Part shown: positions 1 through 33,047 of the stretch, piece by piece
How positions within the stretch are numbered: the stretch's first letter is position 1
Layout: every line of letters starts with the position of its first letter
IMG/VR virus record: IMGVR_UViG_3300050130_000178
Coordinates: 1-33,047 of that record
Direction: 5' to 3' (one strand)
From: a virus
Length of the DNA: 33,047 nucleotides
The notes under the pieces: model-generated
Database searches by the model: none
What the model was told of the DNA's origin: nothing
The model's input: only the letters and a program-made list of their open reading frames with translations
Translations under genes and position numbers: made by a program

Positions 1-33
1 GTTCGCGGGCACGGACACCTACTTTTCCACCCC

Positions 34-375
34 CTACCCCCCCAGCCGAGGGTTGCCGAAGCCGCCGTCCACCCGCGCCGTCTTCGAATTGTGGCAACGA
101 GTGCACAGCGACTGGTGGTTCGCAGGATCCCACATGAGTCGGTCGTCACCACGATGCGGAACGATGTGGTCAGTAACGCGAGCACGCACCAGCAAGCCGT
201 CCTCAAGGTGCCGAGCGCACCACGGATGCGTGCGCAGCCGATGCTTGCTGTAGCGAAGCCAGCGATCGGAATAGCCACGTTGCTGACGAGTGCCACGACG
301 GTGATCAGCGGCGCGCTGCATCCTTTCGACGCCAAACCTCTTAAACGGACGATGCACTGGCGGACGAGTCGGCAT
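34..375 (-). CDS. HNH endonuclease
   Basis: 113 residues, small phage HNH nuclease. The beta-beta-alpha metal site is visible: D69-H70 (DHIVPH), N86 (WDPANHQ) and the end motif CTRCHNSKT with C91, C94 and H95; C53 can complete the zinc ribbon. Proteins of this size and motif order are the HK97 gp74 type, which assist terminase in DNA packaging and usually lie next to the small terminase gene. Here the gene is the leftmost of the window and is transcribed off its left edge, so terminase is expected just outside (inference). The ATG at 375 has no good ribosome site; the internal ATG at 321 follows an AAGAGG some 15 nt upstream and could be the true start, without loss of the domain. Confidence 0.9.
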   Translation of the reverse strand: MPTRPPVHRPFKRFGVERMQRAADHRRGTRQQRGYSDRWLRYSKHRLRTHPWCARHLEDGLLVRARVTDHIVPHRGDDRLMWDPANHQSLCTRCHNSKTARVDGGFGNPRLGG

Positions 376-415
376 AGCAACACACGAGCGGCAAAAGCGC
401 TGTCTGTAGTAACTG

Positions 416-429
416 TCTTAAGTCTTAAG
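416..429. repeat. tandem TCTTAAG repeat in an AT-rich stretch
   Basis: TCTTAAG occurs twice back to back and each copy holds the palindrome CTTAAG. The surrounding 408-447 is markedly AT-rich for this genome. It lies about 35 bp from the DnaA boxes and could be the duplex-unwinding part of an origin. Confidence 0.5.
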
Positions 430-462
430 ATATAAGATGAGTCATGTGCAGAAAACAGTGAG

Positions 463-516
463 TTATCAACAAGATATCCACAGCTTATACACACGATATC
501 CACAAGGTTATCCACA
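463..516 (+). other. candidate replication origin: five phased DnaA boxes
   Basis: Five 9-mers on one strand begin at 463, 474, 485, 496 and 508: TTATCAACA, ATATCCACA, TTATACACA, ATATCCACA and TTATCCACA. The third and fifth match the DnaA consensus TTATNCACA exactly and the others differ at one position. Spacing is 11, 11, 11 and 12 bp, about one helical turn, so all sites face the same side. They fill the 376-519 gap, which has no gene, and sit beside an AT-rich segment with tandem repeats. Such arrays are typical of DnaA-dependent phage and plasmid origins. A role as DnaA-sensitive regulatory site for the HNH gene is the main alternative. Confidence 0.65.
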
Positions 517-519
517 GCC

Positions 520-879
520 TTAAAAAACCTCGAATTTCCACAAGTGACGATCGCGAGTCACACCGACAAAGCGAAACGGGTAGAGCGATGCTGCAACCTT
601 GACCTTCACCCGCGCATCGTCATCCCAAAAGCCCTTTACCTCGTGAAATTCCACCTCGCCATTGGCGAGCTGCACGTCGAAATCCGGCTCGTAGAAAGTG
701 AGCGATGCCAGCCGCAGCTTCATCCGCTGGTAACCAAAATCGAGGATCTCGCCTGCGACCTGCCGAACGAACAAGTGATCGGCATACGAAGCCTCGGTCT
801 TGTTCATTTTTTCGCGGTCAGGCTTGCCGCGATATCCGCGCGCATTGACGCGTGGTCGTTTGGAGTGCCAGGCCAACAT
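520..879 (-). CDS. DUF1064-like nuclease-fold protein
   Basis: 119 residues. The core resembles the phage DUF1064 family: a conserved Glu (E29) in the first helix, PDFDV with D66, and HEVKG with E80 and K82, together giving the PD-(D/E)xK nuclease signature. Family members occur in phage early regions and are thought to act on DNA, possibly as resolvase-like nucleases; activity here is inferred. The ATG at 879 shares one base with the stop of the HTH gene (TGATG) and has a clear GCAGGAG ribosome site, so the two are translationally coupled. It is the gene nearest the putative origin. Confidence 0.75.
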   Translation of the reverse strand: MLAWHSKRPRVNARGYRGKPDREKMNKTEASYADHLFVRQVAGEILDFGYQRMKLRLASLTFYEPDFDVQLANGEVEFHEVKGFWDDDARVKVKVAASLYPFRFVGVTRDRHLWKFEVF

Positions 880-1121
880 CAGCGCTCCTGCAGGATGAAC
901 TGCCGCTGCTTTTCGCTGTAGTGCTCAGCGACCAGCTTCGCCGACAGCCGACCTCCGGAATGCTTGATCAATTTATCCTCTTTTTTGAAGCGCATCCGGC
1001 GAGTGCCGCGCAGGTAGTGGTACACCGAAAACACTGTCACGCCCAGCAAGAGCGCGGTCTCGTTGACGCCGCGATCGAGTACGAACTGCTCAAATACGGT
1101 CTGCTTTTTTTCGTCGCTCAC
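879..1121 (-). CDS. small helix-turn-helix protein (YdaS/Cro-like)
   Basis: 80 residues from a GTG at 1121, preceded by GAGGGGG about 10 nt upstream. Residues 18-40 read as a helix-turn-helix (VNETALLLGVTVFSVYHYLRG), followed by a basic RRMRFKKEDK stretch and SGGRLSAK, resembling YdaS/Cro-type DNA-binding proteins. It is the only recognisable transcription-regulator-like protein in the window, but its place in the middle of a leftward operon does not look like a classic repressor locus. An upstream in-frame ATG at 1157 is possible but would increase overlap with the gene before it. It overlaps that gene by 32 nt. Confidence 0.7.
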   Translation of the reverse strand: MSDEKKQTVFEQFVLDRGVNETALLLGVTVFSVYHYLRGTRRMRFKKEDKLIKHSGGRLSAKLVAEHYSEKQRQFILQER

Positions 1122-1332
1122 GATTTTTGATCCCCCTCGGACCGCAGTGCTGACCATCGACTGTCGGCACGATCTCAATGCCCTCAAAAAACAGCCGTCC
1201 GTTCTCGAGCACCGTGCACTCGCGCGCGAGCGTGCACCACGCACGGCGAACATGGATGAGCTCGATCGACGGATTGGCGCCCTTCCTGATCGCGGACATC
1301 AGCCGATCGAACTCGTGCTGCCAGCCGACCAC
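1090..1332 (-). CDS. hypothetical phage protein
   Basis: 80 residues, not recognised. It has an amphipathic N-terminal part, two Cys in the middle (CTLARECTV) and a strongly basic C-terminus (GIKNRERRKKADRI). The start is a GTG three bases after the stop of the glycosyltransferase; an ATG at 1299 is an alternative, and neither has a strong ribosome site. Coding is supported by continuous packing with its neighbours and a composition unlike the Arg/Ser-rich shadow frames. A basic tail could suggest nucleic-acid binding, but this is a guess. Confidence 0.6.
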   Translation of the reverse strand: MVGWQHEFDRLMSAIRKGANPSIELIHVRRAWCTLARECTVLENGRLFFEGIEIVPTVDGQHCGPRGIKNRERRKKADRI

Positions 1333-1335
1333 TGA

Positions 1336-2445
1336 TCACCGCTGAACCGGTGCTGGTGTCAACAATTTGTGATCGCTCCCAGGCACATCGATCGAATCCT
1401 CCTGGCGAGCGCGGAAGTAGGAACGCACGTCGTCGCGCAATTGCGGCTTTTTGTCGGTGAGCGCGTACACGCCGCGAGAGTCGCGCTTCAGATCCGTGGT
1501 CGGATCGAACTGATTTCTAACAAGGATTTTCCACCGATCATGATATTTCCGGTTGACCTTCCGGCCGTGCCAGAAGTGGTGCACGGTGCCAGCGATGTAG
1601 CCGATGTTCCGATTGAGCGCGGACGCCTGCTCCTGCCACTGCATCACCGTTTTGCGATAGCCAGCCGCCATGCCTTCAGGGATCGTCTCAGCGCCGCGAC
1701 CGATAAGAGCCATCGCCATGTGGCGATCGCCAGCGCCCAGCAACGCCTGATCGTACAAAGTGCCGACCGTATCGAGCGCGGACTTCCGCCAAGCCCAGGC
1801 AAAGCCCGGATGCCAGGTGATCGGACCTGCTGACGGAGCACCGTGGTAGTAGTAGCCGGAGCTCGCCGGCAGCGGCAGGTTCTCCTCGAACGAAGCGACA
1901 AATCCGGTGTGCGCTTGCAGGAGATCGTAGGTCGGCGAGACATCGACCGCGGTCTTGAACATCTGCACGACGTCATAATGCTGAAGCGCGTGCAGCGTCT
2001 CGGAAACCCAATCAGGCCGCAAGAATTGGACATCCGCATCAATGAACGCGACGTACTTCGCATCCGGCGGCAGATGCTGAAGCGCCACGTTTTGCAGGTT
2101 CTCCTTCAGCCAGATCTCCTGCTGCTGCGAGAGCCGCACCTTGATGTAATCCTGGTTGAGCCGGGAAGCGGGCATCACCGCAGACGGCGGCACATTCGCC
2201 GGACCATGCGAGCGAAACTGCGGCACGTCGCCCTCGGTCGCGGGGTTAGCTGGATAACCGTGTGCCTCCAGCGCGAACTCGCGCTCACCGAATGCAGCCT
2301 CGAGCGTGATCAGGATCGCACCTGACTCCCGGACGTGCCGCTGGAAGTCCCTAAACAACTTCCACCGCGATTTAAAGCGGACGGGATTAAAAACGACGGC
2401 GATGACGTAGAGCGGCTGCTCGACGTTGTCCAGCGGTGTGTACAT
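1336..2445 (-). CDS. GT-A fold glycosyltransferase
   Basis: 369 residues from the ATG at 2445, which has GTCGGAG seven bases upstream; a longer TTG start lacks such a site. Features of a GT-A glycosyltransferase: an N-terminal Rossmann-like strand (PLYVIAVVFN), FIDADVQF with the DxD metal motif at D136/D138, the acceptor-side region WHPGFAWAWRKSAL, LGAGDRHM near 237-243, and a late HHFWHG whose His could be a metal ligand. It lies far from the large glycan cassette at 22.3-29.1 kb and is flanked by small phage proteins. Substrate is unknown. It may complete the glycan made by the cassette or act on another target such as host surface sugars. Confidence 0.85.
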   Translation of the reverse strand: MYTPLDNVEQPLYVIAVVFNPVRFKSRWKLFRDFQRHVRESGAILITLEAAFGEREFALEAHGYPANPATEGDVPQFRSHGPANVPPSAVMPASRLNQDYIKVRLSQQQEIWLKENLQNVALQHLPPDAKYVAFIDADVQFLRPDWVSETLHALQHYDVVQMFKTAVDVSPTYDLLQAHTGFVASFEENLPLPASSGYYYHGAPSAGPITWHPGFAWAWRKSALDTVGTLYDQALLGAGDRHMAMALIGRGAETIPEGMAAGYRKTVMQWQEQASALNRNIGYIAGTVHHFWHGRKVNRKYHDRWKILVRNQFDPTTDLKRDSRGVYALTDKKPQLRDDVRSYFRARQEDSIDVPGSDHKLLTPAPVQR

Positions 2446-2523
2446 GGGCGGCTCCGACGGGAAGCGCGAATGCTCATCCCGCGGCGGAGCCGCTGTCAAT
2501 AGTTCAAAGTAAAATCGCGGTTT

Positions 2524-2802
2524 TTAGGCTGCGAACTCGCGCATCACCCGCTGACCGCGCGGCGTTTTGGTAAGCAGCATGTCGGCCGACTTGCAGGTCG
2601 GGCACGCATCGCGGCGCCGCGAGAGCCGCCACAGCGAGTAGATGAGCCCAGGCAGCAAGAAACAGCACCACAGCACGAGCTCGATCAGGATGCTGCCCGG
2701 CGTGAAGGGAACCGCGTGGTTGGACGCGGTGCCACAGTTGCCGCAGATGAGCTTCGGCACCTTCGGCTCGCCAGAGCCGGCGAAGAGCGATTTAAGATTC
2801 AT
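2524..2802 (-). CDS. zinc-ribbon membrane protein (LITAF-like layout)
   Basis: 92 residues. CxxC at 20-23 and CPTC at 67-70 flank one hydrophobic segment (about 37-59, ILIELVLWCCFLLPGLIYSL), followed by a basic SRRR. This order, a zinc half-site, a membrane-inserting helix and a second half-site, is that of LITAF-like domains. Strong ribosome site GGAGGAATC before ATG 2802, which overlaps the previous stop as ATGA. Function unknown; location at the inner membrane surface is inferred. Confidence 0.7.
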   Translation of the reverse strand: MNLKSLFAGSGEPKVPKLICGNCGTASNHAVPFTPGSILIELVLWCCFLLPGLIYSLWRLSRRRDACPTCKSADMLLTKTPRGQRVMREFAA

Positions 2803-3071
2803 GATTCCTCCAGCGTGAGGAGTGGTTGAACGATTTCGGCATCGACTGCAGCGCGACGATCCAGCTGCTCGCGACGCTCCTCAAAGCGGCGCTGCTGTTG
2901 GCGGCGCCAAGCGACACCCGGCAAAAACGAGTTGCGGCGCGGCGCGATGCACGGCTCGCAGATATCGGCAAACGGCGACGCCCGCCGGACCATCACCTCG
3001 CGCCGGCAGTAAGTGCAGAAGCCATCGTGCGAGACCGCGGTCAGGAGATCCCCGAAAGTGCGCGGGCTCAC
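2799..3071 (-). CDS. small zinc-ribbon protein
   Basis: 90 residues with two CxxC pairs (C19/C22 and C38/C41) forming a probable zinc ribbon, then a highly charged helix rich in Arg, Gln and Glu (RRQQQRRFEERREQLDRR) that could form a coiled coil. GTG start overlapping the preceding stop (GTGA) with GAGG eight bases upstream. Both neighbours overlap it by 4 nt. No specific family recognised; a nucleic-acid or protein contact role is plausible only by the fold type. Confidence 0.7.
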   Translation of the reverse strand: MSPRTFGDLLTAVSHDGFCTYCRREVMVRRASPFADICEPCIAPRRNSFLPGVAWRRQQQRRFEERREQLDRRAAVDAEIVQPLLTLEES

Positions 3072-3400
3072 GAGCCGACCTCAACAAATGTGAAGCCGCG
3101 AGACGCCGCGTCCTTGACCGCAGCGCGTCGTGCAGAGGCGTAGGTCGCCTGATTGAAGAAGGTGGGCTCCTGCAGCGTATCGCCACGGCCGAAGCCGTAA
3201 TAGAACGCCCAGGAGCCAAAGCCGCGAGGTTCGCGACCGTGGCTAAAGCGGAAGTCCACCGTCGACACATCGACGTCCGAAGCGCGGACCACCGCATCGG
3301 ACGTGCCGAGCGGACAAGAGCCGGCGTGCCGGGCGTGCAGCGTCTTACCGCAAGTGCACGCGCCCGAGGAAACAGAGCGGTAGGCGTCGGCGGTTTTCAT
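3068..3400 (-). CDS. conserved phage hypothetical protein
   Basis: 110 residues from the ATG at 3400 (AAGAGA nine bases upstream). It has a CTCGKTLHARHAGSC cluster near the N-terminus that may bind metal, an aromatic Gly-rich middle (GFGSWAFYYGFGRGD) and a C-terminal FNQATYASARRAAVKDAASRG helix. A longer GTG start at 3487 would add a stretch without a sensible ribosome site. Not assigned to a named family. It starts the 4-nt overlapping run with the two zinc-ribbon genes downstream. Confidence 0.6.
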   Translation of the reverse strand: MKTADAYRSVSSGACTCGKTLHARHAGSCPLGTSDAVVRASDVDVSTVDFRFSHGREPRGFGSWAFYYGFGRGDTLQEPTFFNQATYASARRAAVKDAASRGFTFVEVGS

Positions 3401-3511
3401 TTTTCGTTGTCTCTTCGGTTGGCGGGCAAAGCGCCGCGCTGTCCAAAGTAGGCCATAGCCAAAAGTTAAAAACCAGTCGCGCGTCACACTTCCGGCGAGC
3501 GCCGGATTACG

Positions 3512-3856
3512 TCAAGTCTTAGGCTCCAGCCGGTCCAGGCGCTCGATTTCGGCGACGATGAGCGCCGCGGCGCGGATGAGGTTCCGACGCGAGCCATGCG
3601 GTTTCCACCATTGCTGATCGAACGGCCACCATGGTCCGGGATGCACCGGCGCCGCAGCTGGATCGCGCCAGTCGGTCGCTGACGACGCCGCATAGCACGC
3701 CGCGGCGGCCGCGAGCTCGCCGCGATCGTGCTTGTCGTCGTGCGAGTGCGAGAAGCCCTCCTCGTCCCATTGCCTCAAGCGCTCCACCGTGATCTCCGCG
3801 AGCACGTTTGACAGCTTCACGTCCGGCACGGCTCGGGATTCTTTTTTAGTTGTCAT
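3512..3856 (-). CDS. conserved phage protein with ERxRQ and HDDxH motifs
   Basis: 114 residues. Recognisable pattern: ITVERLRQWDEEGFSHSHDDKHDRGELAAAAACYA, then WPFDQQWWKP and a closing RRNLIRAAALIVAEIERLDR helix (quoted in pieces: ERLRQ at about 25, HDD at about 40, EIERLDR near the end). Proteins with this pattern are common in proteobacterial phages and usually listed as hypothetical; the acidic helical core is reminiscent of MazG-type all-alpha NTP pyrophosphatases, but that link is an inference. Very good ribosome site AAGGAGG before ATG 3856. It overlaps the upstream gene by 11 nt. Confidence 0.75.
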   Translation of the reverse strand: MTTKKESRAVPDVKLSNVLAEITVERLRQWDEEGFSHSHDDKHDRGELAAAAACYAASSATDWRDPAAAPVHPGPWWPFDQQWWKPHGSRRNLIRAAALIVAEIERLDRLEPKT

Positions 3857-4064
3857 TTTTGCCTCCTTCGTCCAGTAGCGGGATTTGCCCCTTGTCCGAT
3901 TTCACACGTTCAACACCGTCGAGAAATTCCCGCGGATCCGCCAGCACGAGCGTGATATCCGAGCTCGCGCGCTCGGCAAGAGCCGCTGCAGCGGGACCGC
4001 GCGAGATCGACAATTTCGCAACGACCCGTTTTTTAAAAGTGACCGATTCGACGTTCGCGAGCAC
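3846..4064 (-). CDS. hypothetical protein, start uncertain or frameshifted
   Basis: 72 residues from a GTG at 4064 that has no ribosome site. The product (VESVTFKKRVVAKLSIS, SSDITLVLADPREFLDGVERV) has normal composition and looks genuine. Upstream, in another frame, ATG 4129 has a proper site (CAGGAA) and begins MSRKSKPEPGEIVDQPPPA before turning into Ser/Arg-rich shadow sequence. The two pieces would join with a one-base indel in the CCG-rich run near 4070-4085, so the real gene may be 3846-4129 with a natural or sequencing frameshift. Function unknown. Confidence 0.5.
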   Translation of the reverse strand: MLANVESVTFKKRVVAKLSISRGPAAAALAERASSDITLVLADPREFLDGVERVKSDKGQIPLLDEGGKNDN

Positions 4065-4189
4065 CGACTGCGCGCCGGCGGCGGCTGATCGACGATCTCA
4101 CCCGGTTCTGGCTTTGACTTTCGGCTCATTGAAAATATTTCCTGCTGTCGCTTTAATTCAGTGTTAGAGCGTTTGAACTTTACACTGCA

Positions 4190-4654
4190 CTATCTCTGCG
4201 GTGTCAGCCCTTTTTTCGATTTTCGCGCGGCCAAACTCACCACATTCGGATGAGGGTTTTTAGCCTCAAATTCAGGTCTGAATGCACCCCCTGGCACGCT
4301 TTCCGCCAGACAGTCGTCGTAGATCACATTCGACGTGATCCCAAGCTTCTGCCGCGCGGCCATGATTTCCTGATAGGTCGCACCCCGGTCGACCATGTCC
4401 TGGATGCGCGCCTCCGGCTGCAGCGCGGCGCGCGACAGGTCGGGCGGCGGCATGAGGTACCTGGGAGCGGACACCTCGATGCTGGGCGTGAAGCAATGGC
4501 ACCACGAGTCGGGAGCCACGGTGGGCATCGGCCGCAGCGTGCCGTCGGCACGGCGGATCTGCTTCGCGACGTCAAGGCAGGTGCCGAGCTGCACCGCGGA
4601 CGGCTGCGGCGGCCGGTAGTAGAGGCACGCGGCGCACATGGGATGCGGGCTCAC
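4190..4654 (-). CDS. Cys-motif phage protein
   Basis: 154 residues from a GTG at 4654 overlapping the preceding stop (GTGA), with AGGG upstream. N-terminal MCAACLYYRPP, then GTCLDV and DSWCHCF form the CxxC...C...WCxC pattern of small phage zinc-binding proteins that read CxxCxxY...GxC...WCGE. The second half is helical (ARIQDMVDRGATYQEIMAARQKLG) and ends in a basic tail. It is the last gene of the overlapping run that begins at 7431; a 60-nt gene-free gap follows. No experimentally known role that I can name. Confidence 0.65.
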   Translation of the reverse strand: MSPHPMCAACLYYRPPQPSAVQLGTCLDVAKQIRRADGTLRPMPTVAPDSWCHCFTPSIEVSAPRYLMPPPDLSRAALQPEARIQDMVDRGATYQEIMAARQKLGITSNVIYDDCLAESVPGGAFRPEFEAKNPHPNVVSLAARKSKKGLTPQR

Positions 4655-4893
4655 AAGCGAAACCCTGCTCGGTGCATCGCGGTTTCCTCCACGCAAAATG
4701 TCGCGATCTCGCGCAGACAATCCTCCTCGAACACCGTCTCGGACGACGGCGGGAACGCGTACTTGCGCCACGGCGCGAACCACTTGATGCGTCCGAGCGG
4801 CCTGGCGCCTTTACCATCGGCCTGCACGACGTGAAAGATCTTCGTGATGCCCGAGTCCGACCGACCGGCGTCCTCGAACGTGATCCAGCTCAT
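4651..4893 (-). CDS. conserved phage hypothetical protein
   Basis: 80 residues. MSWITFEDAGRSDSGITKIFHV is followed by LGRIKWFAPWRKYAFPPSSETVFEE and a CLREIATFC helix. The pattern GxIKWxxxWRxYxFxP...CLxDIxxF recurs in short proteins of many phages of Gram-negative bacteria, always without known function. ATG at 4893 overlaps the stop of the 30-residue gene upstream (ATGA); its own stop overlaps the next start (GTGA). Confidence 0.75.
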   Translation of the reverse strand: MSWITFEDAGRSDSGITKIFHVVQADGKGARPLGRIKWFAPWRKYAFPPSSETVFEEDCLREIATFCVEETAMHRAGFRL

Positions 4894-4982
4894 CGCGGTC
4901 CCATGAAGATGCGCAGCACGATGGCGGCGAGCGCCCCGATCAGAAGCCCGATAAAGAAACACTCCGGTGTCGAGAGGTTCAT
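4890..4982 (-). CDS. 30-residue membrane microprotein
   Basis: Thirty residues, MNLSTPECFF then IGLLIGALAAIVLRIFMGPR: one transmembrane helix (about 9-27) with a basic end. Too short for most gene finders. Support: ATG overlapping the previous stop by 4 nt (ATGA at 4982), its own stop overlapping the next ATG by 4 nt, and GGGA eight bases upstream. Function unknown; it is one of several such single-helix peptides in this operon. Confidence 0.65.
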   Translation of the reverse strand: MNLSTPECFFIGLLIGALAAIVLRIFMGPR

Positions 4983-5137
4983 ATCGTGTCCCACAGCATC
5001 CAGGCGGCGACGCCAAGGCCCAGCACGGCGACGGTGACGGCCGCGGCGAGTGTCAGGCGCTGGTGGCGCTGCAGCCGCACGAGGCGCTCCTCGAGCTCCT
5101 TGCGACCGTAGATGCGCACCTCGACGCCGCGCCTCAC
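4979..5137 (-). CDS. 52-residue C-terminally anchored membrane protein
   Basis: GTG start at 5137 overlapping the previous stop (GTGA), with GGAG nine bases upstream. A charged N-terminal helix (YGRKELEERLVRLQRHQR) that may form a short coiled coil is followed by one TM helix (LTLAAAVTVAVLGLGVAAWMLW) and a four-residue end. This is a tail-anchored layout. It could be a small lysis or membrane-regulatory protein, but nothing in the sequence fixes the role. Confidence 0.65.
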   Translation of the reverse strand: MRRGVEVRIYGRKELEERLVRLQRHQRLTLAAAVTVAVLGLGVAAWMLWDTI

Positions 5138-5379
5138 TGGATGGTGCTCCGGCGCTGGTTCCACATGACGATGGCCTCGGGCTTTGTGGGCGCGAAGGGA
5201 CCGGTCGAGCCGCAGCCGTGCGGCAGGTCGCAAATGACGGCGCACGTATCCTGACCCGCGATAAGCGCCTTCAGCACCTTCGGCACGCGCTTCCCGCAGA
5301 ACGGACACGAGCGTACCTCGATGCCCGGTTCCACCGTCGTCACGAAATCCTCGTCGACGCTGCCCGAGACGGTGCTCAT
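5134..5379 (-). CDS. Lar-like restriction alleviation protein
   Basis: 81 residues. RSCPFCGKRV with CxxC, a central VICDLPHGCGSTGPF with the second Cys pair, and the ending EAIVMWNQR form the CPFCG...C..CG..GP...A...WN.R pattern of the Lar_restr_allev family. Founding members modulate type I restriction-modification to protect incoming phage DNA, though most phage relatives are untested. ATG at 5379 has GGGG six bases upstream and overlaps the preceding microprotein stop. It sits among membrane microproteins in the integrase operon. Confidence 0.8.
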   Translation of the reverse strand: MSTVSGSVDEDFVTTVEPGIEVRSCPFCGKRVPKVLKALIAGQDTCAVICDLPHGCGSTGPFAPTKPEAIVMWNQRRSTIQ

Positions 5380-5456
5380 GTGCGCCCCGTTGCGATGAGC
5401 GCGACCACCGCGACCGCGATGGCGATGGCGATGATGAGCCAGTCCCATATGCTCAC
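5376..5456 (-). CDS. 26-residue membrane microprotein
   Basis: MSIWDWLIIAIAIAVAVV and then ALIATGRT: nearly all of the peptide is one hydrophobic helix with a polar, basic C-terminus. GTG start at 5456 overlaps the previous stop (GTGA) and its TGA overlaps the ATG of the Lar-like gene (ATGA). The 4-nt coupling at both ends is the main support for coding. Function unknown. Confidence 0.6.
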   Translation of the reverse strand: MSIWDWLIIAIAIAVAVVALIATGRT

Positions 5457-5533
5457 CGGTCCGCCCAGCCGGCCATGATCCAGCCGACGACGGCGGCGCC
5501 GACCATGCACCATCCGAGCACCTCGCCGCTCAC
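5453..5533 (-). CDS. 26-residue membrane microprotein
   Basis: MSGEVLGWCMVGAAVVGWIM then AGWADR: a single short Gly/Trp-rich TM helix. GTG at 5533 overlaps the preceding stop and its own stop overlaps the next GTG (both GTGA). Same length as the following gene but with no obvious sequence similarity. Function unknown. Confidence 0.6.
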   Translation of the reverse strand: MSGEVLGWCMVGAAVVGWIMAGWADR

Positions 5534-5766
5534 GCGCCGGACTTCGCAAGGCTCACGAGCTTCTGCGCGTAAAGCCACGCCGCATCGACGCTCTCGTGCA
5601 CAAGCGGATTGATGCCGACGCGCGCAGCTGCATGCAAGAGCACCACGGCGACCGCAAGCCTCACGCCCTGCTCGGGAGTCGGCTCCCATTCGCCATCGTC
5701 GGCAGCGGGCGCGGGCGCCGCGAGATCATGGAGCTGCGGCTCCGGCTTCCCCTTTTTCGTCTTCAT
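5530..5766 (-). CDS. small hypothetical protein
   Basis: 78 residues from ATG 5766 (GAGGG eight bases upstream, ATGA overlap with the previous stop). A basic, Pro/Ala-rich N-terminus (MKTKKGKPEPQ) is followed by EWEPTPEQGVRLAVAVVLLHAAARVG and an amphipathic C-terminal helix. The central segment is hydrophobic but interrupted by Arg and His, so it is more likely a buried helix than a TM segment. Not recognised. Confidence 0.65.
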   Translation of the reverse strand: MKTKKGKPEPQLHDLAAPAPAADDGEWEPTPEQGVRLAVAVVLLHAAARVGINPLVHESVDAAWLYAQKLVSLAKSGA

Positions 5767-6005
5767 TTGAGAGCCCTCTGTAAGATCGAAGCCGCCCACA
5801 GTGTGGTGAGCAACCACGCGATACCAAACGTAAAAATGACCGGGAACGCGTACCAGCGCCACACCTCGAGCGGCCCCGGCGTCACAAGGTGGATCATGAA
5901 GCCGAAGAGGGTGGTCGCGACTCCGGCGAGCGCGATCGCGACCAGAATGCCGACGATCCGCCCCTGCGGCGGGACCTGAAACTCGAACGGTTTAGACGGC
6001 CTCAT
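5763..6005 (-). CDS. two-helix membrane protein
   Basis: 80 residues from ATG 6005, with TCGGAGG nine bases upstream; the GTG at 6014 is too close to that site. Two TM helices are clear: about 17-40 (GRIVGILVAIALAGVATTLFG) and about 53-72 (AFPVIFTFGIAWLLTTLWAA), joined by a short Pro/Trp loop, with a basic end. Holin-like in size and layout, but it lies in the integrase operon and not in the lysis region, so a holin call would be weak. The start overlaps the integrase 3' end by 14 nt. Confidence 0.65.
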   Translation of the reverse strand: MRPSKPFEFQVPPQGRIVGILVAIALAGVATTLFGFMIHLVTPGPLEVWRWYAFPVIFTFGIAWLLTTLWAASILQRALK

Positions 6006-7095
6006 GGGCGACACCTCCGATTCGTAGGGAAAACGCCTCCGCGGCGGTGCGCTGATCCTCGCGGGTGACGTGCGCGTAGCGCAACGTCGTCTTCATGTCC
6101 GCGTGGCGCAGGAGCTCCTTGACCACTGTCGCCGGCGTGCCCAGCGCGAAGAGCTGGGTCGCAAAGCCGTGCCGGAACGCATGGAGCCCCGCCGGCGGGA
6201 TCCCGAGCTTTTTTAAGAGCGGAGCGAAGTGAGAGCGTCGCACCCCGCTGCTCCAAATCGGCTTTTTGGGATCCCGCGGCGAAGCGAACAAGAGACCGCC
6301 CGAGTCGCCCTCGGGACGCTGGTAGGTCCACTCGGCAAGCTCGCGCGCGAGCACGTCGGGCATCGGCAGCGTGGTGGCGGAGCCCGCGCTCTTCGTCGAT
6401 TGCACGACGCCCATGTAGGCGCCCTGACCGATGGTGATCTGCTTGGCGGCGAAGTCGATGTGACGCCACTCGAGCCCGAGCGCCTCGCCGCAGCGCATAC
6501 CTGTATAAGCCAACAGTGCATAGAGCGCCCGCCACGGATACGGAGCCGCCTTCAGGATTCGGGAGGTCTCCTCCGGCGTGAAGCAGCGCATTTCAGCGAC
6601 CGCCGAGCGCTTGGCGCCCAGGCGCAGGTGCTTGAGATCCGGCACCCGGCCGGCGTAGCCGTTGTCGACGGCGGCGCGGATGGCATGTGCCAGAACCGTT
6701 ACAGTCAGGCGCACCGTGCGCGGCGCCTTGCCGTCCTTTTCGAGCTCGGCGACCAGTTTCGTAAAATCGCGCGAGGCGATCTCGGCAACCGTCTTACCGC
6801 CCAGGAGCGGCAGAAGCCGGCAGCGCATGATCGACCGGTAGCCGGCGACGGTCGCGGGCTTCTTCTGCGCGCACACCTCGCCCAGGAAGATGGGCGCCCA
6901 GCGATTCAGCGTGATGAGCTCGCCCGCCGAGGGTCCGGCGAGATTGAGCGCCACGAGCCGGGCATCCGCAGCCGAGCGCGCCTGCTTCGCCGACTTGAAG
7001 TGCCCGAGCGGAATGCGCCGCTCGCGACCGGCGGCGCGCAGCCGAAGGGTGTAGTTGCCGGAGCGCTCCTGCCGGACGGTGCCCTTCGCGTTCAC
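5992..7095 (-). CDS. int: tyrosine recombinase (phage integrase)
   Basis: 367 residues. All catalytic residues of the family are present: R201 (TGMRCGEAL), K235 (STKSAGS), H305-xx-R308 (LHAFRHG), H331 (LLRHADMKTT) and the nucleophile Y340 (RYAHV). Residues 1-45 look like an arm-site DNA-binding region and about 60-145 like the SAM-like core-binding domain. It would integrate and excise the phage genome at attP/attB. GTG start at 7095 overlaps the previous stop (GTGA) and has no strong ribosome site of its own, so it depends on coupling. The gene is embedded in a run of overlapping small genes, unusual for an integrase. No attP core was identified. Confidence 0.95.
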   Translation of the reverse strand: MNAKGTVRQERSGNYTLRLRAAGRERRIPLGHFKSAKQARSAADARLVALNLAGPSAGELITLNRWAPIFLGEVCAQKKPATVAGYRSIMRCRLLPLLGGKTVAEIASRDFTKLVAELEKDGKAPRTVRLTVTVLAHAIRAAVDNGYAGRVPDLKHLRLGAKRSAVAEMRCFTPEETSRILKAAPYPWRALYALLAYTGMRCGEALGLEWRHIDFAAKQITIGQGAYMGVVQSTKSAGSATTLPMPDVLARELAEWTYQRPEGDSGGLLFASPRDPKKPIWSSGVRRSHFAPLLKKLGIPPAGLHAFRHGFATQLFALGTPATVVKELLRHADMKTTLRYAHVTREDQRTAAEAFSLRIGGVAHEAV

Positions 7096-7277
7096 CTGCG
7101 AAACGGCAGGACGATGGGCTCCCGCAGCGGCGCCTTCTCCACCACGAGCCCGAGCGACGGCGTCCAGGCGACGCGCAGCTCGAAGCCGCCCGCGTACGCC
7201 ATGCGGGCAGCGGTACGCACGTCGACGCTTCCGGGAAGCTCCACGCGATCAACCTTAACGGGACTTTTTCCGGTCAT
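7092..7277 (-). CDS. small hypothetical protein upstream of integrase
   Basis: 61 residues, MTGKSPVKVDRVELPGSVDV and then an Ala/Leu/Val-rich beta-like C-terminal half ending in LPFRR. ATG at 7277 lies inside the end of the previous gene (23-nt overlap) and the stop overlaps the integrase GTG. Size and position would fit an excisionase or integrase partner, but no HTH is visible, so no function is claimed. Confidence 0.6.
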   Translation of the reverse strand: MTGKSPVKVDRVELPGSVDVRTAARMAYAGGFELRVAWTPSLGLVVEKAPLREPIVLPFRR

Positions 7278-7431
7278 TGCGTTGCGCCAGCCGTATGTCG
7301 AGCTCCAGCACGCGCAGCTCCGTCCGGTCGGCCTCGGTGGCCGCGGACGCCTGCGCCCGCACCAATGCCAGCAAGAGTGACTCTGTGGCGGCAGCGGTGA
7401 TCGTCGGACCTGCGAACGTGGAAGCGGGCAT
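7255..7431 (-). CDS. 58-residue hypothetical protein, first gene of integrase operon
   Basis: Fifty-eight residues. A Thr/Ala-rich N-terminus (MPASTFAGPTITAAATESLL) leads into a charged helix (EADRTELRVLELDIRLAQRN) and a basic end (RKKSR). It has one of the best ribosome sites of the region, AGGAGGT seven bases before ATG 7431, and follows a plausible promoter and a terminator of the lysis unit, so it is the likely first gene of the leftward operon. Not recognised. Confidence 0.65.
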   Translation of the reverse strand: MPASTFAGPTITAAATESLLLALVRAQASAATEADRTELRVLELDIRLAQRNDRKKSR

Positions 7432-7458
7432 GGGCGGGACCTCCTGTGACTGGGAGGG

Positions 7459-7487
7459 AGCCTAATTGAACTTTGAACCGGCTGCAA
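7459..7487 (-). promoter_or_regulatory. putative promoter of the integrase operon
   Basis: On the minus strand TTGCAG (7487-7482) and TAGGCT (7464-7459) are 17 bp apart, a sigma70-like arrangement with three of six matches in each box to TTGACA and TATAAT. It lies 28 bp before the first gene and downstream of a terminator-like hairpin. The spacer contains the tandem repeat TTGAAC (7466-7471 and 7473-7478 on the plus strand), which may be an operator. Confidence 0.4.
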
Positions 7488-7512
7488 GCGCGTTGCCCGC
7501 AAACCGCGCGAC

Positions 7513-7528
7513 AAAGGCGATCGCCTTT
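7513..7528. repeat. 16-bp perfect palindrome
   Basis: AAAGGCGATCGCCTTT is a perfect two-fold palindrome in the gene-free stretch between the lysis unit and the integrase operon. It could be an operator, part of attP, or a second hairpin behind the terminator; followed by GTCGC on the minus strand it lacks a T run and is not a good terminator itself. Confidence 0.55.
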
Positions 7529-7530
7529 CT

Positions 7531-7560
7531 AAAATGGGCGGCCGGTCACACCGACCGCCC
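7531..7560 (-). terminator. probable rho-independent terminator of the tail/lysis unit
   Basis: On the minus strand an 11-bp stem (GGGCGGTCGGT / ACCGGCCGCCC, one mismatch) with a 3-nt loop is followed by ATTTT. It lies about 50 nt behind the DUF1353 stop, the last gene of the late leftward unit, and before the integrase operon. The T run is short, so termination may be partial. Confidence 0.5.
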
Positions 7561-7611
7561 GAACAGAAGCCCGCCTACGGGGTGTGGCGCGGACTCCCCA
7601 ACGTCGAATCG

Positions 7612-8073
7612 TCAGCCTGAAGCATTACCGGCGGCGACCGTGCTGTCCACCGTCGCGAGCCACTCGGCAAAGTGCTGCGGCGTATCGAAGTCCCGGGTCG
7701 CAATTGCACCGGCATCCGCGTCCCACGCGGCCTGCCCGAACAAGCGCACGCCCTGATAGTACATCTCGGCGAGCTCCGGAGTTGCGCCCTCCGCCAGAAG
7801 CGCAGCACGCAAGAAAAGGTCGCATTGGTCTTTGCTCCATCCCAGGCCGCGCGCGTAAGCGAAGTCGTGCACCGCGGCGGCGCGACGCGAGACGCCGGTC
7901 GGGTCGAACTCTTGAGAGCACCGCATGAAGTGCGGCGTCGAGGCCAAGTCGGTGCGAAAGCCGGTCGGGACCGTGACGCGCCCGAACACCGCGTCGTCCC
8001 ACACGAGCGGCGCGTACACGACCCACATGCCCGGAACCGGATCATCCGCGAGGATGACCCGCGTCAGGAACAC
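7612..8073 (-). CDS. DUF1353 phage protein
   Basis: 153 residues. VTVPTGFRTDLASTPHFMR near residue 35-53 and AAAVHDFAYARGLGWSKDQCD near 67-87 are the two hallmark segments of DUF1353 (GFxTDxASxPR and HDxLY). The family is common next to tail-tip and lysis genes of phages; its role is unknown, though the conserved His and Asp suggest metal binding. GTG start directly after the previous stop, with GGAAAG before it. Last gene of the late unit. Confidence 0.85.
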   Translation of the reverse strand: MFLTRVILADDPVPGMWVVYAPLVWDDAVFGRVTVPTGFRTDLASTPHFMRCSQEFDPTGVSRRAAAVHDFAYARGLGWSKDQCDLFLRAALLAEGATPELAEMYYQGVRLFGQAAWDADAGAIATRDFDTPQHFAEWLATVDSTVAAGNASG

Positions 8074-8277
8074 TTACTTTCCGGCGGCGAGTGCAGCCTT
8101 GACCGCAGCGGACAACGCGGCCTCGGCCGAATCATCGTTGCCGGTGACCACCGCCCACTCCTCGGCCGTGAGATCGGTGCGCCCTTCCGCCTGCGCCTTG
8201 GCGATGATCGGTGCGAGCTGGGATGCCGCCGTGGTCGCGGCGATCAGGAGATTAAGAGCGTCGGCGACGGTTCCCAT
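8074..8277 (-). CDS. small Ala-rich hypothetical protein
   Basis: 67 residues. An N-terminal helix MGTVADALNLLIAATTAAS, then DLTAEEWAVV and an Ala-rich end. Acidic and soluble overall. Good ribosome site AAGGGG nine bases before ATG 8277. Short proteins of this type with a LTxEEW segment are frequent in phage lysis regions, often beside the lipoprotein and DUF1353 genes. No known function. Confidence 0.7.
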   Translation of the reverse strand: MGTVADALNLLIAATTAASQLAPIIAKAQAEGRTDLTAEEWAVVTGNDDSAEAALSAAVKAALAAGK

Positions 8278-8631
8278 TTACGTTTTCCCCTTGCTGGCGT
8301 TGAGAAAAGTCTGCAGCGCGGTAAGCGCGTTCGCAGCGAGCGCGAGCTGGTTATTGGCCGCCGTGGCGTTGCCCGCCTGCTCAGCGACGCGTGCGGCGTC
8401 CAGGATCGCGCGCGAAGTCTGTGCCATGGCCAGCACCTTGTCCGCCTGCGCTGCGGTGATCGTGCCTGCCTGCAGGGAGGTGGTCGTCGCGTTCACGACC
8501 GCGGTGTGCGTGGTGTAGGCGGCGGCGAGCGACTCGTCGAGAGAAAGGGTCTTACCGCCAAATAAAGCGCAGGCGCTAAGCGCCAGCACCGCCAAGAGGG
8601 GGAGAGCCAGTCGAGGTCGGAGGCGTGACAT
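8278..8631 (-). CDS. lipoprotein of the lysis region
   Basis: 117 residues. The N-terminus MSRLRPRLALPLLAVLALSA followed by C21 is a lipoprotein signal peptide with lipobox LSAC; no Asp follows the Cys, so outer-membrane sorting is expected. The mature part is an Ala/Thr-rich helical protein of about 97 residues. Ribosome site GGAG six bases before ATG 8631. The start lies inside the 3' end of the membrane-protein gene before it (56-nt overlap in another frame), as in Rz/Rz1 spanin pairs, but it is larger than a typical Rz1 and not Pro-rich. Outer spanin or a surface lipoprotein involved in exclusion are both possible. Confidence 0.75.
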   Translation of the reverse strand: MSRLRPRLALPLLAVLALSACALFGGKTLSLDESLAAAYTTHTAVVNATTTSLQAGTITAAQADKVLAMAQTSRAILDAARVAEQAGNATAANNQLALAANALTALQTFLNASKGKT

Positions 8632-8947
8632 TGGTAACTCCGCGGAAGCTTGGGGTTTTGGTGACGATCTTCGTGCCGTCCGGGAGCGTATGCGTCTGGG
8701 TGACAAAATGCGAGTCCGCATCATCGACCGGTGAGCCGGGTCGCTGCCGCTGCAGCCAGTAGGTGAACACGAGAAAGGCGCCCGACTCGGCCCACGAGAT
8801 GAAGCGCGTGAAGGCTTTGTCCTGGTCCGCTGAGAGCTTGCCCGCCCAGCCGAACTCGTAGAAGCCGGCCATGAGAAACACGACCACGAGCACGAACATC
8901 GACAAAACAAACTGGAACCAGAGGATGAGCCTGTCGCGATCGTTCAT
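8576..8947 (-). CDS. membrane protein of the lysis region (holin or inner spanin candidate)
   Basis: 123 residues from ATG 8947, which overlaps the lysin stop (ATGA). Strong TM helix at about 7-32 (LILWFQFVLSMFVLVVVFLM) and a second, weaker hydrophobic segment near 58-67 (ESGAFLVFTYWLQ). The C-terminal half is polar with Thr/Pro/Gly-rich end. Coming directly after the peptidase gene it is a natural holin candidate; the overlap with the lipoprotein gene also suggests an inner spanin, but the periplasmic coiled coil expected of Rz is missing. Confidence 0.65.
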   Translation of the reverse strand: MNDRDRLILWFQFVLSMFVLVVVFLMAGFYEFGWAGKLSADQDKAFTRFISWAESGAFLVFTYWLQRQRPGSPVDDADSHFVTQTHTLPDGTKIVTKTPSFRGVTNVTPPTSTGSPPLGGAGA

Positions 8948-9390
8948 GCCGGAACGTAGGTCCAACGGCCCGGCTTACCGGTGGCGGCGAGCGTCTGGTG
9001 CCGCGGCTCAACGCCCGGCTTTGCGATCGACAAGTGCAGCCATTCATTGCACTCGATGATGAGCTGGTCGAACGGGATGTCGGATGCTTTCAGCGTCGCG
9101 AACGCCGCTCGCAGCTCGAGTCCTATCGGGATGACGTCCGCCGCGCGGCCGTCCAGGTGCGCCGAGTCCGGTGCGCCACCGACCAAATTGTTGATCGCGG
9201 GCGACCGAAAACCCGAATCGACGTGCAGGGGCACTCCGAGCAATGCGCGCGCGGGCTCGAGCACAAGCCGGCAGAGCGTCGCGAGCTGCATGACCTCGTT
9301 GGCATCGGGAATATTGTCGATGCCCTGGCGGGATGCGAGCTGCGAGAACTCCAGCTCCTCGAGGGTGAAGTGTGTCGTGACATCGACCAT
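8944..9390 (-). CDS. endolysin, peptidase M15 family
   Basis: 148 residues, covering a complete M15-type (D-Ala-D-Ala carboxypeptidase-like, Peptidase_M15_3) domain. Zinc ligands H78 and D85 lie in SAHLDGRAADV and H119 in EWLHL, with E116 as catalytic base; R62 in SGFRSP fits the substrate-binding Arg. It would cut peptidoglycan cross-links or stem peptides for host lysis. No signal peptide, so it needs a holin. ATG 9390 has only a weak ribosome site. It is divergent from the plus-strand gene at 9471, with 80 bp between them. Confidence 0.9.
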   Translation of the reverse strand: MVDVTTHFTLEELEFSQLASRQGIDNIPDANEVMQLATLCRLVLEPARALLGVPLHVDSGFRSPAINNLVGGAPDSAHLDGRAADVIPIGLELRAAFATLKASDIPFDQLIIECNEWLHLSIAKPGVEPRHQTLAATGKPGRWTYVPA

Positions 9391-9470
9391 GCGGCACGCT
9401 TTCTGCTTAGGCGGCGGGCGCTGAGCGTAACAATCTGGCCGTTGCTAGACTAGCCCGAGGGAGAATCACC

Positions 9471-9815
9471 ATGAGCGTTATCGCCATTATGACCAGTACC
9501 GAGTTCACACAGATCGCGCAAGCGATCGGTCTCACGGTGTCGGGCGTCGCATCGGTCGCCTCGGCGTGCTTGGCGTTCATCGCGGGCCGGAAATCCGACC
9601 GCAACGCTCGCATGCTCGGCGACCAAGCGACATCGATCGAGAATGTCCGCGCCACGACCGACGGCATGGCCGAGCGAAATGAGGCGATCGCGCGCAAGCT
9701 CGGCCTCGAGGAAGGCCACCGTCAGGGTGTCGAGGATGCGAAGAACGGTAAGCACCAACTGGGACCGGTCGACCCGGTCGGCGAGAAAAGGAAGCAGAAG
9801 CCTGCCCCTGCCTAA
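9471..9815 (+). CDS. single-TM membrane protein, the only plus-strand gene
   Basis: 114 residues. One TM segment at about 17-38 (AIGLTVSGVASVASACLAFIAG) is followed by a charged, helical cytosolic-type tail (ARMLGDQATSIENVRATT, AIARKLGLEEGHRQGVEDAKNG) and a Lys/Pro-rich end. Clear ribosome site GAGGGAG before ATG 9471. Codon and residue composition are normal, whereas the opposite-strand frames are Arg-rich shadows. It converges with the DUF2793 gene (4-nt overlap of stops) and diverges from the lysin. The GHRQGVEDAKNG segment resembles small phage membrane proteins found near lysis genes; a holin or antiholin role is possible but unproved. Confidence 0.75.
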   Translation: MSVIAIMTSTEFTQIAQAIGLTVSGVASVASACLAFIAGRKSDRNARMLGDQATSIENVRATTDGMAERNEAIARKLGLEEGHRQGVEDAKNGKHQLGPVDPVGEKRKQKPAPA

Positions 9816-10156
9816 AACACGAAATTCCATCCGCCGGGCGAGCCGGTGGTGAACCGGTAGTGGCCACCGAGCGCCTGGTTCCATGCAAGCCAGCCGGCGG
9901 TCGGTGAGACGGCAAGCCATGTGCCGTTGGACAGGTACGCGACCGCGTTCGCGGCAAACGCACTGAAAGCGCCCGAGGGCGAGCTGCCGACGATGTAGCG
10001 CGCACCATCCGCCTCGCCGCCCGCCGGCGAGTTGCGCACTGACAGCACCGAGAGCTGCACGACGGCGTCGAGGATTCGCGCGTTCTCATTGAGCGGCACG
10101 TTCGGCTGCGCCTGCGACGGCGCGATCTCCTGCAAGCCCAGCACGGCGGTGGTCAT
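9812..10156 (-). CDS. DUF2793 phage protein
   Basis: 114 residues. The pattern ILDAVVQLSVLSV, then ADGARYIVGSSPSGAFSAFAANAVAYLSNGTW and SPTAGWLAWNQA matches DUF2793, a family encoded right after tail-tip or fibre genes in many alphaproteobacterial and other phages. Likely a small virion or fibre-associated protein (inference from position). AGGAG eight bases before ATG 10156; the ribosome site overlaps the stop of the large tail protein. Confidence 0.85.
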   Translation of the reverse strand: MTTAVLGLQEIAPSQAQPNVPLNENARILDAVVQLSVLSVRNSPAGGEADGARYIVGSSPSGAFSAFAANAVAYLSNGTWLAVSPTAGWLAWNQALGGHYRFTTGSPGGWNFVF

Positions 10157-10166
10157 TGGCGCACTC

Positions 10167-13100
10167 CTACGGAATCGTGATCGCGGTGAATGATAGCCCG
10201 CCGATGCTCTGGATGAGGCGCGCGGTGCGGACGCCGTTTACCACCGGCCCAAAGTGGTCGACAGCCACCACCTGGGCATTCTCCCGGTCGCCCGCGGCCT
10301 GGTTGATGATGGAGTTGCCAGACGCGTCGCCGTTGTCGACCGGGTACATGGTCCAGCCCGAGCCGTTGCCGGATGCCTGCAGCGCCTGCGGCGTCGCCTG
10401 AGCATAGGCCCAGTGACCGTAGAGCATGAAGTTGACACCCCACGGCACGAGCACGTCCCAAATGAGCGCGTTCGCGAAGCCCGCCGCAAAGTCGGTCGCC
10501 GACGGCACGTCGCGGACCTTGCTGAAAGTGGCGCCGTCGGTGCTGTAAAAAATAAGGTTGCGTGTGATTCCATCCGCCGTGGTGCGCATCTGAGTGGTGA
10601 GAATGATCGCGTGATCGTTCGCGGCGAGAAGCGTCGGACCGATCTGCGCAGCTCCGAGCGCGATATCGACTACGTAGGCGGGCGACGTGTACGCGGTGTT
10701 CACCGGGTTGTAGCAGGGAATCACGCCGTCCGAGACCACCGCCCAGTCGACAAGGTCGCCCGCCGCGTTCACCTGCAGCCCGTAGCCGGTCCACATGAAG
10801 GCTGCGCCCTTGAAGCGCACGATCGGCATCTGATTCGAAAACGCGAGCGCCGGCAGCGTGCCGGTGCAGGAGCCCTTGAGCGTCCAGGTGATGCCGCCGT
10901 CGGCCGACGTGTACACCTTCGCCGGATTCCCCGCGACCAGCGCGTAGGTGGTGTTGCCCCAGCGCGAGATCCCGATGATGAACTGGCCCGCGATGATGGG
11001 ATCGGTGACCGGCACAAGCGCAAGCGTCGGCAGTCCCGAGCCCGGCGACTCCACCGCATAGAGCCAGCGGACAAAGGCGGTGTAGGCGGCCGCGTCCAGC
11101 GCATTGATGACGCCCCAGAAAAACGAGCCCTGGTCGTCGGAGCCCAGCGCCACAAGTGCCGTCTGGATCCCGGACGCACCCTCACTACTGCCGACCTCGA
11201 CGATGGGCCCATGGATCTCCGGGATGGTGCTGGTGAGCGGCGACGGCCAGCGGTTATCGAAGCTCGAGCCGATGAAGGTGACCGTCGACAGGTCCCAAAT
11301 GTAGAAGCCGAGACACGGTGCGGTGCCCTTGCTGCCGCGCACGGCGAAAATCCACACCTGATCGTTGACGCCCAGGACATACACGTCGTTCGCGCCGATG
11401 TTGCCGGGACCGGGAACAAAGGTCGCGCCCTCGATCGCATTAGGTGCGCTACCGATCACAACAGGCGGCTGACCGGGAACATTCGACGTCTGCGAGGCGG
11501 ACGGTCCATTGCCGACGACGCTCGAAATTTGGGCGACCGCCGCGGTGAAGGTCGTCTCATTGAAGCCGACGTCGGTCAACTGGTCCGCCGCAAGGTACGT
11601 GTAGCTCTCCGCGGCGGTGACCGTGACGGTGCGCACCTTAGTGAGCACGGACGGCGAGCCCTCCTCGATAAGAATGTCGAGCTCGAATGAGAGCACCGAC
11701 TCGCTCATCGCGATATCCATGCCGGTGCCGGCGAGCTCCGTGCCCAGCCGGTTCCTGCGGACCCACGAAATGATGACGTCTGCGACCGGCTTCGTGATTG
11801 AGATATCGACCGGCGAGAAGCACTGCAGGCGCTTGCCGTGGCCAACGAAGGTGCGGTCGACCGCGGTATCGAATGCCATGCCGACCGACACGCACTTGTA
11901 ATGCAGCGTGGCGCCGATCTGGGACGTCTGCAGCACCACGTCCAGGATGCCGCCGTTCGTGAGCTGCACCACGGTGTCGCCCGCAACGCCGGTGCCGATC
12001 AAGTACTCGGTGCCGCGGCGGCCGCGCAGCAAGTGCGTAAGTAGCCATTGCGTGTCCGACTGCTTCGTCGCGACGCCGAACTGGATGATCTCCCACCGGC
12101 CGTCGACGCCGACCGCGAGCCCGTTAGCACCGGCCAGCACCGCAGCATCCGTCGCGCTCGCAAACGCCTGCGCCGCCGGGATCGTGACCAGAAGCGCTGA
12201 TGCGTCGTCCCACACGTCCCACGAAGCGGATCCGAGCGCCGGCGTCGCGACGGTGCCGATGACCGCAGCCTGGGTGAGCGTGCCGACCTGCGAGTAGGAC
12301 GCGCCGCCATCCAATGATTGATACAGGAGCGCGCCGGTCCAGTAGGTGCCGGCCGGAAGGGCCGCTGCGACATAAAAGCCCGCATCGTTGTCCTCATCCC
12401 GCAGCGCCGGGATATCGAGGAAAGTGATGACGGTGGGCGCGTAGATGCGCACGGTCTGCTTCGGCACCTGCAGCGGCGGCGCGACCCGGGTCGACACGTA
12501 GGACGCGTCGTTGTCGAGCACGCCCTGCATTTTCCGCAGCACCACTGCCGAGTCGGTGGTGGTGATGATGCGGATGCGCTGCGTGACGCCGTCGACCGGG
12601 AGCGCGATGCAATCCCCGGGCTCAAGCTCCGACCAGGACTGGTCGAGCGCAAACGACACCTGCAGCGCCTCGGTCCATGCGCTCGCCCAGAGCACGTCCG
12701 CGATCTGCAGCGCCTGCGTGTCCTGCATCGCGACCGCAAGGTTCACGTCAACATCATTGACAGAAAGTGTGGTGAGCCGCGACTCGGAGATCTGTTGCCC
12801 AGGCTGGTAGTCGCGCGAGATCGCAATGTAGTTGAGCCGGACGGTGCGCGGCAGGTCGACGTCCTGGATTTGGGTGACGGTGACGGCGGCCGGCGGCGTG
12901 TCGGATGCACCCTCAAAGGCGCCCAGGTCATCCGCGGTGAGCGTCGCGACGATAGGCTTCCCGCGGGTGCGGAACACGAGCGTCTCGCCCGACTCCACCA
13001 CGTCAAAAAAGCCGACCGAGCGCAGCGGGTCGATCGCGGAGCGCGCGGCCATTTGCGAGTTGATCGCATAGCCGCCCACAGTGATCGCGTCGAGGTCACT

Positions 13101-14792
13101 GACGTCGTAATTTTCGAGCGTCACCCGGTGGCAGATCCCGGCAATGATGGTCGCGAGCGACACCTCGCCCGGATCGGCAACGCAGGTCTGATAGGTGCGC
13201 AGGTACGCGAAATCAACGACCTTGGGGTAATCGACGTTGTAGACCTTGCCGGCCGGCATCGTGCCGGCAGCGACCGCCGCGTCGTAAGCGGCGACCCAAA
13301 AGCCCTCGATGCCGGCGTTCGGGTCCGACAGCGCGACGCAGGGATTCAGCGGATATTGCGTTTTAGATCCCGCCTCGGCGCCGAGGTACGTCGCGAGCAC
13401 CACGTAGCCGCCGCTGACCTTCGCCCAGCCGCCGCACTCCTCGAGCACGCCGTCGACCAGCGCAAAGCCCGGGACACTCTGCTGAAGTCCCGCGCACGGA
13501 TCCGCCGGCGGACCGGGCGTGCGCTGCACCTCGATGACAGCGTCGCCGACAGTGAACACCATTTGAAAGCTCGGGAAGCCGGTCGCCGAAATATAGGGCG
13601 GCGGGAACGGCGGGAACTCGGCGTTGCCGATGTCGATCGGTATGCCGGTGTTGAAGTAGGTGACCGAGATATACCACCACAGCGCGCCGGAGCTTGCGTA
13701 GTTTTCGCCGATTTGCCCGGGCCCGGGCGGCGGGTTGTTGGGCGCGCCGGAGTTGATGAACTGCGTCGGATTGACGCTCGAGAAGTGCAGGTAGATCTCC
13801 GGCGGATCCGGGTCGCCGTACTGCACCGCCGACGGCCCGAGGGAGTTCTGAATGTCGTCCGCGATGCCGCCGCCGCCCGAGCGCTGCATCGAATAGCCCA
13901 GGTAATTACCGACCGCAAAGCCGTAGATCTGCTGCACCCGGTCAAGCGCCTGCTGCAGCGTGGTATAGGAGCCGGAAAGGTTCGGTGGCCCTGCAATGTC
14001 GTCATCGACAAAAGCGATGCTGTAGCTGTTGATGTTGCCGTCGTTCGGGCCCGAGGCGACCCATGGGTAGAGCACCTCGGTCGACAGCGACGTCGCGGGC
14101 TTGCAGTCGAGCGTGCCGGATGTGTAGACCTCAAATTTGAAGGTCGGGTGCCGCAGCGCCTGCGCATCGGTGAGCGCGCGGTTCGGATACACGATGTAGC
14201 AGAGCCCGCGGAACGCCGGCACGGCGCCCGCGCCCTGCACCGACTCGATGGTGGGATCGGCGAGCTGGTCCTCGGTGCCGAGGTAGAGCACGAAAGTCTC
14301 GGCGTAAGAGGCGGCGGCGGCGAGCCGGTTCGCGTAGGTCTGGTCGTCCTCGCCATCGGCCACGTCCTGCGGCGAGATATCGTAAACGAGCTTGCCGTTC
14401 TCCCACACCCGCTGCATGCCGCCGATCGGAGTCGCGGTCCCGTCCGGCGTGGTCGCCTCGCAGATGCCGATGGCAATCGACTGCGTGTAGTTGAAGGTCT
14501 GAATGTCGGGCCCAGATTTGCCGCCGCTCGTGCTGGTGACGATCGGCGCGAGCCAAATCACGTTACCCGGCACGCCGATGGTGCCCCACACGATGGTGAC
14601 CGGCGCACCGTCGGTCGAGTTCGTGGTGTTGAGGTCCGTGATCTGCGGACCGTCGAGCACCGTCGGGAAGAGCATGCTCCCGGCGAGGAGCCCCAGCTGC
14701 GAACCGTAGAGCGCGCCGACCGGGCCACCGCCGACAAAAAAGCCGACGATGCCACCGACAATGGTGAGCGCGACCTGGCCGAAATTACTCAA
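10167..14792 (-). CDS. large tail-tip / host-specificity protein
   Basis: 1541 residues. TTG start at 14792 overlaps the NlpC/P60 stop (TTGA) and has GGGAG eight bases upstream. Residues 8-40 are a hydrophobic Gly-rich segment (IVGGIVGFFVGGGPVGALYG) typical of the N-terminus of lambda J-like and gene-transfer-agent tail-tip proteins. About 540-700 resembles the Phage-tail_3 domain (DLDAITVGGYAINSQMAARS; YIAISRDYQPGQQ). The C-terminal third (about 1130-1541) looks like a beta-propeller-like receptor region: SADGGITWTL near 1297 is a full Asp-box (SxDxGxTW) and YSTDGATFSKV near 1417 a degenerate one. It should form the tail tip and contact the host surface. It is the largest gene of the window. 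Confidence 0.9.
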   Translation of the reverse strand: MSNFGQVALTIVGGIVGFFVGGGPVGALYGSQLGLLAGSMLFPTVLDGPQITDLNTTNSTDGAPVTIVWGTIGVPGNVIWLAPIVTSTSGGKSGPDIQTFNYTQSIAIGICEATTPDGTATPIGGMQRVWENGKLVYDISPQDVADGEDDQTYANRLAAAASYAETFVLYLGTEDQLADPTIESVQGAGAVPAFRGLCYIVYPNRALTDAQALRHPTFKFEVYTSGTLDCKPATSLSTEVLYPWVASGPNDGNINSYSIAFVDDDIAGPPNLSGSYTTLQQALDRVQQIYGFAVGNYLGYSMQRSGGGGIADDIQNSLGPSAVQYGDPDPPEIYLHFSSVNPTQFINSGAPNNPPPGPGQIGENYASSGALWWYISVTYFNTGIPIDIGNAEFPPFPPPYISATGFPSFQMVFTVGDAVIEVQRTPGPPADPCAGLQQSVPGFALVDGVLEECGGWAKVSGGYVVLATYLGAEAGSKTQYPLNPCVALSDPNAGIEGFWVAAYDAAVAAGTMPAGKVYNVDYPKVVDFAYLRTYQTCVADPGEVSLATIIAGICHRVTLENYDVSDLDAITVGGYAINSQMAARSAIDPLRSVGFFDVVESGETLVFRTRGKPIVATLTADDLGAFEGASDTPPAAVTVTQIQDVDLPRTVRLNYIAISRDYQPGQQISESRLTTLSVNDVDVNLAVAMQDTQALQIADVLWASAWTEALQVSFALDQSWSELEPGDCIALPVDGVTQRIRIITTTDSAVVLRKMQGVLDNDASYVSTRVAPPLQVPKQTVRIYAPTVITFLDIPALRDEDNDAGFYVAAALPAGTYWTGALLYQSLDGGASYSQVGTLTQAAVIGTVATPALGSASWDVWDDASALLVTIPAAQAFASATDAAVLAGANGLAVGVDGRWEIIQFGVATKQSDTQWLLTHLLRGRRGTEYLIGTGVAGDTVVQLTNGGILDVVLQTSQIGATLHYKCVSVGMAFDTAVDRTFVGHGKRLQCFSPVDISITKPVADVIISWVRRNRLGTELAGTGMDIAMSESVLSFELDILIEEGSPSVLTKVRTVTVTAAESYTYLAADQLTDVGFNETTFTAAVAQISSVVGNGPSASQTSNVPGQPPVVIGSAPNAIEGATFVPGPGNIGANDVYVLGVNDQVWIFAVRGSKGTAPCLGFYIWDLSTVTFIGSSFDNRWPSPLTSTIPEIHGPIVEVGSSEGASGIQTALVALGSDDQGSFFWGVINALDAAAYTAFVRWLYAVESPGSGLPTLALVPVTDPIIAGQFIIGISRWGNTTYALVAGNPAKVYTSADGGITWTLKGSCTGTLPALAFSNQMPIVRFKGAAFMWTGYGLQVNAAGDLVDWAVVSDGVIPCYNPVNTAYTSPAYVVDIALGAAQIGPTLLAANDHAIILTTQMRTTADGITRNLIFYSTDGATFSKVRDVPSATDFAAGFANALIWDVLVPWGVNFMLYGHWAYAQATPQALQASGNGSGWTMYPVDNGDASGNSIINQAAGDRENAQVVAVDHFGPVVNGVRTARLIQSIGGLSFTAITIP

Positions 14793-15199
14793 CCGACCAC
14801 TCCCGGAAACCGCCAGAAGCTATCGGTGAGTCGCGTCCACGGCGCCCCGTAACGGGTCTCAATCACGCCGCCTGCGATCTCGTAGCACTGCAGGATCGTG
14901 GGCCCGGTGCAGAGCGCAATGTGCGCGGCGTGCACCGCCTGTGGCCAGCGGATAACGACGACGACACCCGCCGCGGCCGCCGGCGCGGGCTTGCCGTATT
15001 TGACCATGTAGTCCTTGAGAGCCCCCTGCTGCACGCGCCCGTAGTTCGCCGGGACCGGCGCCGGCAGCACGCCCATGTCCGCCGCACAGCACGCAAGGAA
15101 CCCCACGCAATCGACGCCCAGGCGCGAGCGCCCCTGGTGCAGGTACGGCACGCCGAGCCAGCTGCGCGCGGCCGCAATGAACTCCGCGTTCGTGATCAC
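14789..15199 (-). CDS. NlpC/P60-type tail peptidase
   Basis: 136 residues, a compact NlpC/P60 domain: catalytic C31 in GVDCVGFLACC and H93 in HAAHIALCTG, with Q104 or E107 (TILQCYEIAG) as possible third residue. It is the lambda K counterpart that cuts peptidoglycan peptides during DNA entry, and sits between hub and tail-tip genes as in gene transfer agents. GTG at 15199 overlaps the DUF2163 stop (GTGA) with AGGGG five bases upstream. Confidence 0.9.
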   Translation of the reverse strand: MITNAEFIAAARSWLGVPYLHQGRSRLGVDCVGFLACCAADMGVLPAPVPANYGRVQQGALKDYMVKYGKPAPAAAAGVVVVIRWPQAVHAAHIALCTGPTILQCYEIAGGVIETRYGAPWTRLTDSFWRFPGVVG

Positions 15200-16101
15200 G
15201 TCGGCCCCTGGGTGAGCGCCATGACGCCCGGGATGTACACCCCGTAGCCACGAAAGTTGACTAGATTATTAAACACGTTCTGGCAGGTCGCGGCGGTGCG
15301 GTCGCACCCGGCGGTGATCTGGTACGTGTCGCCGACCTGGATATCCTCCGGCGTCTGGTCCCACAGCTCCAGGAACCCATCGATCTGCGCTTGCGGCTCG
15401 AGCTTCACCTCGCGCTGAAAGGTCGCGTTGTTGCCGGTGAGCCAGGTGAGCAAGCCGCCCGAGTAGCTCCACTGCGGCGATGGCGAGCCCTCGGCCATGT
15501 TTACCGCGAAGATGCGGCGGCTGGTGACACCGGTGACCGAGCCTGTGATGAGCGTGGTTGAGACATCGAACTTGCAGCGCGCATCGCCAAAGCGGATCAC
15601 GTTGCAATTCTCGTTGTAGCTCTGACAGACGTTCTGCGTCAGGAGCTGCGCAAGCGAGCGGATTTCGACCGTGTAGCCGCCGTCCGACGTGTGCGTCGGT
15701 TGCCCGAGGTAGCCGCGCAACAGGATCACGTACCCCATGGTCGGGTCCTGCCAGTTGCACGCGAACACCGTGACGGGAGCGGCGGTCAGAAGCCCGCTGT
15801 TCAAATCGTCCAGGGTGACATCGACCACGAGCGCATCGGTCGGGAAGCCGCCCGAGACCTCCATGTTATCGACCGAGCCGTCCGATGAGGATTTGATATC
15901 GGTGCCGCTGATGCCCGCCTTCGCAAAGTAGGTGCCGGAGATCCCCAGGTCATCCGGCGACTGCGTGGGCAGCACCACGTCGGCGTCATGCTCGGTGCCG
16001 CGGATGAGCGTGCCGTTCGATTTTTCGATGAGCCAGCAAATCGCGATGCTGGTCCGCGAGCCCTTAAAGTGCGCCAGAAGCGGCGCCGGAATCACTCTCA
16101 T
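15196..16101 (-). CDS. tail hub protein, DUF2163 / phage BR0599 family
   Basis: 301 residues. N-terminal part (WLIEKSNGTLIRGTEHD; DLGISGTYFAKAGISGTDI) fits DUF2163 and the C-terminal part (FGDARCKFDVSTTLITGSVTGV; LTWLTGNNA) fits Phage_BR0599. Five Cys at 159, 166, 176, 266 and 273 stand where the lambda gpL family binds an iron-sulfur cluster, so a cluster is plausible here. It would form the hub at the distal tail. ATG 16101 overlaps the DUF2460 stop as ATGA. Confidence 0.9.
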   Translation of the reverse strand: MRVIPAPLLAHFKGSRTSIAICWLIEKSNGTLIRGTEHDADVVLPTQSPDDLGISGTYFAKAGISGTDIKSSSDGSVDNMEVSGGFPTDALVVDVTLDDLNSGLLTAAPVTVFACNWQDPTMGYVILLRGYLGQPTHTSDGGYTVEIRSLAQLLTQNVCQSYNENCNVIRFGDARCKFDVSTTLITGSVTGVTSRRIFAVNMAEGSPSPQWSYSGGLLTWLTGNNATFQREVKLEPQAQIDGFLELWDQTPEDIQVGDTYQITAGCDRTAATCQNVFNNLVNFRGYGVYIPGVMALTQGPT

Positions 16102-16742
16102 CCGAGCCGACTCTCAACGAAGGTCGCCGCCTGATTGAGCCCCTGAATAAGATGGTCGGTGATCTCGAATTGCGGCTCGTCCTTGAAGCGCAGCGGCACG
16201 TGGAACTGTCCGCCCCAGGACCCCGGCGTGCCGACGAAGCCGCCGTTCGGCACGAAGATGCCGGTCGACTCGTCGAGCGTCCAGGTGGACGGGTCCTGCA
16301 CCTGCCCCGACTCGTTCGCGATCATGACGGTACTGCCGATCGGCCGCGTGATTGGCCGGATCATTGAGAGCGTCCCGGCGGTGTACGTTTTCTCAAGCTG
16401 GAAGCCGACCGGCGGCGAGCCAACGTCCGCGCCAAGCAACTGGTCGAGCGCGCTGGGCACGCTGTCGAGCGGACAGCTCTGGTAGTCGGTCCAGTCGGTG
16501 AAGCGAAAGTAGGTCGAGATACCGCCTATCGCGAGCCAGAAGTTCTGCAGCGCCTCAAGATCCGCCTGCGGGCGCGGACCGATCGGCACCGCGGTGAACT
16601 GCCTGAGCGGCAACGCCCACTTGCGGTCGAGGCGCTCGTTGCCCGACTCGCGGCTAATGACCTTGACCAGAATCGACGGCGTGACGGTGAAGCCGAACGT
16701 CGGGCACGTCGGGAACACCGGCATCGGGTCCGCTGTGATCAT
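16098..16742 (-). CDS. distal tail protein, DUF2460 family
   Basis: 214 residues. PTFGFTVTPSILVKVISRESGNE at the N-terminus, DLEALQNFWLAIGG in the middle and a closing FHVPLRFKDEPQFEI match DUF2460, the distal tail protein of gene transfer agents and related siphophages; it joins tail tube and hub. ATG 16742 shares one base with the tape-measure stop (TAATG). Confidence 0.9.
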   Translation of the reverse strand: MITADPMPVFPTCPTFGFTVTPSILVKVISRESGNERLDRKWALPLRQFTAVPIGPRPQADLEALQNFWLAIGGISTYFRFTDWTDYQSCPLDSVPSALDQLLGADVGSPPVGFQLEKTYTAGTLSMIRPITRPIGSTVMIANESGQVQDPSTWTLDESTGIFVPNGGFVGTPGSWGGQFHVPLRFKDEPQFEITDHLIQGLNQAATFVESRLG

Positions 16743-19195
16743 TAGTTATTTCTCCGCGATGCTTTCGACAGGCCCTGCGCAGCGGCGGCGGCGACCTGAG
16801 ACTGCGTCTGCCGCGTGACGGTCGCCTGCCCCGGGAAGTGGAAGTTCTGGTTTACCGTGGTCTTGCCGCCGATGGTCGCCTTGTTCGGCACGATGCTGCC
16901 CGACATCCCGGGAATCATAAGCTCCGGGCCCTCCTCGCCCACGAGGTACGCGGTGCCCGCGGTGACCGCACCGCCGCCTGCTTTGGCGCCGCCGAAGCCG
17001 AGCGCGCCGGCTGCTGCGGAGAGCCAGCCGGTCGACGCACCGCCGCCCGTATTGAAGAGGTTCCCGAACAGCTGCTGCGTGAGGTTCTTCGCGACCAGGT
17101 CCGCGAGGTCCTTCTCAAATGACGACAGGAAATTGTGCAGCGCCTTCTGCACCGTCGACGCGCCATCGAGGATCGACGCAAACGAACTCGAGAAGGATGA
17201 CTGCAGGTCCTGGTTGACCGTTTTCCCGAGCGTCTCGGTTTGGCTCTGCATGGTTTTTAGGCTCGCGGTGAACGCGTTGGCCTGCTGCTGCAGCACCGGC
17301 AATCCTGAGTCCTTCGCGATTTGCTGCATCTCGGCGTCGATCGCCTGCAGCTTCACGAGCGCCTCATCCCGGGCGGTCGCGACCTCGGCCTGCGACTGCA
17401 GGTCCGACTTCGTGCCCATCGCCCGCGCGGCGTTGATGGTGGCCTCTGTTTGCGCGAGCTGCGCCTCGATGCGCTGCGCGCGCTCGTTCGCATCGTTGTA
17501 GGTGTTTTGAGCGATGGTCGCGTCCTGGTTAATTTTCAGGTTCGCGAGCGCCGCGGTGTTATTGGTGTCGACGTACTGCTGCTTTTGCGTCCGGGTCTGA
17601 AACTCGACCGCCGCAGCACCGGCATCGCCCAGGGACTGCCTCAATTTATTGACCTGCGTCTGCAGCGAGATGACGGAGCCCTCGGCCTCCTTGTTCTCAA
17701 GCGCGACGTCGAGCTGCTCGATGCTCGCCTTCGCCACAAGACCGTCGGCTCCCATGCGCGCAAGTGCCTCGCCGGTGGCTCCGGTCGAGAGCTTGTACTG
17801 GTCGGCCTGTGCTTTCGACATCCCGAAGGTTGCGACCTGCTCCTTGAGCGATACGGTGAGCTTCGCGACCGACGCCTGAGCCTCGCGCAGATCAAGCGCC
17901 TTTGCGGCCTCGATGTATTGCGTCGCAAGCACCTTGCCCTGGACGCCAGCGATCGCGACCGCCTTCGCGAGGTTCCCGGCGGTGACCGCGAACTCCGCAG
18001 CCGCGGCGTTGCTCGTCTTCAGGCCGCCCGAGATATCGATGCCGGCGGCCCGCTGCTTCAGGCTCGCGATCGCGGCCTCGATCGACTTGATCGCTTTCTC
18101 GAGCTCCTGGCCGCCCGTCATGCTCCCGAGCTGCTCTTTGATCCGCTTCGCGGTGATCGTGACCTCGGACAGCACCTCCTCGCCGCCGGCTTTCCAGATC
18201 GCCGACTGTTGCGCCTGGCCCTCGGCGGAGATCCGCTCCGCCTCGGAGTTGATGTCGCTCCAGGTCGACGCTGCCTCTTTCCAGTTGCCGGTCGCAAGCT
18301 CCACGATGGTTGCGGCGATGCCCGCAAGGCGGCTCCCGGTCATATTCAAGTCCGTCACCACGGCGGAGAACACCGATGCCAAACCCTTAAACAGGTAGCT
18401 GATGGTGGTCGCCGCCACGTTCATCGACTCGCTCTTGTCCGCCGTCGACGTGAACGCCTTGGCGAGATCGGTGAGCGTCGGCAGGAGATCCTTTGCGATC
18501 GAGGTCGCCATCCCGCCGAGCGCACCCTTCAGAGCGGTCAGGCGCGTCTCGAACTCCTCCGCGGCCTTGCCGGTGGTGTCATCGATCACGAGCCCGAGCG
18601 CGCGCGCTGCATCCATAAGCTCGCCCATGCCGGCGGCGCCCTTATTCAGAAGCGGGATCATCTGCTCGCCGGCGCGGCCGAAGAGCTGCACCGCGATCGC
18701 TGTCTTGTTGGCGCCGTCGGCGGAGTTGGCGAACTTGTCCGCGATCTGCGGGAGCACCTGGCCGATCCCCAACGCGTTACCGGCCGCATCCTTGAACGAG
18801 ACGCCCAGGAGCCTGAAAGCGGTGGCGCTCTTGCTGGTGGCATCGCCCGCGGCGTCCGAGATATTGACGTTTAGTTTGCGCAGCGACACACCGAGCGCCT
18901 CGGTGTCAACGCCCGACTGTTTCGCCGCGTACTGCAGCGCCGAGAGCTGGTCCACCGCAAGGCCGGTCGATTGCGACATCCGCTCGAGCGCCGCAGCATT
19001 CTGGATTACGCCGTCGACGAATGAGGTGATCGCATCGACGGTGAACGCCGCGGCGACCTTCTCCGCGATGCCGCCCAGCAGGTTGTTGATGGACCCGGAG
19101 AAGGCGTCGAGTTTGGCCTGCGCCTTACCGAGCTCCGCTACGAACTGAGCGGTCTGCGCCTCGAGGCTAACGACCAGTTTCGCCAGATCTGTCAT
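16742..19195 (-). CDS. tape measure protein
   Basis: 817 residues, the longest helical protein here. N-terminal coiled coil (MTDLAKLVVSLEAQTAQFVAEL), a TMP core with LFGRAGEQMIPLLNKGAAGM near 170-190, long Ala/Gln/Lys-rich coiled-coil stretches, and the typical C-terminus GTAYLVGEEGPELMIPGMSG followed by IVPN near 745-775. It fixes tail length during assembly; at about 1.5 angstrom per residue the tail would be near 120 nm. ATG 19195 overlaps the chaperone stop as ATGA. Confidence 0.95.
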   Translation of the reverse strand: MTDLAKLVVSLEAQTAQFVAELGKAQAKLDAFSGSINNLLGGIAEKVAAAFTVDAITSFVDGVIQNAAALERMSQSTGLAVDQLSALQYAAKQSGVDTEALGVSLRKLNVNISDAAGDATSKSATAFRLLGVSFKDAAGNALGIGQVLPQIADKFANSADGANKTAIAVQLFGRAGEQMIPLLNKGAAGMGELMDAARALGLVIDDTTGKAAEEFETRLTALKGALGGMATSIAKDLLPTLTDLAKAFTSTADKSESMNVAATTISYLFKGLASVFSAVVTDLNMTGSRLAGIAATIVELATGNWKEAASTWSDINSEAERISAEGQAQQSAIWKAGGEEVLSEVTITAKRIKEQLGSMTGGQELEKAIKSIEAAIASLKQRAAGIDISGGLKTSNAAAAEFAVTAGNLAKAVAIAGVQGKVLATQYIEAAKALDLREAQASVAKLTVSLKEQVATFGMSKAQADQYKLSTGATGEALARMGADGLVAKASIEQLDVALENKEAEGSVISLQTQVNKLRQSLGDAGAAAVEFQTRTQKQQYVDTNNTAALANLKINQDATIAQNTYNDANERAQRIEAQLAQTEATINAARAMGTKSDLQSQAEVATARDEALVKLQAIDAEMQQIAKDSGLPVLQQQANAFTASLKTMQSQTETLGKTVNQDLQSSFSSSFASILDGASTVQKALHNFLSSFEKDLADLVAKNLTQQLFGNLFNTGGGASTGWLSAAAGALGFGGAKAGGGAVTAGTAYLVGEEGPELMIPGMSGSIVPNKATIGGKTTVNQNFHFPGQATVTRQTQSQVAAAAAQGLSKASRRNN

Positions 19196-19838
19196 CGACG
19201 TGGCCTCTTCTTGCGCTTTTTGCCGATCGATTTCGTGTTGGTCGCGAGCCTCGTAAGCGACGCGATCAGATTCGCCGTCTGCCGCCGCTCGTAGGTCTCA
19301 CGGTCGACAATCATGAAGTCCTGGTGCGTGCGAGGGCGCTCGTCGACCCAATGGGAGTTAAAGAACAGCGCGGCCAGCATGCCCGCGTGCATGTTATCCC
19401 GAACCGCGCCAAACGGCTCAAGCTGCGCGTACTCGACCCAGTCGGCGAGCTCGCGCGGGGAGATGGTGGCGTAAAGCTCGCCGACAGTGCGGCCGAGCGC
19501 GAGCGCTAGGCGGTGGGCAAATCGCGCTTCTTCGCTGAGTCGACCTTCGGAATCTCGATTTTTTTTTGCCCGAGAGTGAGGATTTCCGAGACCACAGGGA
19601 ATGCGATCGCGCTCTTGCGAGCCCAGGCCGCCGCGTCGGCGTCGTCGAGGATGGGCGCGCCCTCCTCATCGGTCACGCACGCCTTTAGGAGCTTCGCGAG
19701 CGCACCGTCGCGGTCAGTCTTCTGCTGCTCGTTGTAGTCGCCCAACTCTGCCGCAGTCGCCTCGCGGACCCACACGGTGATGTCGGCGACCACAACAGAA
19801 CTGCGAAGCAACGCCGCGGCGCGGGTGAGCGGATGCAT
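19192..19838 (-). CDS. tail assembly chaperone GT fusion (by -1 frameshift)
   Basis: Upstream and downstream frames join at 19560-19566 into a product of about 215 residues: 93 from the G-like frame and 122 from the -1 frame. The second part reads ALGRTVGELYATISPRELAD and LEPFGAVRDNMHAGMLAALF, the signature of the lambda gpT / tail chaperone family, and ends in a very basic tail (KSIGKKRKKRPRR). This frame has no own start or ribosome site before the conserved region; an ATG at 19392 would give only the last third. The arrangement directly before the tape measure is exactly where lambda G/GT lies. The fusion keeps the tape measure unaggregated and loads tube subunits. Confidence 0.8.
19506..19838 (-). 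CDS. tail assembly chaperone (G-like)
   Basis: 110 residues, the un-shifted product. Helical and acidic (VREATAAELGDYNEQQKTD; GAPILDDADAAAWARKS), ending LTLGQKKIEIPKVD and a short basic tail. Position between tube and tape-measure genes, size and the slippery run near its 3' end identify it as the G-type chaperone. ATG 19838 lacks a ribosome site and is one base after the tail tube stop plus ACC, so reinitiation is likely. Confidence 0.8.
   Translation of the reverse strand: MHPLTRAAALLRSSVVVADITVWVREATAAELGDYNEQQKTDRDGALAKLLKACVTDEEGAPILDDADAAAWARKSAIAFPVVSEILTLGQKKIEIPKVDSAKKRDLPTA
19560..19566 (-). promoter_or_regulatory. -1 ribosomal frameshift site A AAA AAA
   Basis: The minus strand has nine A in a row (19567-19559) after GGGC. 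In the upstream frame it is read CAA AAA AAA ATC, so A-AAA-AAA fits the X-XXY-YYZ heptamer; slipping back one base continues AAT CGA GAT into the gpT-like frame. In a genome this GC-rich such a run is striking. The downstream 30 bp could hold a stimulatory structure, which I could not fold reliably. Confidence 0.75.
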
Positions 19839-19841
19839 GGT

Positions 19842-20276
19842 CTAGGGACTGTGGACGATGTCGCCAGAGATCTTGAGTGAAAACGTGATCGTGTTCTTGC
19901 CAGAGACAGACGGCTTAATCGTCCAGGCCATGTAGCGGCAAGTGAACATGAACGTGACGTCGACCACACCGGGAGTGGTGCCCTCGACCTGCAGCTCGAA
20001 GTCGCCGATTGCCTTGTTTTTGCAGGCATCGATCATCGCCAACTGCACCGGGTCGAGCGATTCGTAGTTCATCTCGGCCGTGATTTCGGAGCCGTCCGAG
20101 AGGCCGGAAACGTACTCCATCACGCCGCCGGAGCAGAAAGTGGTCACGTCGACCAGCGTGTTCTTTTGCCCGAAGTCGCCGAGCCCGTAGGTCTGGCAGA
20201 TCCGGGTGAACACCTCCGGCGAACCACCATCGCCGCGCGCAAGGTAGACGCCACCGACGAATGCTTTATTGGTCAT
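19842..20276 (-). CDS. major tail tube protein
   Basis: 144 residues from ATG 20276, with GGGAGG eight bases upstream and ATGA overlap with the previous stop. GGVYLARGDG at the start, TRICQTYGLGDFGQKNTLVD, GGVMEYVSGLSDGSEITAEM and NTITFSLKISG at the end are those of siphophage tube proteins (a beta sandwich with a long hairpin). It should be the main tail subunit. A longer start at 20294 is unlikely. Confidence 0.85.
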   Translation of the reverse strand: MTNKAFVGGVYLARGDGGSPEVFTRICQTYGLGDFGQKNTLVDVTTFCSGGVMEYVSGLSDGSEITAEMNYESLDPVQLAMIDACKNKAIGDFELQVEGTTPGVVDVTFMFTCRYMAWTIKPSVSGKNTITFSLKISGDIVHSP

Positions 20277-20716
20277 GAGGTTGCCTCCCGGCACCAGATA
20301 TTAAAGCTCTGCGATACACGAAACAATCCGGGCTCAGCGTCCGGCCCAGGCACCGACTCGGTGTCCGGCTGGATGGTCTGCACGGTCACGCCGCCCATCG
20401 GTCCCGCGTAGCCTACTCTAATGCCCGCCGCGTTTTTCGGAAGAAGTGCATCCCGGATGGCATTCGCCAGCGCCTCGGCATTGTCGTAGTCGGCCGCGTA
20501 GGTGTCGATCTGCATCGTGAAGCGCTGCAGGTCGTCGATCCCGCAAAAGAGCACCTGGCTCTCCACATTGCTGCGCTGGTAGACCGCGTAGGGTTGCGAG
20601 GCCGCATCCTCGTCGTAGACATGCTGCGGCGACTTGTCCGGATAGATCCGGGTGCCCGCGATCGCCTGGATGGCGGCCATGTTGGTCAAAAACGCCGAAA
20701 GGTTGGGTCCGCTCAT
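20273..20716 (-). CDS. tail terminator / completion protein (DUF3168)
   Basis: 147 residues. LTNMAAIQAIAGTRIYPDKSP, then PYAVYQRSNVESQV and FTMQIDTYAADYDNAEALANAIR match DUF3168, the lambda gpU-like tail terminator fold that ends tail polymerisation and joins the head. Overlaps both neighbours by 4 nt (ATGA). Start supported by GAGGAG about 11 bases upstream. Confidence 0.85.
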   Translation of the reverse strand: MSGPNLSAFLTNMAAIQAIAGTRIYPDKSPQHVYDEDAASQPYAVYQRSNVESQVLFCGIDDLQRFTMQIDTYAADYDNAEALANAIRDALLPKNAAGIRVGYAGPMGGVTVQTIQPDTESVPGPDAEPGLFRVSQSFNIWCREATS

Positions 20717-21144
20717 CCCTTCACAGACTCCTCGATGCTCGCGCGCAGCGAATCGGCGAACGCCTGCACCTGCGCCTCCGCGGTCTGCTCAAACGCGGGC
20801 TCCAGCCACGGCCGCGCGCTCTCCTTCCTCGTCCCGCGCTCCGTGAACTGCACCGCGTAATACGCCTCCTTCGTGACGCCCAGGTGCGCAAGCCCATCGG
20901 TGCCGTTGGCCTTGATCGATGTGCTCACGCGGATCTGCGTCGCGGAAAACCCGGGCTGCAGGAGCCGGCCGTGCTTGCCGCTGCGGTGCGACCGGACGCC
21001 CTGAGGGATGATGGCGCGCGCGCGGTCGAGCGCCGGTTTGATCCCCGCCTTCATCGCCTTTCGTAAGTCGCGCTTCGCCACGTTGCGCGCGAGGCGGTCC
21101 AACTGCTGGCCGAGCTCCCGCGCGCCCACGAGCGCATTACTCAC
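20713..21144 (-). CDS. HK97 gp10-like tail completion protein
   Basis: 143 residues from a GTG at 21144 that overlaps the previous stop (GTGA). LGQQLDRLARNVAKRDLRKA and GIKPALDRARAIIPQG at the N-terminus, FTERGTRKESARPWLEPAF near the C-terminus are characteristic of the HK97-gp10_like family, found between head-tail adaptor and terminator genes. Likely neck protein. Confidence 0.85.
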   Translation of the reverse strand: MSNALVGARELGQQLDRLARNVAKRDLRKAMKAGIKPALDRARAIIPQGVRSHRSGKHGRLLQPGFSATQIRVSTSIKANGTDGLAHLGVTKEAYYAVQFTERGTRKESARPWLEPAFEQTAEAQVQAFADSLRASIEESVKG

Positions 21145-21530
21145 GACGGCGCACCCTGGCGGAAGCCCTCCGCCTCGCGCAGCACGCACATCAAGTGCAG
21201 CTCGTGGTGCCGGCCCTCGATGTCGATCGGTGGCCCCTCGATTTCATACCAGTCGTACACGTTGGGCGAGCCTGGGATGCGCTGCCATTTGACGCGCATC
21301 TTGGCCGTGATCCCCGGCCGGTAGCGGATCCGGATGCGCACCGTGGCCTCCGATTGCACCTGGGCGGCGGCCCACAGCTCGCGAGCGGTCAGCGGCTCAA
21401 CGGACGCCCAGATGGGCCCCAGGTAGTCGACGAACACCGTCTTAGTCGCGCCGGAGTTGGTGCGCGCGTCCTGCGGCGCCTGGATCGTCACCCGGTGCCG
21501 CAGCGTCCCCGCGAGGATCATCTCAGCCAT
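21141..21530 (-). CDS. head-tail adaptor (Phage_H_T_join, SPP1 gp16 type)
   Basis: 129 residues. AGTLRHRVTIQAPQDART at the N-terminus, PIWASVEPLTARELWAAAQV and TVRIRIRYRPGITAKMRVKW are the standard blocks of the head-tail joining family (stopper ring). It overlaps the gene before it by 8 nt. ATG 21530 is taken; ATG 21521 is possible. Confidence 0.9.
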   Translation of the reverse strand: MAEMILAGTLRHRVTIQAPQDARTNSGATKTVFVDYLGPIWASVEPLTARELWAAAQVQSEATVRIRIRYRPGITAKMRVKWQRIPGSPNVYDWYEIEGPPIDIEGRHHELHLMCVLREAEGFRQGAPS

Positions 21531-21735
21531 CGACGGTGTCGCCCTTCAGCGGCGGCCGGATCTCGCCACGCGCGCGGAAGTGCTGCCGCTCGCGCTCGAT
21601 CTTCTCGTCGCGCTGGCGGTCCTCCGCCTTCATGTCCGCGATGCGCTTCTCGACCTCCGCGAGCCGCTGCCGGATCGCCGCCGGCATCCAGCCCCGCACC
21701 TTCGTGCACACCCCGCACGGCATGCGGATCCTCAC
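21523..21735 (-). CDS. small coiled-coil protein between connector genes
   Basis: 70 residues. CGVCTKVRGW has a CxxC, then a long charged helix (RLAEVEKRIADMKAEDRQRD, EKIERERQHFRARG) that should form a coiled coil. The GTG at 21735 overlaps the connector stop; ATG 21723 with GTGAGG in front of it is an equally good start. Similar short Cys-plus-helix proteins occur between connector and adaptor genes in other phages; role unknown. Confidence 0.65.
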   Translation of the reverse strand: MRIRMPCGVCTKVRGWMPAAIRQRLAEVEKRIADMKAEDRQRDEKIERERQHFRARGEIRPPLKGDTVDG

Positions 21736-22418
21736 GGATACACCCGCAGCGTATCGAGCGTGTCCTCAAAGGTGGCAAACGGCACTTTTTCAGCCGAGTA
21801 GCGTGGACCGGCGACGACCGCCTCGCGGTTCTCGTTCCAATGCCCGCAAAGCGAGAGGATCGCCTGCTTGGCGCGTGCCGGCACGCCGGACGTGTCGGTG
21901 AAGTCGGTGGGCGACCCGACGCCCTCGTAGCCCGCGGTGAACTCGACCACGACAGCACCCGCCTGTGGCCGGCAGATCGGCCAAAAGGATCCGAACGGCG
22001 GCTCGAGCGTCGGCGGCTCATCGTCGGTCGCCAAAAGGTACTGGTTGGAGATCGCCTGGCCGATGGTGGTGCCATCCCACGGCGTAAGCGGTGTCGCGGT
22101 GCCGACATCGTCCCAGGCGATGTACGTGAACTTGTCGATGCTGATCACCGGGCAGCGCGGGAGCCTGATGCGCTGGTCGGTCCACCACTTCTCGATGATC
22201 GGGAAGCACGGCAGCGTGTAGCGCCAGCTCTGCGGCATGAAAGCGCGGCGGGTGAACTCCTCGGCCTGCTCGCGCGCGGCCTGCTGGTAGATCAGGAGCT
22301 GCGAGTCGTTGTCGACGATGTCCGCGTCAATGCGGCACTGAAGTTTGACCTCCGCAAGCGACACGGGCTCCGCCAGCGGTTCGACAATGCGCCTGAGCGT
22401 CCAGCCATAGGGAGTCAT
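21732..22418 (-). CDS. head-tail connector, gp6-like
   Basis: 228 residues from ATG 22418 (GGAAAGG eight bases upstream). The N-terminal LAEPVSLAEVKLQCRID, the block EFTRRAFMPQSWRYTLPCFP, PRCPVISIDKFTY, and the end VPARAKQAILSLCGHWNENRE match gp6-like head-tail connectors (ring below the portal). It is the first structural gene after the glycan cassette, and its first 92 bases are also read, in another frame, as the end of the last cassette gene. Confidence 0.85.
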   Translation of the reverse strand: MTPYGWTLRRIVEPLAEPVSLAEVKLQCRIDADIVDNDSQLLIYQQAAREQAEEFTRRAFMPQSWRYTLPCFPIIEKWWTDQRIRLPRCPVISIDKFTYIAWDDVGTATPLTPWDGTTIGQAISNQYLLATDDEPPTLEPPFGSFWPICRPQAGAVVVEFTAGYEGVGSPTDFTDTSGVPARAKQAILSLCGHWNENREAVVAGPRYSAEKVPFATFEDTLDTLRVYP

Positions 22419-23115
22419 GCTCTGCACCTTTCCAGTCCGGGAGCCAGGGACCGCCCAACGTGAAGTGCGCGATCTGCGGTCGAGCCGGCTTCGGCTGCAC
22501 GCCAACGAGCCAGTTCCACTCGCCCGGAAGCCTACCGACCTCCTCATCCTTGAGCCAGCAAAATCGGTGCAGGTCCCGGCCGGGCGCATCGTTTAGGAGC
22601 TTCAGCGTCAGAAACTGGTTCGCCGGATGATCGCAGTTGAAGAGCATGACGCTGCTCCAATTTTTGCGCGGATACGCCAACTGCGGCTGGCCGTCCATTT
22701 TCGTCTCGCCCTCGCCGACCTTGATCGGCTGGTGCTGCACCACCTGCACCGCGTACTGAGGATCCGCGAACGCGAAGAGCTCCGCGACGTCGCCCAGGAA
22801 CACGACATCGCAATCGACGAAGAGCGCGAAGCCATGCTGCGCGAGGATCGGTGTCAAAAAGCGACTGATCGCAAACTCGGTCGACTGCGGCGCGTCCGAG
22901 ATCTCATCCCACATCGTGTGGCACTTGCCGCAGATGCGCGACGGCCGGCGCAGGATCCCGGACTCGGCCAGGCGCCGCAGCTTAAGTGCGGTGAGAAAAA
23001 CCGGCGCGCTCGCGTGATGGAACAAACTGTGACAGGCGACCTCGAACGCGTCCTTCTCGCGCGGGTCGAAGCCGATGAAAACTCTGTGGCGCCCGTCGCT
23101 ATAAGCGTCGTTCAT
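22327..23115 (-). CDS. GT-A glycosyltransferase, last gene of glycan cassette
   Basis: 262 residues. VFIGFDPREKDAFEVACHSL at the N-terminus, FALFVDCDVVFLGDVAELF with the DxD motif at D101/D103, YPRKNWSSVMLFNC, LPGEWNWLVG and IAHFTLGGPW are blocks of GT8-like, GT-A glycosyltransferases. AGGAAG six bases before ATG 23115; ATGA overlap with the previous gene. The recognisable domain ends near residue 241; the last 21 residues (AHCRTAGGARVACGGQTSV and two more) are encoded inside the connector gene and look like read-through sequence. Sugar donor unknown. Confidence 0.85.
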   Translation of the reverse strand: MNDAYSDGRHRVFIGFDPREKDAFEVACHSLFHHASAPVFLTALKLRRLAESGILRRPSRICGKCHTMWDEISDAPQSTEFAISRFLTPILAQHGFALFVDCDVVFLGDVAELFAFADPQYAVQVVQHQPIKVGEGETKMDGQPQLAYPRKNWSSVMLFNCDHPANQFLTLKLLNDAPGRDLHRFCWLKDEEVGRLPGEWNWLVGVQPKPARPQIAHFTLGGPWLPDWKGAEHDSLWLDAQAHCRTAGGARVACGGQTSVPH

Positions 23116-23837
23116 TTGTACTTCCTATCGCCTTTTAAGTGATCCGACCACGGCCACAGCGGTGAGCGGCGCCACACGTCGCCGCGGCCGCCCGGCGTCA
23201 TATCGTGCACGAGCTGCGGGAAGCGCATGAGCGCCGCATCGAACACGAAAGCGCTGTGGTGCTCCTTCAGCGCAAGAAACCGGTCGCTGGTGTAGAGGTC
23301 CGAGAACTCGATCAGCACCGGCAGCGCATCCGGCACCCGGTAGAGCTGGAAGCCGATCTCAGACCACTTCGGATGGCGCCCTAAGTGCGCTAGGGCGCGC
23401 TTGCCCGGAAGCCAGCCGACGATCACGCGCGAGGGCGGTGCGGCCGAGCGGAACACGACATCGCCATCGAACCATGCCAGGTGGTCCGTCTCGCACTCTG
23501 CCGCGGCCGCGAGCGGGATCAGCCCCTGCCGGAAAAACTTGAACGCGTCATATTTCCAGTTGTAGCCGGCCGTGATCGCGCGCTCTTTCCAGTGCGGCTG
23601 CACGTCGAGGCCGCGCACCGCATCGTTTGCGCCGTGCCGGCCGATGAACTCGACAACGCCCGGGATATCGTAGAGCGGCCTGAACTCGCCTCGAGGAAGC
23701 GGCACCGGCTCCTCGCCGTACACGATGAGGTCCACGTCGGGCGGCATGTGGCGTTGGAAGCTCTCCGCGAAACGCTTGCCGTAGACGCCGTACCCCTTCG
23801 GCGACCAGCCGGTGACGACAGTGAGCCCCGGTCTCAC
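23112..23837 (-). CDS. glycosyltransferase-like protein
   Basis: 241 residues from a GTG at 23837 overlapping the previous stop (GTGA). VVTGWSPKGYGVYGKRFAES, then HWKERAITAGYNWKYDAFKF near 82-101, HLAWFDGDVVF with DxD at D124/D126, PKWSEIGFQLYRV and LKEHHSAFVFD suggest a GT-A enzyme related to the neighbouring one in layout but clearly different in sequence. Likely transfers a sugar within the same glycan. Confidence 0.75.
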   Translation of the reverse strand: MRPGLTVVTGWSPKGYGVYGKRFAESFQRHMPPDVDLIVYGEEPVPLPRGEFRPLYDIPGVVEFIGRHGANDAVRGLDVQPHWKERAITAGYNWKYDAFKFFRQGLIPLAAAAECETDHLAWFDGDVVFRSAAPPSRVIVGWLPGKRALAHLGRHPKWSEIGFQLYRVPDALPVLIEFSDLYTSDRFLALKEHHSAFVFDAALMRFPQLVHDMTPGGRGDVWRRSPLWPWSDHLKGDRKYK

Positions 23838-24415
23838 AGCCAGATGATCCGGCCGCGGAGGCGCTTCTCCCAAGCCTCGAGGATCGCCTGCGCAACCGCC
23901 CTCGACGTGACCGAGCGGCGCTCCTTCAGCACCTCCGGCCAGTCGTGCCGGCGTTGAACCATGCCCGAATCGGCGATGAGCGGCGGCGCGATCGCGATCA
24001 GCTGCTGCGAGTCGCGCGTCTTTCGGAACTGCACGTAGCCGTGCAGGCCCGCCTTGCAGGCCGCGTACAGCGCGTCGAAGGACCCAAAGTGCGCGGACGC
24101 CGAGCCGATGATCGCGATGCGCGCGTCCTGGTCGTAGCCCAGGATGAACTCGGCGAGGCGCAACGTGTTGCCGAGGTTGATCGTAAGCGACGCCTGCACC
24201 TGCGCGGCCGTCTGGTCGGCGAGTGCCGTGGGGTGGATTACGCCCGCCGCGAGCACGTAGCCCGTCACGAGCTCGCCCGGCGCCCACTCGTACCAGTCGA
24301 AAGTGCAATCCAGCTCATGCATGGAGGGATTGCAGCGGATCCGGACCGCCTTCTCGCCCGTGAGACTGCACAGCGCCTTGACGATGCTGGTGCTGACGCC
24401 GGTCACCGCGAGCAT
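23834..24415 (-). CDS. short SDR-family oxidoreductase
   Basis: 193 residues, short for an SDR (usually about 250). AVTGVSTSIVKAL stands for the nucleotide-binding TGxxxGxG, with Ser in place of the last Gly; YVLAAGV for NNAG; GSAS (S105/S107) and Y117-xxx-K121 (YAACK) are the catalytic residues. It may reduce or epimerise a nucleotide sugar in the cassette's pathway, or, given the odd motif, have lost cofactor specificity. GAGG six bases before ATG 24415; 13-nt overlap with the previous gene. Confidence 0.75.
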   Translation of the reverse strand: MLAVTGVSTSIVKALCSLTGEKAVRIRCNPSMHELDCTFDWYEWAPGELVTGYVLAAGVIHPTALADQTAAQVQASLTINLGNTLRLAEFILGYDQDARIAIIGSASAHFGSFDALYAACKAGLHGYVQFRKTRDSQQLIAIAPPLIADSGMVQRRHDWPEVLKERRSVTSRAVAQAILEAWEKRLRGRIIWL

Positions 24416-25389
24416 ATGGACCTCACGAGATCCTCGGCCAGAAGCACCGCGTCGATCTTGCCCGCGCGCACCCGCAGCGCCCGCGAACCGATATGCACCA
24501 CGTCGACCAGGCGCGCGTCGGAGCCAGACCGCGGCTGGGCCCGGATCGACAGAAGCGTGCGCGCGAGCTCGAAGCTCGTGACGTCCGGGTAGTACTGCTC
24601 CATCTGCTGGATCATTTGCATCGCCCGGTCGTTGCGCGCACGCGGGCTCTGGGCGGCGATGACCTCCTCCGCCTCCTGACGGCTGCGGCAGCGCGCAAGC
24701 GGCGTCAGCGACGCGCTGGTGAGGCTCACGAGCCCTCGCTGCTCATCCCAGGGATAGAGCGAGGGGAACGGCCCGTCCATGATCGTGACCGCCTTATCGG
24801 TGGGCCCGGACAGAATCGCCGTCAGGCACGGCTCGTAGCGCTCCACGCCCGCCGCATCCATCGCGCAAAAGGTGCAATCGATGGTCCAGTCCCACGCCGC
24901 GTCGTCGACCGGGCATGGTTCCACGTGAAACCGCACGACGTCGGCCAGCTCGCGCGCGAAGTAGGCCCGCGCCTCGCCGACCAGAATGTGCCGCTCGCCC
25001 GTCAGGATCGCGCCCTCCACGCTCTTCAGCCCGAACTCGGCCGGGTCGCGCACGCGGATGAACTCGATCTCCCCCTTTAAGACCTGGCAGTAAGTGCCGA
25101 AATCGACAAGGGAATCGTGCGCCGCAATGGCGTAAAGGTTGACCGGCACGCCGCGCGTGAGAAAGCCGTAGCGATGCATGAAGGCCGCGTGGTGGTCCTG
25201 GCAGTGCTCGCGCGTCTGGCGGTTCCGAGGGTAGTGCGCGCCCTGGTGCAGCCGCGCCGGATTGCCGCCCGAAGCGCCGGTGAAGAGCTCCCCTGCGCGC
25301 TCGTGGAGCTCCACGTCGATCCCCGATTGCTTGAGCGCGAGCGCGATGCTGCACCCGTACCAGCCGCCGCCGAGCACCCGGATTCTCAT
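24403..25389 (-). CDS. FAD-dependent oxidoreductase (DAO family)
   Basis: 328 residues from ATG 25389 (ATGA overlap). RIRVLGGGWYGCSIALALKQ has the Rossmann GxGxxG (G7, G9, G12) and E30 at the end of the second strand for the FAD ribose. GASGGNPARLHQGAHYPRN at about 38-56 resembles the substrate-side segment of DAO-type enzymes acting on 2-hydroxy or amino acids. Shorter than most DAO enzymes but apparently complete. In a glycan cassette it could oxidise a sugar or its carrier; rare in phages. The exact substrate cannot be told. Confidence 0.8.
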   Translation of the reverse strand: MRIRVLGGGWYGCSIALALKQSGIDVELHERAGELFTGASGGNPARLHQGAHYPRNRQTREHCQDHHAAFMHRYGFLTRGVPVNLYAIAAHDSLVDFGTYCQVLKGEIEFIRVRDPAEFGLKSVEGAILTGERHILVGEARAYFARELADVVRFHVEPCPVDDAAWDWTIDCTFCAMDAAGVERYEPCLTAILSGPTDKAVTIMDGPFPSLYPWDEQRGLVSLTSASLTPLARCRSRQEAEEVIAAQSPRARNDRAMQMIQQMEQYYPDVTSFELARTLLSIRAQPRSGSDARLVDVVHIGSRALRVRAGKIDAVLLAEDLVRSICSR

Positions 25390-26033
25390 GTGGACGCGTA
25401 CCAGTCCGCGTGCACGAGGCCGCGCTCGATCACGACCTGGCCGTCCGGCAGGCGCTCGCGGGTCGAGAGCGTGACCTCGCGCCCATAAGGGTCGCCCAGG
25501 GCCTCGAGCCACTGCGCGCGGTTGAAGTGCGGATGCAAGAGCGGATCCGGTCGAACCGTCTTTCCGACGTGCCCGAGCTTCTCCGCGATGTACACCGCCC
25601 GGCTCGCGAAACCGTAGATCCGGTCGATGACCCATGGCAGGTCGACCGTCGGGATGGAGCCGAGCGTGTGTGTGCAGATCACAAGCCCGAACTGCCCGGC
25701 AGGCTCGCCCGAGTAGGGCGGCCACGCCGGATCGTACTTCGTGACCGGGATGCCCCAGAACTCCTCGAGGCCCATGCCGACCGGCACGCCGGTCGCCGCA
25801 TCGTGTGAGCGCCACGCGTACTGCTGGCCCTTGCCGGCGCCATAGTCGAGCGCCGAGCGGATCCGCAAGCGGTCGATGATCTCCTTGATCGGCGACGCGT
25901 GCTGGCGCAAGAAAAGGCCGCTGTACGTTTTCGACCTCTGGTGGTGCTCGCGCGCGGCCAGAAGCGCGGATGCGTAGGCGGGTGAAGCGCGGCGGAGCCA
26001 CTCGCCATGCTGGTCCTGCCCACGCACCCGCAT
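25386..26033 (-). CDS. SAM-dependent methyltransferase
   Basis: 215 residues from ATG 26033, sharing one base with the previous stop (TGATG). SAM motif I is RSALDYGAGKGQQYAW (L62-G69), with FGLVICTHTLGSIP as the post-motif strand/helix of class I methyltransferases. Substrate unknown; between glycosyltransferase and oxidoreductase genes it most likely methylates a sugar, as capping methylation is common in polysaccharide synthesis. DNA or protein methylation is less likely as no recognition domain is present. Confidence 0.8.
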   Translation of the reverse strand: MRVRGQDQHGEWLRRASPAYASALLAAREHHQRSKTYSGLFLRQHASPIKEIIDRLRIRSALDYGAGKGQQYAWRSHDAATGVPVGMGLEEFWGIPVTKYDPAWPPYSGEPAGQFGLVICTHTLGSIPTVDLPWVIDRIYGFASRAVYIAEKLGHVGKTVRPDPLLHPHFNRAQWLEALGDPYGREVTLSTRERLPDGQVVIERGLVHADWYAST

Positions 26034-26902
26034 CACCGAAGCTCCCCTAAAATCTGCGGGCGGATTACGCGCCATGCTTCCCCCGTCGCGAACTCGCGCA
26101 TGGTGAACTGGGAATAGGCGAGCCGCGCAAGCCAGTCCGCGCGCTGCACGTCGGTCGGCACGAAAGGATCCTCGATGTTTCTGAGGTAGCCCTCCGCAAT
26201 CGGTCCGGCGGCCGCCTCTCCCAAGTTCAGCACCGGAACGCCCGCCAATATTGCCTCAAAGCAGGCATTGGAGCCGTGCGTGATGAGCACGTGCGCGCCC
26301 TCGAGCACCTCCTCGATGGTCTCCGGCAATGCCGAAAAACGGCTGCCGGATATCGGCACCGCGTCGCGCCAGGACGGCTTCGGCCGGTAGATGATGTGCC
26401 GCGTGACGCCGTTCTCCCGCAGCCCGCGGATGAGCTTCTTCGACCAGCGCGTCGGATCGTGCAGCCCGTAGAACTCGTGATATTTGGCGCTCGAGCCGGC
26501 GATCAGGATGTGCCCCTTCGGCGTCAGAGGCCGCCACGGCTTCACCTCGAGCCCGAGCGCGTCGACGCGGTCGTGCGGCCGCGCGATTTTCAAGCTCGCG
26601 GTTGGCTGGTGCGCATCGATTGCGACCCGCCAGTACTCCCACAATTTGACCGGCGACGCGGCGGCGTGCCGGGTGTAGCCTTTGTCGAGGTAAACGATAT
26701 GGATGCCCGCATTCCAATGTGCCCGGAAGAGCTCCCGAGATTTGACGCCGACCATCACCGCGACATCACAGTCCGCGATCTCGACGGCCGGCAGAAGCGC
26801 ACGCGCGAAACCCTCATCCCCGAGCGACCGAACGCCGTCAAGGAAAGCATCCGCGAGCAAGCGCTCGCGCGGCTTGTCCGACATCCAGAAGCAGACCTTC
26901 AT
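26033..26902 (-). CDS. capsule-synthesis-like glycosyltransferase, paralog 3
   Basis: 289 residues from ATG 26902 (ATGA overlap). Two-domain GT-B layout: KVCFWMSDKPRERLL start, HILIAGSSAKYHEFYG at the second domain, IIYRPKPSWRDA at 170-181 and THGSNACFEAILAGVPVLNL near 208-227, the donor-binding pattern of capsule polysaccharide (Caps_synth-like) and Kdo-transferase-type enzymes. The C-terminal SQFTMREFATGEAWR recurs in the next gene upstream. Together with the two upstream genes it forms a tandem triplicate. Confidence 0.75.
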   Translation of the reverse strand: MKVCFWMSDKPRERLLADAFLDGVRSLGDEGFARALLPAVEIADCDVAVMVGVKSRELFRAHWNAGIHIVYLDKGYTRHAAASPVKLWEYWRVAIDAHQPTASLKIARPHDRVDALGLEVKPWRPLTPKGHILIAGSSAKYHEFYGLHDPTRWSKKLIRGLRENGVTRHIIYRPKPSWRDAVPISGSRFSALPETIEEVLEGAHVLITHGSNACFEAILAGVPVLNLGEAAAGPIAEGYLRNIEDPFVPTDVQRADWLARLAYSQFTMREFATGEAWRVIRPQILGELR

Positions 26903-27741
26903 ACCAAGCCCTCCGAGCGCAAATAGCGCCACGCATCGCCCGAGGCCATCTCCGCGATCGACCACTGGCACCACGCAATGTCGGCGCACCACTGCTCGCG
27001 GCCGGATGGTGGTTTATAGGGATTTTCGATCTCGCTCAGCGACTGCGATGCAAAGCGCTGCCCGACGCCGCCCCAGCAAAACGCCGGGATGCCACGCACG
27101 ATCCCGTCGACCGCGACATTGGAGTGGTGGGTAACGACCGCCCAGGCGCCGCTCAGTATTTCCTCGAGCTCCTGCGTGCGCGGCGACCAGCCGGCGCCCG
27201 GAAGCGGCGCGGCATCCTTCCAGGACGGCTTCGGCCGGTACACGATCGGCCGGTCGGTGTGCTTGCGGATCTCAACTATTGCCGCGCGCTCCCACTCGGT
27301 CGGCCGGAAGCCCTCCGCGATCGCGCCCTTGTCGCCCATGCCGGCCAGGAGGATGTGCGAGCCGCCCCGGCGCCATGGACTAATTCCGATGCCGAACCGC
27401 TCAAAGCGTCCAGGGGAGTGGGAAGTGCTTTGAAAATAAACGTTCGGATGGCGCGAGTTGCGGACTAGTTTGTGGTAGCCGGTCCAGCGGCCGCCCTCGC
27501 GCCGGCCCCACCACCCCAGGTCGATGTAGATCGCGTTCTTACCGGCGTTGATGTGGTCGGCGAAGATTTTTGGCGTGTTCCCCTCGAGCCCGTAGAACAC
27601 GACCGTGTCGTATATTTCACCTTTCCAGTACTGCTCGAGGCCCCAGATTGCAGGCTCGCCGCAGCTCTTGATGCCCTTCAGCATCGACCGGCATGTGAGC
27701 CGCGAGCGGTGGTGGTCCTTGATTTCAAATACCGCGATCAC
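26899..27741 (-). CDS. capsule-synthesis-like glycosyltransferase, paralog 2
   Basis: 280 residues, GTG start at 27741 overlapping the previous stop (GTGA). IVYRPKPSWKDAAPLPG at 166-182, VVTHHSNVAVDGIVRGIPAF near 202-221 and CQWSIAEMASGDAWRYLR near the end align by eye with the same three blocks of the downstream gene. N-terminal half has NAIYIDLGWWGRREGGRW. GT-B fold donor site inferred from the HxSN...EA-like segment, though the usual Glu is Asp here. Confidence 0.75.
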   Translation of the reverse strand: MIAVFEIKDHHRSRLTCRSMLKGIKSCGEPAIWGLEQYWKGEIYDTVVFYGLEGNTPKIFADHINAGKNAIYIDLGWWGRREGGRWTGYHKLVRNSRHPNVYFQSTSHSPGRFERFGIGISPWRRGGSHILLAGMGDKGAIAEGFRPTEWERAAIVEIRKHTDRPIVYRPKPSWKDAAPLPGAGWSPRTQELEEILSGAWAVVTHHSNVAVDGIVRGIPAFCWGGVGQRFASQSLSEIENPYKPPSGREQWCADIAWCQWSIAEMASGDAWRYLRSEGLV

Positions 27742-28532
27742 AGCCGGTCCGAGAGCAAGGCAATGAACGGCGCACCGCTCTCAATTTCGGACACCCGCCA
27801 CATCGCCCAGGCCAATGATTGAAAGGTCGGCAGCCGGTCCGGGAGCGATTTAGGCAGCGGACACGGCGGCTTCGCCGGATCCAGGTACGTCGCCGCGCGC
27901 CGGCCGATCCAATGCGGGAAACCGTAGAACACTGGGATTCCCCACAGTAGCGCCTTCAATGCGGCGCCGGATCCCCAGGTCACGACCGCCGCGGCGCGCG
28001 AGAGGTCGGACTCCAGCGCGGGCCCGATGCCCGACTCGCCCGGGTGCTTGCGCAGGCGCACATGCATCTTCGTCTCCCGGTGCACCGGGCCCAGCTGGTT
28101 CTGAGACCAGTGATGCGGCTCGCGGATGCCGGGCGGCCCGATGCCGCGCGTCTCCAGGATCACGATCTCATCGCCTGACTGGCGCCACGGTCGAATCGGT
28201 GTTTGACACGCGTCCCACCGGTCCGGGGAGCCCGTCGGCCACTGGCCCGCGCCGTTGTGGTTGCCGCGGGACATCGCATACCAGAAGTCGCCGTTCCAAT
28301 CGCGCCCGAGGTAGCCGTTCTCGCACACGATGACGCGCGCGCGCTGCGACTCGTACTGCTTCGCGAGCACGTCCCAATGCCCGTAGCGATTCCAGATCAC
28401 GAGCACGTCGGTCGGCTGGATATCGCCGCCCATGTTGCCGTGGATGGTGAAGCCGCAGCGGCGCAAGCCCAACTCGAAAGCGACGCGCCGGTACGCCGGG
28501 TCCTGGCGGATTAGCAGGATGGCTCGGGGCAC
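27738..28532 (-). CDS. capsule-synthesis-like glycosyltransferase, paralog 1 (divergent)
   Basis: 264 residues, GTG at 28532 with GAAGG about 10 bases upstream and a 22-nt overlap with the previous gene. VVTWGSGAALKALLWGIPVF near 183-202 and WRVSEIESGAPF near 245-256 correspond to the donor-site and C-terminal blocks of the next two genes, but the RPKPSW block is replaced by HVRLRKHPGESG. ARVIVCENGYLGRDWNGDF suggests the same N-terminal fold. The loss of the His in the donor block may mean a different donor or an inactive partner. Confidence 0.7.
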   Translation of the reverse strand: MPRAILLIRQDPAYRRVAFELGLRRCGFTIHGNMGGDIQPTDVLVIWNRYGHWDVLAKQYESQRARVIVCENGYLGRDWNGDFWYAMSRGNHNGAGQWPTGSPDRWDACQTPIRPWRQSGDEIVILETRGIGPPGIREPHHWSQNQLGPVHRETKMHVRLRKHPGESGIGPALESDLSRAAAVVTWGSGAALKALLWGIPVFYGFPHWIGRRAATYLDPAKPPCPLPKSLPDRLPTFQSLAWAMWRVSEIESGAPFIALLSDRL

Positions 28533-29146
28533 AGCTTCGCGGCCTTCAGCGCTTGAGGCAGGTTGCCCTTGTCGAAGTACGGGAGCGCGGTGTCGGGCGA
28601 GGTGTTGATCACCTTGACGCCCGCCTCGTAGAGCTCCGCCGCCATCGGTCCCATTTGAGCGACGAAGTTCGTCCAGCCGTCGCCGCGATTGAGCCCGGGC
28701 GGGTGCTCGCCGAAGTAGTGCGCCTTGCCGTCAATGCGCTTCATGTCGAAACCGACCAGGATCAGGCGCTTCGCGCCAAACATGACCGCGAGGTTCATCG
28801 CCTGCGCACCGGAGTTCCCGATGTGGCCGCCGAGCTTTATTTTTCCGGCTTCGGTGCTGAGACCTGGCCCGCGGACACCTTCGACGTGATGGAGCCTATA
28901 TTTTTGGCTGGCCTTGGCGTCCTGACTCCAGAGCTCCGTTCGCGGGCTGTGCTGAACGACGTGTTCGTGATGGGCGTCCCACCACCGCCAGTCTGCCGCG
29001 TAGAGCCAGCCGGCCTGGTGGTAGAGGTAGATCCCGTCGTTGACGGCGATGACCGGCCATCCAGGGAGAAGGGACGTGTCGCAGAGCCCGGCGGTGGGTC
29101 CGCTGGCGAGGATGATGCAGGTTTTTCCGACGTCTCTGAATCGCAA
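28511..29146 (-). CDS. DUF115/sialyltransferase-like glycosyltransferase
   Basis: 211 residues. TTG start at 29146 with the strong site GAGGAGG five bases away. TCIILASGPTAGLCD (residues 9-23), VIAVNDGIYLY, GNSGAQAMNLAVMFGAKRLI (110-129) and LVGFDMKRIDGKAHYF are the blocks shared by DUF115/MptE-like proteins and GT42-type sialyltransferases: a nucleotide-binding GxGPS-like loop and the SGxxAxxxAxxxGxKxIxLxGxD segment. First gene of the cassette. Could transfer a nonulosonic acid or another activated sugar; donor unknown. Confidence 0.75.
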   Translation of the reverse strand: MRFRDVGKTCIILASGPTAGLCDTSLLPGWPVIAVNDGIYLYHQAGWLYAADWRWWDAHHEHVVQHSPRTELWSQDAKASQKYRLHHVEGVRGPGLSTEAGKIKLGGHIGNSGAQAMNLAVMFGAKRLILVGFDMKRIDGKAHYFGEHPPGLNRGDGWTNFVAQMGPMAAELYEAGVKVINTSPDTALPYFDKGNLPQALKAAKLCPEPSC

Positions 29147-29289
29147 GGGTCCTCCTCAACGATGCGGACGACACCCTGCGAGTAAAGCATCAAGCCGACG
29201 GCGCGCGGCACGGTCAATATTTGGTGCGGCATGACCAGGCCGGTCACGTGCAGGCTTGAGAATCTGCGTAAGGCTTCGACTTTCATCAT
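28837..29289 (-). CDS. small post-capsid protein, 3' end running into the cassette
   Basis: 150 residues as read, but only the first 50 or so look like a natural protein: MKVEALRRFSSLHVTGLVMP, HQILTVPRAVGLMLYSQGVV and RIVEEDP, resembling the short proteins with a GxxVxVP...A..L...G pattern found after capsid genes. From residue 48 the frame overlaps the first cassette gene and turns Ser/Pro/Thr-rich (SSSPADPPPG onward), the look of a shadow frame. The original gene probably ended near here and lost its stop when the cassette joined. Start ATG 29289 or 29286; ribosome site weak. Confidence 0.55.
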   Translation of the reverse strand: MMKVEALRRFSSLHVTGLVMPHQILTVPRAVGLMLYSQGVVRIVEEDPCDSETSEKPASSSPADPPPGSATRPFSLDGRSSPSTTGSTSTTRPAGSTRQTGGGGTPITNTSFSTARERSSGVRTPRPAKNIGSITSKVSAGQVSAPKPEK

Positions 29290-29313
29290 CGTTTTTCTAC
29301 GAAATCGAACTGC

Positions 29314-29343
29314 GAGGGCGGGAGCACCATTGCTCCCGCCCTC
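29314..29343 (-). terminator. strong hairpin after the capsid gene
   Basis: A perfect 13-bp stem (GAGGGCGGGAGCA and its complement) with a 4-nt CCAT loop, 47 bases after the capsid stop. There is no T run on the minus strand, so it is either a weak or factor-assisted terminator or an RNA-stabilising 3' hairpin that sets high capsid over low downstream expression. A smaller palindrome, CGGACTCTAGTCCG, spans the capsid stop codon itself at 29384-29397. Confidence 0.55.
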
Positions 29344-29389
29344 TACTGTCTAACGGACAGACGTCACGTTTGAATGCGTGGGCCGGACT

Positions 29390-30652
29390 CTAGTCCGTGA
29401 ATACCCCCTTGATCAAGGCTTGCGGACGATAGACCGTGAGAGCCAAGCGCTCCTCGGTCAGGATCGTGACCATGTTGCGGCGGAAGTTGTCGCTGTCCTC
29501 ACGCGACAGCTCGATGGCGGCCTGCATGCGATCCCAGATCTGAGCGGCAAGCGTGCCGTTCGCGGTCAGGAATTGCCCCTTTACCTGAGAGTTGGTGACG
29601 ATGACCGGCAGGCCCCAGATCCGCGGCACGCCGTCAGACAGCGGGTTGCCGATGATGTAGCGGCCGAGGGTGTCCTTCAGCAGCTCGATCGACTCCCAGT
29701 CAATCGGATTCAGCACCACGAACTCCGGGAAGTACTCCGAGAGGTACAGCTGCGTCATCGACATGCGAAGCGTGTCGATTTTGGTCGATCCGCCGCCCTG
29801 ACGGGATGCATCGTAGCCGGTGGCCTGCGCCATGAGTCCGACCAGACCGCCGTCCGAGCCGTCGCCATTCAGAAGCTCCCGCTCCTCCTCGAGTGCAAGC
29901 GCATACGACAGACGGCCGTCGATGTAGCTCTGCAACATCGGCGCATCCTCGAGCACCTGGCGCGACGCCAGAATGAAGTGCGCGATGGTCACGACCGGCG
30001 CGGTCGCAAACTGGAAGGTGATGTTGGACTCGTTCTTGAGGATATTTTCACCCGCCGCCGTCGGCGAGCCGCCTGCCTGCGGTCCTGCAAGGTCCGTGTA
30101 CACGAGCTCCTGCGGGAAGAAAATGATGTTGGAGATCGTCTGACCGACCCGGAGCATGTTCCGGATCCGCAGCTTGCGCATTGCCGGGAACACGATCTCC
30201 GGAACGCGCTCGGGCGCGACCAAAGGCTGCGTGGTGCCGGAAGCGTTGACGATCTGCTTCACCTCCATGCGGCCGCGTTTCGCGCCGCCGGTGGCCATCG
30301 CCTTGTACTCGGCGCACTCGGTGAAGAGCTGCCCGAGCGACTTCTGGTCGTTCTGCTGCTCAGTCAGTCGATTGCCCTTGGCCTCGATTTTGTCGAGCCG
30401 CGTGCCGACGGTGTTCAGGCTCTCGGTGAGCGCGACCATCGCGGCCTTCGTCTCCGCGGATGCCGTGCCGCTCGCTGCGATCTCGGCGTTGGCCTTGACG
30501 ATGAAAGACTGAAGCTCGCGATGCTGCTTCAGGAACTCGCTTTTAAGGTCCTCCAGATTTTTGATTTCGGGCGACGTGCGCCCATTGTCCGTGCCTTCTT
30601 TGATCTCAAAAGGGCGCGGACGCCGTAGCATGGCGTTTCGCTGCAAATGCAT
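29390..30652 (-). CDS. major capsid protein, HK97 fold
   Basis: 420 residues. Residues about 28-110 are a charged coiled coil (NLEDLKSEFLKQHRELQSFI and on), the delta/scaffold part removed by the protease; the mature shell follows with RGRMEVKQIVNASGTTQPLV, FILASRQVLEDAPMLQSYID (E-loop/spine region), VLNPIDWESIELLKD, GLPVIVTN and the ending ALTVYRPQALIKG, all hallmarks of the Phage_capsid (HK97) family. Weak ribosome site; ATG 30652 lies five bases after the protease stop, and ATG 30631 is an alternative start. Confidence 0.95.
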   Translation of the reverse strand: MHLQRNAMLRRPRPFEIKEGTDNGRTSPEIKNLEDLKSEFLKQHRELQSFIVKANAEIAASGTASAETKAAMVALTESLNTVGTRLDKIEAKGNRLTEQQNDQKSLGQLFTECAEYKAMATGGAKRGRMEVKQIVNASGTTQPLVAPERVPEIVFPAMRKLRIRNMLRVGQTISNIIFFPQELVYTDLAGPQAGGSPTAAGENILKNESNITFQFATAPVVTIAHFILASRQVLEDAPMLQSYIDGRLSYALALEEERELLNGDGSDGGLVGLMAQATGYDASRQGGGSTKIDTLRMSMTQLYLSEYFPEFVVLNPIDWESIELLKDTLGRYIIGNPLSDGVPRIWGLPVIVTNSQVKGQFLTANGTLAAQIWDRMQAAIELSREDSDNFRRNMVTILTEERLALTVYRPQALIKGVFTD

Positions 30653-30657
30653 TGTGG

Positions 30658-31389
30658 TTACACCGTAAAAAGTGATTTCGGGATCGAGATTTCCCGCAGA
30701 GCCGTCAAAAGCCCCGCGCCGTCATCGTCATCCCCATCACCACTGCCAGCCTCGCGCCGTAGCGTGCGGGTGAAGCGCGACACAAAGTCCCTTGCGTCGC
30801 CCTTCGAGAGTCCGGCCTCGCGCAGGACCCTCTCAAAATCGGATGGTTTCTCGCACTGATCGATCAGCGACTTGACGCTCGCAAGATCAATGCGCGCGGA
30901 CTCGTCAGCGGGCATGGCCACCGGCGAGACCTCGTAAAGGTCAAATTCTTTGATGGCGCGGCCGCCGTTCGGGATCGGGTCCGAATCGACGGTGTAGCCG
31001 CCGATCGACAGGCCCGAGAGCGCGCCGTGTTTAAGCGACGCGGCCAGGTCCCCAGCTTTGGAGTGACCCGGCGTAAGCTCCCCATGCACCGCGAGCCCCG
31101 TGTCGTCCTCATGAGCCGACAGGTACTTGCCGACCACGGACCGCCGATCGTGGCTCGACAGCATGATCGGCATGCGATCGGACAGCGCGCGCTTAAAAGC
31201 GCCCTTCACTATGGTGTCGCCGTAGGAGTCGACGCCGCCCCACTTCGATGCATAGCCCTTGAACTGCACCGGCGCAGAAGCGCTCGTCTGGACGAACTTC
31301 AACTCGCAACGGTCCAGCGGCAGGTCGCGCGCTTCGATGGCGCGCGAGCCCGCCGACTTAAACTCGAACGGTAGGTACAGGCCTCGCAC
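30658..31389 (-). CDS. prohead protease, HK97 family
   Basis: 243 residues. Catalytic His in IMLSSHDRRSVVGK (H80) and Ser in GALSGLSIGGY (S128), with DLYEVSPVAMPA (E153 nearby) as third block, are those of the U35 prohead proteases. It trims scaffold domains from the capsid protein. The only available start is GTG 31389, since a stop lies four codons upstream; no ribosome site is visible, but TATAAA ends nine bases before the GTG, so a leaderless or reinitiated message is possible. The acidic C-terminal DGDDDDG may be a self-cleaved tail. Confidence 0.9.
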   Translation of the reverse strand: MRGLYLPFEFKSAGSRAIEARDLPLDRCELKFVQTSASAPVQFKGYASKWGGVDSYGDTIVKGAFKRALSDRMPIMLSSHDRRSVVGKYLSAHEDDTGLAVHGELTPGHSKAGDLAASLKHGALSGLSIGGYTVDSDPIPNGGRAIKEFDLYEVSPVAMPADESARIDLASVKSLIDQCEKPSDFERVLREAGLSKGDARDFVSRFTRTLRREAGSGDGDDDDGAGLLTALREISIPKSLFTV

Positions 31390-31597
31390 GCGCGAACTTT
31401 ATACGCGCCGCGCGCAAAACGCTATGGCCGAAGGTCGAACGGCAGCCCGCGCAGGTAGTCCGCGAGCCGACATCGCCACTGGCACTGCCGGATCCCCTGG
31501 TCCTCGCGCCAACATCCGAACTGCGCTACGCCCGCACCACAACATTGCAGGACACTGCCGCCGTTCTGTTCCTGCCGCTGCTGGCGGCGCTTCGCGT
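31390..31597 (-). other. gene-poor gap upstream of the prohead protease
   Basis: 208 bases without a confident gene. One minus-strand frame is open from inside the upstream gene to a stop at 31422 and ends in a Cys/Trp-rich peptide (CWREDQGIRQCQWRCRLADY), but it has no ATG or ribosome site. A TATAAAG at 31402-31396 is the only promoter-like element; no good -35 box pairs with it. The portal gene normally found here is absent. Confidence 0.4.
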
Positions 31598-32296
31598 TTA
31601 AGGCGCGGCTGCGGAGAGTGCCGCCGGAGCGGCCGGCGGGAATTTCGTCGCCCCGGGCTCCGTGAGGCAAGCCTGATTCGATGGCGCGCTCTCCCCCTGG
31701 GCGGTGACCGCCGTCACCGTGAAGCACGAGTTCCCCGCCGGCACGCCCGTCACGGTCGACGTCGCCGCTGTGAGGCCCGCGAGGACTTTCGCCGGCGTGA
31801 TCCCGGCCAAGCCCTCGTAAATGTTGAAGCTCAGCGGCGGAACAATTGCCGCTTTGCTCGTATCGAGCGTCGGTGCCGTCCATTTCAGCGCGACGGAGTA
31901 AGTCGCCGGCGGCGTAGGTGGCGTGATCGCAGGCAGAGCCGAGAATGCGGTCCAGGCGGCCGCCGACGCTGATCCGGTCGCTGTCGTCGTGCACGCCGAG
32001 AACGCCGGCGACAGGTACGCGCCCTTCGGGCAGCTCCACACCTGGGACGTCGGCACCGCGCTCGTGTAGAGCGCCCAGGCGTTCCCGATGTCGATCACCG
32101 CGGCCGCCGAGGTCGGGGCTTGGTAGATCGCACCCGCGCAGTTCGGCCAGGTGGCGCCCGCGGCGCTCATGGGCTTTGCGGCGGTGGCGGATGGACATAT
32201 ATACGGCACCGGAGATGTAAGTGGCGCCGCTGAGCGCGCAGCGAACGCCAGCATGAGGGCGATGGCACCTGCGAAAACGAATGGTAAGCGACGCAT
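31598..32296 (-). CDS. secreted protein with Fn3-like domain
   Basis: 232 residues. MRRLPFVFAGAIALMLAFAA RSAA is a classical Sec signal peptide with cleavage after about residue 24. The mature part has several Cys and Trp (PNCAGAIYQAP; VWSCPKGAYLSPAFSACTTT) and a C-terminal fibronectin III-like unit: YSVALKWTAP, FNIYEG and FTVTAVTAQGESAPSNQA. Ala/Pro/Thr-rich end. Excellent ribosome site AAGGAG before ATG 32296. A signal peptide in a phage structural operon is unusual; it may be an exported accessory or surface-binding protein. Confidence 0.75.
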   Translation of the reverse strand: MRRLPFVFAGAIALMLAFAARSAAPLTSPVPYICPSATAAKPMSAAGATWPNCAGAIYQAPTSAAAVIDIGNAWALYTSAVPTSQVWSCPKGAYLSPAFSACTTTATGSASAAAWTAFSALPAITPPTPPATYSVALKWTAPTLDTSKAAIVPPLSFNIYEGLAGITPAKVLAGLTAATSTVTGVPAGNSCFTVTAVTAQGESAPSNQACLTEPGATKFPPAAPAALSAAAP

Positions 32297-32307
32297 GGCG
32301 GTCTCCT

Positions 32308-33047
32308 TCAGTCGGCCAGAAGCTCGATGATCTCACTTTCCGCCTGCCGCCAGTCAACGCTCGCCGCTCCCTCGCACGCATCCGGCGCCTCGAGCGCGTC
32401 GCCGCCGGCGCCCAGCACGAGCGCACAAGCGCCGGTAGCGATGTCCGCGTCCTCGAGCAAAGCGAGCGCGGCATTGACGCTGACGCCCAGGCGCCCCGAG
32501 AGCTCGTCCTCACCCGACTCCTGTGCGAGAAGCTCGCCCAGAAGCCCCGGTAGCAGCGAACCGCGGACGCCATCCGCGCCCTCGGTTGCGACCAGCCGAC
32601 CGCCGATGACCGCCGGATACCGCCCCTCCGTGTAGCCGCGAGGCGGCTTCGGATACGCCTGCCCCTGGCGCGGCGAGGTGCCCGCGCCGCCGATTTTCTG
32701 CTCCGTGACCGGCGGTGGGACGGTGCCGTAGGCGGCAAAGGTGATCGCCGCGGTGCCGGCCAGGGCGCCACGAGCGGTGAGAAGCCCGGATCCACCGATG
32801 GTGATGGCGGCCGTGCCGGCCAGCGCGCCCGGCTGGCTAGCGGTCGCCGACGCACCAAAGGTGATGTCCGCCTCGCCGGCAAGCGCACCACGCGCCGTGA
32901 GCAAGCCAGACTGGCCGAACGTGACAGCCGCGGTGCCCGCAAGCGCACCGCGAGCGGCGAGCAAGCCCGTCTGACCAAAGGTGATCGCAGCGGACCCAGC
33001 GAGGGCGCCGCGAGCGGCCAGGAGCCCCGACTGGCCGAATGTGATCG
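32308..33047 (-). CDS. repeat protein, partial at window edge
   Basis: At least 246 residues; the frame stays open to the right edge, so the N-terminus is missing. The visible N-terminal 100 residues are 20-residue repeats of the form GLLxARGALAGxAAITFGQS. A Pro-rich linker (YGTVPPPVTEQK; PKPPRGYTEGRYP) and an acidic C-terminal helical part (GLLGELLAQESGEDELSGRL; WRQAESEIIELLAD) follow. Repeats with alternating GALAG and ITF strands occur in phage fibre and surface proteins, where they should stack as beta structure. Possibly a fibre, spike or head decoration protein. Confidence 0.7.
   Translation of the reverse strand, partial: ITFGQSGLLAARGALAGSAAITFGQTGLLAARGALAGTAAVTFGQSGLLTARGALAGEADITFGASATASQPGALAGTAAITIGGSGLLTARGALAGTAAITFAAYGTVPPPVTEQKIGGAGTSPRQGQAYPKPPRGYTEGRYPAVIGGRLVATEGADGVRGSLLPGLLGELLAQESGEDELSGRLGVSVNAALALLEDADIATGACALVLGAGGDALEAPDACEGAASVDWRQAESEIIELLAD
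32737..33047 (-). repeat. 60-bp tandem coding repeats
   Basis: About five units of 60 bp in frame, each encoding ITFxxxGLLxARGALAGxAA with small changes; one unit is strongly diverged (ATASQPGALAG). The array continues beyond the right edge. Unit length is an exact multiple of three, so copy number can change without breaking the frame. Confidence 0.8.

Follow-up and report, generated by a model that had tools for sequence, protein, structure and literature searches.

Nine co-directional genes on the minus strand (positions 22327-29146) of a 33,047-nucleotide viral sequence, analyzed at its full length and hereafter called the window, are fairly likely to constitute a phage-encoded virion (capsid) glycosylation cassette whose products are made late in infection along with those of the head genes. 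The genes, g1 to g9 in leftward order, lie between an HK97-type capsid gene on one side and a head-tail connector gene on the other (Table 1), and the flanking matches to phrog_10 (major head protein) and phrog_442 (adaptor) bear out the insertion site proposed in a preliminary description of this DNA. The enzyme classes named there also stood, and virion glycosylation is the best-supported inference because the module keeps to the structural operons of unrelated head types, and because g1 appears to be co-inherited with a capsid clade and is predicted to be fused to a head protein in relatives. All nine genes are in register with the head operon, which further supports this reading.

The nine leftward open reading frames (ORFs) described previously were all located at their coordinates, and a codon-usage gene caller recovered 9 of 9. 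Their homologues keep the gene order elsewhere, so they are not chance ORFs; GC3 was 0.78-0.92 in the seven that were measured over their true extent. Starts were refined for g4 (26902, ATG), g6 (25389, ATG) and g8 (23837, GTG), giving overlaps of 22 nt (g1/g2), 4 nt (g2/g3, g3/g4, g5/g6, g7/g8 and g8/g9), 13 nt (g6/g7) and up to 43 nt (g4/g5), and the connector (start at 22418) shares 92 nt with g9. At the other end, g1 is overlapped over 310 nt by a small head ORF, in the frame from which a −1 shift would depart; this ORF has no Pfam match, and its C-terminal extent and translation in the window are uncertain. Because an integrase gene is present, the phage is probably temperate.

Table 1. 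Features of the window that are discussed in the text (all coordinates refer to the whole stretch).
Feature	Coordinates	Strand	Evidence
Integrase	5992..7095	-	phrog_1 1.2e-63
Head-tail adaptor/closure protein (flank)	21141..21530	-	kept behind connector in relatives
Head-tail adaptor/connector (flank)	21732..22418	-	phrog_442 8.8e-21; start by homology
g9, GT8-like GT-A glycosyltransferase with DxD	22327..23115	-	phrog_28018 3.7e-52 (family without named function)
g8, GT-A glycosyltransferase with WxDxD and HxKG	23112..23837	-	model pLDDT 96.9
g7, short SDR	23834..24415	-	PF00106 (adh_short) 2.8e-5, just under cut-off
g6, DAO-type FAD oxidoreductase	24403..25389	-	PF01266 8.7e-9, above cut-off
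g5, SAM-dependent methyltransferase	25386..26075	-	Methyltransf_23 E 0.025 (weak); phrog_24759 "methyltransferase" 8.7e-5
g4, GT-B with beta-Kdo-transferase (KpsC/WbbB) fold	26033..26902	-	model pLDDT 94.2
g3, GT-B-like glycosyltransferase, paralogue of g4	26899..27741	-	31-32% identity to g4 family
g2, GT-B-like glycosyltransferase, paralogue of g3 and g4	27738..28532	-	g2/g3/g4 cross-matches, alignment
g1, DUF115/MptE-like, GT42-like glycosyltransferase, TTG start	28511..29146	-	phrog_4603 "alpha-2,3-sialyltransferase" 1.5e-33
Small head ORF behind capsid	28837..29289	-	position and register as in small ORF of relatives
GAGGAGG, ribosome-binding-like site, 4 nt before g1 TTG start	29151..29157	-	read in sequence
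HK97-type major capsid protein (flank, likely acceptor candidate)	29390..30652	-	phrog_10 1.2e-63
Head maturation protease (flank)	30658..31389	-	phrog_80 1e-41

Profile searches of all nine proteins and structure prediction for g4 and g8 upheld the carbohydrate-enzyme classes, so that six glycosyltransferase-like genes, a methyltransferase, a FAD oxidoreductase and an SDR hold by profiles, models and homology. Residues N36, D52 and D134 of g1 are invariant in 17 homologues, and among solved GT42 structures CstI/CstII-type chains matched at E 0.15-0.19 only, ranked behind unrelated ferritins. Both g4 and g8 are weakly or not placed by sequence profiles, and their confident models match glycosyltransferases. 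The g4 model has the KpsC/WbbB beta-Kdo-transferase fold (Foldseek match to KpsC 4e-9; Z 13.6 to WbbB/KpsC, rmsd 4.3-5.5 over 241-252 aligned residues, with non-Kdo chains at ≤10.0); against capsule-synthesis sequence profiles, g4 gave no Pfam match and a weak one to PF20471 only, and the profile search returned no KpsC chain. Genes g2 and g3 were assigned to GT-B because they are homologous to g4. In g8, the WxDxD and HxKG residues are invariant across 28 homologues, and its model matches the folds of GT6 enzymes and of A64R of chlorovirus PBCV-1 (Z ∼15; A64R 14.9), with GT8, GT6 and A64R within ∼1 Z, so that the GT-A family is not told apart. For g9, D101 and D103 of the DxD motif are invariant in 20 homologues, and the matches to GT8 GlyE (E 0.011) and to Pfam Glyco_transf_8 (E 0.015; 15.3 bits, under the 24.3-bit cut-off) are weak in score.

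Among the tailoring genes, g6 is the core marker of the module, at 50-62% identity in most cassette contigs, and the serine and YxxxK motif of g7 can be read in its sequence. None of the nine proteins has a membrane helix clearly over threshold (maximum Kyte-Doolittle value, window of 19, 1.69, in single segments only), and none is a multi-pass membrane glycosyltransferase. No GtrA flippase was found in 21 records, in a search whose positive controls matched in 7 of 14.

In 55 of 75 informative loci g1 lies behind the capsid gene. On the capsid tree it follows 47 of 47 distinct capsids on one side and 0 of 13 in the sister clade; its presence maps as one change, so this covariation rests on a single event. 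The pattern suggests that g1 was co-inherited with the capsid lineage of the window, whose capsid shares 44-59% identity with those of other full-cassette phages. No acceptor tail is obviously common to the C-termini of g1-bearing capsids. Two candidate acceptors were dropped: the capsid C-terminal tail, which differs among full-cassette phages and follows no pattern with g1 presence, and the serine-rich tail conserved in the small head ORF, which is largely an out-of-frame image of the hhASGPS motif of g1.

In most relatives, including the classical Pseudomonas phage D3, the region in which g1 and the small head gene overlap contains a slippery heptamer in frame. An in-frame XXXYYYZ heptamer occurs within the overlap in 39 of 48 g1 loci, against an expectation of 9.8 and a highest count of 19 in 1000 codon shuffles, and counts by phase are 47:16:12, the g1 frame being the one reached by a −1 shift. 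In 33 of the 48 loci g1 has no ATG, GTG or TTG start, and 30 of these 33 carry the heptamer. The slippery site is kept in D3-like phages, D3 itself having one TTG upstream. RNA structure downstream is weak (mean z −0.7 for the A type and −1.3 for the A_AAC_CCN type, relative to mononucleotide shuffles). Because the heptamer sits in the overlap and a start codon is usually missing, we predict that g1 is made in these relatives as a −1 frameshift fusion with the small head protein. The window has no in-frame slippery heptamer, and g1 uses instead a TTG start with a GAGGAGG site.

The cassette had been described as unusual, a view that a search for its gene order corrects: the FAD-SDR-GT-A genes and most of their partners, in conserved order, recur in ∼35 contigs, and reduced forms of the cassette are carried by cultured phages, D3 and PAJU2 among them. 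The contigs place the module nearly always in structural regions, at at least six kinds of site, beside HK97 capsid, lambda-E capsid (PF03864), Mu-type portal plus DnaT_2, terminase or adaptor genes. Since the g6 tree mapped by site type requires 6 changes, with a minimum possible of 5, the module appears to have been transferred between head types on a few occasions while staying in late structural regions. Clustering found no virion protein family, the cassette aside, common to all cassette contigs. A tblastn search with the FAD protein against 50,697 phage records gave no match; the full module is thus absent from the isolate collection at such sensitivity. One copy of the cassette was located in a Mesorhizobium chromosome. 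We found no publications on the cassette, or on a frameshift between a head protein and a glycosyltransferase, in the open-licence literature.

The Detrevirus phages D3, PAJU2 and PP9W2 have, among their head genes, a methyltransferase and a GT-B-type gene besides a g1 relative, but the set is small, and no relatives of the FAD oxidoreductase, SDR, g8 or g9 were found (PAJU2 stretch). In chlorovirus PBCV-1, virus-coded soluble glycosyltransferases (A64R and others) build the glycan on the major capsid protein. Although g8 shares the A64R fold, PBCV-1 is an unrelated virus, A64R and the GT6 enzymes score alike in Z, so that no special kinship with g8 is shown, and we know of no FAD-SDR pair in PBCV-1 glycosylation. 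The KpsC/KpsS and WbbB beta-Kdo transferases share the fold of g4, yet at 10-14% identity. Serotype-conversion cassettes (gtrABC) likewise consist of phage glycosyltransferases, whereas the window cassette lacks a GtrA flippase and a membrane glycosyltransferase. The comparison with mycobacteriophages made in the preliminary description is fair for the mechanism and makes no claim of homology between these genes and the mycobacteriophage enzymes. According to Freeman et al. (2023, as cited in PMC12619734 and PMC10568470), phage glycosyltransferases are predicted to act on virion proteins, and PMC12619734 cites the same work for glycans carried on the C-terminal ends of capsid and tail tube proteins. 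As in that type of system, the glycosyltransferases of the window phage lie near virion genes; unlike it, the cassette has nine genes in fixed order, three of them redox/methyl tailoring enzymes, occurs in phages of Proteobacteria and has a putative acceptor.

Under virion glycosylation, g1, held near the capsid via co-translation with the small head protein, would add, or position, an early sugar on the capsid or on a head protein associated with it. Chain extension from host nucleotide sugars would fall to the KpsC-like GT-Bs (g2-g4) and the GT-A enzymes g8 and g9, while g6 and g7 would oxidize or reduce a sugar, and g5 would methylate. The acceptor, sugar order, chemistry and benefit (e.g., particle shielding or altered adsorption) are inferred here. 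With slightly less than even confidence, we further propose that in a large lineage of HK97-type phages that includes D3 a programmed −1 frameshift joins a DUF115/GT42-like glycosyltransferase to the small capsid-proximal head protein; a defined minority of the head proteins would in this way bring the glycosyltransferase domain to the assembling capsid. We propose as well that the window sublineage swapped the shift for an overlapping TTG start and gained a mobile FAD-SDR-methyltransferase-glycosyltransferase module, turning simple capsid glycosylation into a long tailored glycan.

Head-operon placement can mean late expression alone, and an enzyme that lacks membrane helices can still act peripherally on lipid-linked acceptors. 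The cassette might modify the LPS or capsule of its host, during infection or lysogeny, blocking superinfection or changing serotype, which we regard as unlikely. Relatives of the KpsC/WbbB Kdo-transferase, GT8-like and GT42-like folds are mostly known from surface polysaccharide, jumbo-cyanophage glycosyltransferase clusters have been read as O-antigen or capsule diversification (PMC7824862), and both the probably temperate lifestyle and the Mesorhizobium copy would fit. Such remodeling is, however, at odds with the lack of a flippase, lipid-carrier or membrane glycosyltransferase, with a late head operon location rather than a lysogenically expressed moron position, and with the predicted translational tie of g1 to a head gene in relatives.

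The enzymes could instead glycosylate tail or adsorption proteins, as the position of g1, two GT-B relatives and g9 after the tail genes of CcrColossus would allow; D3 and PAJU2 also carry, ahead of their tail genes, a methyltransferase and a hypothetical gene that is annotated in PP9W2 as a GTB-type glycosyltransferase, and mycobacteriophage tail tubes are glycosylated (PMC12619734). Against this, the place of g1 immediately after the capsid gene does not vary in the window's capsid lineage, and we consider a tail target quite improbable. Decoration of modified bases in the phage genome is very improbable. DAO-type flavoenzymes are found in some base-modification pathways. Multi-glycosyltransferase clusters that decorate DNA exist in phages (Pyle 2024, as cited in PMC12619734), but the cassette sits in the head operon and not among replication genes. 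A thymidylate-synthase-type base hydroxymethylase is absent from the window, itself a fragment, and present in 1 of 21 records; a TET/JBP oxygenase had no match in 22 records, in a search that matched no control genome either.

Virion glycosylation in tailed phages has so far been known mainly from mycobacteriophages, and it is probable that tailed phages coat their particles with sugars of their own making more frequently, and in more elaborate form, than has been recognized. If the virion glycosylation reading is true, the head operons of many proteobacterial phages house, next to unrelated capsids, a glycan cassette of several enzymes that is both conserved and mobile. Its simplest form would be that of the long-cultured phage D3, and frameshift fusion to a head protein offers a possible route by which a glycosyltransferase reaches the capsid. 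This bears on the annotation of glycosyltransferases in viral metagenomes, now mostly labeled "LPS modification" or "sialyltransferase," and on phage stability, adsorption and immune recognition.

Along its minus strand, the window carries a protease, an HK97-type capsid, nine genes (g1 to g9, counted from the capsid side), a head-tail connector, an adaptor and a tail region. All nine are genuine genes: they have coding composition and tight overlaps, were recovered by a gene caller based on codon usage, and have same-order homologues elsewhere, which confirms the block that the preliminary description had placed between capsid and connector. The IMG/VR record (33,047 bases) is linear and probably a fragment. 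At its right end, where portal or terminase genes are expected, we found no convincing continuous coding frame, and the sequence may have been truncated or wrongly assembled at this point; in the left part, an ORF of 369–387 aa with no PHROG match lies amid small unassigned genes.

Coordinates of features in the window and in related loci (L-numbers are handles of relatives' loci or contigs)
Feature	Position	Sequence
Nine-gene block, minus strand	22327-29146	window
Integrase	5992-7095	window
ORF with no PHROG match	1336-2499	window
Right end	31422-33047	window
Mu-type portal with Acb1 match	1102-3066	L093
GREFRTFxEFSI protein	5483-6037	L151
GREFRTFxEFSI protein	5254-5871	L165
GREFRTFxEFSI protein	8907-9488	L155
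Small head ORF/DUF115 glycosyltransferase junction, predicted -1 frameshift, capsid-linked	e.g., L155:5295-5606, L180:5313-5573	L151-L223
Small head ORF/DUF115 glycosyltransferase junction, predicted frameshift, phage D3	5691-6409 (L229:1392-2110)	NC_002484.2
D3 orf7 (g1 relative)	5951-6409	NC_002484.2
PP9W2 gene annotated from internal start	4151-4555	L227

Scans with g6 and g8, plus a genome scan, recovered the gene set in nearly fixed g1–g9 order from ∼35 distinct contigs, and the earlier impression that the cassette looks unusual was not sustained. The two query genes are present in all contigs by construction; this does not apply to their partners, with g7 found in 33, the GT-B genes in 31, g9 in 30, g5 in 20, and g1 in 19. 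Accessory genes varied (FkbM methyltransferases, additional DUF115-like proteins, one cupin). Cassettes followed an HK97 capsid (as in the window), a lambda-E-type capsid (PF03864, 2.4e-96), a Mu-type portal with a DnaT_2 protein, or the connector and adaptor; others preceded terminase genes (a Mesorhizobium chromosome among these) or a T4-type terminase. CcrColossus has a partial module after its tail genes. The g6 tree grouped by site type, with six changes vs. a minimum possible of five. Given these varied surroundings and tree changes, the module has shifted between head types several times, yet is found in late structural regions. One Mu-type portal matched the Acb1 anti-CBASS domain (PF23474, 4.6e-40) in its C-terminal part.

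A capsid-family scan gave 75 informative loci, of which 55 have g1 no more than 1.6 kb downstream of the capsid, either alone, with one or two further glycosyltransferases, or with the full set; in the sister capsid group, including HK97-like capsids from isolates, the connector follows directly. Presence of g1 maps to one change on the capsid tree (47 vs. 13 rows). The capsid-connector region is therefore an island of glycan genes, constant in its first member and variable in the rest. The window g1 grouped, with modest support, with other full-cassette head-operon g1s within the capsid-linked set, and this placement, together with the tie to the capsid, indicates that the block probably combines a resident g1 with a mobile g2–g9 module. 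An AT-rich clade (L180, L182, L189, L195, and kin) has a pair of consecutive DUF115 genes after the capsid, the first lacking a start codon and the second a separate ORF. Also recurring in the islands is a protein of 184–205 aa that bears a GREFRTFxEFSI motif and may decorate the head; the single member tested had no Pfam match.

The enzyme classes first proposed were upheld. Sequence profiles identified g6 as a DAO-type flavoenzyme (over the Pfam cut-off) and g7 as an SDR (slightly under it), matched g1 to a phage family named alpha-2,3-sialyltransferase, g9 to phrog_28018 and weakly to GT8, and g5 weakly to methyltransferases, and assigned nothing to g2, g3, or g8. Genes g2, g3, and g4 are paralogues, and the g4 model (pLDDT 94.2) resembled the GT-B-type KpsC and WbbB beta-Kdo transferases (Z 13.6; other GT-B-type chains ≤10.0). 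The g8 model (pLDDT 96.9) matched GT-A enzymes, with Z 15.0 to bacterial GT6 and 14.9 to PBCV-1 A64R, a capsid-glycosylation enzyme, a likeness tied with many other GT-A chains. Invariant WxDxD and HxKG residues across 28 g8 homologues, and DxD across 20 g9 homologues, support the prediction that both are active enzymes.

A small head ORF of 80–150 aa, just behind the capsid gene, overlaps g1 in relatives. At 46 of 48 distinct g1 loci this ORF stays open through the overlap in the only register from which a −1 shift enters g1, and at 33 no ATG, GTG, or TTG occurs in the g1 frame upstream of a conserved hhASGPS motif. In-frame X XXY YYZ heptamers occurred at 39 loci vs. 9.8 expected (sd 2.7, maximum 19; 1000 codon shuffles), with a 47:16:12 distribution by phase. 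Heptamer types track clades (A_AAA_AAG or A_AAA_AAA; A_AAC_CCN, ∼78 nt upstream of the motif; C_CCA_AAA), and the preceding codon varies in residue but ends in A. A C_CCA_AAG at the same distance is shared by the Detrevirus phage D3 and three relatives; the D3 g1 frame does contain an upstream TTG. The annotated start of D3 orf7 lies downstream of the conserved motif; it and its PP9W2 counterpart are annotated from internal starts that cut the N-terminal motif off, and g1 is unannotated in phage phi1 (L230). In PAJU2, g1 is relocated behind the head-closure gene, with an ATG and no slippery site, and is a natural control. These sequence patterns make a programmed −1 frameshift likely in these relatives. 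The window g1 has a TTG start with GAGGAGG, and the g1s of L147 and L150 have GTG and ATG, respectively; the window and its nearest kin have lost the predicted frameshift.

The enzymes, their order, and their linkage to head genes favor the originally suggested glycosylation of the virion, the putative acceptor most likely being the capsid or a protein bound to it. A frameshift product would join a head-protein domain to a glycosyltransferase domain and would in this way bring the enzyme to the capsid. Published work has interpreted jumbo-phage glycosyltransferase clusters as surface-polysaccharide systems (PMC7824862). In the cassette, neither a flippase nor clear membrane segments were found, which counts against a full serotype-conversion system; peripheral enzymes could still act on lipid-linked host glycans, and we consider remodelling of the host surface rather unlikely here. 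Modification of phage DNA is unlikely, with the caveat that the TET search, which gave no match, lacked a positive control.

Glycosylation of virions by phage enzymes is already known (Freeman, 2023, as cited in PMC12619734 and PMC10568470). Our literature search, of incomplete coverage, returned no description of the cassette, its link to unrelated head types, or the predicted frameshift. If demonstrated, the frameshift would be the more surprising part of the finding.
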